Assembly: GCA_023266575.1 (NCBI GenBank)
Contig: JAHFPV010000006.1
Coordinates: forward strand, 1 to 64,000
From: Sphingobium sp.
GTDB taxonomy: Bacteria > Pseudomonadota > Alphaproteobacteria > Sphingomonadales > Sphingomonadaceae
Length of the DNA stretch: 64,000 nucleotides
Reading direction: 5' to 3'
A program made the position numbers and the translations under genes. A model generated the notes under the pieces. That model was not told the origin of the DNA. It worked only from the letters and a program-made list of their open reading frames with translations, and searched no databases. Of this stretch, positions 1-64,000 are shown in pieces. Position 1 is the stretch's first letter, and every line of letters begins with the position of its first letter.

Positions 1-1
1 G

Positions 2-706
2 GGACCGGTGCCAATCGTGAGCCCGTTTTTCCATCATATCGGGGGGCAACCACCCCTGTCAGCTATATCAAAAAGCTGATGCCCGGGACGAATCGCGCCG
101 CGATTATCCCATGTTTTGTGGCAGGCCGTGCGTCAATATCGACAGCTAAAACGCCCCTATGCCTGGCAGTATAATCTTCAATTCATGACGCGCGAGGCCC
201 GGCAAGACATAATGTCCCGGCCCCTATCCCATCCGTGGCTTGAAGAGCAGGATGGCGCGCGCGCAGGCAAGGTAGGGCATGTCGCTTTTCTGCTGCGCAT
301 CCAGAATCACATCGAGGGCTATCTGCGCGCCTTCGACATGCCGCTCATAAATCCGCTCATCTCCCAGCCCATTGTTGAACTGGCGCTTGCAATACCAGGC
401 TGGCACATGGTCGAGGGCGGCCGTGACCGCGCCGTCGCACGCAAGGCCTATCATGATGCATTGCCGCCGATCATTCGGGACCGGCGGCGCAAGGGCAGCC
501 CAAGCAGTTTTGCAATCGCTCTTCTCCGCAGCAAAAGGAAGGAAGTCCGCGACCGCCTGATGGACGGCGAGCTGGTCGCGCGGGGCATGGTTGATGCCGA
601 CACTCTAGCCGCAGCATTGGTATCCGATTCCGGCTTAGAGCTGAGCTATATGCGCCTATCAGCTCTGCTCGACATGGAAGCCTGGATCGAACATTGGCGC
701 GGATGA
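2..706 (+). pseudogene. Lasso-peptide cyclase (asparagine-synthase-like), C-terminal part, interrupted
   Basis: The 3' part of an asparagine-synthetase-like lasso-peptide cyclase, which activates an Asp/Glu side chain and closes the macrolactam ring. The visible part runs from about 116 to a TGA at 704-706 and carries the family's C-terminal features: PLISQPIVELALAIPGW, then GRDRAVARKAY and IRDRRRKGSPSS. The same frame is open from base 2 and reads family-like sequence (FFHHIGG, then RIAPRLSHV), but an in-frame TGA lies at 77-79. No convincing start or ribosome site follows it: a TTG at 116 has no Shine-Dalgarno and the first ATG is at 185. I read this as a disrupted gene or a sequence error. 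The N-terminal half lies outside the window. It converges on the isopeptidase gene 28 bases away. Confidence 0.6.
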
Positions 707-734
707 TGTAGCGGCTATGTAGCGCGCTGAGCAT

Positions 735-2804
735 CTAATCCGATGTCGGCAAATGTATTGAGTCTTGTTTCCAATCTCTCCTCATCTGCGCCCAGCGCGA
801 CGCTTCCTCACGCTCGATGCCATCGGCGGGCGTCTTGTCCATCAGCCAAAAATCGAACCATCGTAGATTGCGGCGGTAGACGTTCAGGCGGTGGGTTGGC
901 TGGCGCTTGATATGGAGTTCGTCCGGGAAGATATAGACATCAACCGGACTATTGACAGCGCGCAGCGCGCGTACGGCTTCCAGCGTGGGGTAAAGCTCAC
1001 CATCAGCCACTTGCATGAGAATGGGGAAAGCAACGCGGCTGGCATTGCGGGAAAGCGACATTTGTGACCAGATGGCTGAACCGGTTTCTGGCAAAGCGGG
1101 CCAGCCTATGCTTTGATAATGTTGCTGGATGGCGGTGCCCAGAAGCCAGGTCTGGGAGGGCTCCCAGCAGCAGCCGCTGATCGATGCAGCCTTGAACATT
1201 TGGCTGTGCAGCGCCGCAAATTGCGTCGTTGTCGAGCCGTCACTGAGCCCGGTGATCCCGATCCTGTCCGGATCGACCAAGCCTGCGTCGATCAGCTCCA
1301 AGACTTTGGTCTCTATGGTCGACAGGATATTGCGCCGTGCGAGAAAGTCGGCATTTTCGCGCCTCTGTCTTTCAAGTGGCGTAAGTTGCTTGGCGGAGAC
1401 CGGCGACTGGGGGCGCTCGATGTTGAGGACCAGATAGCCTGCCTTTGCGAAAAGCTGGATCGGAAATTCATCGCCCGTGCCGCCGCGCAGAAAACTCCGA
1501 CTTTCATATTGGGTGATGATCAGCGGATAGCGGCGGCTCGGCTGGAATGTCGATGGATAGACGAGGTCGCCAAAGCTGGGGATTCCCATCGCATTGGTCC
1601 ATTGCAGCCGCTCAACTCTACCGTGGACGATCTTTGCATGATCTGGATTGGGCTCGAAGATGGGCCTGCTCTTGCCGTCCTGCAGACTGATCCTGTCTAT
1701 ATATCGGGGCCGGATCGAGTTTTCGCGCACGCACAGGACATCAACGTCGATGGGTACGCATCCACTGAGCAGGTCGCTCGTCTGGAAAAGTCGGGCAGGA
1801 TCTGTGTCGCCGCCATTCCATTCGTAAATGGCAGCGAGGCTTCGGCCCCATCCTTCTCGCCGTACGAACCGGATATGTCCGGCCTGCGTGACCCATGGCT
1901 TACCTTCGATGTCGGTGCAGTTGGCGCTGCGGCAAAACTGATCCGCCGTCCCGACCACCATATGGATCCGGCTCATGCCCTCGGCATCCGTCTTGACATC
2001 GACCATTCTAGCGTCGTTGCGCAGAACCGCCGACCAATCGTTGGTGAAGGCGGTGATCTCCGCCTCAGTTGCTGGCCCGCGAGCGCTGCCGTCCAGATCC
2101 ACTCTATAAAAACGATAGGAGGCACCACCGCGCGGAAAGGGCGCGCGCGACGCAAATGGAAAGAAGCGCTCATCGAGCCGGTAGCCCCGCAGCGCTTCCT
2201 GGTTCAGCTCTTCTGTCGACGGACCATCCGCGCGCTGCTTGTACACAAGGCTTTTGCCGTCGGCTCCGAAGCGAAAATCGACGATGTCATCTTCTGGTGC
2301 TGCGACGGGGCGGCTATGGCCCCCCACATCCCAACGCCACAATTGCAACCGATCCTTGACGAGCTTCAAGAAAGCCAGATTGTCTCCGTTTGAAGACCAA
2401 CGAGGCGTGATGACCTTGGTGACGCCAGTGGGAAATCCTCGCGTGCCAAAGAAATTATCATAACGCCAGAAGGCGACGCCGGGTCCCTCGTCGATCAGCG
2501 ATGCTTGACCATCCTGGGTGACGATATAGATGCCGGAGCAATAGCTGTTCGACTTCCCGTCAGCCCTTCGCACGGCAACAGCGAGGCGTGATCGATCGGG
2601 CGAGAGGGTAAAAACAGGATCGCTTTCCATCCCGCCATTGGAGCCGATATCCAGAGTCTCGATGAGATCGCTGGCCTCTATGGGGCGAGTGGCTCCCGCC
2701 GGCCGGCGAACCTCTAACATCTTCGCGCAATCCAGATCCGCAGCTACAACCGGCAGGGCGGCCGTAGCTGCGCCAGCAAGGCTCATCGCGAGGGAGATGA
2801 GCAT
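735..2804 (-). CDS. Lasso-peptide isopeptidase (AtxE2-like, S9 serine hydrolase fold)
   Basis: A 689-aa exported serine hydrolase that opens the isopeptide bond of lasso peptides and linearises them after import. It has an N-terminal signal peptide (about 1-22), a beta-propeller region (about 40-400) and a C-terminal alpha/beta hydrolase domain. The nucleophile is in GLSDGS (Ser about 521), the Asp in VADGELY (about 601) and the His in DELHIKR (about 631). This spacing closely follows the known triad of AtxE2. The start overlaps the stop of the upstream receptor gene (TAATG), so the two are translationally coupled. The order sigma, FecR, receptor, isopeptidase is typical of sphingomonad lasso loci. 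A generic prolyl-oligopeptidase-like enzyme is the alternative, but the context argues against it. Confidence 0.88.
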   Translation of the reverse strand: MLISLAMSLAGAATAALPVVAADLDCAKMLEVRRPAGATRPIEASDLIETLDIGSNGGMESDPVFTLSPDRSRLAVAVRRADGKSNSYCSGIYIVTQDGQASLIDEGPGVAFWRYDNFFGTRGFPTGVTKVITPRWSSNGDNLAFLKLVKDRLQLWRWDVGGHSRPVAAPEDDIVDFRFGADGKSLVYKQRADGPSTEELNQEALRGYRLDERFFPFASRAPFPRGGASYRFYRVDLDGSARGPATEAEITAFTNDWSAVLRNDARMVDVKTDAEGMSRIHMVVGTADQFCRSANCTDIEGKPWVTQAGHIRFVRREGWGRSLAAIYEWNGGDTDPARLFQTSDLLSGCVPIDVDVLCVRENSIRPRYIDRISLQDGKSRPIFEPNPDHAKIVHGRVERLQWTNAMGIPSFGDLVYPSTFQPSRRYPLIITQYESRSFLRGGTGDEFPIQLFAKAGYLVLNIERPQSPVSAKQLTPLERQRRENADFLARRNILSTIETKVLELIDAGLVDPDRIGITGLSDGSTTTQFAALHSQMFKAASISGCCWEPSQTWLLGTAIQQHYQSIGWPALPETGSAIWSQMSLSRNASRVAFPILMQVADGELYPTLEAVRALRAVNSPVDVYIFPDELHIKRQPTHRLNVYRRNLRWFDFWLMDKTPADGIEREEASRWAQMRRDWKQDSIHLPTSD

Positions 2805-5377
2805 TACCAGGCCTTGGAAAGGGTAAGACTGATGGTGCGCCCGATCGCGGGATAATTTGTCGCATCATAATTGGGCAGGGCGACGCTTGTCGTGCGAATA
2901 AGCGACGGCTTCCGATTCAGGATGTTCTGGCTCGCAAGCAGGAATGACCAACCATCCCAGACGCCGCTACCTTGAGGCTTCCAACCGAGGGTGGCGTCAG
3001 CGGAATGAAAGGCTTTGACCCGGTAGGTCGTGCTGGTTCGGCTATCTTTGGTGCCGCCAAGATAATTATAGGCGATCGCCATGTTTACCTTGCCGCGCTT
3101 CCAGCTGGCGCTCGCGCTACCGCGCCAGTGCGGTGGTCGGAATATGGTGCCGGCCTGTTCGAAGACGGGTTGTCCCGCGCTTAGCTGCTGATCGCTTTTG
3201 AGGTAGCTGGCATTGGCTTCAAGCTTGAAATCGCTGCTGCCGGTAAAGAAGGCATAGGCGATCGAACTATCCACCCCCTGTATATGTTGACGCGCGACAT
3301 TCTGATATCCGGTGTAGACGATCGCAGCAAGGTTTGCAGGATCATAAGCGGTGCCACTTAGATTTTGAACGCCGAGCGGCAGGCTGGCAGTTGCCGCCAA
3401 TACCTGATCGAGGGTCGGATTGAGAATGATGAGGTCGGCATATTCGTCCCTGAATGCCTGCGAACTGGACGCTATGGGATAGGTTACGCGGTTTTTGTAG
3501 CGGACGTCGAAGAAACTAGCCTCGAGTTTCAGACCCGCTATCGATGAAGGCTCCAACTGGACGGTGAATGTAAGGGTCCTGGCCTTTTCAGGCTCCAGCG
3601 CCTTTCGACTTCCGTCGATCTGCAGAACATTTTCGTTGGTTGGAGGCGCTGGCAGGTAGCGACTTGAAGCGTAAAGCGTCGCCTGCGGAGCAATATTCAG
3701 TTGGCTGAGCGTCGGCGCCTTGAAAGATTTCCCCCACGCGGCCTTGAGCGTCAGATCGGCGATCGGCTGATAGGCAATGCCAAGCTTGGGTGTTGCAAGG
3801 CTGCCCATCTGGTCATAGCGTTCATATCGCAGCGCGCCGGTGATCTGCAGCGCGTGAATGAGCGGTAACGCATTTGCGCCAGCGATCAGCGGTAGAAACA
3901 TTTCGCCATATGCGAATAGAGCGGTCTGCGAGTCTGTATAATTTTGGATGGCAAAGGTTGCAGTTGATGTCGTTCTGAAGATCGAGCCATCCAGGCCATT
4001 GGCACGCAGTCCGGCCCCCAGCGCGACACGCGCGTCGCCACCCGGTAAGGCAAAGAGCGGGCCTTCACTGCTGAACTCTGCTGACCAAAGGTCATTCTTG
4101 TAGCGCACATCGTTGACGAACAACCGGCTGCTGCCTGAGAAGACTTCCGCCTTGACCCCGCTATCGCTGATAGCGCGCGTGAAGCGGGCGGTCATTTCCC
4201 AGTCGGCAGGCAGGTGGAAGGTGAGGGACGGGCTGATCGACCAACTCTCGACGTCCGGGGAGGCGGTGGCGCCGGACTGAATATTCATGCCGCTGCCATT
4301 GGGCAGTGAGAAACGGGATTTACGGCGGATATAGTGGGCATCGAGCCCGAACTCCATGACTTCGCCCAAGGATTGATGGCCTGCTACAACAGCGCTCAAT
4401 TGCTTGTTTGACGGAAATATGGTCATTTCAGGGTTCACAGCGCCATGTGTGTAGGAACGCTGGCCGGCAGAGACGTCGGTCGCCTTGGCGAAATCGCCGG
4501 CGATCATGATGCCGCCGCTATTCCATCGACGACCCGTCACCCCGCTATATTGCTGCTGGAACGCCCCGCCATCGGTCGCGCCGCCAATTCTCGCGCTGGT
4601 TTCCAGGCCGTCGAAATCGCGGCGGAGGATGATGTTGGCTACGCCGCCGACAGCATCGGAACCATAAAGCGCCGATGCGCCGTCAGCGATAATTTCGACC
4701 CGCTCGACCGCCGCCAGCGGTATAGCCGATATGTCGATGCCCTGGCTCACCGCGTCATAGGCAAGCCGATGTCCGTTGAGCAAAGTGAGCGTAGCGTCTG
4801 CGCCCAATCCCCTGAGGTTGAGAGCGGACGACGACGTAACATTTTCCGAACCATTCTGCCGAGCGGACACCACGCCTGGGTTCTGGCCGCCATTATAATT
4901 TTGCGGGATGCTGCGTGCGAATGATCCAAGGTCGCTATGGCCGAGCTCGACGATTTTTTCGCGGCTCGCCGATATTACCGGAGATGTTGGCTTCGCGCCA
5001 CGAATGCGGGAACCTGTGACCGAAAGCTCGATGTCCGTCGCGCTGGTTACCGCCTCGCGCGACGGCGCTTCTCGCCCCCGCAGGGTGATCGTGCGCTCCT
5101 TGATGTCGGCGGTGAGGCCCGAAGGCGCGAGGAGGGCGGCCACGGCGTCTTCGACCGTGTAGGCCCCGGCGAGAGACGGGGCGCGACGCCCCTTGAGCGA
5201 CCGGCCATCGGCAACGAGTTGATAATCGCTCATCCTGGCTATGGCGCGCAGCGCATCGCCAAGATCCTGCTCAGGCAGATCGTAACTTTTGGGTGCTTCC
5301 TGGGCATGGATCTGGGGAACCAGAATGCACATGGACAGTGCAACGCTGCTTAGTAGACCAATTTTACCGATACGCAT
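2804..5377 (-). CDS. TonB-dependent receptor with STN signalling domain (lasso locus)
   Basis: An 857-aa outer-membrane transporter. After a signal peptide (about 1-25) comes a secretin/TonB short N-terminal (STN) domain at about 33-98 (DLPEQDLGDALRAIARMS, then VEDAVAALL), the hallmark of FecA-type transducers that signal to an anti-sigma factor. The plug follows (ELSVTGSRIRGA, LRGLGADATLTLLNG, YGSDAVGGVANIIL), then a beta-barrel ending in a C-terminal Trp. It sits between fecR and the isopeptidase gene, which implies uptake of a lasso peptide and sensing through the FecR/sigma pair encoded upstream. The ligand is inferred from context. Confidence 0.9.
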   Translation of the reverse strand: MRIGKIGLLSSVALSMCILVPQIHAQEAPKSYDLPEQDLGDALRAIARMSDYQLVADGRSLKGRRAPSLAGAYTVEDAVAALLAPSGLTADIKERTITLRGREAPSREAVTSATDIELSVTGSRIRGAKPTSPVISASREKIVELGHSDLGSFARSIPQNYNGGQNPGVVSARQNGSENVTSSSALNLRGLGADATLTLLNGHRLAYDAVSQGIDISAIPLAAVERVEIIADGASALYGSDAVGGVANIILRRDFDGLETSARIGGATDGGAFQQQYSGVTGRRWNSGGIMIAGDFAKATDVSAGQRSYTHGAVNPEMTIFPSNKQLSAVVAGHQSLGEVMEFGLDAHYIRRKSRFSLPNGSGMNIQSGATASPDVESWSISPSLTFHLPADWEMTARFTRAISDSGVKAEVFSGSSRLFVNDVRYKNDLWSAEFSSEGPLFALPGGDARVALGAGLRANGLDGSIFRTTSTATFAIQNYTDSQTALFAYGEMFLPLIAGANALPLIHALQITGALRYERYDQMGSLATPKLGIAYQPIADLTLKAAWGKSFKAPTLSQLNIAPQATLYASSRYLPAPPTNENVLQIDGSRKALEPEKARTLTFTVQLEPSSIAGLKLEASFFDVRYKNRVTYPIASSSQAFRDEYADLIILNPTLDQVLAATASLPLGVQNLSGTAYDPANLAAIVYTGYQNVARQHIQGVDSSIAYAFFTGSSDFKLEANASYLKSDQQLSAGQPVFEQAGTIFRPPHWRGSASASWKRGKVNMAIAYNYLGGTKDSRTSTTYRVKAFHSADATLGWKPQGSGVWDGWSFLLASQNILNRKPSLIRTTSVALPNYDATNYPAIGRTISLTLSKAW

Positions 5378-5464
5378 GAAACTTGCCCCCTTGTTCCGCA
5401 GGGCCTCTTATTGAGGCTCAGAACGGAAGACGGGCGCGTGCCTATCTAAAGCTGCAACGCGTCA

Positions 5465-6508
5465 TTAATTTTCGGCGGTGAGCAGCAATATGTTTTTCTG
5501 GGTTCGTTCGATCTTGAGGTTGAGAAAGCCGCTCAAGGCTTGGGCAACGCGCTCAATATTGCGGATTTCGATGTCAGCTAAAATCTCGCGCGCGCCCAGG
5601 GTCGGCTGTGCCAGAACGATCTTGATCTCGCTATAGCTGTTTGCTTCGGCGATGACGTCGCTGACCGGGACATAATCATAGCTCTTCACGCCGCTCACCC
5701 ATTGCTGCTCAGACCGTTTAGCAGGATTGACGGAAAAATCCGGGATTTGTCCAGCCTTGAGCGTCAATAGCTGGCCGGAATGCAATGTAAGGGCTTTGGG
5801 CAGCTGGCGCGGGTCAGTGCGGGGTAGTGTGACATTGACCTCGCCCTCGATGGCATGAACGCGCGCGCCCTTACGGATCGTCATGTCGAACTGGCCGACG
5901 CCTGCCGTCACCTCAATGCCGCGCCCATGTACCATAAAGGGCCTTGCCGTCTGGCTGGCAACGGTGAAGCGGGCACGTCCACGCTTGAGTACGATCGCGC
6001 GGCGCTCGGCAGTATATCCGATCAGAACCAACGTGTCGGTATCCAATAAGATAGAGCTGCCATCTTCAAGGCGCTCCGTGCGCACCTCGCCGACCCGTGT
6101 CTCCAGAGGCGTGCGCGCCTCGCTCTGCCCGATCAGCGAGGGCGGTGCATCGGTTGAACGCCAAAGCAGACCCGTTGCCGCAAGGAGGCAAAGCGCCACT
6201 GACGCGGCGAGGAGAAGCCGTGGTGGACGGCTTTCCACTTTTCGCGTCTGGTGCAGGAGAGACCGGCGCGAATGCGTTTGTACGGCGGCTTGGCTTGCCT
6301 GCTGCACAGTGTCTACCACGCGCAGATAGGCGAGCTTACGGGAAGGGTTTTCGGCGATCCAGACGTCGAAGGCACGCTGATGTGGACCTAGCCTGTCGAG
6401 ATTCCTGGGATCTGGCACGGCGTCCACGTCGGCCATGATGAGCATGGCCCATTCATGGGCATCGCGCGATCCTTCGTGGGGCTCATGATCGGGAGGCAGG
6501 TCAGTCAT
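5465..6508 (-). CDS. FecR-type anti-sigma/transmembrane sensor
   Basis: A 347-aa inner-membrane sensor. It has a cytoplasmic DUF4880-type N-terminus (EWAMLIMADVD, then RAFDVWIAENPSRKLAYLRV), one transmembrane helix at about 98-116 (LLLAASVALCLLAATGLLW) and a periplasmic FecR domain at about 130-230. The chosen start (6508) gives MTDLPPDHE and overlaps the end of the sigma gene by 8 bases. The longer reading from 6607 lies inside the sigma gene and is unlikely. Its expected role is to receive the receptor's STN signal and control the ECF sigma factor. Confidence 0.88.
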   Translation of the reverse strand: MTDLPPDHEPHEGSRDAHEWAMLIMADVDAVPDPRNLDRLGPHQRAFDVWIAENPSRKLAYLRVVDTVQQASQAAVQTHSRRSLLHQTRKVESRPPRLLLAASVALCLLAATGLLWRSTDAPPSLIGQSEARTPLETRVGEVRTERLEDGSSILLDTDTLVLIGYTAERRAIVLKRGRARFTVASQTARPFMVHGRGIEVTAGVGQFDMTIRKGARVHAIEGEVNVTLPRTDPRQLPKALTLHSGQLLTLKAGQIPDFSVNPAKRSEQQWVSGVKSYDYVPVSDVIAEANSYSEIKIVLAQPTLGAREILADIEIRNIERVAQALSGFLNLKIERTQKNILLLTAEN

Positions 6509-7076
6509 CATTCGCCTCGCGATAGGCGGTAACATGGCGAATGGCTTTGAGCATCTGTTTCTGCACGACCCAGAGCGGAAGATCGAGCTCTGCTGCAATC
6601 GCGACATAGGTCTGACCTTCGATGCGATTGCGCAGGAAGATATCTAGCGTTTGTGGCGGAAGTTGGTTGAGGATCAGCGTCCAGTGCGCCAGATCTTGCT
6701 TTGCCTGCAACTCGCGATAGGTGTCGGATGGGGCAATTGCATGCAGGCCATCGTCGAGCGGCTTGGTGCGTTTCGACAACAGGGTGGATCCGCGCTCGAC
6801 GAAATCGCGCAGCAGGTTCGTCGCGATGCGCGTGAGGTAAGCCTGTGGGCTGGCAAGCGCTTGTGCGGGCGCTGCGCGCACGAAACGGGTGAAGCTTTCC
6901 TGGGCGAGTTCGTCGGCATCGGCCTGATTGCCAAGCTGGCGCGTGAAGAACCGCATGAGGCGGGGCTTCTCCCTTGCGTAGAATTCCGGGAAGCTAAATC
7001 GATTGCTTCCGGGATCTCTGGTCATGACCGGATCGCACAGCCGATCCTCGCTTCTGCCCTGGCTCATTCGTCGCAC
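6501..7076 (-). CDS. FecI-type ECF RNA polymerase sigma factor
   Basis: About 191 aa; a shorter start at 7025 (MTRDPG) is possible. Region 2 lies at about 29-70 (EFYAREKPRLMRFFTRQLG, ADELAQESFTRFVRA) and region 4 at about 137-182 (LPPQTLDIFLRNRIEG, then the helix-turn-helix around IAAELDLPLWVVQKQM). It is the first gene of the four-gene minus-strand unit and overlaps fecR. It probably directs transcription of the receptor and isopeptidase genes when ligand is bound. The inverted repeats just upstream may belong to its control region. Confidence 0.92.
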   Translation of the reverse strand: MRRMSQGRSEDRLCDPVMTRDPGSNRFSFPEFYAREKPRLMRFFTRQLGNQADADELAQESFTRFVRAAPAQALASPQAYLTRIATNLLRDFVERGSTLLSKRTKPLDDGLHAIAPSDTYRELQAKQDLAHWTLILNQLPPQTLDIFLRNRIEGQTYVAIAAELDLPLWVVQKQMLKAIRHVTAYREANDD

Positions 7077-7111
7077 CTATGTCCTCTCGGGGCGACGGCC
7101 AAAGCCGGATG

Positions 7112-7226
7112 TTAGTAACCTGCTATGCACAGGCGCATGCGCCTTTACCGTTGCCGGCTGGACATGCGCGCATGCCACCCGGCCCCAGTGGAACTGTGAC
7201 CGAGCGTGCATAGAGGAGGTTACTAA
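7112..7226. repeat. Long-spaced inverted repeat upstream of the sigma gene
   Basis: The left arm TTAGTAACCTGCTATGCAC (7112-7130) and the reverse complement of 7206-7226 (TTAGTAACCTCC then TCTATGCAC) match except for a 2-base indel. The spacer of about 75 bases holds two perfect 12-base palindromes, GGCGCATGCGCC (7132-7143) and CATGCGCGCATG (7163-7174). It lies in the divergent gap between the sigma gene and the gene at 7618. It could be a double operator or the remains of a small mobile or palindromic element. The function is unknown. Confidence 0.55.
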
Positions 7227-7260
7227 GCCCCACTTCTGCGCTTTCAGCAGAAGCGGGGCT
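7226..7260. other. Strong hairpin in the divergent intergenic region
   Basis: Arms AGCCCCACTTCTGC (7226-7239) and GCAGAAGCGGGGCT (7247-7260) pair at 13 of 14 positions with a 7-base loop. No T-tract follows on either strand and the flanking genes point away from it. An ordinary terminator is therefore unlikely. It abuts the inner end of the preceding inverted repeat. Confidence 0.5.
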
Positions 7261-7617
7261 ACCTTGACGGATTGGCGGGGCAGCGCAACCCCCTAAGAAA
7301 CCCATTATGACGTTTTTACGAAGAGGATTAGCCGCCGAAGGAAGGGATGGGCGACTGCCCGCTGCGCGGGCATCGCGCTCGTGTCGGCGCGGCGTGCCGC
7401 CGCGCCGACCGGGCTCGGCTGCGCAAATCCCGGCCCTACGGGCGGTGATCGCTGTCGCAGCGGAGAGGGCGAGGTGTGAAGCGGGGAAGTACCGAGGTGA
7501 AGAGGGGTAGGTAGAACGCGCTGATCCCTCGCGCACGAGAAACAGTAATTTCGCGGGTCCTTGGGAGGGAAGGGGGAACGGGTTGGGGACTGAACCCGAT
7601 ATGCGGAGTGTCCTGCT
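7261..7617. other. Intergenic region, no gene recognised
   Basis: This GC-rich stretch of about 360 bases has no convincing reading frame. It includes a perfect 11-bp hairpin, GTCGGCGCGGC (7383-7393) with GCCGCGCCGAC (7399-7409), loop GTGCC. No lasso precursor-like peptide was seen. Confidence 0.4.
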
Positions 7618-7974
7618 GTGACCTTGCTAACTGTCCTGCGCCAGGCATTGGCGAAATTGATTTTGTGCGTTCAAAACTTGGCGGATGATGACCGTTGCTG
7701 CGCCCGGATCGACCGCTATCTCGATACTGTTGACCTGCAGATGATGGCTGAACCGATCGGCGCGGGCGGCGGCGAGGAAGCTGCGCGAATCAGGCAAGTC
7801 GTCGCTAAAATGCAGCCGTTGACGCGTGCCATCCTCATTCTTGTCGTCGGGCGAAAAATGAGCGTGGCGGAAGTATCACGGCGTTTTGGGATGCGCGAGG
7901 AGCGGGTGTGTCGACATTACCGGGCGGCCGTCGGCGAGGTGGCGGCGCGATGCGACGCGAACGGTGTGACGTAA
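7618..7974 (+). CDS. Small sigma-region-4-like helix-turn-helix protein
   Basis: A 118-aa soluble protein (GTG start) whose C-terminal third (about 80-110) reads MSVAEVSRRFGMREERVCRHYRAA. This resembles the region-4 helix-turn-helix of sigma factors without a region 2. The middle (about 50-75) contains AARIRQVVAKMQPLTRAILIL, like the helix preceding sigma region 4. Such sigma-like HTH proteins occur as small regulators in sphingomonads. The target is unknown. It stands alone between two minus-strand operons, and the start codon is uncertain because no good Shine-Dalgarno is present. Confidence 0.55.
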   Translation: MTLLTVLRQALAKLILCVQNLADDDRCCARIDRYLDTVDLQMMAEPIGAGGGEEAARIRQVVAKMQPLTRAILILVVGRKMSVAEVSRRFGMREERVCRHYRAAVGEVAARCDANGVT

Positions 7975-8064
7975 ATCGTCGGCCCGCCTGCTGAGCAGAT
8001 AAACGGCCAGGACTGGCCTCATACCGCCGGGCCGCTTTGCGGCAAGAACTGGGACATTTGCGAC

Positions 8065-8101
8065 TGTCAGCTTCGGAATCACAAATCGCGGTAAGCTGAC
8101 A
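8065..8101. repeat. Intergenic inverted repeat
   Basis: Perfect 9-base arms TGTCAGCTT (8065-8073) and AAGCTGACA (8093-8101) flank a 19-base spacer. Just before it is ACTGGGACATTTG (8048-8060), similar to ATTGGGACATTTT at 18852. Both may be degenerate copies of a dispersed intergenic repeat. Confidence 0.3.
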
Positions 8102-8172
8102 CTCACGCGCACAAATCCGGGTCGCTTTATCATTTCGTCGCGCGAGATACACGGGCGCGGCGCCGCTCTATT

Positions 8173-9024
8173 TCAGGGCGAACCCGGCGGCGACATTCGC
8201 GCATGCTTGATTTCGAGGTCGCTTGGTTGGCGAAGCACATGGATCATGTCCCCGCACCGTCCAATCAAACCCGCCTTCTCGAAAGCGTTGAGCCATCCTT
8301 CCATCGGCCATATATTCCATCGTGCTCGAAAGAGGCTGGCATTGCGGACGATGTCGTTCAGATACTGGAGCGGAGGGTCGAAAACGTCGTGATATTGATG
8401 AAAGGCACCAGCGCCGCCCATGAATAACAGGGGCAAGCCAGCCGCCCGCGCGCGGAAGCCGAAGTCGGTATCTTCACCGCCATAGCCGGTAAAAGCTTCG
8501 TCAAACCCGCCCAGATCAAAAAATCTCTGGCGATGTAGACCAAAAGCCAACGACCAGAACAGACCGGCATTATCCTCTCGTCGCACGCCGTTTGTAGGAA
8601 ATTCTCGAACCGGATGCCCTTGCGCGCGCGACAGGAGATCGGCTTCCTCCCATTTACCTCGGGCATCCTCAGGGCCAAGATAGCGTATGTCGGCACAGAT
8701 CAGCGCATCATGGTCGGTGAGGCATTGCGCGGTTGCCCCGGTCAGTGCGCGCATCGGGATGCAGTCGACGTCGAGGAACAACAACATGTCCCCGCTGGCC
8801 GCGCGTGCGGCTGAGTTCCGGGCTGCCGCGAGTGGCAGTCCGGGACCATCGAGACGCAGGATCTGAATCGGAAATGGCGCTTGTTCGGCATTGATCGGCG
8901 GTGTGCTGGCCATGTCGACGATGATGAGCTCGTCGGGCCAATGCGTGCTGCGTCGCAGACCTTCGATCAATTGTGCCAGATGGGTCGACCGATCCTTGAC
9001 GATGGTGAGGACACTCAGAGTCAT
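8173..9024 (-). CDS. Family 2 glycosyltransferase (GT-A fold)
   Basis: 283 aa, start at 9024 giving MTLSVLTIVKDR, which overlaps the methyltransferase stop (ATGA). Features are the N-terminal Rossmann-like strand, a DVDCIP metal-binding DxD-type motif at about 90, and GGFDEAFTGYGGEDTDFGFR (about 190-210), typical of the GT2/GT7 C-terminal acceptor-site block with its ED catalytic pair. It probably transfers a hexose or hexosamine to a glycoconjugate in the cytosol. It is the last gene of a seven-gene overlapping operon, so its product should act on the same glycan as the other transferases. Donor and acceptor are unknown. Confidence 0.85.
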   Translation of the reverse strand: MTLSVLTIVKDRSTHLAQLIEGLRRSTHWPDELIIVDMASTPPINAEQAPFPIQILRLDGPGLPLAAARNSAARAASGDMLLFLDVDCIPMRALTGATAQCLTDHDALICADIRYLGPEDARGKWEEADLLSRAQGHPVREFPTNGVRREDNAGLFWSLAFGLHRQRFFDLGGFDEAFTGYGGEDTDFGFRARAAGLPLLFMGGAGAFHQYHDVFDPPLQYLNDIVRNASLFRARWNIWPMEGWLNAFEKAGLIGRCGDMIHVLRQPSDLEIKHARMSPPGSP

Positions 9025-9611
9025 GCGTGCGCACGCCACAGATCGAGGCGATAGTGGGGCATGCGCTCTGTGGTGATGACAGTGAATGCAAGGGCGAGAG
9101 CGGCCTGCAATTTTATTACCGCATCATCGCCGCTCTGGGGATAGTCGGTTTCGCCGGTCCAATGGACGAGCAAGATATCGCCGCCGGGCGCTATATGGGT
9201 CGCGATCCACTGGGCGGCGCGGCTGATATCGTGGTCATCCCAATAATAGGCGACTTCGGACAGGATGATAAGGTCGAAGGCGCTGCCTATGGGTGCTCGT
9301 CCGGGAAAAATCATCCGGCCGAAGGAAACATGGTCCAATGCGGCACAGCGCTCGCGCGCTGCTTTTAACGCAGTTTCGCTGACGTCGATCGCCAGCAATG
9401 CGTGGCATTGGGTTGCCAGCGACTGTGTCAGGACACCTTTTGCGCATCCAATCTCGAAACCCAATCCATAGGTCCGTCCGGCCAGGGCGCGGATGCTATG
9501 AGCATATTTATCCTGCTCATAGGCGCTGCTTTCCAGTTCCCAGGGATCGTCGGTCGCGCGAAACATCGTCTCGAAATAATCGTGACCCAGGCTGGCCTTG
9601 TGCCGCGTCAT
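9021..9611 (-). CDS. NodS-like SAM-dependent methyltransferase
   Basis: 196 aa, start at 9611 (MTRHKASLG), chosen because ATGA overlaps the stop of the PIG-L gene. The sequence has the NodS-family opening YFETMFRATDDPWELESSAYEQDKY, then the SAM-binding motif GFEIGCAKGVLTQSLA (about 50-65) and AIDVSETALKAAR. NodS methylates the free amine of de-N-acetylated chitooligosaccharide in Nod-factor synthesis. Here the gene directly follows a PIG-L deacetylase, the same two-step logic. N-methylation of a deacetylated amino sugar is my inference. Confidence 0.8.
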   Translation of the reverse strand: MTRHKASLGHDYFETMFRATDDPWELESSAYEQDKYAHSIRALAGRTYGLGFEIGCAKGVLTQSLATQCHALLAIDVSETALKAARERCAALDHVSFGRMIFPGRAPIGSAFDLIILSEVAYYWDDHDISRAAQWIATHIAPGGDILLVHWTGETDYPQSGDDAVIKLQAALALAFTVITTERMPHYRLDLWRAHA

Positions 9612-10288
9612 GAGGCTCTCCGCAGGTAGAGGATATCGCTGGCAGGCATGGCACGACGGTAGGCAGGCAGCCGGAAGCCGGGACCGTGGGACGCGGTAAG
9701 CTGGCTGCGGTGCGCGGCCAGGGCGTGATAGCGTTGTCCGCACAACATGGACGCGGTGCGCAGCTTCCGGTGGGTGCGGGAATCAGGGGCTTGCGACCAG
9801 ACGACATATTCTGCGACGACCAACCTGCCCCTGGCCCGTTGCCCCACTGCATAGGCCAGCTGCGCGGCGGCCTGATGGTCGCAATGGGGTTCGTGACTGG
9901 CGGTAACGGCAAGGGCATCGACCTGCCAGCGACGGCAAAGGGCGGTCAGCCGTCGGGTAGCCCGGTCGAAAGCCGGATGCCCCGGCTGGGCAGGAGCAGC
10001 ATCCTTCCAGTCAAGATGCAACGGCGATTGGCGGCGACTACCGGTCAGGCGGTGCAAGGCGGCGGCGGCTTCACGCTTGCGACTGCCCACCAGTTTCCCC
10101 GACCGGCCTTGCGCGGTCTCATGCGAGCCCGACCCGTCGGTGAGATAGACAAGGCCCGCCAGTCGCCCGGCCTTCGCCGTCTGCGCTATTAGCGCGCCAG
10201 CGCCCAGCGTCTCGTCATCGGGATGCGGCGCAAGCACCAGCCACCGCCGCGTTCGCCAGGGTTTTGCCGACAAAGAAAGGCCTACCAC
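9608..10288 (-). CDS. PIG-L family N-acetylglucosamine-type deacetylase
   Basis: 226 aa, GTG start at 10288, overlapping the upstream gene by 7 bases. The zinc-binding signature APHPDDETLGAG sits at about 20-31, and the second metal/catalytic motif HEPHCDHQAA at about 137-146. PIG-L/LmbE enzymes remove the acetyl group from N-acetylglucosamine-containing conjugates (GlcNAc-PI, GlcNAc-Ins, BshB substrates). No signal peptide is present, so it acts in the cytosol, probably on a lipid- or nucleotide-linked intermediate made by the neighbouring glycosyltransferases. Confidence 0.87.
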   Translation of the reverse strand: MVGLSLSAKPWRTRRWLVLAPHPDDETLGAGALIAQTAKAGRLAGLVYLTDGSGSHETAQGRSGKLVGSRKREAAAALHRLTGSRRQSPLHLDWKDAAPAQPGHPAFDRATRRLTALCRRWQVDALAVTASHEPHCDHQAAAQLAYAVGQRARGRLVVAEYVVWSQAPDSRTHRKLRTASMLCGQRYHALAAHRSQLTASHGPGFRLPAYRRAMPASDILYLRRAS

Positions 10289-11397
10289 AAGGCGTCCTCC
10301 GCGCCCCAGGCGTCATGGTCGAGCCAGGCGAGCGCCGCCTGATCGCGGGCATAGTCGGGTCCGCCCTGCCGCAGATAGAGGCTGAGGTCGCGGATGATCT
10401 TGTCGATCCGTTGCCCGTCCATCGCACTGCGCGTGCCGGTGATGCGGGCCGCCAATTCCATTACGTCTAGGCCCGTACGCTCGACTATGCCGCGCGTCAT
10501 GCGGGCGAAGGCGGGACCATCGGGATCGTCGTGCGCAGCCCGGAGCGCACATTCGCGGACCCATAGATAGGCGGTGCGGGTTGCGGCAACCGCATCGGCG
10601 AATTTCGCGCGTTGCAGCGGATCGGCGCGCGCCGCATCAGACATGGCAAGCCGGATTTCGGTCAACAGCGCCTCGATCCCACCCAGTTGCACGGCAGTGA
10701 AGCGCCAGGCGCCCGTGGTGAAGCGCGGTTCGCGATCATAGTCGCCGGGCTGGCCGAGCAGATGCGATGGATCGACCGCCATGCCCGTCAGGTCATAGAA
10801 GCCGCTGCCCGTCGCCCGCATACCCCTGACCCGCCATTGCGACAGGTCGGTCCGGGCGGGATCATCGGCCCGGACGACGACCAGTCGCCGTTCGCCCTCT
10901 TCGGGCTGCGCGGTGATGACGGCATAGGCAAGACCGCCAGCGCCGGTCGCGAAAGACTTGCGGCCATCCAGTGCGGATTGGCCTAGCTGTACGCCCGGTT
11001 GCGGTTCGGTGGCCCATACGCCGTAAAAGGCGCCCTGAGCGAGTTTCTGGCCCAAATCTGCCTTTTGCGCGGGAGAGCCGAACCAGTCGAGCAGCGCGAG
11101 CGCGTTGACATGGCCTTCATAGAGCCGCCCGACGCTCAGATCCGCGCGACCAATGATCCGCAGGACGGTCATCAGGCACTGGTTCCGGGCGACGGCATCG
11201 TCAAAGGCCTCGCCGCCGCTTTCGAGCGGGGCGAAGGTGCGATGGAGATCGGCAGCGACGAGCGCTTTCATGCTTTCCACCGGAAAGACCGGCGCGGCGT
11301 CATAACGGCTGCCGAGCGCGGCAAGGGTGGGCGTGATCGCCCCGGCGCGCATGATCGGGGGGTCGATGCTGGAAAGGGGATGGCGGGACAGGGTCAT
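10282..11397 (-). CDS. Acyl-CoA dehydrogenase-like flavoprotein
   Basis: 371 aa. It resembles the acyl-CoA dehydrogenase fold: an N-terminal helical part, a middle domain with FYGVWATEPQPGVQL and FATGAGGLAYAVIT, and a C-terminal helical bundle (RTAYLWVRECALRAA). The usual GG(N/S)GY-type C-terminal signature is not obvious. A dehydrogenase-like protein inside a glycan operon suggests oxidation of a sugar-lipid or acyl substituent, not fatty-acid catabolism. It overlaps both neighbours by 4 to 7 bases, so it is made with them. The reaction is unknown. Confidence 0.75.
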   Translation of the reverse strand: MTLSRHPLSSIDPPIMRAGAITPTLAALGSRYDAAPVFPVESMKALVAADLHRTFAPLESGGEAFDDAVARNQCLMTVLRIIGRADLSVGRLYEGHVNALALLDWFGSPAQKADLGQKLAQGAFYGVWATEPQPGVQLGQSALDGRKSFATGAGGLAYAVITAQPEEGERRLVVVRADDPARTDLSQWRVRGMRATGSGFYDLTGMAVDPSHLLGQPGDYDREPRFTTGAWRFTAVQLGGIEALLTEIRLAMSDAARADPLQRAKFADAVAATRTAYLWVRECALRAAHDDPDGPAFARMTRGIVERTGLDVMELAARITGTRSAMDGQRIDKIIRDLSLYLRQGGPDYARDQAALAWLDHDAWGAEDALW

Positions 11398-12437
11398 GCT
11401 ACAGGTTCCAGTTCATCGACCGCAGCGGCGGCCATTGTCGCGAGCCAGGTTGATGCTGTGTCCACACCATTGCGATCGTGCAGGCGTTTACGGGCGTGAG
11501 GCGGCAATGCCTTTGCCTGGCTGATCAAAGAAGGCCATTGGTCGGGAGACGGCCATGTTTCGAGCATGATCGCAGCGCCCAGCGCATGTAGGGCGCGTGC
11601 GGTCGCCAACTGCTCGGCAAAGGGGCGGTCCTCAGGGATGCAGAGGAACGGGCGGTCGGCGGCGAGGACTGCGTTGACCAACCCGTCTCCGGCAGCGCCG
11701 ACGATCAGCGCGGCGCGGGCGATTTCCTGCGCCGGATCGTCAACCCATCCGGCCAGATCGAGATTGGCGGGTTGATCGGACGGCGCAGTTACGGGGCCGA
11801 TGACGCGCCAGTACATATCCGGGCAGGCGCGTGCGGCCTGTGCGATCGCTGCGCCATCGCCGGGCGGGCCGCCCCGGCCGATCACTATCAGGATATGGTC
11901 GTCCTGCCGGGGATGATGCTGAGCAGCGGCAGTGATACCGGACAGATTGCGGGTCTTGTCCCTGATCCACGCGGGCGTCGATGGCATCTCCAGCTCGTGG
12001 TGAAACGGCGCGAGCAGTGCTGTAGCGCCACGAAACGCATCGACATGCGCCGCGTCGCTACGGTCGCCGTTGAGCCGCACATAGACGGTGCGGACTGATG
12101 CCAGGCGCGCCAGCATCGCAACTTCGACCGAAACATCAACGACCATCAGCGCAGGGCGCTCCGTCGCGATCCACCGGCTGATGCGCGCCACGCGCGACCG
12201 CACGCCTTCATGGTCAACGGGCGCATAGTGCAGGGCGGCGGGGCGTGAGGCCGTGTCGTCCATCCCGTCGAAGCGGCCGGAAACGGGGCGATCATCGGCA
12301 AGGTCAATTCCTGCTGCGCCCAGCCCTGTACCCAGCAGGACGATCGGCCAGTCGATGGCGGCGGCAATCGCCTCCGCCCGCGCGCGATGACCAGCGCCAT
12401 GATGATGGACATAATAGCCGATCGGGCGGCGGGTCAT
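11394..12437 (-). CDS. GT-B type glycosyltransferase (MurG/UGT-like)
   Basis: 347 aa. The N-terminus YYVHHHGAGHRARAEAIAAA is the glycine/histidine loop typical of MurG/UGT-like GT-B enzymes. The C-terminal half has GAAGDGLVNAVLAADRPFLCIPEDRPFAEQLATA, the NDP-sugar site arrangement in which a conserved acidic residue follows a Pro-rich turn. ATGA overlaps occur at both ends. It is probably cytosolic or membrane-associated. Donor unknown. Confidence 0.75.
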   Translation of the reverse strand: MTRRPIGYYVHHHGAGHRARAEAIAAAIDWPIVLLGTGLGAAGIDLADDRPVSGRFDGMDDTASRPAALHYAPVDHEGVRSRVARISRWIATERPALMVVDVSVEVAMLARLASVRTVYVRLNGDRSDAAHVDAFRGATALLAPFHHELEMPSTPAWIRDKTRNLSGITAAAQHHPRQDDHILIVIGRGGPPGDGAAIAQAARACPDMYWRVIGPVTAPSDQPANLDLAGWVDDPAQEIARAALIVGAAGDGLVNAVLAADRPFLCIPEDRPFAEQLATARALHALGAAIMLETWPSPDQWPSLISQAKALPPHARKRLHDRNGVDTASTWLATMAAAAVDELEPVA

Positions 12438-13369
12438 GGCTGGATTTCCAGCATCATGTCGTGCGGCATCGGCGGCAACAGCGGTTCCTGACGGGCGATC
12501 AAAGCAGCGCCATCGGGCTGCGCGCGCAATTGCTTGCGCCAGTGCGCACGCTCACGCCAATGGGCGAAGGCAGGCGCCATGGGTGAGATGCTATTTTCGG
12601 CCTTTTCGAACAGCGTCCGCATCGCGACTGCCATGCCGCCTTCCGCGCGTCCCTCCAGACGCGGGGAGACGCGGGTGTAAACCGTAACGGGGTGAACAAG
12701 GCGCGCGCCGCGGGCAAGCGCCGCCAATACGAGCGCGCGATCCTCTCCGCTTGTTATGGCCGGAACGCCGCCGCAGGCCAGATAAAGCTCTGCCCGGATG
12801 GCGAGCGATGCGCCGGTATGATCGCCGTGGCGTGGTGCCGGATCCCAGGGCAGAGGATCGATCGCATCCTCAATGGCGCGGACGGCGGCCCAATATTCGT
12901 CCCATGCCGTGCGCAGGCGATGCACGGGCGGTGGCAGTGGTTCATCGCTATCGATGTCGATCCGGCCGCCCACCATGTCGGCACCACGCGAAAAGGCAGC
13001 GGCGATATTACGCAGCCAGTCTGTCGGAGGGCGGCTGTCTGCGTCCGTACTGATAAGGGCAGCGTTGTCCAGCGCGGGCAGAAGGCCAAGGCCTGTGTCC
13101 ATTGCCATCCGTCGGGCTGATCCGGCGTGCGCCAGTTCCGGCGCGAAAGTGCGTTCGACTATGCGGATGTCGAGCCGTCCGGCATGACGATGGCGTGCAG
13201 CGTCGGCAACGGCTCGGCTATCGTCGGTGCTGTTGTTGATGGCTATCGCAACCGGGATCGGACCGGGCCAGTCCTGCATCGCCAGCGCATTCAGCAATAT
13301 CGGCAATCGCGCTGCCTCGTTCCGCGCCGGGACGCAGACGCACAGGGTCATCGCTCTGGCGTCAGCCAT
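12434..13369 (-). CDS. Family 2 glycosyltransferase
   Basis: About 311 aa; MTLCVCVPARNEAARLP from 13351 is an alternative start. The PARNEAARL opening, the STDADSRPPTDWLRN DxD region at about 110 and the TSGEDRALVLAALARGAR motif (ED, about 215) are typical GT2 features. It overlaps the stop of the GT4 gene upstream and the start of the GT-B gene downstream. Confidence 0.82.
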   Translation of the reverse strand: MADARAMTLCVCVPARNEAARLPILLNALAMQDWPGPIPVAIAINNSTDDSRAVADAARHRHAGRLDIRIVERTFAPELAHAGSARRMAMDTGLGLLPALDNAALISTDADSRPPTDWLRNIAAAFSRGADMVGGRIDIDSDEPLPPPVHRLRTAWDEYWAAVRAIEDAIDPLPWDPAPRHGDHTGASLAIRAELYLACGGVPAITSGEDRALVLAALARGARLVHPVTVYTRVSPRLEGRAEGGMAVAMRTLFEKAENSISPMAPAFAHWRERAHWRKQLRAQPDGAALIARQEPLLPPMPHDMMLEIQP

Positions 13370-14516
13370 GGGAAACCGATCTCTGGTCTAGCGCCGCATG
13401 GGACGGGAGCGTCGAGGGCATCAGGTGGATCGACGCTGTACGGTCGGCTCGGCAAGGTGCCGCCGTACTGTCGATCTGCCGCAGATAAAGCGCCTCATAA
13501 TTGTCGACCATGCGTTCGGCATCGCACATCTGTTCCGCCCTGGTGCGGCAGGCGCTGCGGTCTAGCGTCAGGGCCGACCGCGCGGCGCTGGCGAGCGAGG
13601 CAACATCGTCCGGGGTCGCAAGCACCCCGCATGTCGCATCCAATATTTCAGGGATCGCCCCTCGCGCAAAGGCCGCGACTGGCACGCCACAGGCAAGCGC
13701 TTCTGCAACGACAAGGCCGTAGGGTTCATCCCACATAGGGGTGCAGAGGAAGGCCCGCGCGCCGCCCACAAGCCGGGCGAGTTGTTGGTGCGCGAGATGC
13801 CCGACATGGATAATATCCTGGCCCAGCGCGGGCGCGATCTGTGTCCGGTAATAATCATCGTCAAGGATTGGCCCCGCAATCCTGAGCGGAAGGCCGACCA
13901 GCCGGGCAGCCGCGATCGCCAGATGCAAGCCCTTTTCCGGGACGATGCGGCCGTACCAGACCAGATAGGGATCGGCGGCGGGCTGGGGGTGGAACGCAAA
14001 TTTTTGCAGGTCGATGCCGTTCCATATCACCGCGTCGCTATGGGTGACATGGTTCCACAGAGCTGCAACCGAGCGGGACACGGCCGCGAAACTGTGGTTG
14101 CGCGCAGCACAAAGGCGGATACCGCTTTCCAGCCAGCAGAAGGGCGGCGTGTGCAGCGTCGTGACCATCGGCATGGGCAGACTGTCGGCCATCGCGACGG
14201 GCAGATAATGCAGCGAATTATTGTGGATGATGTCGAAATCGCGATGGCGCAGGTCGTTCATCAGACTGAGATAGGCGTGATGCTCACGAAAGAAGGGCAC
14301 GTCGTTCGCTTCCGTCGTACCCACCGTCTGGATCGCGGTTTCTGTACAGATCGCTTCCAGGCCGATCCCCGGTTCCGATCGGGACGAGGCGAACAACGTG
14401 ACCGCATGGCCACGATCCCGCAGCGATCGCGCCAGCAAATGCGTGTGCATTTCCAGCCCGCCGGCAAAGGGTTCGGCAATCGGATGTTTGAGATGGGCGA
14501 TGATGCCGATCCGCAT
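13362..14516 (-). CDS. Family 4 glycosyltransferase (GT-B), first gene of the glycan operon
   Basis: 384 aa from the start at 14516 (MRIGIIAHLKHP); a start at 14540 would add eight residues without a hydrophobic signal. N-terminal GGLEMHTHLLARSLRDRGHAV is the GT4 acceptor-side motif. The C-terminal nucleotide-sugar site reads WYGRIVPEKGLHLAIAAARL (about 190-210) and MWDEPYGLVVAEALACGVPV (about 275-295, the EX7E motif). It opens the seven-gene unit and lies 76 bases downstream of katE, separated by a hairpin. Confidence 0.87.
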   Translation of the reverse strand: MRIGIIAHLKHPIAEPFAGGLEMHTHLLARSLRDRGHAVTLFASSRSEPGIGLEAICTETAIQTVGTTEANDVPFFREHHAYLSLMNDLRHRDFDIIHNNSLHYLPVAMADSLPMPMVTTLHTPPFCWLESGIRLCAARNHSFAAVSRSVAALWNHVTHSDAVIWNGIDLQKFAFHPQPAADPYLVWYGRIVPEKGLHLAIAAARLVGLPLRIAGPILDDDYYRTQIAPALGQDIIHVGHLAHQQLARLVGGARAFLCTPMWDEPYGLVVAEALACGVPVAAFARGAIPEILDATCGVLATPDDVASLASAARSALTLDRSACRTRAEQMCDAERMVDNYEALYLRQIDSTAAPCRADRTASIHLMPSTLPSHAALDQRSVSHG

Positions 14517-14544
14517 TGAGTATGATCCTGTCGTGCGCATGACT

Positions 14545-14567
14545 GGGGATGGCGCGAGACCATCCCC
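14545..14567 (-). terminator. Hairpin between katE and the glycan operon
   Basis: Perfect 8-bp stem GGGGATGG (14545-14552) with CCATCCCC (14560-14567), 7-base loop. On the minus strand it follows the katE stop by about 25 bases. There is no clear U-tract, so termination may be partial. Confidence 0.45.
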
Positions 14568-14592
14568 TTAGATTGACATTGAAAGGCCGCGA

Positions 14593-16770
14593 TCAGGCGG
14601 CGGGCTGGGCATCCAGATCGACCGCCAATTCGCGCGGCCAGTGGCGCAATGCCCGGCAGGCAGTCAGGAAAGCGCCTGCATCCTTGGCTGTGGCCAGCGG
14701 CAGGCAGGCCTCGTCCAAATCATCGGCTATCCCCGCTCTTTCAAACAGCGCCTGGGCTTCGGCGGTCAGGCCGATATATTTGCAATGCGCAAAGGCATCG
14801 GTGACGAAATCCTTGGCGGCCGCGTCGATTGCCAGCAAAGCAGCGCCCTCCTTAGACGCCACCACGGCGACGGCGTCGAACAGGACAGAGGGACCGCCGT
14901 CAATCTTCTGTTTGGCGGCTACGGCCGTGCCATCCGACAGGGTCACTCCGCCAATCTTGGGAGCGACGACCTCGTAAACCGCGCCTTCCTTGTCGACCGC
15001 TTTAACCAGCGCGTTGAAGATCGCGGCGTCGGCACCGTCGGTCAGCAGGATGCCAAGTTTGCGCCCCTTGAAACTGTCCGGTCCGTTTTTGAGGATGCTG
15101 AGCGCATCGGACGGCGGCAGGTCCATCATCGTCGGGCGCGCTGCCTGCGCCGGATCAGGCAAGGCAAGGCCAAGTCCTTCGGCTACAGTCTGCGCCAGCG
15201 TAGCGTCGATGTTGAGCAAGTGAGAGACCGTCCGCGAACGGATATCGGGGCGTTCGACCTTGCTCAGTTCAAAGACGATGGCATCGCCGATATGCTTCTG
15301 CTCGGTCGCCGTCTGGCTGTTGAAGAATTGCCGCGCCTGGCTGTAATGATCGGCGAAACTTTCCGAGCGAACCCGTTGCTTGGGACCGTCAGCCTCCTGC
15401 GCGTAACTGGTGAAACCGCGCACTGGGTCTTCGCGCGGGCCACCTTGTTCAGCACCCCAGCTATTGGGTTCATAATTGGCGCGACCCTTGGGATTGCGCA
15501 TCGCCATATGCCCGTCCTGCTGGAAATGGGCCATCGGACATTTGGGTGCATTAATCGGCAAATGGGTGAAGTTGGTGCTGCCCAAGCGCTTGATCTGGGT
15601 ATCGAGATAGGAAAAATTGCGGCCCTGGAGCAGCGGATCATTGCTGAAGTCGATGCCCGGCGGGACATTCTGGGTCATGAAGGCGACCTGTTCTGTCTCG
15701 GCAAAGAAATTGTCAACGACCCGGTCCAGCACCAGACGCCCGACGATTTTAACAGGGACCAGCTCCTCCGGGATCAGCTTGGTCGCGTCCAGCACGTCAA
15801 AGTCGAAACTGTCGGCAAACGCATCGTCGAACAGCTGGACCCCCAGCTCCCATTCCGGGAAGTCCCCGGCGTTGATGGCGTCCCACAGGTCGCGACGATG
15901 GAAGTCGGGATCGGCGCCGTTGATCTTGACCGCTTCGTTCCACATGACCGACTGCAGGCCCTGCTTGGGCTTCCAGTGGAATTTGACGAAGGTCGATTTG
16001 CCGTCCGCATTGACGAGGCGGAATGTATGAACGCCAAAGCCTTCCATCGTGCGCAGCGAGCGCGGGATTGCGCGGTCCGACATCGTCCACATGACCATAT
16101 GGAAGCTTTCGGGCGTCAGGCTGATAAAATCCCAAAAATTATCATGTGCGGTCTGCGCCTGCGGGAAGTCACGGTCAGGCTCGGGCTTGGCGGCGTGGAT
16201 CAGGTCGGGGAATTTGATCGCGTCCTGAATGAAGAATACCGGGATGTTGTTGCCAACGATATCCCAATTGCCCTCCTGCGTATAAAGCTTCACGGCAAAG
16301 CCACGCACGTCACGGGCGAGATCGGCTGACCCCTTGGACCCGGCAACTGTCGAGAAGCGCACGAAGGCAGGCACGCGCTCACCGACCCGCTGGAGGACAT
16401 CCGCACGCGTGACGTCGCTCAGGGATTCCGTCAGTTCGAAATAGCCGTGCGCACCGTAGCCGCGGGCATGGACGACGCGCTCAGGGATGCGTTCATGGTC
16501 GAAATGGAACATTTTTTCGCGGAAGTGGGCATCCTCCAGCAAGGTGGGGCCACGCGCGCCCTGCTTCAGGCTGTTTTGATCATCAGCGACCGGGATGCCA
16601 TGTGCCGTCGTCAAGATTGCGACATCCCCTCCTGCAACCTGATGCGTATCGCCACCTTCTGCCTGCGGTTCCGCAAAGCTGTTCGAAATAGTTTCGGCGG
16701 GCGCAGTTGGGGGAGCCTTTTTGGCTGTCTCGCCGGAGACTTTATCGACGGTGGAGGGAGACTTGGCCAT
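14593..16770 (-). CDS. katE: Large-subunit catalase KatE (HPII type) with C-terminal DJ-1/PfpI-like domain
   Basis: 725 aa, much longer than small-subunit catalases (about 480-500), as in clade 2 enzymes. The catalytic His is in [14 protein letters not shown] (His 101) and the Asn in [20 protein letters not shown] (Asn 174). The haem-ligand motif [10 protein letters not shown] has the axial Tyr at about 388. Residues from about 570 ([19 protein letters not shown] onward) form the flavodoxin/DJ-1-like extension of HPII-type catalases. It degrades hydrogen peroxide in the cytosol. The gene stands alone in front of the glycan operon and is divergent from a Crp/Fnr regulator, with a perfect inverted repeat in between. 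Confidence 0.95.
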
Positions 16771-16822
16771 GGGGCATCCTCATGCACGAGAGACGTGCCG
16801 GACGCAGGTCCAGCACATTGGG

Positions 16823-16861
16823 AGTGATGATCGAAAAAAATGCGAATTCCCGATCATCACT
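16823..16861. promoter_or_regulatory. Perfect inverted repeat between katE and the Crp/Fnr gene
   Basis: Arms AGTGATGATCG (16823-16833) and CGATCATCACT (16851-16861) are perfect 11-base reverse complements around a 17-base spacer that includes an A7 run and GAATTC. It lies 53 bases upstream of katE in a 262-base divergent promoter region. It could be an operator for the neighbouring regulator or for a peroxide-responsive factor. Confidence 0.5.
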
Positions 16862-17032
16862 GGGAACCCGCGGCATTTGTGAGGAGATAACCCGCCGCTC
16901 TTCAGCAAGTTTCGCGGACCGGCCCAAAACTAATGTGCATTATAGCGATTTATTTCTGGCGGCTGGATACGGCGTCGCCACGGACCGTTGCTATAGTTCA
17001 AAGCCAAGTCTTTTCACTATGAAGGGCTGATA

Positions 17033-17779
17033 TTGTTTACGGACAAATTTCTTAGGGATCGTCGCGGCGTCGAACTGGATGTTCAGGAACGCGCTGTCCT
17101 GGAAAAAGCCATTTTCGAGATACGAACGATAGATGCGCGCAAGACTGTCGTACAGGCTGGCGAAACATTGTCCGTGAGCATGTTGCTGCTGGAAGGCTTC
17201 ATGTGCCGCTATCTGGACGATCGGGAAGGGATGCGCCAACTCGTCGCCGTGCAAGTGCCAGGGGATTTTCTGGACTTGCACGCCTACCCGCTCAAAATAT
17301 TGGATCATGATGTCGCCAGCCTAACCGCAGCCACAATTGCGGTCATTCCGCACAAGGCGCTGGACGAGATTAATGCGGCAATGCCCGAACTCACACGCAA
17401 GCTGTGGTTCTCTACGCTCCTCGATGCGGCGATGCACCGAGCGTGGCTATTCCGCCTGGGGCGGCTGGATGCGGTCGGGCGCGTGGCGCATTTTCTGTCC
17501 GAAACCAATGTCCGGCTGGTTTCAGCAGGCCTGAGCGATGGAACGCGTTTTGCCCTGGGAATAACGCAGGCGGATATTTCGGAAATCTGCGGTATAACGA
17601 GTGTCCACGCCAATCGCGTGCTGCGGCAATTACGGGAAGATCGGTTGTGCATCTTTCGCTCCTCGCTCGTGGAAATTCTCGACGTCGAGGGTCTGGCCCG
17701 CAGGGGCCAGTTCAATCCTGCCTATCTCTACATCGAAAGTAAATCCGGTCGCCCGGACATCGAAAGGCCAACATCATGA
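17033..17779 (+). CDS. Crp/Fnr family transcriptional regulator
   Basis: 248 aa from a TTG start. It has a cyclic-nucleotide-binding-like beta-roll at about 35-125 (VVQAGETLSVSMLLLEGFMCRYL, VPGDFLDLHAYPL), a long dimerisation helix, then a winged helix at about 170-225 (ITQADISEICGITSVHANRVLRQLRED). No N-terminal Fnr cysteine cluster is visible, so iron-sulfur oxygen sensing is unlikely. It is divergent from katE and coupled to a 63-aa gene by ATGA. Confidence 0.88.
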   Translation: MFTDKFLRDRRGVELDVQERAVLEKAIFEIRTIDARKTVVQAGETLSVSMLLLEGFMCRYLDDREGMRQLVAVQVPGDFLDLHAYPLKILDHDVASLTAATIAVIPHKALDEINAAMPELTRKLWFSTLLDAAMHRAWLFRLGRLDAVGRVAHFLSETNVRLVSAGLSDGTRFALGITQADISEICGITSVHANRVLRQLREDRLCIFRSSLVEILDVEGLARRGQFNPAYLYIESKSGRPDIERPTS

Positions 17780-17967
17780 TACCGCCAGAAGATTCCGGTG
17801 TTCAATCGTTGCCAGGCAAGGCGAGCGTGGAGGAAGGGCTAGTCCTGCTGGACGGGCCGGATGGCATAGCCGTCACCATGACAGCTTATGCCGCGTCGGA
17901 GACCGGCAAAAGTCTACTCGAAGCGGCTCGACTGATTGAAGAAAAATCGGATAATGAAAAATTGTAA
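17776..17967 (+). CDS. 63-aa hypothetical protein coupled to the Crp/Fnr gene
   Basis: A small acidic protein whose ATG overlaps the regulator's stop (ATGA). It contains LVLLDGPDGIAVTMTAYAASETGKSL and a charged C-terminal helix. I do not recognise a domain. Similar short proteins behind Crp/Fnr genes are common in sphingomonads. Coupling suggests a partner or modulator of the regulator, but this is only an inference. Confidence 0.6.
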   Translation: MIPPEDSGVQSLPGKASVEEGLVLLDGPDGIAVTMTAYAASETGKSLLEAARLIEEKSDNEKL

Positions 17968-18175
17968 ACAGATTTACGCACCATAATTTTAGTATTACAT
18001 GTGTTAAGCCAAATTTCGAAAATAATTCTCTATAATATACCTGGCAGCGTTTGGTTTTTCGAAATGGCAAACCTCCCGCTGCTAAGGTGCAAAATCGCCA
18101 ATACAAGTCGTTCTAGCATGTGCCGCTCTACCCCAAATTATACGTTTGCATGCAATCATCTCAAGTTGCTGCTGC

Positions 18176-18670
18176 CTATATGTTACCTTGCATCTCGATC
18201 GGCACGTCATCGTCCGGTTTGAAGTATAGAGCCGCGCATTGTTTCTTTAGGCAGCCTCCATCTAACACCAAATCCTCGCGCCAAGCATCCTTGATGAAAT
18301 CCATCGTATCGAGGTGACGATCTTCGAAATACATACGGTGTACATCGTCCCGCCCCGCGCCGTAGACAATGCGCCCGACCTTTGCCCAGACAGATGCCAT
18401 CGTGCACATCCCACACGGTTGTAGGGTAGAATAGAGAGTGGCCCCCCGCAGATCCATGTCTCCGTGCACTTTGCCGGCTTTCCTGAACGCCATCATCTCC
18501 GCGTGAGCAGTAGCGTCACACAGCTCTTCTGTTTGGTTGATTGCCCGTGCGAGAATTTTTCCATCCAGCACAATAATGGCTGCAATCGGCGTATCCTGGG
18601 GAGATTTGCCTTTGCTCATTGCCAGCTTGATAGCCTGCTCCATCCATGCCTTGTCCGTCTCATGAGTCAT
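18176..18670 (-). CDS. Nucleoside/cytosine-guanine type deaminase
   Basis: 164 aa from the start at 18670 (MTHETDKAWM). It has the zinc-dependent deaminase signatures HAEMMAF (catalytic Glu, about 60) and PCGMCTMA (about 85-92), with the upstream PIAAIIVLDGKILA strand. The C-terminal part with a FEDRH segment resembles guanine or tRNA-adenosine-type deaminases of the GuaD/TadA group. The substrate cannot be fixed from sequence. It is a stand-alone gene. Confidence 0.8.
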   Translation of the reverse strand: MTHETDKAWMEQAIKLAMSKGKSPQDTPIAAIIVLDGKILARAINQTEELCDATAHAEMMAFRKAGKVHGDMDLRGATLYSTLQPCGMCTMASVWAKVGRIVYGAGRDDVHRMYFEDRHLDTMDFIKDAWREDLVLDGGCLKKQCAALYFKPDDDVPIEMQGNI

Positions 18671-19235
18671 AATATTTGCGGTCCATCGTCTGCTTATCGA
18701 CATTGACGATCTTGAATGGCGACCGTTCCATAAAGAAACGGTTGGCGGTGACGGACTTTGTCATTCACAATGAAAAAAAGCGACTGTCGGCTATCTTGAA
18801 AGCGAATTTCTACCGTAAATGGCTGTAATGGGTCGACATCGGTAGACAGGAATTGGGACATTTTTGCCGTTCCCAATCTATATTCCGGTTGGCAGTACCC
18901 GCCGACAGTGGTCAGTCAAACCGTCAGCACTCGAGTGTGGGGCGCTCAGAGCGGCAGCAGTCAGGGCAATCGAAGTCAAATGCGTGATTTTATCTGAATT
19001 GCATCTGCAATCGATGCTGCCGTATGCCGGCAAGCCGTCGATGGCTTCAATGCGAAGCAGCAACAGTCGGGAGCGCACGTGCATCCTTCCGCCGCCGCAG
19101 CCCCTCGAACAAGCGGAGCGCTCACTCATTCCAAGTTAAAACCCCGATGGCATAAGCGCCGCCGGGGCACGACGCATCAGCTATGCCGTGACTAGATTGA
19201 CGGCGGTCGGTTTAGCCGCCGGCAATCCTGACGTC
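18671..19235. other. Intergenic region before the IS5-type element
   Basis: No supported gene. It contains an inverted repeat ATTGGGA (18852-18858) / TCCCAAT (18871-18877) and an imperfect CCCCGATGGC/GCCGCCGGGG hairpin near 19143-19168. Short frames here have no recognisable products. Confidence 0.4.
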
Positions 19236-19238
19236 TTA

Positions 19239-20155
19239 GAGCCTGTCTTGAATCTCATGCGTAACGAGCGATGCGCCTGATGAGAACGCTGGCTGCGGCA
19301 GCATAGAGAAGAGCAGTTGCGGATTTGATGGTTCGCTCGAAGTCCTTGGCCAAGCGGCGATTTCGGTTGAGCCATGCAAAAGTCCGTTCGACCACCCATC
19401 GTCTGGGATGAACGACGAACCTGGTTTGATCGGCGAATTTGCGGACAATTTCGATCGTGATGGAGGTGGCGTCACGGACGCGATCGCTATTGTAGGCGCT
19501 GTCGGCATAGGTACGCTCGACGAATGGATGCCGCTGGCGTGACTGCTTAAGCAAGGGCACCGCGCCGTCACGGTCTTGAATGTCGGCGCTATGGACCAGC
19601 AGTTCGAGTGCACGCCCATCGGTATCGACCATGGCGTGACGCTTTCGTCCCATGATTTTTTTGCCCGCGTCATAGCCTCGCGGCCCACCTGCTTCGGTGG
19701 TCTTCACGCTCTGGCTGTCGATGACCGCCGCCGATGGCATCGGTTCTCGCCCTGTCCGAATGCGATCGATCTGGACAAGGTGATGGTTCAGGCTTTCGAA
19801 CACGCCATCGTCACGCATGGTGCAGAACCATCGATAAACCGTGCGCCACGGGGGAAAGCTGTCGGGCAAAAGTCGCCAGGGGCAGCCTGCTCGTAGCAGG
19901 TAGAATATGGCTTCCATGATCTCCCGCATCGGCCAGCGGCGTCGACGACCGCAATGGCAAGGCACAGGCAGATATGGCTCAATCAAACGCCATTCCGTGT
20001 CGGTAAGATCACTTCCATAACGTAGCTGCGCACGGCTATGATGCGCACGGGCGGTCGGGTTCCACATGATGATTTCCAAGGTTGGTGTCGCAACCCCTCG
20101 GAATCATATCGAAACTCGATCGTCCACCATTACGTATGCGTTCTGACACACCCTC
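19239..20155. mobile_element. IS5-family insertion sequence (IS1031-like), complete
   Basis: A 917-bp element with imperfect ends GAGCCTGTCTTGAATC (left) and, on the complement of the right end, GAGGGTGTGTCAGAAC. It is flanked by a TTA on each side (19236-19238 and 20156-20158), a three-base target duplication expected of this group. It contains one transposase gene nearly filling the element. Intact ends plus a clean duplication suggest a fairly recent insertion. Confidence 0.85.
19255..20079 (-). CDS. IS5-family DDE transposase
   Basis: About 270 aa. The N-terminus has LTDTEWRLIEPYLP and REIMEAIFYLLRAGCPWRLLP, the IS5 DUF4096-type region. The catalytic core has AVIDSQSVKTTE (first Asp), TYADSAYNSDR (second Asp) and RWVVERTFAWLNRNRRLAKDFE (Glu). 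The reading frame is intact, with no frameshift. Confidence 0.93.
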   Translation of the reverse strand: MEIIMWNPTARAHHSRAQLRYGSDLTDTEWRLIEPYLPVPCHCGRRRRWPMREIMEAIFYLLRAGCPWRLLPDSFPPWRTVYRWFCTMRDDGVFESLNHHLVQIDRIRTGREPMPSAAVIDSQSVKTTEAGGPRGYDAGKKIMGRKRHAMVDTDGRALELLVHSADIQDRDGAVPLLKQSRQRHPFVERTYADSAYNSDRVRDATSITIEIVRKFADQTRFVVHPRRWVVERTFAWLNRNRRLAKDFERTIKSATALLYAAAASVLIRRIARYA

Positions 20156-20462
20156 TTAGAATAAGGTGTACCGGACATATTTCGTTCTTCAGAATTTGAG
20201 CACCCCAAAAACTTGGGAGAGATAATCAGGCATGTCGCCTTAATCATCATAATCTATATCAGTCCATCGGCTAGGATTGGCTGAAACCCGTTGGATTACC
20301 CCTACTGTCAATTTTATATCGATCCGCTGTGTTGAACCAAAAAGCGCCAGTTCAGTTATCGTCTCGTGCCAACTCACTGTTACAATATTGGGCGGCCAAA
20401 GGTGCCAGGACGCTCGTGGCTGAGCAGTCGGTTCTGGCCAAACAAAAGTTTAGGAGAGAAAA

Positions 20463-21002
20463 ATGACCGACACGATTATATCGGCGCTATTCGACACCCA
20501 ATTGGAAGCACAAAGCGCGATTACCGAGCTGCGGACCGTAGGCATCAATGACGCTAACCTCTCGGTCATAGCCCATCACGACGGCACGACCACGACAACG
20601 AGCGGCGATGGCGAAATCACCGATGAAAGTCACCGCAACATCTTGCGTGGGATCTTGGGAGGCGGCGCGCTGGGCGCGGGCCTGGGCGTCGCAGCACTTG
20701 CCATTCCAGGGGTCGGTCCGCTGGTAGCAGCTGGCGCGATCGCCGCTGCTGCGGTGCCTGAAGCAGTTGCGATCGGGGCATTGGCTGGTGCCGCTGTCGG
20801 CACTTTGAACGAGACATTGACAAAGCACGGCGTGAGCAAAGAAGATGCCGGCTATTATAACGATCGGATGAAAAGCGGCGCCGTATTCGTATCAGTCGAT
20901 GCGCAAGATGGCGGCTTCGATACCGAGCGCGTCCGCGACATATTAGCCCGTCACGGCGGTCATAGTTCGACGCGCGAGAAATCCGCTGCGGCGTTCCGCT
21001 GA
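20463..21002 (+). CDS. General stress protein, YflT-like domain with glycine-rich hydrophobic centre
   Basis: 179 aa behind a good ribosome site (AGGAGAG). The N-terminal part (IISALFDTQLEAQSAITELR, DANLSVIAH) matches the heat-induced stress protein YflT / GsiB-associated fold. It is followed by a Gly/Ala-rich hydrophobic stretch (about 63-115, GILGGGALGAGLGVAAL) that may form a glycine-zipper hairpin in or on the membrane. The C-terminus is polar. It is paired with a downstream YciE/DUF892 gene, a common stress-response pairing. The biochemical activity is unknown. Confidence 0.75.
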   Translation: MTDTIISALFDTQLEAQSAITELRTVGINDANLSVIAHHDGTTTTTSGDGEITDESHRNILRGILGGGALGAGLGVAALAIPGVGPLVAAGAIAAAAVPEAVAIGALAGAAVGTLNETLTKHGVSKEDAGYYNDRMKSGAVFVSVDAQDGGFDTERVRDILARHGGHSSTREKSAAAFR

Positions 21003-21022
21003 ACTTATCAGCGCCGTTAGTG

Positions 21023-21046
21023 CTTTGCCCGGGTGACTAGGCAAAG
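21023..21046 (+). terminator. Weak hairpin between the two stress genes
   Basis: CTTTGCC (21023-21029) pairs with GGCAAAG (21040-21046) across a 10-base loop. No T-tract follows. It may attenuate read-through into the DUF892 gene. Confidence 0.3.
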
Positions 21047-21099
21047 AAGATGAGCACCCGAAAATACCGAAGATTTGCCTCCTTTTTGAAGGATCGATT

Positions 21100-21615
21100 A
21101 TGTCCACGCCCGAAAGCCTCGAAGACCTGTATACCGACGAACTAAAGGATCTTTGGTCCGCCAATGACCAGATGGCGCGCGCGCTCAAGAAGATCACGCC
21201 CAAGGCGAGCGATGCCACGCTCAAGGAGATGCTGACAAAGTCGCAGGAAGGCATCGCAAAGCACACTGATGTCGTGAAGGAACTGATCGCTGCTCAGGGT
21301 GAGAAAGTGTCCAAAGAGCATTGCAAGGGCATGGAAGGCCTGGTCGAGGAAGCGACCAAGCATGTGCTGGAAGAGGGGCCGAAAAAAGGTCCTCTCCTCG
21401 ACGTTCAGATCATCGCCCAGTACCAGCGCATGACTCATTACGGCATCGCCGGGTTCGGCACGGCGGCAGCCTTTGCCAAGGCACTCGGCCTCAAGGACGA
21501 CAACAAAAAGCTGCGCGAAGCCACCAAGGAAATTTACGGCGGCGACGAATATATGACCAAGCTCGCGGAAACGAGCGTCAACCTCAAGGCCGAAGCGGAA
21601 GTCGAAGCCAAGTAA
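21100..21615 (+). CDS. YciE/YciF-type ferritin-like protein (DUF892)
   Basis: 171 aa, predominantly helical. The opening SLEDLYTDELKDLWSANDQM and helices with ERxxH-like spacing (QIIAQYQRMTHYGIAGFGTA, about 105-124) are typical of the DUF892 ferritin-like four-helix bundle. Stress-induced expression is known for the family. Iron or peroxide chemistry is plausible but not shown. A strong terminator follows. Confidence 0.88.
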   Translation: MSTPESLEDLYTDELKDLWSANDQMARALKKITPKASDATLKEMLTKSQEGIAKHTDVVKELIAAQGEKVSKEHCKGMEGLVEEATKHVLEEGPKKGPLLDVQIIAQYQRMTHYGIAGFGTAAAFAKALGLKDDNKKLREATKEIYGGDEYMTKLAETSVNLKAEAEVEAK

Positions 21616-21621
21616 CAGGTA

Positions 21622-21651
21622 CGGCCCGTCGCGGATGCGACGGGCCGCTTT
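21622..21651 (+). terminator. Rho-independent terminator after the DUF892 gene
   Basis: Perfect 11-bp stem CGGCCCGTCGC (21622-21632) / GCGACGGGCCG (21637-21647), tetraloop GGAT, followed by CTTT. It lies seven bases after the stop codon and also separates the convergent DUF3616 gene. Confidence 0.85.
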
Positions 21652-21661
21652 CACGCGGTCG

Positions 21662-22573
21662 CTATGGCAGCCGGAATATGTCGGCGATCACGGTTTTGGC
21701 ATCCACATCTATCCGGTGGTCCGCGGGGCTGTCGTAGATCACCATCAGACCCGTTGTTTCGTCCTCGAGCGCCCACAGCGCCAGGCCCTCCGGGTGGTCC
21801 GATCCCCGCCCGAATGGTATTTCCAGTAAACGCCCCGGGCGGTGCAGACTGACGGTCGCTGGGTCAATCGGCAGATCGGTCACCCAGTTCTTCCAACGAT
21901 AGAGCGCGCACGGACCGCTGAGCGCCGTGGTGGGGCCGGCCAGGATCAGTAGGTCGTCGCCATGGCGCTTGAGATCCCGGACACCCAGGCCCTCAAGCGC
22001 AATTAGCCTGCGTATGGGTTCGCCTGCCAGAGATAGGTCACCCTGATCTGTAATTTCAATTTCGATTTCTACTATCAGGCCATGTCCACCAATTACCGGT
22101 CCCCGCATGCCCAGAGCGACGCGTGACCCAGACACAGCGATACCCTCGATATCGATTCCCCCTTCCTTGGCTGGAATCCTTGTGAAGGGTGCAAGAAGCG
22201 AATCCTGGGCAAGGGCGGCGGCGAGCGCATTGCCCTGATGGTCCTGAGGGAGCATCCCTGCGCGCCTTTGCCCATCCATCCTGACGGGGTCATAAACGCC
22301 GGAATGGTTTACGAGCGGCAAACGGGCAAGCAGGCAGCGCGATCGGGTGTCCTTGAGGTCAGCAAGCACGTTCAGGTCGATGCGTTCGCCCTCGGCCTTT
22401 TCAGCTTTGGGTCGGGTTCTTGCATGGCTTCCCAATACCCATAGCCATCCGCCGTCCTCGCTCAGCCTGTGGATCAGCGCCGAAGCAGGACCCCGCCCGA
22501 TCTCGGCTAAGCGACTGTGTGCACGCCATAATTGAAAAGGGAGGGGGTCCCGATCGGCGCCGATCGGAACCCT
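21662..22573 (-). pseudogene. DUF3616 protein, 5'-truncated
   Basis: The frame from 22435 (TTG) encodes 257 aa with DUF3616 features (GGIDIEGIAVSGSRVALGMRGPVIGGHGLIVE, FGRGSDHPEGLALW). In-frame homologous sequence continues upstream of that start (PLPFQLWRAHSRLAEI, EDGGWLWVLGSHARTR) until a TAG at 22574-22576, and no ATG occurs in it. Family members have a further N-terminal segment that is missing here, so the gene looks truncated at its 5' end. An ISNCY-type element starts about 180 bases upstream and may be connected. The family's function is unknown. Confidence 0.65.
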
Positions 22574-22675
22574 CTACAAACGCCAAAAACTGTTACTATT
22601 ACAGACGCTTACTTCCGGCCGAACGGGGGTCCCGTTTCGAAGCCGATTCACAGCTCAAGGCCGGATAAATTTTGC

Positions 22676-22707
22676 CATCCGGGGTGGGGCTCGCCCCACC
22701 CCGGATG
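22676..22707. terminator. Very strong GC hairpin
   Basis: CATCCGGGGTGGGGC (22676-22690) and GCCCCACCCCGGATG (22693-22707) are perfect reverse complements, giving a stem of 14-15 bp. There is no T-tract on the plus side; on the minus side an ATTT follows. Its position between the ISNCY element and the truncated DUF3616 gene would block transcription leaving the element. Confidence 0.5.
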
Positions 22708-22756
22708 AAATGCTACGCATCACCTCGGGTGTCGCGCTTCAAATCGAAACCGCCCT

Positions 22757-24410
22757 GCTAATTAGAGAAGTCACATTCTGTGCCATATAGAAATGTCACA
22801 GGTTGGGGAACAGCAGGGGCTGCGTGGAGCCATCGATACAGCGCAGCGCAGACCCTGCTGATGCGCTGACCTTGGGGTAGCCGACCCATGGACCCGCTGC
22901 CCTGCAGTGGGCCCGGTCATGTCCTCTGCACGAACCTGAGCGTGCCGCGTTCGCGCAACGCCTCATCACTGAGCCTGGGACCGCGCTTGAGCTTTGAGCC
23001 GCCCAGTTTGCGGCGGTCGATCTTTGGTGGTGGTTCCGGCTCGGGGAAGAGATGCGTAAGCTGATCACGACGGGCAGGGGCATCGTTGTTGCGCTTGCGG
23101 TGATGCGGCACGATCGCCTGCATCTGCCTGGCCAGCAACAGCGCCGCATCCAGATGCTTGTTCTCGACAATGGCAGGCTGGTTCACCTGCCGCATCTTGT
23201 CGAACTGACGATAGAGCAGGACATGGCCTTCATGCTCGATCTCCAATCGACCGTCGGGATATTCACAAACCGTCACCCGCTTGCGCGCCAGATTCAGGCT
23301 GACATCGTTCGGCTCCAGAATGAACATCGCCTTGTTGTAATGCAGTGTCAGCGCCGCCGTCACGGTCCGCTGCTCACGCCAGACCATGATCGCGCGCAGA
23401 TCGTCATGCGGGGCGAGGGGGCGGGCGAACCGCGCATTGTGCCTGGTCCTATAGCTGTCGAGAAAGGCGTTGGCGTTCTCGATCGACGAGATACCCTCCA
23501 ATCGCATCGCTTTCACCAGGCGGTCCTGTAAAGTGGCATTGGCCCTCTCGACGCGGCCCTTGGCCTGCGGAGAGTTGGCGCAGATGATCTCTATGTTCAG
23601 AGCATCCAGCGCGCGGCCAAAATGCGTCATGCCGTCGCCACGAGCGGCGCTGGCCCGCGCGTTCCGGAAAACGCTGTGCTTGTCGGAATAAAAGGCCACC
23701 GGCTTGCCGTGCCGTTCGATATATGCGCGGGTCGCCTCCATATAGGCAAAGGTGCTCTCGCTCTCGACCATCTGGAGGTGCATCAGCTCGCTGGTCGCGT
23801 CGTCAATATAGACGAGAAGCGTGCATTGCGGCCCGCGATCCTCAAACCACCAGTGCTTCGAGCCGTCGATCTGGATCAGTTCACCCCGGCAGTCCCGGCG
23901 ATGGCGTGGCTGATATGGGCGAGGGCGACGGGCATCGCGATCTTTCCACAAACCAGCCTGGATCATCAACTGGCGCAGCGTCTCGCAGGCCAGATGAATA
24001 TCGTGCCGCTCGGCAAGATACTCGCGGGCCAGGGTTGGTCCGAAATCATGATAATGCTCGCGCACGATCGCGACGACGCGCTCGCGGAAATCGTCATCGT
24101 AACGCCGGTTGCTTGGTCGGCCACGCTTACCCGAAATCAAGCCTTCGGGACCGGCCGCATGCAATCGTGACAGCAGCCGGAATATCTGCCTTCGACAAAG
24201 GCCCAATAGCGCCGACGCATCCTCAACACGCAATTCGCCACGCTCGACCCGCAGCAGCGTATCGTAACGGGAAAGCTCGCCATGGCTCATGCCAATCACC
24301 GTCATAAGCGCCACCTCCTGTATCAGGAGATGACCATGCCACCGATGACCCGCACTGCGACGTCGAGAGTGACATCTCTAACTAGCGGAGGGGTGACATT
24401 TCTATTTAGC
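22757..24410. mobile_element. ISNCY-type insertion element with paired terminal repeats
   Basis: The left end has GCTAATTAGAGAAGTCAC (22757-22774) and TATAGAAATGTCAC (22786-22799). The right end, on the complement, has GCTAAATAGAAATGTCAC (24393-24410) and TTAGAGATGTCAC further in (24370-24382). Two copies of an AG-AGA-TGTCAC motif therefore sit at each end, like transposase-binding repeats. The exact outer boundaries and a target duplication are not clear. One transposase gene lies inside. Confidence 0.65.
22917..24314 (-). CDS. ISNCY family transposase
   Basis: 465 aa, intact frame. It has an N-terminal helix-turn-helix (RVEDASALLGLCRRQIFRLLSRL), then a second with GKRGRPSNRRY, then an rve-type DDE integrase core: QIDGSKHWWFEDR (Asp), VAFYSDKHSVFRNA (Asp) and NSPQAKGRVERANATLQDRLVK (Glu). 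The arrangement fits the ISNCY (IS1202-like) group. No frameshift is needed for expression. Confidence 0.88.
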   Translation of the reverse strand: MALMTVIGMSHGELSRYDTLLRVERGELRVEDASALLGLCRRQIFRLLSRLHAAGPEGLISGKRGRPSNRRYDDDFRERVVAIVREHYHDFGPTLAREYLAERHDIHLACETLRQLMIQAGLWKDRDARRPRPYQPRHRRDCRGELIQIDGSKHWWFEDRGPQCTLLVYIDDATSELMHLQMVESESTFAYMEATRAYIERHGKPVAFYSDKHSVFRNARASAARGDGMTHFGRALDALNIEIICANSPQAKGRVERANATLQDRLVKAMRLEGISSIENANAFLDSYRTRHNARFARPLAPHDDLRAIMVWREQRTVTAALTLHYNKAMFILEPNDVSLNLARKRVTVCEYPDGRLEIEHEGHVLLYRQFDKMRQVNQPAIVENKHLDAALLLARQMQAIVPHHRKRNNDAPARRDQLTHLFPEPEPPPKIDRRKLGGSKLKRGPRLSDEALRERGTLRFVQRT

Positions 24411-24861
24411 GCTTACACGTTGAAAGTTCGATAATAATAGATATGTTAAGTCATTCGTACCCAAAATTTATAGACAGATTTGGACAGGAACGACGCTGGA
24501 TCGGGAAGTGCTGAGAATTGTGACGACGTCATATTGGCGGATATATATGTAAATATATCCACTTCGTTTGCGCGAAATTCGCTGTGGTGAATGGCGTTTA
24601 TGGATAAGCACCGACTATATTGGAACGCTTGATAATTTTAACTGGCAAATCTTGCTCGCCCAATTGGCAGTCATTAGCAGAAACATCATGCGACCATGGG
24701 GACATTGGCGGACTACCGAGCGTCATGGAGACAGTATACCTATAGCAATATGACGTTTGAATGATAAAATGAGAACTTCCATTATATCCATGACGATATT
24801 GGATGTTGGCTTCGGTTGTATCGCCCTCCCGCAACCAACTGAAATTGCGATTGTCGCGAGA
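24411..24861. other. AT-rich intergenic region with a palindrome
   Basis: About 450 bases, clearly more AT-rich than the rest, with no recognisable gene. It includes the palindrome GGATATAT (24539-24546) / ATATATCC (24553-24560). The composition points to acquired DNA between the ISNCY element and the recombinase remnant. Confidence 0.4.
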
Positions 24862-26481
24862 TCAGATCACCAGAGGTAGCAGACCGCTTGGAGCCCGCCC
24901 TAGAGGCGGGTTTTTGCGTTGTACGGCGATCGACAGGATGCCCACGAGATCGCCGCGCACATCGATCTTCAGTTCGCCGCCTTCAGGCACCAATGTGATC
25001 GCCTGGATGAGCGAACGAATGACCTCAGCCGCCTCGAAGCGCTTGTTCTCGTCGTCATGCTCCAGCGCTCGATAGAGATTGTCGAGTTGAGCCCGATAAT
25101 GGTGGGCCATGTTGGGATGGAGCAGGGGAGGGGGCTCCTGGGCTTGGGCGAGGTCGCGCTCCAGTTCCTTCTTACGCGTTTCGAGCCCTACCATTTTGGC
25201 GTTGATCTTGTCTGCGGCGCCGCCCCGCAGGATCAGGTTCACAAGCATGTCGAGATCACGGTCGATCTTTTTGATCTCAGCCTGTGCGCTGCCTATGGCT
25301 GCGCCTGCATCGCCCCTTAGCCTATTGGTTTCGCGCGTGAACTCGTCGCAAAACTCGGCAAACAGGGCAGGATCCATCAGATGATGGCGAAGGGCGTGAA
25401 GCACGCTCCCTTCCAGACGATCGCGTCGGATATTGAGGCGGTTGTAACAGGTACCCTTGTTCCGGGCTGCCGAGCAGCCCAGCATCATCGCTGAAATCAT
25501 CGAATATCCGCCGCCGCAGCAACCGCATTGCAACAGGCCGGACAGGAGATATTTCTGGCGGCGGCGATCGCGGAAGTTTGCGGAGCCCACTGCTGGATTT
25601 AATTGATCCACCTGGCAGGATTTTTGCCGGTCCTTGGCATGCTGCCAAAGAGCATCATCGATGATGCGCAGTTCGGGCACGTCCTGAATGATCCATTCGG
25701 ATTCCGGGTTGGGCCGGGCTTGCCGTTTGCCGGTATCGGGATCCTTGATGAAGCGTTGCCGATTCCAGACCAGCTTGCCGACATAAAGCTCATTGTTGAG
25801 GATGCCGGTGCCGCGCTTGGGATTGCCATTGATGGTGCTGAAGCCCCAGGTGCCGCCGGTTGGTGCCTCGATACCCTCCTTGTTCAGTTCGGTCGCGATG
25901 CGTTTGGCCGATTTGCCAGCGACATAGTCGCGGAAGATGCGCTGGATGACGCTTGCCTGTGCGTCATTGATGGAGCGGTCGCCCCGGATCAGTTCGCCGT
26001 TGGCATCGAGCCGTTTGACGACGTCATAGCCATAGCTGTTACCACCGCCCGACTTACCTTGCTCGACTCGGCCACGCTGTCCACGCCGTGTCTTGTCGGC
26101 GAGATCTTTCAGAAACAGGGCGTTCATCGTACCCTAGAGGCCGATATGCAGATGGGTGATCTCGCCTTCTGACAGGGTGACCATCTTCACGTCACTATAG
26201 GCCATGCGATTGAACAGCCCGGCAATATCCTCCTGATCGCGCTACAGGCTATCCATGGCCTCAGCCAACACGAAGTTGAAGCGGCCCCGACTGGCGTCTG
26301 CGATCAGTGCCTGAATGCCCGGCCGCAGCGATCAAGCACCGGAAATGGCATGATCGGTATATTGTTCGACAATCTGCCAGCCCTGCTTCTCAGCGTGGAG
26401 GCGGCAGATGCGTAACTGGTCGGCAATGGAAGCGTCGCGCTGATTGTCGGATGAATAGCGGGTGTACAAGGCAACCTTCAC
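24862..26481 (-). pseudogene. Large serine recombinase with three in-frame stop codons
   Basis: A 540-codon frame starting at a GTG (26479-26481) reads KVALYTRYSSDNQRDASI (serine-recombinase catalytic N-terminus, Ser at about 10-11). It then hits TGA (26332-26334, codon 50), TAG (26242-26244, codon 80) and TAG (26134-26136, codon 116), without any frameshift. The segments between the stops match the family (RPGIQALIADASRGRF, RDQEDIAGLFNRM, EGEITHLHIGL). The distal 421 codons (from the ATG at 26127) are intact: recombinase domain, zinc ribbon (LLQCGCCGGGYSM, CSAARNKGTCYNR) and coiled coil (about 290-350 of the distal part). Without the N-terminal domain it should not cut DNA. Confidence 0.85.
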
Positions 26482-26499
26482 GGAACGGAACTCCTCGTC

Positions 26500-26631
26500 T
26501 CAGGAGCGGGTCGTGCGGCGCTCCTCCAGCATCTCCAGATAGGCCCTCCGCGCGGCACGGCAGGCAAGCAGGCGAACCAGCCTGACCAGACGCGGATCGG
26601 GGCCGCTGCCAGAAGATGCAAGGTTGAGCAC
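26500..26631 (-). CDS. 43-aa protein upstream of the recombinase
   Basis: A GTG-started frame, too short for most gene callers, encoding SGSGPDPRLVRLVRLLACRA and an acidic/basic C-terminal helix. It ends 18 bases before the recombinase start. Similar DPRLVRLVxLLA peptides are found directly in front of this type of recombinase in alphaproteobacteria, which is my reason for listing it. It may itself be a 5'-truncated remnant. Confidence 0.4.
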   Translation of the reverse strand: MLNLASSGSGPDPRLVRLVRLLACRAARRAYLEMLEERRTTRS

Positions 26632-26994
26632 CGGCTCTCATCAGGCCGAGGGAACTTCTTTCGCTGCTGACGGCTACCAAGCCCCAAGGTGAATCCGATT
26701 ACAGCAGATTGCTAGGTGCTTTAGATGCAGTTCGTCCCGCCGGACCGCTAAAGCTGCCAGGCGAAACGGAATGCTTTCGTTTCGGGATAGATTCCGCGGA
26801 GGCCCGGCGGTCAATGAATAGATAATCACTCGGCCTGCCCGCCACGCTTCCGATCATGCTGTGGAATGCGTGGTTCCGCAACGGTTTCAGTTTTGCAAAA
26901 TGTTGCTCGCACCGACATTGCCCGGATAATCCAGCGGGCGATGGTATCGGAAAAGGGCAATCACGACCCTTCACGGACACTCAGCCTCTGATTT
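26632..26994. other. Intergenic region, no recognised gene
   Basis: A 93-codon minus-strand frame (26699-26980) exists but has no recognisable domain, and its composition looks like a chance frame. No repeat or RNA gene was recognised. It marks the edge between the mobile region and the transporter locus. Confidence 0.35.
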
Positions 26995-28332
26995 TCAGTT
27001 CCTAGCTGCCGACAATCTGTTTCTCCGTGCGGTATGCATGAAGAGAAGTAAAAGCGCGATTGGGCCGAGGATCGTGGCAGGCAAAGCATAGGCGAAGCGG
27101 ACCGCGTCCGCGGATGCTATGCCTGATGGGCCCGCCATGATTTTCATCAGCCACAGTGCGCCGCCGCCGCCCAACCCCATGGCAATTTTAAGCGTTACAC
27201 TACTCATACCGTAATAGACGCCGCCCAGCCGCCCCATATCCTGCAACTGTTCGTCGGCAAGATCAGCGACCATCGCGCGCAACAGCATATAGTCGACTCC
27301 CCATCCCAGTGCGCGGACGGCAAGGAAGGCGGCAAATATAACAGGCTGACCTTCCGGGATACAAAAGAGCAGCGGCGCCGTCAGTCCCTGCCAGCCATAG
27401 GCGATCATCAAAGTCCGCTTTCTGCCGATCCGGGCGCTGACCCGGCTCCACATCGGCAACGTCGCCAGTGCAAGCACGGGCTGGACCAGCAGCAACGCGG
27501 CACCCCAACGGCTCAATCCCAATACGTCCTCGGCCAGAAACAGGAAGCTGCTGGCCGCCGCTGCATCCATGATGCCGGTCAGCACATATAACGCCAGAAT
27601 CGTACGCATCGACCGATTGCGAAGGATCGACAGAAACAGCAGCACTGGGTTGCCGACCTTCGGCGGCGTGGTGAGGTCGGCGGGTTCCTTGAACAGAAGG
27701 ATCACCGCCACGACGGTGATGGGTGCCAGCAAGGCGATGGCCCAGCCCAGCATTGCCATCTGGCTGTCGCGAGGAATGGCAAAACCGCGCTCCATCAGCG
27801 CCATGATCCCCAGTAGGCCGAGTGACCCCAACAATCCGAACCACACTTTGGCCCCCATGATGCGGGTGCGCTGATGCTTGTCTGCCGACAGTTCCAATCC
27901 CCAGCCGCCATGAGGCGTGATGATGAAGGAATAACCCAGATGCAGCAGCAGGCTGGCCGCTATAATTTGCGTCAGTCCAGCGCCAGGCGGAGCCAGGAAC
28001 AGCATTAGTGCGCCCACCGGGACCAGCGCGGCCCCCAGCGCCATCCAGGGTTTACGCCTGCCCATGGGCGTGCGCACCGTATCGCTCATCCAGCCTATGA
28101 TCGGGTCTGCGATCGCGTCCAGAAGCCTCGCTCCTAGGAGGATTGCGCCGACAGCGCCCAATGCGATCCCGATGTCCAGGGTCAGAAACCGCGGCAGATA
28201 AGCACGCCATGCCATTTCGATGGCTTGAAAGAGCAACACCGGCAGAGAGAAGGCAGCGAGCCGGACGCGGCTGATTTGCATGCCAGTCGGACGGATCGGC
28301 GGGTCCATCCCCGAAGGACGGCCTCCGCGCAT
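26995..28332 (-). CDS. GPH-type MFS transporter (glycoside-pentoside-hexuronide:cation symporter)
   Basis: About 445 aa with 11-12 predicted membrane segments; the start may lie at 28308 or 28281. Typical GPH features are GARLLDAIADPIIGWMSDTVRTPMGRRKPW in the first loop and GVDYMLLRAMVADLADEQ in the second half. It is predicted to move a sugar or glycoside across the inner membrane with a cation. It lies 58 bases downstream of the tandem TetR gene on the same strand, next to TonB receptors and secreted hydrolases. It would import the released sugar or inositol product. Confidence 0.82.
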   Translation of the reverse strand: MRGGRPSGMDPPIRPTGMQISRVRLAAFSLPVLLFQAIEMAWRAYLPRFLTLDIGIALGAVGAILLGARLLDAIADPIIGWMSDTVRTPMGRRKPWMALGAALVPVGALMLFLAPPGAGLTQIIAASLLLHLGYSFIITPHGGWGLELSADKHQRTRIMGAKVWFGLLGSLGLLGIMALMERGFAIPRDSQMAMLGWAIALLAPITVVAVILLFKEPADLTTPPKVGNPVLLFLSILRNRSMRTILALYVLTGIMDAAAASSFLFLAEDVLGLSRWGAALLLVQPVLALATLPMWSRVSARIGRKRTLMIAYGWQGLTAPLLFCIPEGQPVIFAAFLAVRALGWGVDYMLLRAMVADLADEQLQDMGRLGGVYYGMSSVTLKIAMGLGGGGALWLMKIMAGPSGIASADAVRFAYALPATILGPIALLLLFMHTARRNRLSAARN

Positions 28333-28390
28333 GCTTGGCCGCTACAGCGCATCCATGACAGCTTCGTGAAGCGACATGTGCCGCGCAAGA

Positions 28391-29581
28391 TCAGAGCAAG
28401 GCCACCAGATCTTCCAGCTCGGCACGGATCGGCGCACGCGCTTCGTCCGCCGTCCAGTCGCCATAATGGCGCGATAGCGAAGAGAGGAAGCTCGATAACA
28501 AGGCTGGTTCCAAATGGCCCGGCGTAAGTCGATCCGGAAGGAGCATTTGAAGTAGCGACCGGGACGTGCTGCCACGTAGATAGCGAAGTTGAAGCCCAAA
28601 CTGGCGCAGCGCGGGATCGCGAGCAACCGCAAGATGCAGCGCGTCAATGCCACGACTGCCCGAATTTTCGGCCAAGAAATGGGCGATACTGCCCACCGTG
28701 TCGCGACCCGACGGCAAAACCGAGGTCTGCGCGCGCAGGCGCGAAACGGCTTTGATATAGAGACCGCCATAGCCTACCTGGACAAGCTCGGCCTTGGTCC
28801 GAACCTTATGCGACACCGTACCAAGCGTCAGGCCAGAACTGGCGGCCACAGCCCGATGGGTCAATCCGCCGGGGCCGACTTCTTCTACAAGGGCCGCTGC
28901 CGCCTCTACTATTTGTGCCATGATGCTGTCGTGATGCGGCTCGGCTGGCAAGGCTTCGAGCGCAGCAGCACGGGCAAAATCGCGCCAAGGCGCCGGTGGT
29001 ACGGGATCGCCCATCAGCCACGCCCCAACCCCGCGTGCAAATTCGTCGAGCCCGGCACGGTCGACGGACCGACGCCAATCGATCATGTGGAGGGAGGATT
29101 CATTTTCGAACAGGCGGTAGACAACCCCCGCACCTCTCTCCAAGCCGAAGCGCGCCGTCGCTTCCTGCCAGAAATCGATCCAGAGCCTTTGCCACTGTTG
29201 CTGGAGCGCGCTACCCGACTGGCTGTTGGCGCGCAGCAATTGCCCTTCGCGCCACGCAAATGCCAGACGTCGCTCGTTGCGTACCCAATCGTCCACGCAC
29301 GCAGCAAAGAAGGCGGGGAAAGCGCGCGGGTCGCGTGGCATACCCGCCAACTGTGCGATTCGATCGTCACACCATTGCTGCGCAAGCCCCTGAACATACA
29401 CCTGTGCCAGCCCCAACAACTGTTCCAGAGATCCAAAATGATGATAGATTGACGAGGAGGGAACAGAGGCGATGGCCGATAGCTGACGGGTTGAAACGCC
29501 TTCATAGCCGTATCGCTCCCATTGCTCTATTGCTGCATCTATAAGTCTGTAATCAGATGTTTTTTTAACATTTTCAGACAT
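28391..29581 (-). CDS. Tandem TetR-type regulator (two DNA-binding domains in one chain)
   Basis: 396 aa from the start at 29581 (MSENVKKTSDY), about twice a normal TetR. The first N-terminal helix-turn-helix (about 12-55) reads GYEGVSTRQLSAIASVPSSS then IYHHFGSLEQLL. A second TetR-like domain (about 225-270) reads EEVGPGGLTHRAVAASSGLT then GTVSHKVRTKAELV. Each is followed by a helical ligand-binding part. It is divergent from the TonB receptor at 29749 with a 167-base promoter gap, so control of the receptor/phosphatase genes and of the MFS gene is likely. The ligand is unknown. Confidence 0.82.
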   Translation of the reverse strand: MSENVKKTSDYRLIDAAIEQWERYGYEGVSTRQLSAIASVPSSSIYHHFGSLEQLLGLAQVYVQGLAQQWCDDRIAQLAGMPRDPRAFPAFFAACVDDWVRNERRLAFAWREGQLLRANSQSGSALQQQWQRLWIDFWQEATARFGLERGAGVVYRLFENESSLHMIDWRRSVDRAGLDEFARGVGAWLMGDPVPPAPWRDFARAAALEALPAEPHHDSIMAQIVEAAAALVEEVGPGGLTHRAVAASSGLTLGTVSHKVRTKAELVQVGYGGLYIKAVSRLRAQTSVLPSGRDTVGSIAHFLAENSGSRGIDALHLAVARDPALRQFGLQLRYLRGSTSRSLLQMLLPDRLTPGHLEPALLSSFLSSLSRHYGDWTADEARAPIRAELEDLVALL

Positions 29582-29748
29582 AGTTACCCGGTCAGTCGCT
29601 TGGCGATGGAAAGGTAAGGATAGCAAGAGCTTGCGCTGTCGGCGACCCTGGCGGTGGTCTATCTACGCATTTTCATATCACGAACGAACGTCACAATAAA
29701 TACATACAACCGTTCTAGCGGGTCGGCGCACCATCTGGGGGACCGACC

Positions 29749-32313
29749 ATGAAATTGCCTTGCAGCCTGCTATTACGCTCGACCGCTTATTGCGCCCTAA
29801 TCGCTTTCATCCCGTCCGCTCTCGCGGCGCAGGATGCGCCACCGTCGGCCGAAATGCTGGGCGAAGAAGGTGGCGAGATTATCGTTACCGGGTCAATCCT
29901 GTCGGCTCAGCAGGACTCGATCGCGCTCAAGCGCGCCGCCGTGAACCTGTCCGATGTGGCCGCGTCGGATGCCGTTGGGCGTTTCCCCGATCAGAACGCA
30001 GCTGCCGCCCTGTCGCGCCTGCCCGCCGTCGCCGTCCAGCGCGACCAGGGCCAGGAACGCTATATCCAGGTACGCGGCGCGCCCAATCGCTGGACCTCGG
30101 TGAGCATTGACGGCATCCCGATGGTGGGCGTGGACGAGGGCGGCGACACCCGCGCCTTCCGTTTCGATGCCATCCCCGCAGTGCTGTTGTCGCAAATGGT
30201 CATCAACAAATCGCTGACCAGCGACCTGCAGGCTGACGCGGTCGTCGCCACCATCGATCTGCGCACCTATTCGCCAATGGATCGCAAGGGGCTGCACGTA
30301 ACCGGCGACGCGGGTTATGGCTTTATGGACTTGGGCAAGGGCGAACAGCGGCAGGCGTCGATGCGTCTGTCCTGGTCGAACGACGTGTTCGGGGTTGTAG
30401 TCGGCGGGTCGCATTATCGCCGCAAACAGCTGACCGACAATCGCGAGGTCGGTGCCTATGATGCCAAGGGGCCGACCGAGTTCGACGTACGGCAATATGA
30501 GATCGAACGCTGGAATAACGGTCTATTCGGCGGCGTCGAATATAGTCCTGAAGAAGGTCAGCGCCTCTATGCCAAGGCGATCTTCTCCGAATTCAACGAT
30601 AATGAGCAGCGCAACCAATATGAGTTCCGCCTGGATCGCGCGACTGGCGGCACCCGCACCCAGGACAGCGGCACCCTGACGGGTGTGCCGTTGCGGGGCA
30701 CATTCAACTTTGGCGAATATCGCAACCGGAATTATATCGGCACGGTCGGCGGCGACTATAAGACAGATGACGGGCTGAGCGCGTCGTTCAAATTCAACTA
30801 TACCCGCACGGAAAATTCGACGTTCCTGCCCCTGATCCAATCATCGACCAGCGGCGCGAACAATCTGTCGCTCAGCTATGATAATAACGATCCCAATTTC
30901 CCGATCGTGACTGTCAACGGGCCGTTCAATCAGGCCAGCCTATCCGCAACCGGCACGATATTGATCGCTGCGCGGCAGAAGACGATATCGGACAGCTATA
31001 CTGCAAAGTTCGATCTTTCCAAAGAGATCGGCGATCTTACGCTGTCGGCAGGCGGGCTCTATGCCGATCGCGATATTACGGGCAATAACTTTTCTACCGC
31101 CAATGTCGCAGCCATCGGTGCCTTGGGCGCATCGGTCGGGCAACCGTTCAACATCAACGACTATGTCACGAACAGGCCCTGGGAGACTAGTTTTCCGCTG
31201 GGCGTGACGCTCAACTATGTCGACAATGGTGCGATGCGCGACGATGCCTTGAGCCTGCTCGACAGGCTGGAGGCGGCGGGCCGCTACAATCCCGCGCTCG
31301 ATGTTCCCGCGAGCGACCGTTATGCGCAGCGCGAACGCACCCTCGCAGCCTATATTATGGGCAAGGTCGAAAGCGGCGCGCTGACCGCCGTCGGCGGCGT
31401 CCGGATGGAGCGCTATCTGATGGACAATCGCGGTACGGTGGTTGCCGGCGGCATCGGAACGCCGCTTACCTTCACATCCAGCAAGACCGACTTTTTTCCT
31501 AGTCTCAACATCCGATATGCCGCAACCGACAATCTGGTCTTGCGGCTGGCTGGACAACGCGGCGTCTCTCGCCCGGCCTATGGGGCCATACGTGTGGGCG
31601 CGTCCATCAACGACACCAACAGCCCCGGCACAATCGGCGGCGGCAACCCTGCATTGCGGCCCGAATATACCTGGGGAGCGGATGCCAGTATCGAATATTA
31701 TCTACCCGGCAACGGCATGGTGTCCGTCGCCGCCTTCCATCGCTGGGTGGAAGATGTCCTGTACCAAAATCAGGCACCGGTTGGCAGCGACTTCTATGAC
31801 TTTGGCGGCGTGGACCGGTCGGCCTATCTGCTGAGCGGCACCTATAATGGCGACAAGGGCAAGCTTTATGGCGTTGAATTCAATCTGCTCAAGCAGTTCG
31901 ACTTCCTGCCGGGCGCGCTCGACGGCTTCGGCTTCCAAGGCAACGTCACCTTGCTCAATGGCAGCTTCGACACGCCCACACAGCAGAATATCGCTTTCCA
32001 GGGCATGTCCAAACGCATCGCCAATGCATCGCTCTTCTACGAGAAATACGGCATCTCGGCGCGGGTCAGCTATCAGTGGCGGTCCAACTGGCTCGATACA
32101 TTGGGCGGCTTTGGCAGCGGCGAATATCGCAAGGGCTATGAAAATCTCGACGTGTCGCTGCGCTATGCCCTCAATGACAATCTGACGCTGTTCGCGGATC
32201 TCGCGAACCTGACCGATGAAAAATACATCGCCTATCAGGGTACGACCGCGACGCCGACCGAAGTTGAGCAAATCGGATCGCGCTACCTGTTCGGCGTTCG
32301 CTTCAGCTTTTGA
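29749..32313 (+). CDS. TonB-dependent receptor (CirA/BtuB-type, phosphoinositide locus)
   Basis: 854 aa: signal peptide (about 1-27, ending SALAAQD), plug at about 40-165 (GEIIVTGSILSAQQDS, DAVGRFPDQNAAAALSRLPAVAV, RYIQVRGAP), then the barrel to a C-terminal Phe (FGVRFSF). No STN domain is present, so signalling through FecR is not expected. The start has a G-rich site (GGGGGACC) upstream. It is followed after 14 bases by a periplasmic phosphatase gene, implying uptake of a phosphorylated ligand. Confidence 0.9.
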   Translation: MKLPCSLLLRSTAYCALIAFIPSALAAQDAPPSAEMLGEEGGEIIVTGSILSAQQDSIALKRAAVNLSDVAASDAVGRFPDQNAAAALSRLPAVAVQRDQGQERYIQVRGAPNRWTSVSIDGIPMVGVDEGGDTRAFRFDAIPAVLLSQMVINKSLTSDLQADAVVATIDLRTYSPMDRKGLHVTGDAGYGFMDLGKGEQRQASMRLSWSNDVFGVVVGGSHYRRKQLTDNREVGAYDAKGPTEFDVRQYEIERWNNGLFGGVEYSPEEGQRLYAKAIFSEFNDNEQRNQYEFRLDRATGGTRTQDSGTLTGVPLRGTFNFGEYRNRNYIGTVGGDYKTDDGLSASFKFNYTRTENSTFLPLIQSSTSGANNLSLSYDNNDPNFPIVTVNGPFNQASLSATGTILIAARQKTISDSYTAKFDLSKEIGDLTLSAGGLYADRDITGNNFSTANVAAIGALGASVGQPFNINDYVTNRPWETSFPLGVTLNYVDNGAMRDDALSLLDRLEAAGRYNPALDVPASDRYAQRERTLAAYIMGKVESGALTAVGGVRMERYLMDNRGTVVAGGIGTPLTFTSSKTDFFPSLNIRYAATDNLVLRLAGQRGVSRPAYGAIRVGASINDTNSPGTIGGGNPALRPEYTWGADASIEYYLPGNGMVSVAAFHRWVEDVLYQNQAPVGSDFYDFGGVDRSAYLLSGTYNGDKGKLYGVEFNLLKQFDFLPGALDGFGFQGNVTLLNGSFDTPTQQNIAFQGMSKRIANASLFYEKYGISARVSYQWRSNWLDTLGGFGSGEYRKGYENLDVSLRYALNDNLTLFADLANLTDEKYIAYQGTTATPTEVEQIGSRYLFGVRFSF

Positions 32314-32327
32314 CGGAGACACAACCG

Positions 32328-33389
32328 ATGCGCATCACCCTTGTCACCGCGCTGCTGCTGGCAGCCTGGGTCGCCAGCCCTGCCCATGGACGCGAAGCGG
32401 CGACGCTCATGCGTTCCGACACGGTCACCGTGCTGCTGGATCGGGGCGACATCAATCCCGTGGCGATCTGGATCAGCCAGGACAGCACCATCGATGCGAG
32501 CGACCAACGCGTTGGCGCCGACACTATCCGTGCTGCGGCCAGGGATGGCAAGATCGCACTTTCCATATCGGCCGACCAGCGCCGCTATGTCCTGCTTCAG
32601 GACGGCCAGGGTGACGTGACCGTAGTTGCCGAGCGGGTTCTCCCGCTGGAGCAGGGCAGCAACTTTCGCGACATCGGCGGCTATGTCACCAAGGACGGCC
32701 GCACCGTGCGCTGGGGCAAGGCCTTCCGCTCCGGTGCGATGCCGCTGCTGAGCGAGGCGGATTACAGACTGATCGATCAGCTTGGCGTGGGATCGGTGGT
32801 CGATCTGCGGTCGCTGGAGGAACGGGAGGTCGCCCCCGATCTGGTGGACGACCGCACGGGCGCGTTGTTCATTTCCAACGATTATTCGCTCAAGCCCCTG
32901 ATGGCCAATTTCGGCAAGGGTAATGGCGAGAATGTCTATCAGGGCATGGAAAAACTGCTGATCCCGCAGTTGCGCGCCGTCTATCAACGGATCAACGCCG
33001 ATCAAGGCGCGGTCATCTACCATTGTTCGGCGGGGCAGGACCGTACTGGCATGGCGACCGCCTTGCTCTATGACATGCTGGGGGTTGATCGCGAGACGAT
33101 CCTGAAGGACTATCATATGTCGACTGCGCTGCGCCGCCCGCAATGGGAAATGCCTAAGGTCGATCCCGCCGACCATTCCAACAATCCCATCCTGAAATAT
33201 TATTTTTCGAAGGATGAGACGCAGCGCACGATCGCCGAGCCGCTCTACACGCGCAGTGGCGCATCGCACCTGACGCAGTTTTTCACCTACATTGACTCAC
33301 AATATGGTGGTTCGGAAGGCTTCATGAAAAAGGCCCTGCAGTTGACCGACGCCGATGTCGAAAAGCTGCGTGCGACTATGTTGCGGTAG
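32328..33389 (+). CDS. Periplasmic atypical lipid / tyrosine phosphatase (Y_phosphatase3, MptpB/LipA-like)
   Basis: 353 aa with a signal peptide (MRITLVTALLLAAWVASPAHG). The start at 32328 follows a GGAG site and is preferred over a TTG inside the receptor stop. The fold marker NFRDIGGYVTKDGRTVRWG (about 115-135) and the P-loop HCSAGQDRTG (Cys 233, Asp 238, Arg 239; CX5R) place it in the PF13350-type family. Related enzymes with HCxxGKDR loops dephosphorylate phosphoinositides as well as phosphoproteins; here Lys is replaced by Gln. Being exported and co-transcribed with a receptor, it probably removes phosphate from a nutrient. Confidence 0.85.
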   Translation: MRITLVTALLLAAWVASPAHGREAATLMRSDTVTVLLDRGDINPVAIWISQDSTIDASDQRVGADTIRAAARDGKIALSISADQRRYVLLQDGQGDVTVVAERVLPLEQGSNFRDIGGYVTKDGRTVRWGKAFRSGAMPLLSEADYRLIDQLGVGSVVDLRSLEEREVAPDLVDDRTGALFISNDYSLKPLMANFGKGNGENVYQGMEKLLIPQLRAVYQRINADQGAVIYHCSAGQDRTGMATALLYDMLGVDRETILKDYHMSTALRRPQWEMPKVDPADHSNNPILKYYFSKDETQRTIAEPLYTRSGASHLTQFFTYIDSQYGGSEGFMKKALQLTDADVEKLRATMLR

Positions 33390-33547
33390 CTCGCCAACCG
33401 GAGCATTCGATCAGAATCCGAGGCATTAAGATTTTGAATTCTCGGAAGCAGGCATTTCGTTTGCCCACTGGAAATTCGAGGGCATAACCGTCGTTCTGCT
33501 AAAACGACATTGCGGAACACTTCGCCATGGGGGGAGCTAGCCAACAA

Positions 33548-34753
33548 CTATCGAGCGCCGCTGCAACGGTACACCACTTTGTTGCAACGCCATCCCTGTC
33601 CAAAGGGGGCAAGGTGGTAGTCGTTGCCGTAGATATTGGGGGCGCTTAAATAATCGGTCGATATGATTTGTGCGCCACTGGCAAGCGCTGCGTCGCGGCG
33701 CTTGCCCGAACCATCGCGCGCATCAACGGTGTCAATGTCGGCCCGTGTCCGCACCAGATACCCTTGGCGGACGGCCTCGCCTATTTCCGCGCCGCGCGTC
33801 AGCGCATTGTCGAACAGCATGAAGGCGGTGTGCGCCATGCCCGCCTGACCTTGCACGAACGCGACACGCCCCTGGAGTGATGGGCGTCCGTCCAGATAGG
33901 GCGAGAAGGTTTTGAGATTCATTCCTGGTACGAGGAACAGGAACAGGAATTTTCCGCGGGCCTGCCCCAGCGTTGGCCAGCGTTTTGCCCGTGCGGCAGC
34001 TTCCAGTGTCGGCAAGTCTCCCCGAAGATCGTCGGGTGTGAACAGCTTGTCGCGGCCAAGGACGCTGCGAATGCTGTCATCCACTTCGTCGAACGCCGCC
34101 TTGTCGAACGGCGGGATCGCAGTCGCGTCGGGGATCGCCTTATCCAGACCTGAAAGCTTGGGCTCCAGTAGCACGAATATAGGGCTGTGGTTCGGCGTCG
34201 TATCCGACCATTGCTTCATCAGTGTCAGGCAGTATCGGAAAGTCGGGCATTGGCTGCGAAAATCCAGGTCAGCAACATGCAGCACCTTCATCCCCGGCTT
34301 GGTCAGTTCGTCGCGATAGATGGGCGCAAGATCGCTCACCCCCTGCTCGCGCAACTGGCGATAGGCAAGGGGATCGGCATAGGTGCCGCCCTTGGGATCG
34401 GGTTGCAGATCGATTTCAATGCTGCGAACGCCGCTGCGCAACTGTGCTTGCAACGGCATTTGCACATAGTCGAGGCTCGCGGCGATGTCAGTGAGGCGAC
34501 CAGGATGCTCATCCAGCATCTGCGCGCGCTGGGCGGGGAGCATCGTTTCGCTCGCCTTTGCCATGAGTGCGGACAAACGTGGCGCCATCAGCGCCATGAC
34601 ACGCGGATCGGCGGGGATTGCGTAGCTGTTGTGCGTGCCGACTACTTGTATTGCATTGATTGGCAAGGCGTCGGGGTTCGACACAGGCTGTGCCATAGCC
34701 ATCGCTCCACACAGGGCAGCAGCAAGGCAGGGCCCCATAACAAACCGTGTCAC
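33548..34753 (-). CDS. Secreted Ca2+-dependent phosphoinositide-specific phospholipase C
   Basis: 401 aa from a GTG at 34753 overlapping the GH92 stop (GTGA); an N-terminal signal peptide follows (GPCLAAALCGAMAMAQ). Motifs are VVGTHNSYAIPADPRV (first catalytic His), GVRSIEIDLQPDPKGG (metal/catalytic residues) and FVLLEPKLSGLD. These match the Ca-dependent PI-PLC family (PI-PLC-C1), which cleaves phosphatidylinositol-type lipids between glycerol and the phosphate. Last gene of the minus-strand operon with GH92, YdcF and a TonB receptor. Confidence 0.85.
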   Translation of the reverse strand: MTRFVMGPCLAAALCGAMAMAQPVSNPDALPINAIQVVGTHNSYAIPADPRVMALMAPRLSALMAKASETMLPAQRAQMLDEHPGRLTDIAASLDYVQMPLQAQLRSGVRSIEIDLQPDPKGGTYADPLAYRQLREQGVSDLAPIYRDELTKPGMKVLHVADLDFRSQCPTFRYCLTLMKQWSDTTPNHSPIFVLLEPKLSGLDKAIPDATAIPPFDKAAFDEVDDSIRSVLGRDKLFTPDDLRGDLPTLEAAARAKRWPTLGQARGKFLFLFLVPGMNLKTFSPYLDGRPSLQGRVAFVQGQAGMAHTAFMLFDNALTRGAEIGEAVRQGYLVRTRADIDTVDARDGSGKRRDAALASGAQIISTDYLSAPNIYGNDYHLAPFGQGWRCNKVVYRCSGAR

Positions 34754-36684
34754 AGACCTGTCTCCTGCTGTACCGATCGAACCGGCATGTCCATCAATCG
34801 CCTGCCGTTGATCCGAATGTTCCGGGCCATCGGCGTCGTGACGACATAGCGCGGATCGCCCGGCGTTATGGGATAGAGGCCGAGCATGGCCCATATGTAC
34901 CAGGCCGACATGGTCCCTGCGTCGTCATCCATGCCGTCGGCAAATCCCTGCGGCGACAAGGCGAAGCTGCGCCCTACCCATGGCTGTGGCCGGACGCCCG
35001 AATTGACATAGCGATGCGGTACGGATTGGGTGATGTAGCGGCGTACCACCTGTTCGGTGGCAGCCTTGTCGCCCGCCCATGCAAAGAGATAGGGCGTATG
35101 AATGTCGGGCTGGTTCGTCATGTTGAACAGATTGTCGGCGAAGAAGCGATCCAGCTCCGGTCGGAACCTCGGGCCAAGCGTCTGCGCCAGCCAGGGGAGA
35201 TCGAACACCGGCGCCCAGCGATACTGCGCCAATGTCCCCTGATACAGCCCCCGCGCCTTCACGATATCGGCATCCTCGCCAAGGTCGCGGAAAGTGGCCA
35301 GCCACATTGGACGATAGCTGAGCGCCTTCGCCCGAAACGCCTCCGCGGTGGCGGCTTCGCCCAGATCCGACGCCAGTTCGGCAATCGCCCAATCGTCATA
35401 GGCGGCCTCGATCTGTTCGTCCGGCGTCTCGCGGGCAAGCGTGGCGCTTTCGGCCACCATCCCGGCCAGTGCCGCCTTCGCGTCGAAATCAGTAATGCCC
35501 CTGCGTCGGAAGTCGAGCAGGGCAATCCCCCCATGTTCGGTGCGCACGGTCAGAAATGGCTCGCTTGGCGTTGCCCAGCGCGCCTTGCCGCTCTGGTAAA
35601 GCCTTACAAGGGAGCGTGCGATCTGTCCGGCGCGCTGCGGGTCGATCAGCGCCAGGAGGGGCATTTGCGTCCGGTAATTGTCCCACAGCGCCCAGCTGGT
35701 ATAATGCTGATCGCCGGGCGAAAGCTGTTGGACGATCCCATCGCTGCCGCGAAAGCGCCCGTCCGGATCGGCGATGGCGACGGGGGACTGCATCACGCGG
35801 AACAGCGAGGTATAGAAGAGCGCCTGCTCCTTGCGCGCGCCGCCGATATGGACACGGGAGAGTTGCCTGTTCCAGTCGGCCAATGTTTGCGCGGCAACGG
35901 TCCGGAAAGGACGGTTGCCCAGTTCGGTGTCCCGTACTGCCGCCGCAGCAGCGAGATCGACCGAGGAAAGGCCGGTGCGTAGTTCGACACTATCGCCGCT
36001 GCGCACGCGCAGCGCCAATCGCGCCTCTCGAGCCGCGTCGCCGTGCCAGAGCGCTGTCACTGGCTTGCCATTATGGGTCAGGCGTGTCGCGGAATGGAGA
36101 TGATAGATGCCTGCGTCACAGACGGTGCCTGCCGAAAAACTGGCGCGCAGATCGCCGTCCGGTTGCGCCTGCCAATGGGCGGCGATGCGCTTGGAATAGC
36201 CACGATCGAAGGTGACGATGACGTTGACCTGTCCGGACTTCGGCACGGTGAAACGCAGGCTGCCCGCGCCGCGTGTGGCAGTCATGTCCGCGATGATGCC
36301 GGGACCGTAACTGACGCTGTAATAGCCAGCATAGGCGCGTTCGCGGCGCTTGTCGATCGGCGCGGGACGTGTCGCATCATCATAGGCGAGCATGACCTTG
36401 ACGTCGCCGCCAGCCCCGCCGCAGCCGACTCCGACGCCGCGCGTGTGCGAAAATCCGGTGAGTTGGGTGGCGGCATGGTCATAGCCGGCATGGTTGGCGG
36501 GCGTTGTGTCGGGACCAAGCTGGACCATGCCAAAAGGCGCAACCGCCGCGGGGCTGAGTTGCCCATAGTCGGCAAGCGTACCCACGAACGGATCGACCAG
36601 CCGCCCTAGCTCACGCGCTGCCGCAGCCTCCCCAACCGCGCCATATGCCAAGACTGCCACCAGGATAACGGCGTGCCTCATCAT
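34750..36684 (-). CDS. GH92 alpha-mannosidase, secreted
   Basis: 644 aa from the start at 36684 (ATGA overlap with the upstream gene), with a signal peptide (about 1-22). It is shorter than many GH92 enzymes (about 740). Family landmarks are VDPFVGTLADYGQLSPAAVAPFGMVQLGPD, FSHTRGVGVGCGGAGGDV, SWALWDNYRTQMPLLALIDP and the C-terminal MDDDAGTMSAWYIWAMLG. GH92 enzymes are Ca-dependent exo-alpha-mannosidases, some acting on mannose-phosphate linkages. Context suggests trimming of mannose from a phosphoinositol glycan. Confidence 0.9.
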   Translation of the reverse strand: MMRHAVILVAVLAYGAVGEAAAARELGRLVDPFVGTLADYGQLSPAAVAPFGMVQLGPDTTPANHAGYDHAATQLTGFSHTRGVGVGCGGAGGDVKVMLAYDDATRPAPIDKRRERAYAGYYSVSYGPGIIADMTATRGAGSLRFTVPKSGQVNVIVTFDRGYSKRIAAHWQAQPDGDLRASFSAGTVCDAGIYHLHSATRLTHNGKPVTALWHGDAAREARLALRVRSGDSVELRTGLSSVDLAAAAAVRDTELGNRPFRTVAAQTLADWNRQLSRVHIGGARKEQALFYTSLFRVMQSPVAIADPDGRFRGSDGIVQQLSPGDQHYTSWALWDNYRTQMPLLALIDPQRAGQIARSLVRLYQSGKARWATPSEPFLTVRTEHGGIALLDFRRRGITDFDAKAALAGMVAESATLARETPDEQIEAAYDDWAIAELASDLGEAATAEAFRAKALSYRPMWLATFRDLGEDADIVKARGLYQGTLAQYRWAPVFDLPWLAQTLGPRFRPELDRFFADNLFNMTNQPDIHTPYLFAWAGDKAATEQVVRRYITQSVPHRYVNSGVRPQPWVGRSFALSPQGFADGMDDDAGTMSAWYIWAMLGLYPITPGDPRYVVTTPMARNIRINGRRLMDMPVRSVQQETGL

Positions 36685-37934
36685 GGATCGAGCGGGTCTA
36701 TGGCTTCGACATGGAAAGAGATCGGATCTGGCGCAAAGACCAGCGTGAACTGGTCGGGTCCTGGTGTCAGGCGACCGGGCTGCACGCCCATTTCGGCAAG
36801 ATTGCGCTGGGCCAGCACATCGCTGCTGATATATTGGATCGTGCGATGATCCGCCACTACCAAGGCGGGCCGATCGGTGGGGAATTTTGCGGCCAGCAAC
36901 AGTCGCGCGCAATTGCGCAAATTGGTGGTGGTGTGGCGCGCATGGGGTTCGATCAAGATACGGTCGGCAGGCACGCCATATTGCGTGATGAGCAGTCGCT
37001 TCATCTCCACCGCTTCGTTGAACGGTGTGCGGTTGGGATGCACATTGCCGCCCGACACGATGATGAAGGGCGCGACGCCCCGTGCGAACATATCGGCGGC
37101 GATCGACAAGCGGATGTGCCCCATCACGCCTGTGTGCGATTGCGCATCCTCCGGTCCGTGACCAAATACCAATAGTGCCGTGTAGGGCTTTTCACGCCAG
37201 TTCATCCTGTTAATGGCGCGGTTGGTTTCGGCATTGTCTCCGCCGAGCAAAGGCCGGAAATTTCCGGCGTCGATGCGTTCGTTCATTTGCAGCAGGCCCG
37301 CCGCATAACGCTGAGCGGGGTCGAAAAACAGGTCGCTGCCCTTCGCCTGCGCGGCGGTGGCGACGCCATGCGCGCTCAAAATGTCGGCCATCTGTGGCAG
37401 AGCCATATTGAAGATGGTCGCATCTATGACAGGATAGCGCGGCGCCACACCCATGGCATAGACAGCGATCACGCGGTTAATTGCAGCCGCCGTTTCCGCC
37501 CAGGCCGCCGCCACCAGATCGGCATCGGACAACGCCGCATATCGTGCAAAACGTCCCGATGGGCGCATCTGCCGTGCGACCAGCGCCTTGCCCAGTTTCG
37601 GATTTTCCACCAGGTACCGCAAGCGCGCCTGGACCAGAGCGATGTCCGCATCGGTCCATATCCACGCATCGGCCAGGCATTGCGGCGAAGGCGTGCATGG
37701 ACCTGTTGGAATGCGCGCCGCGCGATCGGCTGTCAGCGTTTGAAGCACGCTGTCATCCCGCAATGCCTGCCCCCAGCCATCCGCTGTCCGCATCATGGCG
37801 AACAGCGGAAAGACACGCGTCGGCAGCGTATCGGCAAAGGGTGATGTGTACCCCGCTGGCTCCTGCGCTGCCGTCGTTGCCGACGCCAGCGACAAGGCAA
37901 CTGCCACGCAAGCCCCGAAGGCAGACGCACGCAT
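36681..37934 (-). CDS. YdcF/SanA-type DUF218 protein, exported
   Basis: 417 aa from the start at 37934, with a signal peptide (about 1-23). The DUF218 domain fills the C-terminal half: TALLVFGHGPE, then GHIRLSIAADMFARGVAPFIIVSGGNVHPN, and YGVPADRILIEPHARHTTTNL. A large N-terminal helical part (about 25-220) is unlike the short YdcF of E. coli. Family members are linked to envelope or SAM-binding functions, and the enzymatic role is not established. Translationally coupled to GH92. Confidence 0.75.
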   Translation of the reverse strand: MRASAFGACVAVALSLASATTAAQEPAGYTSPFADTLPTRVFPLFAMMRTADGWGQALRDDSVLQTLTADRAARIPTGPCTPSPQCLADAWIWTDADIALVQARLRYLVENPKLGKALVARQMRPSGRFARYAALSDADLVAAAWAETAAAINRVIAVYAMGVAPRYPVIDATIFNMALPQMADILSAHGVATAAQAKGSDLFFDPAQRYAAGLLQMNERIDAGNFRPLLGGDNAETNRAINRMNWREKPYTALLVFGHGPEDAQSHTGVMGHIRLSIAADMFARGVAPFIIVSGGNVHPNRTPFNEAVEMKRLLITQYGVPADRILIEPHARHTTTNLRNCARLLLAAKFPTDRPALVVADHRTIQYISSDVLAQRNLAEMGVQPGRLTPGPDQFTLVFAPDPISFHVEAIDPLDP

Positions 37935-37944
37935 CAGGTGCAAA

Positions 37945-40464
37945 TTACCAGCTCCGGCTGAGGATAAAGCGGAAATTGCGGCCGAACACCGGACGACCAT
38001 AGATCGCATCGCTTGCGCCCTGTCCGGCAAGCTGGTCAGTGCGCGGGTTGCCTTCGGTCAATCCCTTCGCATTGGTGAGATTGTCGCCGACCACCTGGAA
38101 GCGCCATTTGCCATAGGTCATCGCCGCACTGGCGCCGAACGTCTGATAGGCCGGCAGCGCGGTAAGATTGAAAAGATCGACGTAGCGACGACCGACCCAT
38201 TCATAACGTCCCGCGATCTGCAGTTCGCCCTCGCCCACCGGGAAAGTGAACGATGGGCGCACATTGCCGAAAAATTTGGGTTCACGGATGATCTGGTTGC
38301 CGTTCACGGCGCTGGGATCGGCACCTGACGAGTTTTGCAGGTTGCGATACTGCGCATCGGAATAGGTGACGGAGCCGGCCAATTCAAACCAGCGGACGGG
38401 CGTGATCTTGCCATCGATTTCTACACCCTTCACAACAGCTTCGCCGATGAAAGGCACGGACTGGTCGTTGCGGCCGGTCAACGGGTTGAAAGCTATGAAC
38501 GAGGCGTTGAACGGGTTAAACTTGGTGTAAAATCCCGTCACATAGACATAGGCAGGGCCATAGCTTGCCTTGACGCCCAATTCATACTGACGCGCTTTGG
38601 TCTTGATAATGGTGGGCGCTGGGTTGGATACCACGCCCATCTGCGGGGGTACTTCCAGATTGGAGACACGGCCATAGGCACCCAAATTGCCATTGAAATC
38701 GTAATTGGCGCCGAGTGTCCAGTTAGTCGCCGAAGGCTTGAGCGTCTGGGAAACGATCGCGCCGGTGAAGGCGCGGGTATTATTATCGGCTATCGTGGTG
38801 GCGTCGCCCAGATTGGCGCTGGCCGACAGTAACGAATAGCCTTCATAGTCGTACCATTCCTTGCGGATGCCACCGTCGATCTTCAATCCGTCGGTCACGT
38901 CCCAAGTGTCGTTCGCGTAGATGGCGATCATCTTCGCATCGGCCTTGCCCTGATTGAGCGTGGTCGTGTAGCGCAAGACGCCATTTTGCGTGACCGAACC
39001 CAGCACGGCGCCCGTGGCCGAATAAGCGACGAGGTCGAGCGTGCGCGGCCGACTCTGAACCTCGATCAGCATGTCCTGATAGACCTGGAACAGCGTATTG
39101 CCGTAAAATGATCCATAGGTGCCAACCCGCACGTCATGCGTGCCAAAGCCGGTTTCGAATTTGCGGGTCACGCTCAGATCGGCCTGTCCCGAATAGAATT
39201 TCGATTCCGAAACGCGGTACTGGCCGGACATGACCAGCCCGGAAGCGGCATAGGGATCATAGGCCGTCGCGCCGTTCGTGCCTGCGATCGCGTAACCCAG
39301 GCGCGCGACGTCCGCGCCAAAAGCCGTGCGCGCGGCCGCCAGATTGCTGGCGATAAAGGCATTGCCATCGACCGGATTGGTGGTCGAATAGAAAGCGTCG
39401 AAGCTGCTTTTGCCCTTGGTAAACCCGCCCTTGGCAGAGACGAGCCAGCCGTCGAAATCGCCTTCATACTGGATGCCGGCATTGAAGAAGCGGATATGGC
39501 GGCCATCGGCCAGATCGCGGGTCAAGCCCTGCGTCACGCCCGCGCCATCACGATATTTGATGTTCACGTTGCGCAGCGACGGCGAGTTCATCGTGCCGGT
39601 GTGATAGTCGATATAGGGATCCAGCGAGACTGACGGATTGCGCGGATCGGCGATCGGGATCGGCAGATAGAACAGGTTGTGATCGTTCGTATATTGCATC
39701 GCCACCTTGACGAAGCCATTGTCCAGATCGTGCTTCAGATTGGCGCGGATCTGACCACCTTTGTCGTTGGGAAATCCGGCGTCGCGATAGCCATCATGCT
39801 GGCGCAGGAAGCCGCCAATCGCATAATAGGTGTTTTCGCCAACTGGGCCTGACTGCATGGCGTCCAGCCGGTACAGACCGGTATCGCCCAACGTGATCTG
39901 CGCCTTGCCACGCGATTCGGGGCCGCCGGTCGCAGTGATATTATTGGCAATGGCGGCGGCGCTGCTTGCGTAAATTGGCGCAGGGCCACCGCGGACGATT
40001 TCGACGCGCTCGGTCATCAGATCGTAGCGGTTCATGCCGTCGCCGGAGTTGAAGAACACGCCGTCGATTTCATGATAGAGCGGCAGCCCGTCCTGCTGGA
40101 AGAGCAGATAGCCGCGATCCGTCGGAATACCGCGCACGCGGGTGATGTTCTGCACTTCACCGCCAGTCGCTTCCACCTGGATGCCCGGAACCGTGCCGAG
40201 CAGATCGGCGAAGTTCTTGGGCGCGATCTTCTGGACTTCGGCCTCGCCAAGCGAGTTGACCGCATAGGATACGTCAAAGCGGCGTTGGGCGCGCGCGCTG
40301 CCCGTTACGACGATGTCCGATTGCGGCTCTTCTTCCACATCCGGTGCGGCGGCTGGCGCGGTTTCTTGCGCGGCAGCAATGCCCGACACCGACACCGACA
40401 GCGCCAGTGCGCTGAGCGACGTGAGCAAAATGGCGGCTTTGGATTTCTTGACTATAGGTTGCAT
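37945..40464 (-). CDS. TonB-dependent receptor (first gene of the GH92/PI-PLC operon)
   Basis: 839 aa from the start at 40464, preceded by GGGGGAG. Signal peptide about 1-33, TonB box region SDIVVTGSARAQRRFD, plug with FADLLGTVPGIQVEATGG and VEIVRGGPAPIYASSAAA, barrel ending in a C-terminal Trp (FILSRSW). It has no STN domain. It opens the operon receptor, YdcF, GH92, PI-PLC and would import the partly digested glycolipid or oligosaccharide. Confidence 0.9.
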   Translation of the reverse strand: MQPIVKKSKAAILLTSLSALALSVSVSGIAAAQETAPAAAPDVEEEPQSDIVVTGSARAQRRFDVSYAVNSLGEAEVQKIAPKNFADLLGTVPGIQVEATGGEVQNITRVRGIPTDRGYLLFQQDGLPLYHEIDGVFFNSGDGMNRYDLMTERVEIVRGGPAPIYASSAAAIANNITATGGPESRGKAQITLGDTGLYRLDAMQSGPVGENTYYAIGGFLRQHDGYRDAGFPNDKGGQIRANLKHDLDNGFVKVAMQYTNDHNLFYLPIPIADPRNPSVSLDPYIDYHTGTMNSPSLRNVNIKYRDGAGVTQGLTRDLADGRHIRFFNAGIQYEGDFDGWLVSAKGGFTKGKSSFDAFYSTTNPVDGNAFIASNLAAARTAFGADVARLGYAIAGTNGATAYDPYAASGLVMSGQYRVSESKFYSGQADLSVTRKFETGFGTHDVRVGTYGSFYGNTLFQVYQDMLIEVQSRPRTLDLVAYSATGAVLGSVTQNGVLRYTTTLNQGKADAKMIAIYANDTWDVTDGLKIDGGIRKEWYDYEGYSLLSASANLGDATTIADNNTRAFTGAIVSQTLKPSATNWTLGANYDFNGNLGAYGRVSNLEVPPQMGVVSNPAPTIIKTKARQYELGVKASYGPAYVYVTGFYTKFNPFNASFIAFNPLTGRNDQSVPFIGEAVVKGVEIDGKITPVRWFELAGSVTYSDAQYRNLQNSSGADPSAVNGNQIIREPKFFGNVRPSFTFPVGEGELQIAGRYEWVGRRYVDLFNLTALPAYQTFGASAAMTYGKWRFQVVGDNLTNAKGLTEGNPRTDQLAGQGASDAIYGRPVFGRNFRFILSRSW

Positions 40465-41106
40465 TGTGCGACTCCCCCGCTTGGATGCCGGGCGGTTAAG
40501 GGCACTTCGCGACAGAGCCATGACAGTCTGACCTGTCAATGCGGGAATGGTTGCATATTTTGCGTATCGCCAGAGCGGTTCGCCTTGGCAAAGTCGCCAA
40601 GTTCGGGGGCACACTGATCACCGAGGACTGCGCCACGCCCGATTGCTCGGCAGCAACATGCCGGGCCTTTGATATTGCGCAGTGAACGGCGTTCGGATCA
40701 GGTGTGCGCCGCAGGCCCGCTGTGCATGTTGGCGGTGTTTACGATCTTGTCCATGTCGCTGAGACTATCGATTCAGTCGCTTGTTTGTTTGCAACGACCA
40801 CGCCAAATCGAGTTGAATGAAGCGGTTGAGCGAGTGACTCCCTCGATCATCTGTCCGTGCTAGATTCCGACAGTGTTTTTCGGTCGTCATGGGTTTTACG
40901 ATACGCAGGCGTTCGCCAGGTTCGGCGCTGCTCCGCCAGAGATCAACGCAAAGCCGTCGGATTTCATGTGATTGTCGCCGAGTTGCTGTGCTTCAGCCCG
41001 CACGATAACCGTCCACTATCCGTCTAGTCTGTCTGGGACGGATAAGCCGTGATAGCCTCTCCTTCTGAACCATGTTTGATCAAGGCCGATGAAAGCTGGG
41101 AATGGG
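40465..41106. other. Divergent intergenic region
   Basis: This 640-base gap should contain the promoter of the minus-strand receptor operon and of the plus-strand GH78 remnant. No gene, RNA or clear terminator was recognised. Short frames here have no domain. Confidence 0.35.
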
Positions 41107-41850
41107 ATGGTAGAGGTAACGCGCCGACATTTGTTATCGGCAGTACCGCGTGGTGCGATAGCGGCGGCGTTGGCGCCCTTGCCGCTGTCAGCGCAGTCTG
41201 TTGCGTTGTCGCCCTCATCCGTCGGTCAATCTTTGCTGGAGAAGGCCGAGCAGTTGAAGCCGCGGCTCAATGTATCGGTTCAGAAGCCCCTCGGCCTTGT
41301 AAATCCGGTCAGGGACACAGAGCAGCCGCTGGGCTGGCGGATCGATAAGGTCGGAGATGCAGACGCCATCGAGTCCCGATTGTTGCAGAAAACGGGCGGC
41401 GCCCTCATCATCGATTTCGGCGGCCATCGTGCCGGCCATCTGTCCTTCGATATCGAGAGTGTAGGCGCTGTGATCGGCGCGCCTGTGCGGCTGCGCTTCA
41501 CATTTGGCGAAGTCATTTCCGACGTGGCGGAACCGTTCCAGCCCTATAAGGGATGGCTGTCTGAAAGCTGGCTGCCAGAAGAGATCGTGACGATCGACGT
41601 CGTCCCTTCGTCGTTCCGTCTGCCGAGGCGCTATGCCTTTCGGTTCGTGAAGATTGAGCTTCTCGGCCTGCCGACCGGACGTAAGATAGCGTTTCACAAT
41701 TTCCGCGCACATGCCGTGACATCGGCCACGGGAACGGTCCCCGCGCTTCCCAAGCGATTGCCGGCAGACCTGCACGACATGGATCGCGTGGCCATAGCGA
41801 CGCTGCACGACTGCATGCAGACTGTGTTTGAAGATGGTCCGCGGCGTGAT
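41107..41850 (+). pseudogene. GH78-like alpha-L-rhamnosidase, N-terminal fragment only
   Basis: An export-type N-terminus with twin Arg (TRRHLLSAVPRGAIAAALAPL) leads into a beta-sandwich region (RFTFGEVISDVAEPF, YAFRFVKIEL). It ends in [20 protein letters not shown] then FEDGPRRD, the segment just before the catalytic (alpha/alpha)6 domain of GH78-like enzymes. From about 41840-41850 the sequence switches to riboflavin-synthesis coding in another frame, and the rhamnosidase frame ends soon after at 41886. All catalytic residues are missing. Confidence 0.7.
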
Positions 41851-42577
41851 CAAGCCGGGGCATGTGTTTCCGCTGATCGCGCGTGATGGCGGGGTATTGG
41901 TGCGCGCCGGCCATACCGAGGCATCGGTGGACATCGCGCGTCTTGCCGGGCTCAATGCGTCCGCCGTCATCTGCGAGATCATGAACCCGGATGGATCGAT
42001 GGCCCGGCTGCACGAACTTGGCCCGTTTGCGCAAAAACACGGCCTCAAAATCGGCACGATTCGCGACCTCATTGCCTATCGACGGCGTTTCGATCATCTG
42101 GTGGAATGTATCTCCACCACGTGCTTCGTCTCCGATCATGGCGGTGAATGGCGGCTGCTGACCTATCGCAACAAGGTGGACGGCACCTACAATCTGGTCC
42201 TGCAGAAAGGCGAGATCGATCCGCACAGGGAAACGCTGGTGCGTATGCACACGGCGTCACTCCTGTCCGACCTGTTGGGCGAACATGGCTCCCGGAGCCG
42301 AGCGATACCCGCTGCCATGGAGGAAATTGCGCAAGTTGGCCATGGTGTCATCGTGCTGCTTGTCCCCCGCACGGACACCGGGTCGGCGTTACAGACGGTC
42401 GCGGGTGCCGACATCGACATGGATGGTCGCACTTATGGGGTTGGCGCGCAGATACTCGCCGACCTTGGCGTCCATGATCTGATCCTGTTGACGAGTTCGG
42501 ACCATCGTGCCCCGGTAGGTCTTGAAGGCTATGGTCTTCATATCGTCCGTAACCAACATTTCGATATCGCCCGCTAG
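41841..42577 (+). pseudogene. RibBA fragment lacking the front of the DHBP synthase domain
   Basis: From about 41841 the frame reads [51 protein letters not shown] and [15 protein letters not shown], the C-terminal half of 3,4-dihydroxy-2-butanone-4-phosphate synthase. A GTP-cyclohydrolase-II-like domain follows ([36 protein letters not shown]). The N-terminal ~130 residues with the substrate-phosphate site are absent, and the cyclohydrolase domain lacks the zinc cysteines, as in many alphaproteobacterial RibBA. The only possible start (TTG 41828) lies in the rhamnosidase part. It is inactive unless a functional copy exists elsewhere. Confidence 0.75.
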
Positions 42578-42623
42578 CGACGATGCGGCGGTCATTATCC
42601 AGAACATCGAAAGGACGTCAGGC

Positions 42624-43133
42624 ATGAGTATCGATAGCGCCACATTTCGGACGGTCATGGGGCATTATCCTACGGGCGTGTGTGTCGTCACGAGCGTAAC
42701 GCCAGAAGGTGCGCCGATCGGCATGACCGTGGGGTCGTTCACGTCGGTCTCCCTCGATCCGCCGTTGATCGGATTCTTTCCGGACAAAAAGTCGAAGAGT
42801 TGGCCGCCGATCGCCGAAACCGGCCGGTTTTGCGTCAACATATTGGCACAGGATCAGGAGTTGCTCTGCCGCAGGTTTTCCGGCCCGATAGCCGATCGAT
42901 TTTCCGAGGTCATTCACCGAACCTCGCAAAACGGCCTTCCGGTCTTGGATGGAGCCTTGGCATGGATCGACTGCGATCTCTATGCGGTCCAGGACGCAGG
43001 CGATCACGATTTCGTATTGGGCGAGGTCAAGGCCATGACGGCTGAACGAACAGTGTCGCCTCTTATCTTTCATCGCGGGGCATATGGGCAGGTCAGCGCT
43101 ATAACAATTACCGCCGGAAACGAACGCTTGTAA
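42624..43133 (+). CDS. Flavin reductase of the two-component monooxygenase type
   Basis: 169 aa from an ATG at 42624 with AAAGGA upstream. The flavin-reductase-like split-barrel domain shows FRTVMGHYPTGVCVVTS, GMTVGSFTSVSLDPPLIGF, FCVNILAQDQ and the C-terminal LIFHRGAYG. Such proteins supply reduced FMN/FAD to a partner oxygenase. No two-component oxygenase subunit is adjacent, so the partner must be elsewhere. It follows the RibBA remnant by 47 bases. Confidence 0.88.
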   Translation: MSIDSATFRTVMGHYPTGVCVVTSVTPEGAPIGMTVGSFTSVSLDPPLIGFFPDKKSKSWPPIAETGRFCVNILAQDQELLCRRFSGPIADRFSEVIHRTSQNGLPVLDGALAWIDCDLYAVQDAGDHDFVLGEVKAMTAERTVSPLIFHRGAYGQVSAITITAGNERL

Positions 43134-43135
43134 AC

Positions 43136-43370
43136 TTAGGATCTCGGCTCGGTCCGAGCCAGAATGCCACGGCAGCGGCGAGGCTTATGGCGGATAGGAA
43201 GTTTCAGGCGCGTTTGTCGTGACGGGTGGCGATGCGTCGGAAGTCCTTGAGGCGGCAGAACATAGCCTCGCCCCCCCGAACGGTCATTGTAGCGGCGTTC
43301 GTCATACTGGATCAGACGCTGGCGGCTGCGCCGTCCGGGGATCACTCGCCGGTCATCGACCCGTCACGCT
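43136..43370 (-). pseudogene. IS5-family transposase C-terminal remnant
   Basis: On the minus strand one frame reads IQYDERRYNDRSG, and after a shift another reads FCRLKDFRRIATRHDKRA, a stop, then NFLSAISLAAAVAFWL. These are the last blocks of an IS5-type transposase (the YDxRRYxxRN...ERxFxRLKxFRRIATRYDK signature) with at least one frameshift and one nonsense codon. No element ends were identified. It is a relic inside the scarred 41-46 kb zone. Confidence 0.7.
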
Positions 43371-43511
43371 CCAGGCTGGTTCTTCGGCAAGTGCGGCTCG
43401 GTCGCAGCCCATGCTTCGCCCAACAACCAGAACAATGAACGCGATATCGCTAATAGTCTCCTACAACAATGGAGAATAGCTGGATCAATGCGCGCGTAGA
43501 TTTTCAAGAGG

Positions 43512-44491
43512 CTAATTGGGTTTAGACCCCGAATTACATCTCACGACTTTTTGATTCAGTTCACCAAATATGCTTTCGGTTTCCCCTGCTTGCATGAAAA
43601 CCTTATCCCCAAAGCGCAAAAAGGGCGTCATCGCGTTGCCATGCTCGATTATTTCAATTGCGCGCCGCTCGGAAATGCAAGTCGATCCCACCTGCTTGAA
43701 ATCAGCGTCGGACACTGTGCCGGAGCCGATGATAGTGCCTGCGCACAGATGTCTTGTACGGGCGGCATGCGCGATGAGCTCATGGAAACCATAGCCCATC
43801 CTTTCGCCTGAAGGATGGCCGAACCATTGGCCATTAACCTCCACGCGCAATGGCAGGCAGACCCGGCCATTGCGCCAATTGTCGCCCAGCTCGTCGGGCG
43901 TGATCGCGATCGGCGCGGCGCTGCAGGCCGGCTTGGCCTGAATCCAGCCGAAACCTGTCTTCATTTCCGCTGGTGCCACGGCGCGCAGCGACCAGTCGTT
44001 GATGAGGATGATGAGGCGGATATGCGCCATGGCATCCGCCGCCGAACAGCCCATCGGCACATCGTCCGTGACGATGCCGAATTCCCCTTCGAAATCGATG
44101 AAGTCGGCTTCGGTGGGAAAGGCGACATCGTCATGCGGGGCCAGGAAGCAGTGGCTCATGCCCTGATACATGAGCGGCAGGTCGGTTTGATAGGGGGGTG
44201 GTTGAACGCCCGTTGCATCAGCACGCCGTGGTTGGCGAAAGCCGACCCGTCCAGCCACTGCCAGGTGCGCGGCAGGGGCGCTAGGAGCGTGGTGTGATCG
44301 AGATTCTCACCGCCCCCTGCCGCCAGCGTAGTCGAGAGGGCTGCGGCGTCATTCAGCAGCGCGTCCCAATCGGCAATGGCGTGCAGCAGGTTGGGCCAGC
44401 GCGGTCCCATCGGCAGACAGCGCGCACCATCCTGCGACAAGAGCAACAATTCCCCGTCGGCTGTGCCGTTGGCGCGCGTTGCGAAACGCAT
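43512..44491 (-). pseudogene. Fumarylacetoacetate-hydrolase-family enzyme, frameshifted
   Basis: The N-terminal part (from 44491, MRFATRANGTADGELLLL) ends in HGVLMQRAFNHPP, and the rest continues in another frame (YQTDLPLMYQGMSHCFLAPHDDV). The frames meet at a run of six C on the coding strand (44193-44198). Adding one base restores a 326-aa protein. The C-terminal part keeps the metal-binding FIDFEGEFGIV and NDWSLRAVAPAEM blocks of FAH-fold hydrolases, which cleave a C-C bond of 1,3-diketo acids. Last gene of the aromatic operon. Either a true loss or a homopolymer sequencing error. Confidence 0.82.
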
Positions 44492-44555
44492 GGGTTGCTT
44501 CCTTTCCGATATTTTCACAATGGAGGCGCGCTAACGGCGCGCGCCGGACGCAGGC

Positions 44556-45125
44556 TCAGCGTTTCAACTCGGCGTCGAACGTGCCGTCGATCAGGATGAA
44601 AACGATCCGGCAATTGCGATCGGACCGGTTGGACCAGCCATGGTTGGTGCCGCGCTGGATGACGATGTCGCCGGCGCGCACCGTGGTCTCGCCTTCGTCC
44701 ATGATCAGGACAAGTTCGCCCTCCACCACGATGCCATAGTCGATGGTCTCGGTGCGGTGCATCAGGGCGTGGCGCGACCCTTCGCCATCATGGGCTGACG
44801 CGTCATGCGCGCCGACTTCGGCGAAATGGGCGCGGGCTTCCTCGAGCGACATGGTGCGGATGCCGTCGCCTTCAGGCGGGATGTCCAGCACGCGGATGCG
44901 GGTGCCGTTCTTGGGCGGCGCAAGGATGATGCCGGTTTCCGCTGGTTCGCCGGAGGCGGCGTCCAGCGGGGCTGGGGTGGCCTGCGTGTTCCAGACTTCG
45001 TGAAACATCGGGCCAATGTCGCCGCCGATGCGTTGGACACGCTGGACCGGGCCATCTTCCTGAATGATGGCGCGGCCGGCGGCGTCGTGCCCGGTGACGA
45101 TGCGGCGAACGGATTCAAATTCCAT
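44556..45125 (-). CDS. Cupin-domain protein
   Basis: 189 aa from an ATG at 45125; the longer open frame upstream is out of register with the next gene. The cupin motifs lie in the last third: LMHRTETIDYGIVVEGELVLIMDEGETT and GDIVIQRGTNHGWSN, with His and Glu ligands compatible with a metal site. Similar single-cupin proteins accompany aromatic-degradation genes, as isomerases, small dioxygenases or binding proteins. The exact role is unknown. Confidence 0.75.
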   Translation of the reverse strand: MEFESVRRIVTGHDAAGRAIIQEDGPVQRVQRIGGDIGPMFHEVWNTQATPAPLDAASGEPAETGIILAPPKNGTRIRVLDIPPEGDGIRTMSLEEARAHFAEVGAHDASAHDGEGSRHALMHRTETIDYGIVVEGELVLIMDEGETTVRAGDIVIQRGTNHGWSNRSDRNCRIVFILIDGTFDAELKR

Positions 45126-45135
45126 GAGCATTTTC

Positions 45136-45613
45136 CTAAATAAGGGACGCGCCGCCGACCATGCGTCGCAGCACGCGCCGAGTGACCCATGCGCCAAGCG
45201 CGGCGCCGTAGATGATCTTGATGACAAGGGCGGGTCGCCAGTCCAGCGTGGCGACACTGCTGGCGAGCCAGGCAAAGCGAGACCGCCGCGCCCAGCGTAA
45301 GGCCGCACAGGACCGAGACGAGGGCGGCCTGCAACAGCCATCGAACTGTCACGGGATGGCCGCCAAACCGGCCCGCTGATTGCGCGCGCCGCGCGATCCC
45401 ACCCGGCACGAAACAGGCCATCAGCGCAACCGCCGCGCTTTGCGGCAGGAAATCGAAGGCGTAGCCGCCCCAATGCCCCACCGCGACACGCCCGGCCGTG
45501 CCGAAGACGGCGAGGAAGAACAGCGCGCCGATCACCCCGTTGATCGCGGCACTGACGATCGTCTCCCGCGCGATATAGGGGGTGATGCGGCCCATCTGTC
45601 CTTCCACGCCCAT
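45136..45613 (-). pseudogene. Small inner-membrane protein, frameshifted
   Basis: The frame from 45613 (TGATG overlap with the hydrolase stop) encodes three hydrophobic segments (TIVSAAINGVIGALFFLAVFG, AAVALMACFVPGGIA, LLQAALVSVLCGLTLGAAVSL). It then leaves the frame at the A-run 45274-45276. Dropping one base restores WLASSVATLDWRPALVIKII, YGAALGAWVTRRVL and a TAG at 45136-45138, for a 158-aa, four-helix protein. I do not recognise the family. It may be a transport or permease helper in the aromatic operon. Confidence 0.65.
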
Positions 45614-46770
45614 CAGGCGGTCTTGCCGCCCAGCGTATCGGCGAACCAGTCGGCGATATAGTCGCGGCCATAGGACATATTGTCCGCGCCGACATGCTCG
45701 ACGCCGCCTTCGCGCTCGGTGAACAGCTTGAGCGCGCGCCGCGGGCTGTTGACCAGCTGGTCATAGCAGTCATGGGCATAATCGACGCTGATCTGCCGGT
45801 CCTTCGCGCCATGAGTGACTAGGAAGGGCACCTTGATCCCGTCCATATGGCCGTTGAGGTTCATGTTCTCCGCCTTGGCCAGGAAGTCGTCCATGTCGCT
45901 CGCGCCGAAGGCCCACATGACATGCGCCCAATAATGGGGGACGGGGTTTTCGCCTTCGCGCTTCATGCGCTTCTGCTGCACCTCCGCCCAATTATGGTTC
46001 GCGCCCCAGACCGCGCCGGATGCGAAACGCGGTTCATAGGCCACGGCGCGGGGGGCAAAATGGCCGCCCAGCGAAATGCCGGTCATGCCGATCCGCTTGG
46101 GATCGACATCGTCCTGCTGCTCCAGCCAGTCTACCGCCTTGCTCGCCCAGTTTTCGCTATGTGGATCGACAGGGAGATTTTGAAGCCGCAGCGCTTCGCC
46201 CGACCCCGGCTGATCGACGCAGAGCGTAGAGATACCGCGCCGCGCCAGCGCTTCGGGCAGGCGCGACCAATAGAGCAGTTCCTTGCAGCTATCGAGGCCA
46301 TTGCAATAGACTACGACCGGATGGGGACCATCGCCCGGCGCGCGGGTGTAGAGCGCGGGCATGGTGCCGGTGCTGAGCGGAATATCGACACGCTGCCGGT
46401 TGATCCGGCCCAGAGCGGTCGAACGGTCGAACGTATCGCGCGCCTTGGCATAGGTGGCTTCGCGACCAGGATGGCCGTGGCCCTGCATCCGTTCGGCGTT
46501 GAACAGATAGAGCGACGCACGCTCCAGTTTGTCGGAAGCGGAAAAGGCGCGGCCTTCCGCCTCATCCTCTGCCGCCAGCCCGATCAGCTTGTCGGCCATC
46601 GCGACCCACTGCGCCATGAACATGGGCGTGCCTGCGTCCGCGCCGGATGCGGCGGCGTCCTTGATCGGTTGGCACATATCGACGATCTCGCCGATGCGCC
46701 CGCCGCTCTCCATCGCGATCGCGACCGACAGGTTCCAGATATAGTTGGGGAAATATTCGAACAAAGCCAT
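45613..46770 (-). CDS. Alpha/beta hydrolase of the FrsA / pseudooxynicotine-hydrolase type
   Basis: 385 aa, no signal peptide. A helical N-terminal cap (about 1-130) precedes the hydrolase core. The oxyanion region is VVVYCNGLDSCKEL, the nucleophile elbow GMTGISLGGHF, the Asp is in THGAKDRQISVDY and the His in GVEHVGADNMS. The architecture resembles 2,6-dihydroxypseudooxynicotine hydrolase, which cleaves a C-C bond of a ring-derived diketone, and FrsA-like esterases. Sitting after an extradiol-type dioxygenase, it is a good candidate for the C-C hydrolase step. Confidence 0.78.
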   Translation of the reverse strand: MALFEYFPNYIWNLSVAIAMESGGRIGEIVDMCQPIKDAAASGADAGTPMFMAQWVAMADKLIGLAAEDEAEGRAFSASDKLERASLYLFNAERMQGHGHPGREATYAKARDTFDRSTALGRINRQRVDIPLSTGTMPALYTRAPGDGPHPVVVYCNGLDSCKELLYWSRLPEALARRGISTLCVDQPGSGEALRLQNLPVDPHSENWASKAVDWLEQQDDVDPKRIGMTGISLGGHFAPRAVAYEPRFASGAVWGANHNWAEVQQKRMKREGENPVPHYWAHVMWAFGASDMDDFLAKAENMNLNGHMDGIKVPFLVTHGAKDRQISVDYAHDCYDQLVNSPRRALKLFTEREGGVEHVGADNMSYGRDYIADWFADTLGGKTA

Positions 46771-46773
46771 CGG

Positions 46774-47676
46774 TCAGACCTCCACAGCCTGGAACAAGCC
46801 CTTGTCGGGCGCAGCGTGCGGCATGGTCTGCGGACCCCCGACGCCGATACCCCACTGGTCCATGATGCCGGGGGCGGGGGCGTGGACCTGCGATTGATGG
46901 GTTTCGAAATCCACATCCTCCAGTTCGGAGCTATATTCGACCGCAAAGCCCGCGGGCGTGGTGAAATAGCTGAACGTGTTGTTGCCCGCCGTGTGACGGC
47001 CCGGTCCCCAGCGAATATCGGTCCCCTTCAAGCGCAGCCGATTGATGCCCACCATCATGTCATCGACGGTCAGCATGTCATAGGCGACATGGTTGAGGCA
47101 GGGCGGTCCGGGCAGGAAGGCGATGCGGTGATGCGCGCTGTTGCAACGCAGAAAGCACATGAAGTCGCCCAGCCAGTCGGAAACCTTGAAGCCCAGCACG
47201 TCGCAGAACCATTCCACCATAGCCTTGTGATCGGCCGAGTGCAGAACGATGTGACTGATCTTTTCCGGCACGCCTTCCCAACGGGCGAGGTCTCGCGCGG
47301 TGCGGCGCGCAACATCGCTCGACACTTCAAAGGTCAGGCCGTCGGGCGAGAAGAAGCGGAAGCCATAACCGCCGCCCAGCGAGTCCAGATCCTTGGGCGC
47401 GAAGATGATGCGGCAGCCTGAGGCGACGACCTTGTCATGCAGGGCGTCGACATCGGCGCGACTGTCGGCGGCCAGCGCGATCACGTCGATGCGCTGTTCT
47501 TCGGCCTGACGCAGGCGCACGACATGATGTTCATGCCCGCCATCGGCGGCGAAATAGACCATGCCGTCCTTCTCGCCCGCCTCGACCAGCTTCCACTGAT
47601 CGGCATAAAAAGCGCGCTCGGCCTCCAGGTCTGGCAAGGCGTAACCCACATATCGAATTTCTGTAACGCGGCTCAT
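46774..47676 (-). CDS. VOC-family extradiol-type dioxygenase
   Basis: 300 aa built of two glyoxalase/VOC domains. The second domain has putative Fe(II) ligands: His in SHIVLHSADHK (about 145), His in LNHVAYDMLTVDD (about 200) and Glu in GFAVEYSSELED (about 255), the two-His-one-Glu set of type I extradiol dioxygenases. The family cleaves catechol-type rings next to the hydroxyls. It lies 3 bases upstream of the hydrolase gene and follows the monooxygenase gene, giving a hydroxylate-cleave-hydrolyse sequence. Confidence 0.83.
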   Translation of the reverse strand: MSRVTEIRYVGYALPDLEAERAFYADQWKLVEAGEKDGMVYFAADGGHEHHVVRLRQAEEQRIDVIALAADSRADVDALHDKVVASGCRIIFAPKDLDSLGGGYGFRFFSPDGLTFEVSSDVARRTARDLARWEGVPEKISHIVLHSADHKAMVEWFCDVLGFKVSDWLGDFMCFLRCNSAHHRIAFLPGPPCLNHVAYDMLTVDDMMVGINRLRLKGTDIRWGPGRHTAGNNTFSYFTTPAGFAVEYSSELEDVDFETHQSQVHAPAPGIMDQWGIGVGGPQTMPHAAPDKGLFQAVEV

Positions 47677-47687
47677 AGCGGTTTCCT

Positions 47688-48803
47688 TCAGATCGGCTGG
47701 GAGACCATCGCGAACATTTCCGCGGTGGCTTTATGATTGTCGACGGGCGCGCCCTTACCAAGCTGGCCCATGCAGATTTCGAGCGATTTTTCGACGATGT
47801 AGCGGCACCGGTCGTGACGGCGTTCGCGATAGGCGGTCAGCGCGCTGTCCAGATCGTCATGGTTCGTCAGTTCCTCCGCCAGGACGATGCTGTCCTCGAT
47901 CGCCATGCCCGCGCCTTGGCCCAGATGGGGGGTGGTGGCGTGCACCGCATCGCCTAGCAGGACGACGCGCCCCTTATGCCAGGGGCCGTCCAGCATGAAG
48001 GCTTCGAGCGGGCGATAGACGACGCCGTCATCGTCGGTGATATGGTTGCCCAGCGCCTGAATCGCGGGCGAGCAGCGGGCGATCTTGGCACGCATGGCGG
48101 CGGCCAGACCTTCGCGCGGATAACGGGGGTTATCCGGCTCGGCGGTAGTGACGAACATATACATCAGCTCTTGCGAGATCGGCACCAGGCCGACGCCGGT
48201 CGGACCATTATAGGCCTGAAGAGAATCCATGCCCTCGGTACGGGGCAGGTTATAGCGCCACACGGCTTGCCCCGTATAATGCGGTGACGGCGCGTCGGGG
48301 AACAGCAGCGCACGGGTCTGCGAATAGACGCCGTCCGCGCCCACGACCAGATCGAAATTATCCTGTGAGGCGTCGGAAAAGCGAACCGACACCTGATCGC
48401 CATTATCGTCGATGTCGGTCGCTGTGACGCCCAGTCGAACCTTTGCCCCCAGGGCGATCGCGCGATCGCCCAATACCTTGTGCAGGGCAGGGCGGCCGAC
48501 GCCCAGATTGGCTGGATGGCCCTCGACCAGGCGCGGCGACGGGACGCGGGCTACCCTCGTGCCGTCGGGGGCGAACACTTCGACCGTATCGAAGCCAGCC
48601 CCGGCGGCGACATATTCATCCAGCAGGCCCAAATGATCCATGGCGCGCAGGACGTTCGACTGCTGGATGATGCCGACACCATAGACGCTCCATTCGGGGT
48701 CGCGTTCGATGACGGTCACGTCGAACCCCTTCTGGCGCAAGGCGATGGCGGAAGTGAGGCCGCCTATGCCTCCGCCGATGATAAGGATGTTCTTGATGTC
48801 CAT
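47688..48803 (-). CDS. FAD-dependent aromatic hydroxylase (class A flavin monooxygenase)
   Basis: 371 aa. The Rossmann motif ILIIGGGIGGLTSAIAL (about 6-22) binds FAD ADP, VVGADGVYSQTR is the DG motif (about 155), and VVLLGDAVHATTPHLGQGAGMAIED is the GD motif (about 280). The enzyme uses NAD(P)H and oxygen to hydroxylate an aromatic or similar ring in the cytosol. It is preceded by the MBL gene and followed by the VOC dioxygenase in the same operon. Confidence 0.88.
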   Translation of the reverse strand: MDIKNILIIGGGIGGLTSAIALRQKGFDVTVIERDPEWSVYGVGIIQQSNVLRAMDHLGLLDEYVAAGAGFDTVEVFAPDGTRVARVPSPRLVEGHPANLGVGRPALHKVLGDRAIALGAKVRLGVTATDIDDNGDQVSVRFSDASQDNFDLVVGADGVYSQTRALLFPDAPSPHYTGQAVWRYNLPRTEGMDSLQAYNGPTGVGLVPISQELMYMFVTTAEPDNPRYPREGLAAAMRAKIARCSPAIQALGNHITDDDGVVYRPLEAFMLDGPWHKGRVVLLGDAVHATTPHLGQGAGMAIEDSIVLAEELTNHDDLDSALTAYRERRHDRCRYIVEKSLEICMGQLGKGAPVDNHKATAEMFAMVSQPI

Positions 48804-48846
48804 GTCGGTTTAGTGCCTCGTGAGAAGGGAGCGAGAGGGAATGGGA

Positions 48847-49827
48847 TCAGAAGCGGTCGAGATCGTTGGCGATTGCGACCGGTCCGGTGAAACTTTTGGC
48901 GATGGTGACCGCATAGGCGCGGGTGCGAGCGGCGTCGGGTGTTCCACCAGCGATGTGGGTGACGGCCACCGCCTTCACTCTGGCGCGGGCGGCCAGCGCG
49001 CCGACCTCTTGCGGCGTCAGGTGATGGGTGGTCAGATGCTGGACCATCGTCGCCTTTACGGCGGCAGGCATATTCGGGCTGGTGCGCGCGACGCGGTCCA
49101 GCGTGGCGTCTATGTCGATCATTTCGCTGACCAGCAGGTCCGCGCCGGACGCCAGCCGTTCGACCGCGGCACTGGGTCCGGTATCGCCGGTATAGGCAAT
49201 GGACCGGCCCGGCAGATCGAAGCGAAGGGCGAAGGATTTATAGTGGCGATCCTCCACGCTGCCGGGCGCGAAGTCATAATGGGTGTTCTGCGCGACGCGG
49301 ACTGTCATGTCGTCCACCCGAATGCTTTCGCCATCCCGCAACTCGATCACCGACACAGTGTTTTCAGGCGGGGTCCAGGACTTGCCGGGAATGCCATAGC
49401 CAGCCTTGGCCGATGGCTGGAGGCTGGCGACAAGGCCTGCCACCAGTTCACGCGTGCCGGGCGGGCCATAGATGGTCAGTATGTCACGCGCTTCGGTCTG
49501 ATTGCGCAGGCCCAATATCGCCGCCAGTCCGCCGATATGATCGACATGCAGGTGGCTAAGGAAGATGGCGCGGACGGACGGCAGGGGCAGGCCAGCCCGT
49601 GCCATCTGTTGCACCGTGCCGTCCCCGGTATCGACCAGATAGGTTTTGCCGTCGTGCAGGATGGCATTGGCCGGTTGCGACCGATGTCCGTCCGGCACCG
49701 GACCGCCCATCGTCCCCAATGTGACGAAGGCGGCGCGTGGCGGCCCGGCGACCGCCGCTGCTGTTCCCAGCAGGGCGATCACACTGGACAGCGCCACGCC
49801 GGTGATCCGGGCGGACAGGAACTTCAC
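48847..49827 (-). CDS. Exported metallo-beta-lactamase-fold hydrolase
   Basis: 326 aa with a signal peptide (about 1-27). Zinc motif SHLHVDHIGG (HxHxDH, about 91-96), then IAYTGDTGPS (Asp) and AVTHIAGG near the C-terminus. It overlaps the receptor's stop by 4 bases. The arylsulfatase/lactonase-like branch of the fold is likely. A periplasmic lactonase or esterase could process the substrate before import. The substrate is unknown. Confidence 0.82.
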   Translation of the reverse strand: MKFLSARITGVALSSVIALLGTAAAVAGPPRAAFVTLGTMGGPVPDGHRSQPANAILHDGKTYLVDTGDGTVQQMARAGLPLPSVRAIFLSHLHVDHIGGLAAILGLRNQTEARDILTIYGPPGTRELVAGLVASLQPSAKAGYGIPGKSWTPPENTVSVIELRDGESIRVDDMTVRVAQNTHYDFAPGSVEDRHYKSFALRFDLPGRSIAYTGDTGPSAAVERLASGADLLVSEMIDIDATLDRVARTSPNMPAAVKATMVQHLTTHHLTPQEVGALAARARVKAVAVTHIAGGTPDAARTRAYAVTIAKSFTGPVAIANDLDRF

Positions 49828-52115
49828 AGATTGAAGCCCACACGCACGCCGTAGGTGCGCGGCGGACGTAGCGTGCCGACCGGGAAGTCGAGGATCGGGC
49901 GCGTGCCGGCGCGGGCCAGCACTTCCTTATCCTCGATATTGTTGACGAACGCTGTGACGCTCCATTTTTCCTGCGGTCCTTCCAGCGTCAGGAACGCATC
50001 GGACATCATGAAGCCACCCTGCTTTTCTTCTGAACGGAAGTTGGAGTTCATGAAGCGGCTGGATTCGATGTTCGACCGCGCGCCCGCCACCAACACCATG
50101 CCGCCGCCGATACGGAAGCTGTGCTGATAGCCCATATTGAGCGCCCATTTGGGTGAATTGACCGTGGGTCGGCCCGAACAGTCGATGTCGTAGAAACGCG
50201 CGCCGTTGACGCCCGGATTGGCGAGCCGCGATCCGATGGTCGTGCAGCCGGTGGTGACTGGCGCGCCGGTGGGGGAGAAGTTGGCGGTCTGGAGGCTCTT
50301 ATATTTGCCGTTCAGATATTGGACGTTGAGGTTGAACAGATCGTCGCGGGTCGGCGCGAAGCGGGCCTCGAATTCGGTGCCGAAGATGCGCGACTTGCCC
50401 GCATTGGTGGTGAGCGATCCCTGCGCGAACAGGCCGGTGCCGGTCCGCACTCCGCCCACGAACGTCACCTGCTGGTCCTTATAGTCCCAGTAAAAGGCTT
50501 CGATATTGAGTTGGAGCTTGTTGCCGAAGAAGCGGTTCTTGGTACCGATCGTATAGGCGGTCAGGCTTTCCGGGCGGAAGCTGTTGCTCGGCGGGGCCGC
50601 GACGTAGAAGCCGCCGGATTTGAACCCGGTGGCGACATTGGCATAGACCAGGGAGGCGGGACCGGCGTCGAGTTCAACCCCGGCCTTCCAGGTGAATTTT
50701 TTGAAGCTAAGGTCGCCAGTAACAGGCGCGCCCAGTGGCGGGTCGACAGGGCCGGGCAATCCGCCGCCCACCGACGCGGTGAGTTGCGACTTGTCTTCCT
50801 GTGTATACCGTCCGCCAGCGATCAGACGCAGCGCATCGGTGACGTCGAAGGTCAGCTGACCGAAAGCGGCCAGGCTCTGCGTCTTGAGGCGGGGGGTGAA
50901 GCGGGTGGTGGACAGTCGGCCCTGACGGAAATAGTTGAGCGTGTCCTGCTGCTCGTTGAAGAAGAAGCCGCCCAGGACATAGCGCAACCGCTGGTCGGCG
51001 GCGGAGGTCAGCCGCATTTCCAGCGATAGCTGTTCGGCATTATCCTGTATCTCGCCCCGGAAGCCGGGGAGGTAGGTGCGAAAATCCGCCTTCGATTTGC
51101 GCCAGGCGGGAATGACGGACATCGTGGCAAAGCCCATGTCGCCGTCGACCTGGGCGCTCAGCCCATAAAAATGATTGTTAAGATAGCCGTCCGAGCGCGC
51201 ATTTTCGATGCAGCCGCTGGCGATAAAGCCGCCTGCGCAGAAGGGCGGGGCGAACAGGGTGGATGCATAGCCGTTGATTGCCGCGATCGCGCGCGAATCG
51301 GAGACGCTGACCCGATCGTCGAGCGATGGCACGGCGAAGGCTTTGCTGGGCAGTAGCACTGCGCCGCCCCCCTTGCCGCCCTGATGATAATAGTCGCCGA
51401 CAATGTTGATCGACCAGATGTCCGAAGGCTTGAGCAGAAAGGAGGCGCGCACCGCTTCGCCCTTGTCATCGTCATAGCCATCGGAAATATAGCCGTCGCG
51501 ATCGACCACCTGGCCCGCAACGCGCAGCGCGGCGATCTCACCAAAGGGGACATTGACCGCAAGAAAGCCCTTCTTGCTGTCATAATTACCATATTCGGCC
51601 AGCCCTTCGACGCCGAATTTGCCCAGGATCGGCTTTTTGGGCAGGACGTTGATCGCGCCGCCGGTCGCGTTGCGGCCATAGAGCGTGCCCTGCGGTCCCT
51701 TGACCACTTCGACCCGCTCCAGATCATAGAAGACGCCTGCGGGTGCGGTCGGGCGGCCGACATAGACGCCGTTGAAATTGAAGGCGATCGCATTTTCGGA
51801 AAAGCTGTTCTGCGAATTGGTGCCGACGCCGCGCAGGAAGAAGCTGGTCGTGCCACCGGTCGGCTGCACGACGAGGGCGGGCACCAGTTTGCCCAGGTTG
51901 GATGTTTCGGTGATACCGGATCGGGTCAGGTCGTCGCCCGTCACGGCTGTTACGGCAATGGCCGCGCGCTGCAGGCTTTCTTCGCGCCTTTGCGCCGTTA
52001 CGACGATTTCTGCCAATCCACCGTCCGACACCTGCGTATCCGCGTTCTGCGCCATGGCGACCTGCGGTGTGATTCCACTGGCCAACATCGTGGCGCACCA
52101 AAGAATGTTTTTCAT
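49824..52115 (-). CDS. TonB-dependent receptor of the aromatic operon
   Basis: 763 aa from the start at 52115 with a GGGGAGG site; longer upstream frames are rejected. Signal peptide (about 1-23), plug AEIVVTAQRREESLQRA, LGKLVPALVVQPTGGTT, VEVVKGPQGTLYGRNATGGA, barrel ending YGVRVGFNL. The VTAQRREESLQ form is typical of sphingomonad receptors for aromatic or plant-derived compounds. First gene of the operon, divergent from a LysR regulator across 106 bases. Confidence 0.92.
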   Translation of the reverse strand: MKNILWCATMLASGITPQVAMAQNADTQVSDGGLAEIVVTAQRREESLQRAAIAVTAVTGDDLTRSGITETSNLGKLVPALVVQPTGGTTSFFLRGVGTNSQNSFSENAIAFNFNGVYVGRPTAPAGVFYDLERVEVVKGPQGTLYGRNATGGAINVLPKKPILGKFGVEGLAEYGNYDSKKGFLAVNVPFGEIAALRVAGQVVDRDGYISDGYDDDKGEAVRASFLLKPSDIWSINIVGDYYHQGGKGGGAVLLPSKAFAVPSLDDRVSVSDSRAIAAINGYASTLFAPPFCAGGFIASGCIENARSDGYLNNHFYGLSAQVDGDMGFATMSVIPAWRKSKADFRTYLPGFRGEIQDNAEQLSLEMRLTSAADQRLRYVLGGFFFNEQQDTLNYFRQGRLSTTRFTPRLKTQSLAAFGQLTFDVTDALRLIAGGRYTQEDKSQLTASVGGGLPGPVDPPLGAPVTGDLSFKKFTWKAGVELDAGPASLVYANVATGFKSGGFYVAAPPSNSFRPESLTAYTIGTKNRFFGNKLQLNIEAFYWDYKDQQVTFVGGVRTGTGLFAQGSLTTNAGKSRIFGTEFEARFAPTRDDLFNLNVQYLNGKYKSLQTANFSPTGAPVTTGCTTIGSRLANPGVNGARFYDIDCSGRPTVNSPKWALNMGYQHSFRIGGGMVLVAGARSNIESSRFMNSNFRSEEKQGGFMMSDAFLTLEGPQEKWSVTAFVNNIEDKEVLARAGTRPILDFPVGTLRPPRTYGVRVGFNL

Positions 52116-52221
52116 ACGTCCTCCCCATTGTCCCCGATCTTCGCGGGAATGGCGGAGGGGTGACATATTTTGAAAAAGCAGTAAAATGGATGATATGTGT
52201 TGAATATGATCAATAGGATTC
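52116..52221. promoter_or_regulatory. Divergent promoter between receptor operon and LysR gene
   Basis: This AT-rich gap holds GATATGTGTTGAATATGATC (52175-52210 region), an imperfect dyad of GATAT/ATATG around 7 bases, of the T-N11-A form expected for a LysR-type box. A ribosome site GGGGAGG precedes the receptor start on the minus strand. Exact promoter elements are not resolved. Confidence 0.35.
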
Positions 52222-53133
52222 ATGATAATGAGGCTGGACCGGTTTGATCTCAATCTTCTGGTGGCGTTCGACATATTGGTGGAGGAACGGAACGTCACCC
52301 GCGCGGCCAAGCGCCTCAATCTGACGCAGTCGGCGATGAGCGCGGCTTTGCGCCGATTGCGTGACGCCTTTTCCGACGAGATACTGGTGCAGCATGGGAA
52401 GAAAATGATCCCGACAGCCGCGGCGCTGTCTCTTGCGCCCGAAATCTCGGCGGTTGTGGCAGACCTGCGCGGCATCATCGCGCGCGGACTGTCCTTCGAC
52501 CCGGCCCATAGCCAGCGGATTTTCCGGATCGTTGCGTCCGACTATGTCACGACAGTGCTGATTGGCCCCATGCTGGAACGCATACAAAAGTCAGCGCCGG
52601 GGGTGCGGATCGAAATCACGCTGCCGCGCAGCGACATTCACGCACGGCTGGAGGATGGCGAACTGGACTTCATCGTCTCGCCCGAACGCTTTTTGGAGGG
52701 ACCCCATCCGCGCGAACTGCTGTTTGAGGAACGCCATGTCGTCGTCGGGTGGTCAGAAAACCCCATGCTGCAGGAACCGCTGACGGAAGACTATTATTAC
52801 AGCGCCGGCCATGTCGCCGTCAGTGTGTCGCGCGACGGCACGTTCATCGAAAATCATCTGAGGGAACATGGCGACCGCCGCAGGATCGAGATCATATGCG
52901 CGGCCTTCAGTCAGGTCGCCTGGATGTTGCCGGGAACGACCAGGCTGGCCCTGATGCATGAGCGTCTGGCGAAGGTCATGGCATCGCGATTGCCCCTGCG
53001 GGTAATGAACCCGCCGATCGACCTGCCGGTCATGCGCGAAATGCTGCAGTATCATCACGCACGGGCAGCGGACACTGGACTGACATGGTTCCGCGAACAG
53101 TTGCGCAACGCCACTGCCGATCGGATCAGTTAA
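52222..53133 (+). CDS. LysR-family regulator (NodD/NahR type)
   Basis: About 303 aa; MRLDRFDLNLLVAFD at 52228 is an alternative start. The N-terminal winged helix is RNVTRAAKRLNLTQSAMSAALRRLRDAF (about 22-50), and the effector domain follows from about 90. The opening LDRFDLNLLVAFDIL is typical of NodD/NahR/PcpR-like regulators of aromatic catabolism. Divergent from the receptor operon, it probably activates it when the aromatic inducer is present. Confidence 0.9.
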   Translation: MIMRLDRFDLNLLVAFDILVEERNVTRAAKRLNLTQSAMSAALRRLRDAFSDEILVQHGKKMIPTAAALSLAPEISAVVADLRGIIARGLSFDPAHSQRIFRIVASDYVTTVLIGPMLERIQKSAPGVRIEITLPRSDIHARLEDGELDFIVSPERFLEGPHPRELLFEERHVVVGWSENPMLQEPLTEDYYYSAGHVAVSVSRDGTFIENHLREHGDRRRIEIICAAFSQVAWMLPGTTRLALMHERLAKVMASRLPLRVMNPPIDLPVMREMLQYHHARAADTGLTWFREQLRNATADRIS

Positions 53134-53248
53134 GGCGGCGATCAGGCGATTGATCAAGTGGGGCCATCATCGCGATGCAATGCCGACGCCCGTTCATCCC
53201 GATCGAGATCGGTCGCCGGAGAATCAGCCGTCGAATGCATCACAAATT

Positions 53249-53322
53249 ATATTGATCATTCGGCAGTGATAAAAATCACTATATTGATTAGCCTGACCGC
53301 TTTAGAAAATTGGACAAGCCAA
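53249..53322. promoter_or_regulatory. Operator-like repeats upstream of the uronate-locus receptor
   Basis: The palindrome AGTGATAAAAATCACT (53265-53280) is flanked by direct copies of ATATTGAT (53249-53256 and 53281-53288). Further in is TTGGACAAGCCAA (53310-53322). The cluster lies 40-110 bases before the receptor start. Which regulator binds is unknown. Confidence 0.45.
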
Positions 53323-53360
53323 ATCCGTCTGCAGAAGCGGCCGTCTAGAGGGGATACCAA

Positions 53361-56330
53361 ATGCGCTATCATGAAGATGTCGCCCAATCGCATAATCATT
53401 CTGAAGGAAATCGCGCGGCCATGCTGCGCGCGGCGCTGCTGAGCGGCGCTTCCCTCCTTTTCATGGTCGGCACCGCGTCGGCCCAGCAGGCCGCCGAAAG
53501 CAGTGCGCCTGCGCCGCAAGGCGAGGTGGACGGTAGTGCCGATCCCGCAGGACAGGACATCGTCGTCACGGCGTCGCGCCTGTCGCGTAGCGGATATACC
53601 GCCCCCACGCCCACGACCGTAATCGGTCAGGAATTTCTGGAATCGCGCGCTATCACCAATGTTGGCGACGCGATCAACCGGGTTCCCGCTTTCCGCGCGG
53701 CGGTGTCACCCAATGCCGGCGGCCTAGGGAATACCGGCGCGTTCCTGGCAGATCTGCGCGGATTGGGGCCGACCCGTACGCTGGTGCTGCTGGACCGGGG
53801 GCGCCTGCCGCAAACGATCGTGCCAGGCGTCACCACCACGGCGGGATCGACCGACCTGAACGTCATTCCGACAGTGTTGATCCGCAATTCCGACGTCGTG
53901 ACCGGCGGTGCGTCGGCGGCCTACGGGTCCGATGCGGTGGCGGGCGTCATCAACTTCCAGATCGACGACAAGTTCGAAGGCATCAAGGGGTCCCTCCAAT
54001 ATAGCCAGACCCGCTACAAGGACGCGAAGAACAAGTTCGTCACCCTGGCCGGCGGCACCAGCTTCGCGGATGGGCGCGGCCATATCGTCGCGGGTTTCGA
54101 ATATAATCATGATGGCGGGACGAGCGCGTACAACACTGCGCGCGGCTGGGGCCGACAGGCTTGGAACAGCGCGGTCATCGCCAACCGTCCTTCCGGTACG
54201 CCCAGCACGGTTCTTGGCCCGAACGGCAATTATTATGGCGCGGCGAGCAGCGGCGGCGTGATCCAGACCGCAGGCGCGCTTCGCGGGCTGGCATTCGTGC
54301 CCACGGCGAATGGCGGGGTGACCACGGCGACGTTCAATCGCGGCCTCAGCAACCTGACGGCCAGCCTGGACTTCTTCACGCCCGAAGCGCTTGCCGCCAA
54401 CATCGCTGCGGGTATCAACAACCTCAACACCCAGCAGCTTCGGCCCGAACAGACGCGCTACAATGCCATGGGTCGGGTGTCGTTCGACGTCAATGACAGC
54501 CTGACCGTCTATGTCGAACCGCTTTATTCCCACGTCACAACCACCGGCATCATCCTGGTCCGTCGCGACGGGGCAGGCGCTGGCCCGGCTCTCAACATCG
54601 CCCGTGACAATCCCTATCTCGCTCAGGCGCTGACTCCGGCGCAGCTGGCGCAGGTGCCTACGACTGGCCTGGCCATCGGCTATTCGGGGCAGGCGTTCGG
54701 ACCCAATGTGCGCCGGATCGAAAATGAAGTGATCCGGGTTCAGAGCGGCGTCAAGGGCGACCTGGGCGGTTCGTGGAAGTGGGACGCATCCTATCTGTTC
54801 GGTCAGAATACGTCCGATGTCCGCATCAGCAATAATTTCAACAACGTCAATTTCCGCAACGCGCTAGACGCCGTATCTGTGGACGGTCAGATCGTTTGTC
54901 GCAACACGGCCGCGCGCGCCGCGGGCTGCGTGCCCATCAACATTCTTGGTACGCCCAATGTTTCGGACGCCGCGAAATCCTACATCATGGGTACCGCGAC
55001 CGGCAGGGGCCGGACGCGGTTGCATGATTTTGCCGCGAACATCCAGGGCGAGCCTTTCTCCACCTGGGCTGGACCGGTGTCGGTCGGCGTCGGCGCAGAA
55101 TATCGCAGGGAATCGGTTGAGCTGACCACCGATGCGTTGTCGCGATCGAACAGCTGGCTGTCGGGCACTGGGTTGACCCTGCCGCAGGTCAGCCAGAACG
55201 TCAAAGAAGTCTATGTCGAAACCATCGTTCCGCTGGCGCAGGATATGTCCTTCGCGCGCAAGATCGAATTTAACGGCGCCGCACGCCTGACCGACTACAG
55301 CACGTCGGGCAGCGTCACCACCTGGAAGGCTGGCCTGACCTGGGAAGTGATCGATGGCCTGATGTTCCGCACCACGCGGTCGCGCGACATTCGCGCGCCT
55401 AACCTGATCGACCTGTTCACGCCCCAGACCCAGTCGCTGCCCTTGCCAGCCGATCCGCGCCCCGGCATCGCGCCCCCGACCAACAGCGCCGGATTCATCG
55501 TCGGCGGCAATGCCAATCTGACGCCGGAAAAGTCGATCACCCAGACGGTAGGCGTGACCTGGCAGCCATCCTTCCTGCGGGCGCTGCGCCTGTCGGTCGA
55601 CTATTATAATATCGAGATCAAGGATGCGATCACCTCGACGGGTACGCAGGGCGTCGTCAACAACTGCTTCGTCGGTGGCGTCTATACCGGCAACAGCTGG
55701 TGCTCGTTGATCAGTTTTGCCAACAACGATCCTGTCGCGGGCCAGTTGACCGGCGTGCGGGGCATCACCGCCAACGTCGCGCAATTCAAGACCCGCGGGC
55801 TTGATTTCCAGGCGACCTACAACCAGAATCTGGACGATATCGGCCTGGCGGGCACGCTGACGACCAACTTGCTCGCCACGCATGTCATGTCGTTCAAATC
55901 GTCCATCGACGTGTCGACATTGTTCCCCAACGGCATCGATCGGGCCGGTCAGACCGGGGCGCAGTTCGGTGGCCCGGCGGGCCTGCCCAAATGGTTGTTC
56001 AACCTGACGCTCGATTATGAACTCGACCGGCTCGGCCTGAACGCCAATGTGCGTTATGTGTCGCCCTCCAGCCAGAATAACGGTCTGTTCGGGCCTGACG
56101 AGCCGGAATATAATCCGGCGCTGACGACCAGCATCAGCAACAATAATATCCCGGCGGTCGCCTATCTCGACCTGGGCGTGCGTTACAGTTTCGGCGCGGA
56201 CAAGCAGTTCACGGTCTATTTCAATGTCGACAATGTGTTCGACAAAGACCCGCCATTGCCCGCGAACGGCAGCGCCTATTATGACCTGATGGGCCGGACC
56301 TACAAGGGCGGCGTGCGCTTCAAATTCTAA
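53361..56330 (+). CDS. TonB-dependent receptor (large, uronate/glucuronoside locus)
   Basis: 989 aa with a good site (AGAGGGG). A short hydrophilic N-terminus precedes a signal-like segment (ALLSGASLLFMVGTASAQQ), so a start at Met 21 is possible. The plug reads DIVVTASRLSRSGYTAPTPT, FLADLRGLGPTRTLVLLD, YGSDAVAGVINFQ, and the barrel ends GGVRFKF. This long class is common for plant-polysaccharide or glycoside uptake in sphingomonads. It begins the locus of esterase, GH2, permease, ManD and GntR. Confidence 0.92.
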   Translation: MRYHEDVAQSHNHSEGNRAAMLRAALLSGASLLFMVGTASAQQAAESSAPAPQGEVDGSADPAGQDIVVTASRLSRSGYTAPTPTTVIGQEFLESRAITNVGDAINRVPAFRAAVSPNAGGLGNTGAFLADLRGLGPTRTLVLLDRGRLPQTIVPGVTTTAGSTDLNVIPTVLIRNSDVVTGGASAAYGSDAVAGVINFQIDDKFEGIKGSLQYSQTRYKDAKNKFVTLAGGTSFADGRGHIVAGFEYNHDGGTSAYNTARGWGRQAWNSAVIANRPSGTPSTVLGPNGNYYGAASSGGVIQTAGALRGLAFVPTANGGVTTATFNRGLSNLTASLDFFTPEALAANIAAGINNLNTQQLRPEQTRYNAMGRVSFDVNDSLTVYVEPLYSHVTTTGIILVRRDGAGAGPALNIARDNPYLAQALTPAQLAQVPTTGLAIGYSGQAFGPNVRRIENEVIRVQSGVKGDLGGSWKWDASYLFGQNTSDVRISNNFNNVNFRNALDAVSVDGQIVCRNTAARAAGCVPINILGTPNVSDAAKSYIMGTATGRGRTRLHDFAANIQGEPFSTWAGPVSVGVGAEYRRESVELTTDALSRSNSWLSGTGLTLPQVSQNVKEVYVETIVPLAQDMSFARKIEFNGAARLTDYSTSGSVTTWKAGLTWEVIDGLMFRTTRSRDIRAPNLIDLFTPQTQSLPLPADPRPGIAPPTNSAGFIVGGNANLTPEKSITQTVGVTWQPSFLRALRLSVDYYNIEIKDAITSTGTQGVVNNCFVGGVYTGNSWCSLISFANNDPVAGQLTGVRGITANVAQFKTRGLDFQATYNQNLDDIGLAGTLTTNLLATHVMSFKSSIDVSTLFPNGIDRAGQTGAQFGGPAGLPKWLFNLTLDYELDRLGLNANVRYVSPSSQNNGLFGPDEPEYNPALTTSISNNNIPAVAYLDLGVRYSFGADKQFTVYFNVDNVFDKDPPLPANGSAYYDLMGRTYKGGVRFKF

Positions 56331-56430
56331 CGCGATGGCGCCTGGCGTCGGAGCCGTTGCGGTTCTGACGTCGGGCGCCCTATCCATCGGATCGAGCGTT
56401 GCGCATGGTCGATGGCGACAGGAGGAAATC

Positions 56431-58044
56431 ATCCGCATTCTGACCTCTTTGACAGCTATCGGCCTCAGCCTGGCGGCGCAGCTCGCGCCGGCCAGCGCTA
56501 CGCCTGCCGCCATGCAGACCCCGCACGTCATCCTCGATCAGGGTGCGGTCGAAGGGGTCGCGCTGTCGTCGGGCGGGCAGGCCTATCTCGGCATTCCCTA
56601 CGCCGCGCCGCCGGTGCGTGACCTGCGCTGGCGTGATCCGCAACCGGTCGCACGTTGGTCCGGCACCTATCATGCGGACCATTATGCCCCGCAGTGTATG
56701 CAGCCGCAGCGCGGGGTGATGACCAATCAATATTCCGGCGCGGAAATCACCAGCGAGGACTGTCTCTACCTCAACGTCTGGACGGCGGCCGCGCGCAAGA
56801 AAGCGCCGGTCATCGTCTTTATCCACGGCGGCGGCTTCTATGTCGGATCGTCCAGTATGGCGCTCTATGGCGGGGAAGCGGTCAGCCGCGAAGGCGCGGT
56901 CTTCGTCAATTTCAACTATCGGCTGGGCGCGCTGGGTTTCCTCGCCCATCCCGACCTGTCGGCGGAATCGCCGCACAAGACATCGGGCAATTACGCCTTC
57001 CTCGATCAGATTGCGGCGCTGCAATGGGTCCGACGCAATATCGCGCGGTTTGGCGGCGATCCCGACAATGTGACGATAGTGGGCCAGTCCGCCGGCTCCA
57101 TGTCAGTGGCCGCGTTACAGGCCTCTCCCCTCGCGCGCGGGCTGTTCCGCCGCGCCGTCGGCATGAGCGGCGCGCTGCTCGATGGTCCGAGCGCGATGGC
57201 GACGTTGCCGGATGCGGAGAAGGAGGGCGTCAAGCTGCAAACCTATCTCCGGGTGAAAAGCCTGGCGGAGTTGCGCGCGCTGCCCGCCGACAAGATCGTG
57301 GTGCCGCGCATCGCAGATGGCCCAAAAATCGGCCCGGTCCAGGACGGCTATCTCTTGCCCCAGGGCGTCGAGCAGATTTTCGCGCGATCCGCGCAGAATG
57401 ACGTGCCGCTCTTGCTCGGCTTCACCCATGATGAATCCTTCGGCGGCCTCGGCCCGGTCAACGGGCTGGAAGACTATCGCGCCAAAGCGAAGGCCAAATT
57501 CGGCGAACGGGTATCGGCTTTCCTCGATTTCTATCCGGCGTCGAATGACGAGCAGGCGCGCGCGCAGGCACGGGCGGCGGATCGTGACGGCACGATGGCT
57601 GTCGGGATGGATAGCTGGGCGCGGGCGCAGGCGGCGCATGGCCGGTCCAGAATTTTCAGCTATGAATTTTCGCGCGCGCACAGCTTTGCGCCCGGTGTCG
57701 TACTGACCGATCTCGATCCCGCCACGGCAGGGGCTTATCATACATCAGAAGTACCCTTCTGGCTCGGCACGCTGGACAGTTTCGACCAGTTTCGGCCCAC
57801 GCGCGCCTGGACCAGCGCAGATCGGGCATTTAGTCGGGCGATGACGCGTTCGCTCGTCGCGTTCGCCCGTACTGGCGATCCCAACAGCGCCGATTTGCGC
57901 TGGCCGCAATATGACCCGGCCAGCCGGACATTGCTGGAACTGGGCCAGGCGGCCGGTTCCGGCCAGTGGCCCGACGCCCGCAAACTGGATTTCTTTCGCG
58001 CCGTGATGGCGCCCACCGTAACCGGGGGCGCCGTCCGCGACTAG
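56431..58044 (+). CDS. Secreted type-B carboxylesterase
   Basis: About 537 aa if translation starts at the ATC codon 56431, which lies five bases after a perfect AGGAGG (56420-56425) and begins a normal signal peptide (RILTSLTAIGLSLAAQLAPASA). The frame is open to an ATG at 56335, but that start has no ribosome site and adds a non-signal segment. Type-B motifs are EDCLYLNVW, VIVFIHGGGFYVGS (oxyanion hole), VTIVGQSAGSMS (nucleophile about 220) and FTHDESFGGLG (acid). The enzyme removes ester groups from a sugar or aromatic glycoside outside the inner membrane. Confidence 0.87.
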   Translation: MRILTSLTAIGLSLAAQLAPASATPAAMQTPHVILDQGAVEGVALSSGGQAYLGIPYAAPPVRDLRWRDPQPVARWSGTYHADHYAPQCMQPQRGVMTNQYSGAEITSEDCLYLNVWTAAARKKAPVIVFIHGGGFYVGSSSMALYGGEAVSREGAVFVNFNYRLGALGFLAHPDLSAESPHKTSGNYAFLDQIAALQWVRRNIARFGGDPDNVTIVGQSAGSMSVAALQASPLARGLFRRAVGMSGALLDGPSAMATLPDAEKEGVKLQTYLRVKSLAELRALPADKIVVPRIADGPKIGPVQDGYLLPQGVEQIFARSAQNDVPLLLGFTHDESFGGLGPVNGLEDYRAKAKAKFGERVSAFLDFYPASNDEQARAQARAADRDGTMAVGMDSWARAQAAHGRSRIFSYEFSRAHSFAPGVVLTDLDPATAGAYHTSEVPFWLGTLDSFDQFRPTRAWTSADRAFSRAMTRSLVAFARTGDPNSADLRWPQYDPASRTLLELGQAAGSGQWPDARKLDFFRAVMAPTVTGGAVRD

Positions 58045-58081
58045 GTGATAAGGTTAGATGCGGAGCTGCACCTTCGCATCA

Positions 58082-58226
58082 AACTGGTCCGGCCGTCGGT
58101 ATCAGTCCAGTGCTGGACCAGCGTTTCCATCCAGTCGTTGGTCCGGCGGGGGCAAATAGGCTGGCCAATTGGATTGACAACTAAAGCCAATCAATGCAGC
58201 GTGGTCATACCAGTTTATAGACCAGT
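58082..58226. promoter_or_regulatory. Cluster of TGGTC/GACCA half-sites before the GH2 gene
   Basis: In the 200-base gap there are TGGTCC at 58085 and 58139 (both followed by GGC), the palindrome GCTGGACCAGC at 58112-58122, and TGGTC at 58202 with GACCA at 58220-58224. AACTGGTCCGG (58082-58092) resembles the AACTGGTCNGACC operator of FadR, a GntR/FCD protein. A GntR regulator is encoded at the right end of the window. Control by it is an inference. Confidence 0.45.
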
Positions 58227-58244
58227 CCCGTTCAGGAGAGAGCC

Positions 58245-60941
58245 TTGATCCCCCATCGGTTATGCGCGTTGTCGGCGGTGCTGCTTTGTGCGGTCGCAAC
58301 GCCCACTGTCGTACTGGCACAATCCGCGGCCATATCGGCTGTACCTGAAATCCGGCAGAGCGTGGCGCTGACCACCGGCTGGGGCTTCCAAATGGGTGAT
58401 GCCGCCGCGCCGCCCGCCAGCGGCACGCCATGGCAACCGGTAGAAGTGCCCCATAGCTGGAACCGCATCGGCTCCTATCTGCCGGGCAGCCCGGCGGCTG
58501 CGACGCTCAACCGGCCGATCGATCAGACCCAGGGCATCGGCTGGTACAAGCTGACCCTGCCCGATGCGCGCCTGTCTGGTTCGCAGCGGCTGTGGCTGGA
58601 GTTCCAAGCGGCGAGCCGGGCGGCGGACGTGTGGTTGAACGGGCAAAGACTGGGCAGCCATGCGGGCGGCTTTTCCGCCTTCCGCTTTGACGCGACATCG
58701 GCCTATCGCCAGAGCGGCGAGAATATCCTGCTGGTGAAGGTCGACAATCGCGCGCCCGATACGCCGGGCGTACAGCCGACCTTGCCGCTGGCGGGCGACT
58801 TCTTCGTCCATGGCGGTCTCTATCGCCCGGTAAAGATGATCGTGACGCAGGCGGCGCATTTCGCGATGCTCGATCATGGCGGCAGCGGCGTCTATGCGCA
58901 GACGCGGAGCATCGACAATGGCAAGGCGGCGATCTCCATCCTGTCGCGCGTCCGCAACGACGCCAGCCGCGCGCTGCGGGGGCAGTTGGTGGTCCGCTTC
59001 GTGGATCATAGCGGCCAAGAGGTCGCCCGGCAGGCCAGCCAGGTGCAGTTGGCCGCGCGGGCTGACGGCGAAGCCCGCATCGACCTGACGATCGACAATG
59101 CCCGCCTGTGGCAGGGCACGGTTGATCCCTATCTCTACACGATGGTCGCGGAGTTTCGCGACGCCAAGGGCGCATTGCTTGACAGCGTCAGCCAGCCCTT
59201 CGGCATCCGGACCATGGCGCTCGATCCCGATCGCGGTTTCCTGCTGAATGGCAAAATCACGCCTCTTTATGGCGTGGGGCTGCATCAGGATAGTGGTCAG
59301 GACGGGTGGGCGCTGAGCGAGAGCGACATTGAGAAGATGGTGTCCACCATCCGCGAAATGGGCGCGAACACGATCCGCCTGACCCATTATCAGCATGGAT
59401 CGGTGGTCCACGCCCTGGCGGACAAGCTTGGCCTGATCCTGTGGGACGAGATTCCACTGGTAACCGCCTGGACATTGTCACCCGACGAAAAGGAAGCGCC
59501 CAAGGCGGTGGCCGATAACGCCCGCCAGCAACTGGTCGAGATGATCCGGCAAAATTACAATCACCCGTCCGTAGCGGTGTGGGGGATCGCCAACGAAGTG
59601 GATTTCGGCCCCAACCGGCCCGACTTCATCGGCAAGGCGGTGAGCGAGGTTCCCGATCCGCGCGGGCTACTGACCGATCTCAACGCGCTGGCCAAGGCCG
59701 AAGACCCGATCCGCCCGACCGTGCTCGCCAATTGCTGCGAGAATAACGGGATGCCGGGCGTGCCCGATGTGTCCGGCATAACCGACGGGCTGGGCGTCAA
59801 CCGCTATATGGGCTGGTATTATGGCAAGGCGGACGATTTCTCGTCCGTGCTCGACGGCCTGCACAAGAAACATGCCGGGCAGCCGCTGGCGCTGACCGAA
59901 TATGGCGCGGGCGGCGCGACGTCGCAGCATGGCGACGATCCGCAGGGCGGGCCGATCAATGCGTCGGGTCGCGACCAGCCCGAAGAATATCAGGCGTGGC
60001 TGCACGAACGCGTCTGGCCGCAGGTGAAGGCCAAGCCTTATCTGTGGGGCAGCTGGCTGTGGAACAGCTTCGACTTTGCGACCAAGGTGCGCAAGGAAGG
60101 GGATTCAGTCGACATCAATACCAAGGGGCTGGTCACCTATGACGGTGCGATCCGCAAGGACGCCTGGTGGTATTATCGCGTCAACTGGTCGGCCGCGCCG
60201 GCAGTGCAGATCGCAGGGAAACGCTATGTCGACCGCGCTTATGGCGTGACCGATATCAAGATTTACAGCAATGCGCCCGAAACCGAATTGCTGGTCAATG
60301 GCAAGTCGATGGGGACGATGCGGACCTGCGCCTTTGCCACCTGCGTCTGGCCCGGCGTGCGATTGGCCGAAGGACAGAACCGGATCGAGGCGCGCGCGCT
60401 TTTTGCCAATGGCATACAGAACGACAGCGTGGACTGGACGGTAGGCAGCGATGCTGCGACGGCGTTCCGCATTGACAGCGGCGCGATTCTGGCAGCGGCG
60501 GATCCCGGGCATCGCTTCGGTTCCGACGCCTTTTTCAAGGGCGGCGCGTCCAGCACCGCCGACACGCGCAAGAATCGTTACGCCCCCATCCAGGCCGCCG
60601 CGATCAGCGGAGCGGCGAACCGGGATCAGGCAGCAACCTATCGATCGGGCGACTTCACTTATCATATCCCGGCCAAGCCCGGCCGCTATACCGTGCGCCT
60701 CCACTTCGTCGAACCTTCGGCGGAGCAGGGTAAGCGCCTGTTCGACGTGGCGATCAATGGCAAGGTCGCGCTGCCCGGCTTCGACATTGCGGCGGCGGCT
60801 GGCGGCACGCTCAAGGCGATCACGCGCAGCCTGCCTGCGACGGCGGGCAGGGACGGCATCCTGATCAGCTTCAAGCCCAAGGTCGGAGAAGCGATCGTCT
60901 CCGCGCTGGAAGTCGTTCCGGTCAGCGCCGCCCGGCCATGA
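58245..60941 (+). CDS. Secreted GH2 glycosidase with C-terminal malectin-like domain
   Basis: 898 aa from a TTG start behind AGGAGAG. Signal peptide about 1-26; sugar-binding domain (WLEFQAASRAADVWLNGQRLG), immunoglobulin-like domain, then a TIM barrel with the acid/base Glu in GIANEVDFG (about 451) and the nucleophile in LALTEYGAGG (about 552). The C-terminal ~170 residues read DPGHRFGSDAFFKGG and FTYHIPAKPGRYTVRLHFVE, malectin-like. The activity could be beta-galactosidase or beta-glucuronidase; the downstream mannonate dehydratase favours a uronoside. Confidence 0.87.
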   Translation: MIPHRLCALSAVLLCAVATPTVVLAQSAAISAVPEIRQSVALTTGWGFQMGDAAAPPASGTPWQPVEVPHSWNRIGSYLPGSPAAATLNRPIDQTQGIGWYKLTLPDARLSGSQRLWLEFQAASRAADVWLNGQRLGSHAGGFSAFRFDATSAYRQSGENILLVKVDNRAPDTPGVQPTLPLAGDFFVHGGLYRPVKMIVTQAAHFAMLDHGGSGVYAQTRSIDNGKAAISILSRVRNDASRALRGQLVVRFVDHSGQEVARQASQVQLAARADGEARIDLTIDNARLWQGTVDPYLYTMVAEFRDAKGALLDSVSQPFGIRTMALDPDRGFLLNGKITPLYGVGLHQDSGQDGWALSESDIEKMVSTIREMGANTIRLTHYQHGSVVHALADKLGLILWDEIPLVTAWTLSPDEKEAPKAVADNARQQLVEMIRQNYNHPSVAVWGIANEVDFGPNRPDFIGKAVSEVPDPRGLLTDLNALAKAEDPIRPTVLANCCENNGMPGVPDVSGITDGLGVNRYMGWYYGKADDFSSVLDGLHKKHAGQPLALTEYGAGGATSQHGDDPQGGPINASGRDQPEEYQAWLHERVWPQVKAKPYLWGSWLWNSFDFATKVRKEGDSVDINTKGLVTYDGAIRKDAWWYYRVNWSAAPAVQIAGKRYVDRAYGVTDIKIYSNAPETELLVNGKSMGTMRTCAFATCVWPGVRLAEGQNRIEARALFANGIQNDSVDWTVGSDAATAFRIDSGAILAAADPGHRFGSDAFFKGGASSTADTRKNRYAPIQAAAISGAANRDQAATYRSGDFTYHIPAKPGRYTVRLHFVEPSAEQGKRLFDVAINGKVALPGFDIAAAAGGTLKAITRSLPATAGRDGILISFKPKVGEAIVSALEVVPVSAARP

Positions 60942-62203
60942 GTGCGCCCGGCAGAAAGCCGATCCGCCATCTGCGCTGGTGGATCATCAGCCTCGTGACG
61001 ATCGGGACGATTCTCAACTATCTCGCCCGATCGACCCTGTCAGTCGCCGCCCCCACGCTCAAGCAAGAGATGGGGATGACGACCGAAAGCTACAGCTATG
61101 TGGTTCTGTCGTTCCAGCTGGCCTATACGATCATGCAAACGGTGGCGGGCGCAGTGCTCGACCTGCTCGGCACCCGGCTCGGTTTCTTCCTGTTCGCGGT
61201 TGGCTGGGCGCTCGCCAATATGGCGCATGGTTTCGCGACCACTTGGCAGGGGCTTGCCATATTCCGCGGAATGCTCGGCGCGACCGAAGCCGCGGCGATT
61301 CCCGCGGGGGCCAAATCGGTGTCGGAATGGTTCCCCGCACGCGAACGTCCGCTGGCGACCAGCGCGTTCCAGATGGGGACCAGCGTAGGCGCGATCGCGG
61401 CCCCGCCGATCGTCATATTCTGTATCCTGACCTGGGGGTGGGAGTCCGCCTTCATCGTCACTGGCGCGCTTAGTCTGGTCTGGGCTGTGTTGTGGTGGTT
61501 CGGTTATGAAACGCCCGATCGCCATCGCCGCCTGAGCCAGGAAGAGCGCGCGCTGATCAAGGCGGGGCAAAGCGACGCGAGTGATGCGACGCGCCCATCC
61601 ACCCGTTCGGAGGTGATCCGGTCACGGGGTTTCTGGGCCATCGCCATTCCGCGTTTTTTCGCCGAACCAGCTTGGCAGACCTTCAACTTCTTCATCCCGC
61701 TTTATTTGGTCGCGGTGTGGAACCTGGACCTGAAAAGCATCGCACTTTGGGCATGGATGCCGTTCGTAGCCGCCGATCTTGGTTCGCTGGCGGCTGGATT
61801 GCTCCCGCCGTGGCTCATGCGCCGCGGGGCGAGCGTACTGGCATCGCGCAAGATCACCATGTCGATCGGCGCGGTGTGCATGATCGGCCCGGCCTGCATA
61901 GGCCTTGCCGGTTCGCCGGGACTGGCCATCGCGCTTTTCTGCGTCGGCGGGTTCGCGCACCAGATGCTGAACGGCGCGCTCATTACTTTATGTTCCGATG
62001 TGTTCGACAGCCGCATGGTCGGCACGGCGAGCGGCATGGCGGGCACGATCGCATGGATCGGCGGGATGCTCTTCACCCTGCTGATCGGCCAGAGCGCGGA
62101 CGTGTTTGGCTATTCCCCGCTGTTCGTGATGCTAGGCGCGCTGGATATCATCGGGATGGCGACGCTTTGGCTATTGTTGCGCAATCGCCCAGGCGTTTCT
62201 TAG
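60938..62203 (+). CDS. ACS-family MFS permease (hexuronate transporter type)
   Basis: 421 aa, 12 predicted helices, ATG overlapping the GH2 stop (ATGA). Anion:cation symporter features are NYLARSTLSVAAPTLKQE in helix 1, FRGMLGATEAAAIPAGAKSVSEWFP and the second-half GTASGMAGTIAWIGGML. Relatives such as ExuT and GudP carry hexuronates or sugar acids. It would import the acid released by the GH2 enzyme. Confidence 0.87.
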   Translation: MSAPGRKPIRHLRWWIISLVTIGTILNYLARSTLSVAAPTLKQEMGMTTESYSYVVLSFQLAYTIMQTVAGAVLDLLGTRLGFFLFAVGWALANMAHGFATTWQGLAIFRGMLGATEAAAIPAGAKSVSEWFPARERPLATSAFQMGTSVGAIAAPPIVIFCILTWGWESAFIVTGALSLVWAVLWWFGYETPDRHRRLSQEERALIKAGQSDASDATRPSTRSEVIRSRGFWAIAIPRFFAEPAWQTFNFFIPLYLVAVWNLDLKSIALWAWMPFVAADLGSLAAGLLPPWLMRRGASVLASRKITMSIGAVCMIGPACIGLAGSPGLAIALFCVGGFAHQMLNGALITLCSDVFDSRMVGTASGMAGTIAWIGGMLFTLLIGQSADVFGYSPLFVMLGALDIIGMATLWLLLRNRPGVS

Positions 62204-62299
62204 AGTGATCTGATCTCTTGTAAAAAAGAGGTAAGTCCAATATGGTGGGATTAAGATGGGATCGGGCGCAACGCCTGCATCAGTTTGGGGAGATCGTCA

Positions 62300-63508
62300 G
62301 TGAAGATCATATCGGCCAAGGTCATTGTTACCTGTCCGGGGCGTAATTTCGTCACGCTCAAGATCATGACCGACCAAGGCGTTTATGGCATTGGCGATGC
62401 GACCATGAACGGCCGGGAAAAGGCGGTCGTCGCCTATCTGGAGGATCATGTCGTTCCCTGTCTGATCGGCATGGACCCGCGCCGGATCGAGGATATCTGG
62501 CAATATCTCTATCGTGGCGCCTATTGGCGTCGCGGCCCGGTGACAATGCGTGCGATCGCGGCAGTCGATGTGGCGCTCTGGGACATTAAGGCGAAGATGG
62601 CCAATATGCCGCTATACCAGTTGCTGGGCGGTCGCAGCCGCGACGGCATCATGGTCTATGGTCATGCCAATGGCAGCGATATTGCCGAAACCGTGGACGC
62701 GGTGGGTCAATATATCGATCTGGGTTACAAGGCCATTCGCGCGCAAACGGGCGTGCCCGGCATTAAGGACGCCTATGGCGTGGGCCGGGGCAAGCTGTTC
62801 TACGAACCCGCCGACGCCGCTTTGCCGTCGGTCACCGGATGGGATACGCGCAAGGCGCTGAATTATGTGCCCAAGCTGTTCGAGACGCTGCGCGACACCT
62901 ATGGCTTTGGCCCGCATCTGCTGCACGACGGCCATCATCGCTACACCCCGCAGGAGGCCGCCAATCTGGCCAAGATGCTGGAACCCTATCAGCTCTTTTG
63001 GCTGGAAGATGTTACCCCGGCGGAAAATCAGGAAGCCTTCAAGTTGGTTCGCCAGCATAGCGTGACGCCGCTGGCCGTGGGCGAGATTTTCAACACGATC
63101 TGGGACGCGAAGGATCTGATCCAGAATCAGCTGATCGACTATATCCGCTGCACTATCGTCAGCGCGGGCGGGGTCACGCATCTGCGTCGCATCGCCGACC
63201 TGGCTGCCCTCTATCAGATTCGCACCGGCAGCCATGGCGCGACCGACCTGTCGCCGGTCACCATGGGAACCGCGCTGCATTTCGACACCTGGGTGCCCAA
63301 TTTCGGCATCCAGGAATATATGCGCCATACCGAAGAGACCGACGCCGTATTCCCGCACGACTATCACTTCGATGCGGGTGAACTGTTCTGCGGCGAAGCG
63401 GCCGGTCATGGCGTGGATATCGACGAGGCACTGGCCGCCAAATATCCCTACAAGCCCGCCTATCTGCCGGTCGCCCGGCTGGAAGACGGCACGATGTGGA
63501 ACTGGTGA
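62300..63508 (+). CDS. manD: D-mannonate dehydratase, enolase superfamily (ManD)
   Basis: 402 aa from a GTG with GGGGAG eight bases upstream. It shows the enolase-superfamily ManD sequence: the flexible loop [12 protein letters not shown] (about 153-165), metal ligands Asp 210 (HLLHDGHH), Glu 236 (FWLEDVTP) and Glu 262 (AVGEIFNT), and His 212 on the same strand as Asp 210. Length and numbering agree with the characterised Novosphingobium ManD. It dehydrates D-mannonate to 2-keto-3-deoxygluconate, the key step of glucuronate breakdown. Confidence 0.95.
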
Positions 63509-63572
63509 CGGCGGGCGCGGTCGATTGGTAAGATGACTTGCGGACGGTCCTACCTTGTGACATGCCGATGGT

Positions 63573-64000
63573 ATGGCAGAACGTTTGAAACTCTATCAGC
63601 GCGTCGCGCTTGAAATCGAGCGCGGCATTCGGGAGGGCGTGCATCAGCCGGGATCCCGACTGCCGCCCGAACGCGATCTGGCCGAACAGTTCAGCGTCAG
63701 CCGCCCGACGATCCGGGAAGCGATCATCGCGTTGGAAATCCGCCAGCTTGTCGAAGTGCGGCATGGTTCTGGTGTCTATGTCGTCGTCGCGCCGCCCAAT
63801 GTTCATGCTGCCGCAGAGCTGAACGTCGGCGCCTTCGAGCTGATCGAAGCACGCCTGATGTTTGAAGGGGAGGCGGCGGCATTGGCGGCTGCCGTCATGA
63901 CCGAAGCCGAATTGGCTGAGCTCAAAGCCATTTTGAGCCGCATGGAAGCAGCGGACCCGGCATCGGCGATCGAACTGGCGTTGGACCGTTCCTTCCATCT
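63573..64000 (+). CDS. GntR-family regulator (FCD type), partial at the window edge
   Basis: The first ~142 residues are visible and the 3' end lies beyond the window. The N-terminal winged helix reads IERGIREGVHQPGSRLPPER, then DLAEQFSVSRPTIREAIIAL and VEVRHGSGVYVV, followed by the start of an FCD ligand domain (FELIEARLMFEGEAAALAA). The ATG at 63573 is the only suitable start in frame. Its position after manD suggests that it represses the uronate locus, as UxuR/ExuR proteins do. Confidence 0.88.
   Translation, partial: MAERLKLYQRVALEIERGIREGVHQPGSRLPPERDLAEQFSVSRPTIREAIIALEIRQLVEVRHGSGVYVVVAPPNVHAAAELNVGAFELIEARLMFEGEAAALAAAVMTEAELAELKAILSRMEAADPASAIELALDRSFH

What the first reader, a model, noticed from the sequence alone, without database searches (positions are those of the whole stretch)
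26995..40464. Candidate locus for scavenging mannosylated phosphoinositides
Within 13.5 kb there is a secreted Ca-dependent phosphoinositide phospholipase C, a secreted GH92 alpha-mannosidase, an exported MptpB/LipA-like phosphatase (P-loop HCSAGQDRTG), an exported DUF218 protein, two TonB receptors, a sugar symporter of the GPH type and a tandem-TetR regulator. PI-PLC, a phosphoinositide-capable phosphatase and an alpha-mannosidase together match the bonds in GPI anchors, fungal or plant inositol phosphoceramide glycans, and mycobacterial PIMs. The families and the shared operons are seen. The substrate is inferred. I know of no described polysaccharide-utilisation-like locus with this set.
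Basis: partly seen in the sequence, partly recalled or inferred. Interest (0 to 1): 0.78.

Follow-up and report, generated by a model that had tools for sequence, protein, structure and literature searches.

The report
Likely phosphate-scavenging locus with unusual mannosidase
A gene cluster in a sphingomonad-like bacterium, read at first as a sugar-feeding locus, looks more like equipment for taking phosphate from sugar- and lipid-linked phosphates, with a mannosidase that may cut mannose off phosphate.

Summary
All the named families are present, but the 13.5 kb holds two separately conserved modules. Module A (33.5-40.5 kb, minus strand) is a tight operon: TonB receptor, DUF218, GH92, PI-PLC. 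Receptor and DUF218 accompany GH92 in 42 of 54 fetched relatives; PI-PLC in 7 of 54. Module B (GPH symporter, tandem TetR, TonB receptor, phosphatase) occurs without module A elsewhere.

Two points change the reading. The GH92 has Gln at the general-acid position, in the window and 54 of 54 relatives. Its best structural match, by a narrow margin in sequence, is CcMan5, reported to cleave mannose-phosphate-mannose diesters (PMC5930347). And a PhoB-box-like site with one mismatch precedes the operon (40509-40526); similar sites precede phoX, a phosphate-porin-family gene and a T2SS gene, 3 of 9 sites examined.

Best reading: a PhoB-controlled phosphorus-scavenging system, like Flavobacterium's 'phosphate utilisation systems', acting on mannosyl-phosphate and phosphoinositide diesters. 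Relatives with a ROK regulator (18 of 54) mostly lack a good box, which suggests a switch to carbon control. Regulation, activity and substrate are inferred.

The parts
40509..40526 (-). PhoB-box-like site CTGTCATGGCTCTGTCGC, about 42 bp before the TonB receptor's likely ATG (about 40467)
   Evidence: the only window match to CTGTCATNNNNCTGTCAY with one mismatch; one of 5 such sites in the genome; similar sites aligned in several relatives
37945..40467 (-). TonB-dependent receptor of module A (ORF open from 40614)
   Evidence: Pfam PF00593/PF07715; a homologue above 40% identity in 44 of 54 GH92 loci
36681..37934 (-). DUF218 (YdcF-like) protein with an N-terminal helical domain (ORF open from 38030; start judged by eye)
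   Evidence: PF02698; model pLDDT 89; YdcF 3ca8 among the fold matches (rank 8, E 0.074; none with E <= 0.001); found in 44 of 54 relatives
34750..36684 (-). GH92 enzyme with Gln at the general-acid position (LYQGTLAQYRW); start judged by eye
33548..34738 (-). PI-PLC, PF16670 family, with a signal-peptide-like start (judged by eye)
   Evidence: E 1.7e-95; PDB relatives 3h4w and 5fyo; His of GTHNSY and of VLHVAD invariant in 7 sequences
32310..33389 (+). PF13350 phosphatase, HCSAGQDRTG, with a signal-peptide-like start judged by eye (module B)
29749..32313 (+). TonB-dependent receptor of module B (TonB-Xanth-Caul type)
29688..29705 (+). Degenerate Pho-box-like site, at the aligned position where L200 and L201 have good boxes
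   Evidence: weak in the window itself (the best score of that upstream region was 5.3, at another place)
28391..29626 (-). Tandem TetR regulator (module B)
   Evidence: two TetR_N stretches
26995..28332 (-). GPH-type sugar symporter (module B)
   Evidence: PF13347; best NCBIfam match TIGR00792, below its cut-off

Best explanation
Module A is a PhoB-controlled phosphorus-scavenging operon. When phosphate is scarce, PhoB switches on a TonB receptor and exported enzymes. PI-PLC cuts phosphoinositide head groups from lipid. The CcMan5-like GH92 removes mannose from alpha-mannosyl-1-phosphodiesters (as in yeast phosphomannan) and leaves a phosphomonoester; a phosphate leaving group would need no general acid, which would explain the Gln. 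The receptor takes up the phosphorylated glycan or cyclitol, and DUF218 acts on or binds a product common to both routes. Phosphatases (the genome's PhoX; perhaps the module B phosphatase) then release phosphate. Shown: families, gene layout, the Gln, the site and its partial conservation. Inferred: PhoB binding, export, enzyme activity, substrate, transport, DUF218's role.
For: Gln at the acid position in the window and 54 of 54 named relatives, against Glu in 18 of 18 readable distinct comparison genes from other family GH92 loci (14 comparison rows unreadable and dropped). Best PDB match by sequence and fold is CcMan5 2xsg, also YQGT. Gln for Glu533 substantially lowers Bt3990 activity on mannobiose without abolishing it (PMC10167667, passages). 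Pho-box pattern: one mismatch here; 39 genome hits at up to 2 mismatches against 7 for the reversed pattern. Of 9 sites examined, 3 precede phoX, a porin O/P-family gene and a T2SS gene. Before the receptor in loci without ROK, 10 of 26 valid rows reach the 95th percentile of 540 control upstreams and 5 of 26 the 99th; with ROK 1 of 20 and 0 of 20. Dinucleotide shuffles: 14 of 26 no-ROK regions are matched by at most 5% of 60 shuffles, 0 of 19 ROK regions. Other phosphoesterases near related operons: PhoD (5 of 54), an S1/P1-nuclease-like protein. PI-PLC operons: 11 of 30 reach the control 95th percentile.
Against: The margin over Glu-type BT3130 is small by sequence (175.4 against 173.6 bits). 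The site is absent or weak in no-ROK relatives L110, L119, L147, L155, L161 and in the receptor-PI-PLC-DUF218 loci L067, L069, L070, L072. Only 1 of 30 PI-PLC operons reaches the control 99th percentile, and their 11 of 30 is inflated because the best of several upstream regions was taken. The reversed matrix gave 5 scores of 8 or more against 13 forward in the no-ROK set (L116 included), and its median there (4.3) exceeds that in the ROK set (-0.7), so base composition explains part of the contrast. Six of 9 examined Pho-pattern sites in the genome had no obvious Pho gene. ROK/MFS_2 variants of the same core point to sugar use. Mannosyl-phosphodiester activity rests on one characterised homologue at about 26% identity. 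Rows are related genomes, not independent events.
Confidence: 0.6

Rival explanations
1. One reading: one polysaccharide-utilisation-like locus that feeds on mannosylated phosphoinositides (GPI, GIPC, PIM) for carbon, with GH92 trimming ordinary mannosidic bonds.
For: PI-PLC and GH92 share an operon; a PI-PLC beside a Glu-type GH92 exists in L089; ROK and MFS_2 partners in some relatives.
Against: Gln in place of the general acid; PhoB-box-like site; the phosphatase, TetR and symporter form a separate module; PI-PLC is not found in 47 of 54 related loci.
Confidence: 0.15
2. Carbon-type scavenging of fungal phosphomannan: the GH92 is a mannosyl phosphodiesterase, but the aim is mannose, as the ROK/MFS_2 variants suggest.
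For: ROK in 18 of 54 and MFS_2 in 14 of 54 relatives, beside the core; 1 of 20 ROK rows reaches the control 95th percentile for a Pho box.
Against: The window operon has no ROK or MFS_2 gene in it, has a strong Pho-box match and carries PI-PLC.
Confidence: 0.15
3. Neighbouring genes without common purpose: the GH92 is a decayed mannosidase, and adjacency reflects gene gain beside mobile elements.
For: Transposase and recombinase genes lie at 19-26 kb; 0 of 5 other genomes of the genus in the sample have PI-PLC or GH92.
Against: The core recurs from sphingomonads to Chromatocurvus (L121); Gln and the surrounding motif are invariant among 24 aligned relatives, which decay would not give.
Confidence: 0.07

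Closest known systems
Phosphate utilisation systems (PUS) of Flavobacterium johnsoniae, PUSI in particular (PMC8115612, passages and section 16)
   Same: PUL-like TonB transporter cluster with two phosphodiesterases induced by phosphate depletion; the paper's table gives the name PI-PLC to Fjoh_4172 and pf16670 to its neighbour Fjoh_4173
   Different: Uses SusCD pairs; GH92 and mannosidase do not occur in the main text. Here phosphate control is inferred from a DNA site only
CcMan5, GH92 of Cellulosimicrobium cellulans (PDB 2xsg; Tiels et al. 2012 not held)
   Same: Best solved-structure match; same YQGT motif with Gln at the acid position
   Different: About 26% identity in the fold match; CcMan5 is said to carry a CBM32 (PMC10167667, passage); the window enzyme's activity is untested
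PhoB regulon of Caulobacter crescentus (PMC11208175, passages)
   Same: Alphaproteobacterial Pho response with TonB receptors, phospholipase C, T2SS and phosphatases
   Different: The word mannosidase does not occur in the main text; supplements were not seen
MptpB-type phosphatases (PF13350)
   Same: HCxxGxDRTG loop; PDB 1ywf and 8dhi match
   Different: Likely exported and tied to a TonB receptor here; activity unknown

Membership tests
GH92 glycoside hydrolase | Pfam GH92 above cut-off and GH92 fold | tested here: met
   PF07971 242 bits against a cut-off of 24.6; model matches GH92 structures. NCBIfam TIGR01180 scored 227.6, below its cut-off of 249.55
GH92 alpha-mannosidase of the Glu type | General-acid Glu (Glu533 in Bt3990) | tested here: not met
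   Gln in the window and 54 of 54 relatives
CcMan5-like mannosyl-phosphodiester GH92 | Gln at the acid position in a YQGT motif, CcMan5 as best match | tested here: met
   the sequence margin over BT3130 is 1.8 bits
CcMan5-like mannosyl-phosphodiester GH92 | Activity on Man-1-P-6-Man | not testable with these tools
   needs an enzyme assay
Ca2+-dependent PI-PLC (PF16670) | Pfam family above cut-off | tested here: met
   320 bits against 29.9
Ca2+-dependent PI-PLC (PF16670) | Catalytic histidines and Ca2+ ligands aligned to a solved PI-PLC (3h4w) | tested here: inconclusive
   His in GTHNSY and VLHVAD invariant in 7 sequences, but the alignment to 3h4w covers only the middle region
PhoB regulon | Pho box in the promoter region | tested here: met
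   one mismatch to CTGTCATNNNNCTGTCAY, about 42 bp before the likely start
PhoB regulon | Induction by phosphate starvation through PhoB | not testable with these tools
   needs expression data
Phosphate utilisation system (PUS) | TonB transporter co-located with phosphoesterases, induced by low phosphate | tested here: inconclusive
   co-location met; induction untested
Polysaccharide utilisation locus (SusCD type) | SusC/SusD pair | tested here: not met
   no SusD-family match among the ten proteins of 22917-40614 scanned with Pfam

The most novel reading that the evidence does not exclude
A glycoside hydrolase serves phosphate nutrition: a PhoB-controlled, TonB-linked operon in sphingomonads uses a Gln-type GH92 as a mannosyl phosphodiesterase, together with PI-PLC, to strip phosphorus from fungal phosphomannan and GPI-type surface glycans. 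In leaf-dwelling Sphingomonas the same core is under a ROK sugar regulator and turned to carbon use.
Probability: 0.4. Interest if true: 0.75.

Novelty: new variant of a known kind. Interest (0 to 1): 0.58.

Why it matters
Organic phosphorus in soil and on leaves includes phosphodiesters of sugars and inositol, and few bacterial routes into the glycan-bound part are known to me. A glycosidase recruited to the phosphate response would widen what counts as a phosphorus-scavenging gene. It would give a function to a clade of Gln-type GH92 enzymes that would otherwise be annotated as alpha-mannosidases, and give DUF218 proteins a testable context. The apparent switch between PhoB and ROK control of one conserved core would be a clear case of a nutrient system changing the element it serves.

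Tried and rejected
A single 13.5-kb locus: rejected. Phosphatase homologues occur in 162 of 298 family genomes. In the 8 stretches fetched around other copies, module B genes occur without module A matches at E 1e-5 (L200 all four; L201 three; L202, L203, L206 receptor and phosphatase; L204, L205, L207 phosphatase only).

GH92 truncated by a frameshift (its Pfam match ends at 411 of 464): rejected, because close relatives L108, L109, L111 and L158 end at about the same point, though more distant ones run on.

Pho-box scan over 660 bp: too diluted; replaced by the matrix test. In some searches the row L116 was an error (its region wrapped round to most of the locus). I removed it from the counts given here: 26 no-ROK rows, not 27; 10 at or above the 95th percentile, not 11. 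Five rows with receptors below 40% identity (L123, L124, L125, L148, L153) were left out of the no-ROK group; the 20 ROK rows include one such receptor (L130), which one search leaves out (19 rows).

DUF218 fold search: weak matches, YdcF (3ca8) among them, no function gained; a profile search of the PDB found nothing. Class-wide search for the Gln-type GH92: 2 of 385 genomes at E 1e-60, both in the window's family.

Literature: Tiels et al. 2012 is not held. In the listings of searches, and the passages read from PMC5930347, PMC5992200 and PMC10167667, I saw no statement on the Gln of CcMan5. Searches listed no paper that I recognised as describing a GH92 in a phosphate-starvation locus, but the lists were cut (20 of 23, 20 of 26, 12 of 1,114 and 12 of 22) and most subscription papers are outside that library. 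Streptomyces alpha-mannosidase SCO0948 (PMC7244524, passages) is described there as cell-wall degradation, so I did not use it.
Full report
Observation. NCBIfam supports the module B TonB receptor above cut-off; its GPH and GH92 models match below cut-off. The layout is two units. Module A, minus strand: TonB receptor (likely start near 40467), DUF218, GH92 and PI-PLC, with neighbouring genes overlapping or nearly touching. Module B: a TonB receptor and PF13350 phosphatase on the plus strand, with a tandem TetR regulator and a GPH symporter on the minus strand. The two units converge at 33.4-33.5 kb. The genome has one GH92 gene and one PF16670 gene. Signal peptides and start codons were judged by eye.

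Conservation. A scan of the species-genome collection with six short peptide patterns of the window GH92 gave 54 loci, sphingomonads except for Chromatocurvus (L121), a Stenotrophomonas MAG (L122) and Pseudoxanthomonas (L150); one record (L139) is titled only 'uncultured bacterium'. In these, receptor (above 40% identity) and DUF218 both accompany GH92 in 42 of 54, PI-PLC in 7 of 54, a ROK regulator in 18 of 54, an MFS_2 transporter in 14 of 54, two sulfatase-family genes in 4 of 54, PhoD in 5 of 54, and the phosphatase and the tandem TetR in 1 of 54 (L112) (counts; matches; Pfam names from representatives). Some contigs end inside the flanks, so these are lower bounds. L067, L069 and L072 carry receptor-PI-PLC-DUF218, and their genomes (G207, G281, G106) have no GH92 match. 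The receptor and DUF218 thus look like the common part, and PI-PLC and GH92 like alternative or additive front-end enzymes. A further exported-looking protein follows DUF218 in L067, L069 and L072 and follows GH92 in L121; it resembles S1/P1 nucleases weakly (best E 2.6e-4, below Pfam's cut-off).

Module B stands alone elsewhere: all four genes in L200, three in L201, receptor plus phosphatase in L202, L203 and L206, only the phosphatase in L204, L205 and L207; no module A match at E 1e-5 in any of these 8 stretches. Phosphatase homologues occur in 162 of 298 family genomes.

The GH92. Its best solved-structure match is CcMan5, by sequence (2xsg, 175.4 bits) and by predicted fold (mean pLDDT 79, TM 0.81 on the query). 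The Glu-type BT3130 is close behind by sequence (173.6 bits), so overall similarity alone would not decide. PMC5930347 (passages read) says CcMan5 targets Man-alpha-1,6-PO4-Man phosphodiester linkages, and gives the catalytic acid of three Bt enzymes as Glu535, Glu531 and Glu533. In the alignment the window has LYQGTLAQYRW, CcMan5 has YQGTLWQYHW and BT3130 has FTEGNAWQYFW, so Gln stands where BT3130 has Glu. That this Glu is Glu535 fits the spacing but was not checked residue by residue. Gln is found in 54 of 54 named relatives and in the window; 18 of 18 readable distinct comparison genes of other family GH92 loci have Glu (14 rows read in a wrong frame or too short were dropped). PMC10167667 (passages read) reports that Ala or Gln in place of Glu533 in Bt3990 substantially lowers, but does not abolish, activity on alpha-1,2-mannobiose. 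The Gln-type clade therefore should work poorly on ordinary mannosides but could work on a mannosyl phosphate, where the leaving group needs little help. That last step is inference.

Regulation. The pattern CTGTCATNNNNCTGTCAY (recalled consensus) with up to 2 mismatches occurs 39 times in the genome against 7 for the reversed pattern. The site before module A (40509-40526) is one of 5 with a single mismatch. I scanned ten open frames at nine sites. Three were expected Pho genes: PhoX (L163, also a single-mismatch site), a phosphate-selective porin O/P (L181) and T2SS protein C (L184). The others were a SnoaL-like protein and an HNH protein (both at single-mismatch sites), a dehydrogenase, an amine oxidase, an alpha/beta hydrolase, an acyltransferase, and a DUF3572 frame facing away at the phoX site. 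The fifth single-mismatch site (L165) was not scanned. So many of the 39 sites may be chance. PMC11208175 (passages read) lists T2SS, TonB receptors and phospholipase C in the Caulobacter PhoB regulon.

Across relatives, a matrix built from five genome sites and four recalled variants was scored on the region before the receptor. After removal of a faulty row (L116), 10 of 26 rows without ROK reach the 95th percentile of 540 control regions and 5 of 26 the 99th; with ROK 1 of 20 and 0 of 20. The best sites of the no-ROK rows mostly fall at a similar distance from the gene. Controls: at most 5% of 60 dinucleotide shuffles match the observed score in 14 of 26 no-ROK regions and in 0 of 19 ROK regions; but a reversed matrix gave 5 scores of 8 or more against 13 forward in the no-ROK set (L116 included), and its median was 4.3 there against -0.7 in the ROK set, so base composition accounts for part of the contrast. 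Against the reading, L110, L119, L147, L155 and L161 have no good site, nor do L067, L069, L070 and L072. PI-PLC operons in general: 11 of 30 at or above the 95th percentile of 307 controls, 1 of 30 at the 99th; this test takes the best of several upstream regions per operon, which inflates it. Module B: good boxes in L200 and L201, a degenerate one in the window at 29688-29705; none comparable in L202, L203 and L206 (best scores 7.7, 1.3 and 3.8).

TetR-like proteins over 330 residues were found 11 times in the 107 loci searched: 8 in loci with PI-PLC, 3 with the PF13350 module. Two TetR_N stretches were seen in four of four scanned (L063, L065, L103, L105); L129 showed one and L112 none that passed on its own. 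This hints at a shared kind of regulator, but the loci were chosen for those enzymes.

What it works like. PMC8115612 (passages and section 16) describes phosphate utilisation systems in Flavobacterium: PUL-like TonB clusters induced by phosphate depletion. PUSI holds two periplasmic phosphodiesterases, for which the table prints PI-PLC against Fjoh_4172 and pf16670 against its neighbour Fjoh_4173. Module A has the same logic with a different transporter type and an added GH92. I call it PUS-like, not a PUS, since induction is untested.

Verdict. The locus is more likely a phosphorus scavenger than a carbon locus, the GH92 more likely a mannosyl phosphodiesterase than an ordinary mannosidase, and the phosphatase module a neighbour that may or may not cooperate. 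The specific substrate (phosphomannan, GPI, GIPC, other) is not settled.

Noticed in passing
window 41089-42577: A GH78 rhamnosidase N-terminal domain alone runs up to a ribBA-like gene that lacks the first part of its DHBP synthase domain, as if a deletion had joined two gene remnants.
   Followed up: partly
window 19255-26127: An IS4/5-type transposase, another transposase-like gene and a serine-recombinase-family gene lie left of module B; 0 of 5 sampled genomes of the genus have PI-PLC or GH92, which suggests horizontal gain.
   Followed up: partly
L123, L124, L148, L153: The Gln-type GH92 sits behind two tandem sulfatase-family genes and no DUF218 match was found; the substrate may be a sulfated or phosphorylated mannoside.
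   Followed up: partly
L067 11823-12842, L069 7207-8301, L072 5372-6457, L121 12048-13061: Conserved exported-looking protein with weak S1/P1-nuclease similarity beside the same operon, below Pfam's cut-off.
   Followed up: partly
L089 (G294): A Glu-type GH92 next to PI-PLC and a different TonB receptor, with a moderate Pho-box score (11.8): an independent PI-PLC/GH92 pairing.
   Followed up: partly
window 43512-52478: Possible aromatic-degradation cluster: FAA hydrolase, cupin, alpha/beta hydrolase, glyoxalase/dioxygenase, FAD monooxygenase, metallo-beta-lactamase fold, TonB receptor.
   Followed up: no
window 53361-63508: TonB receptor, carboxylesterase, GH2 with malectin domain, MFS transporter and enolase-superfamily protein in a row: possibly another glycan-use cluster.
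   Followed up: no
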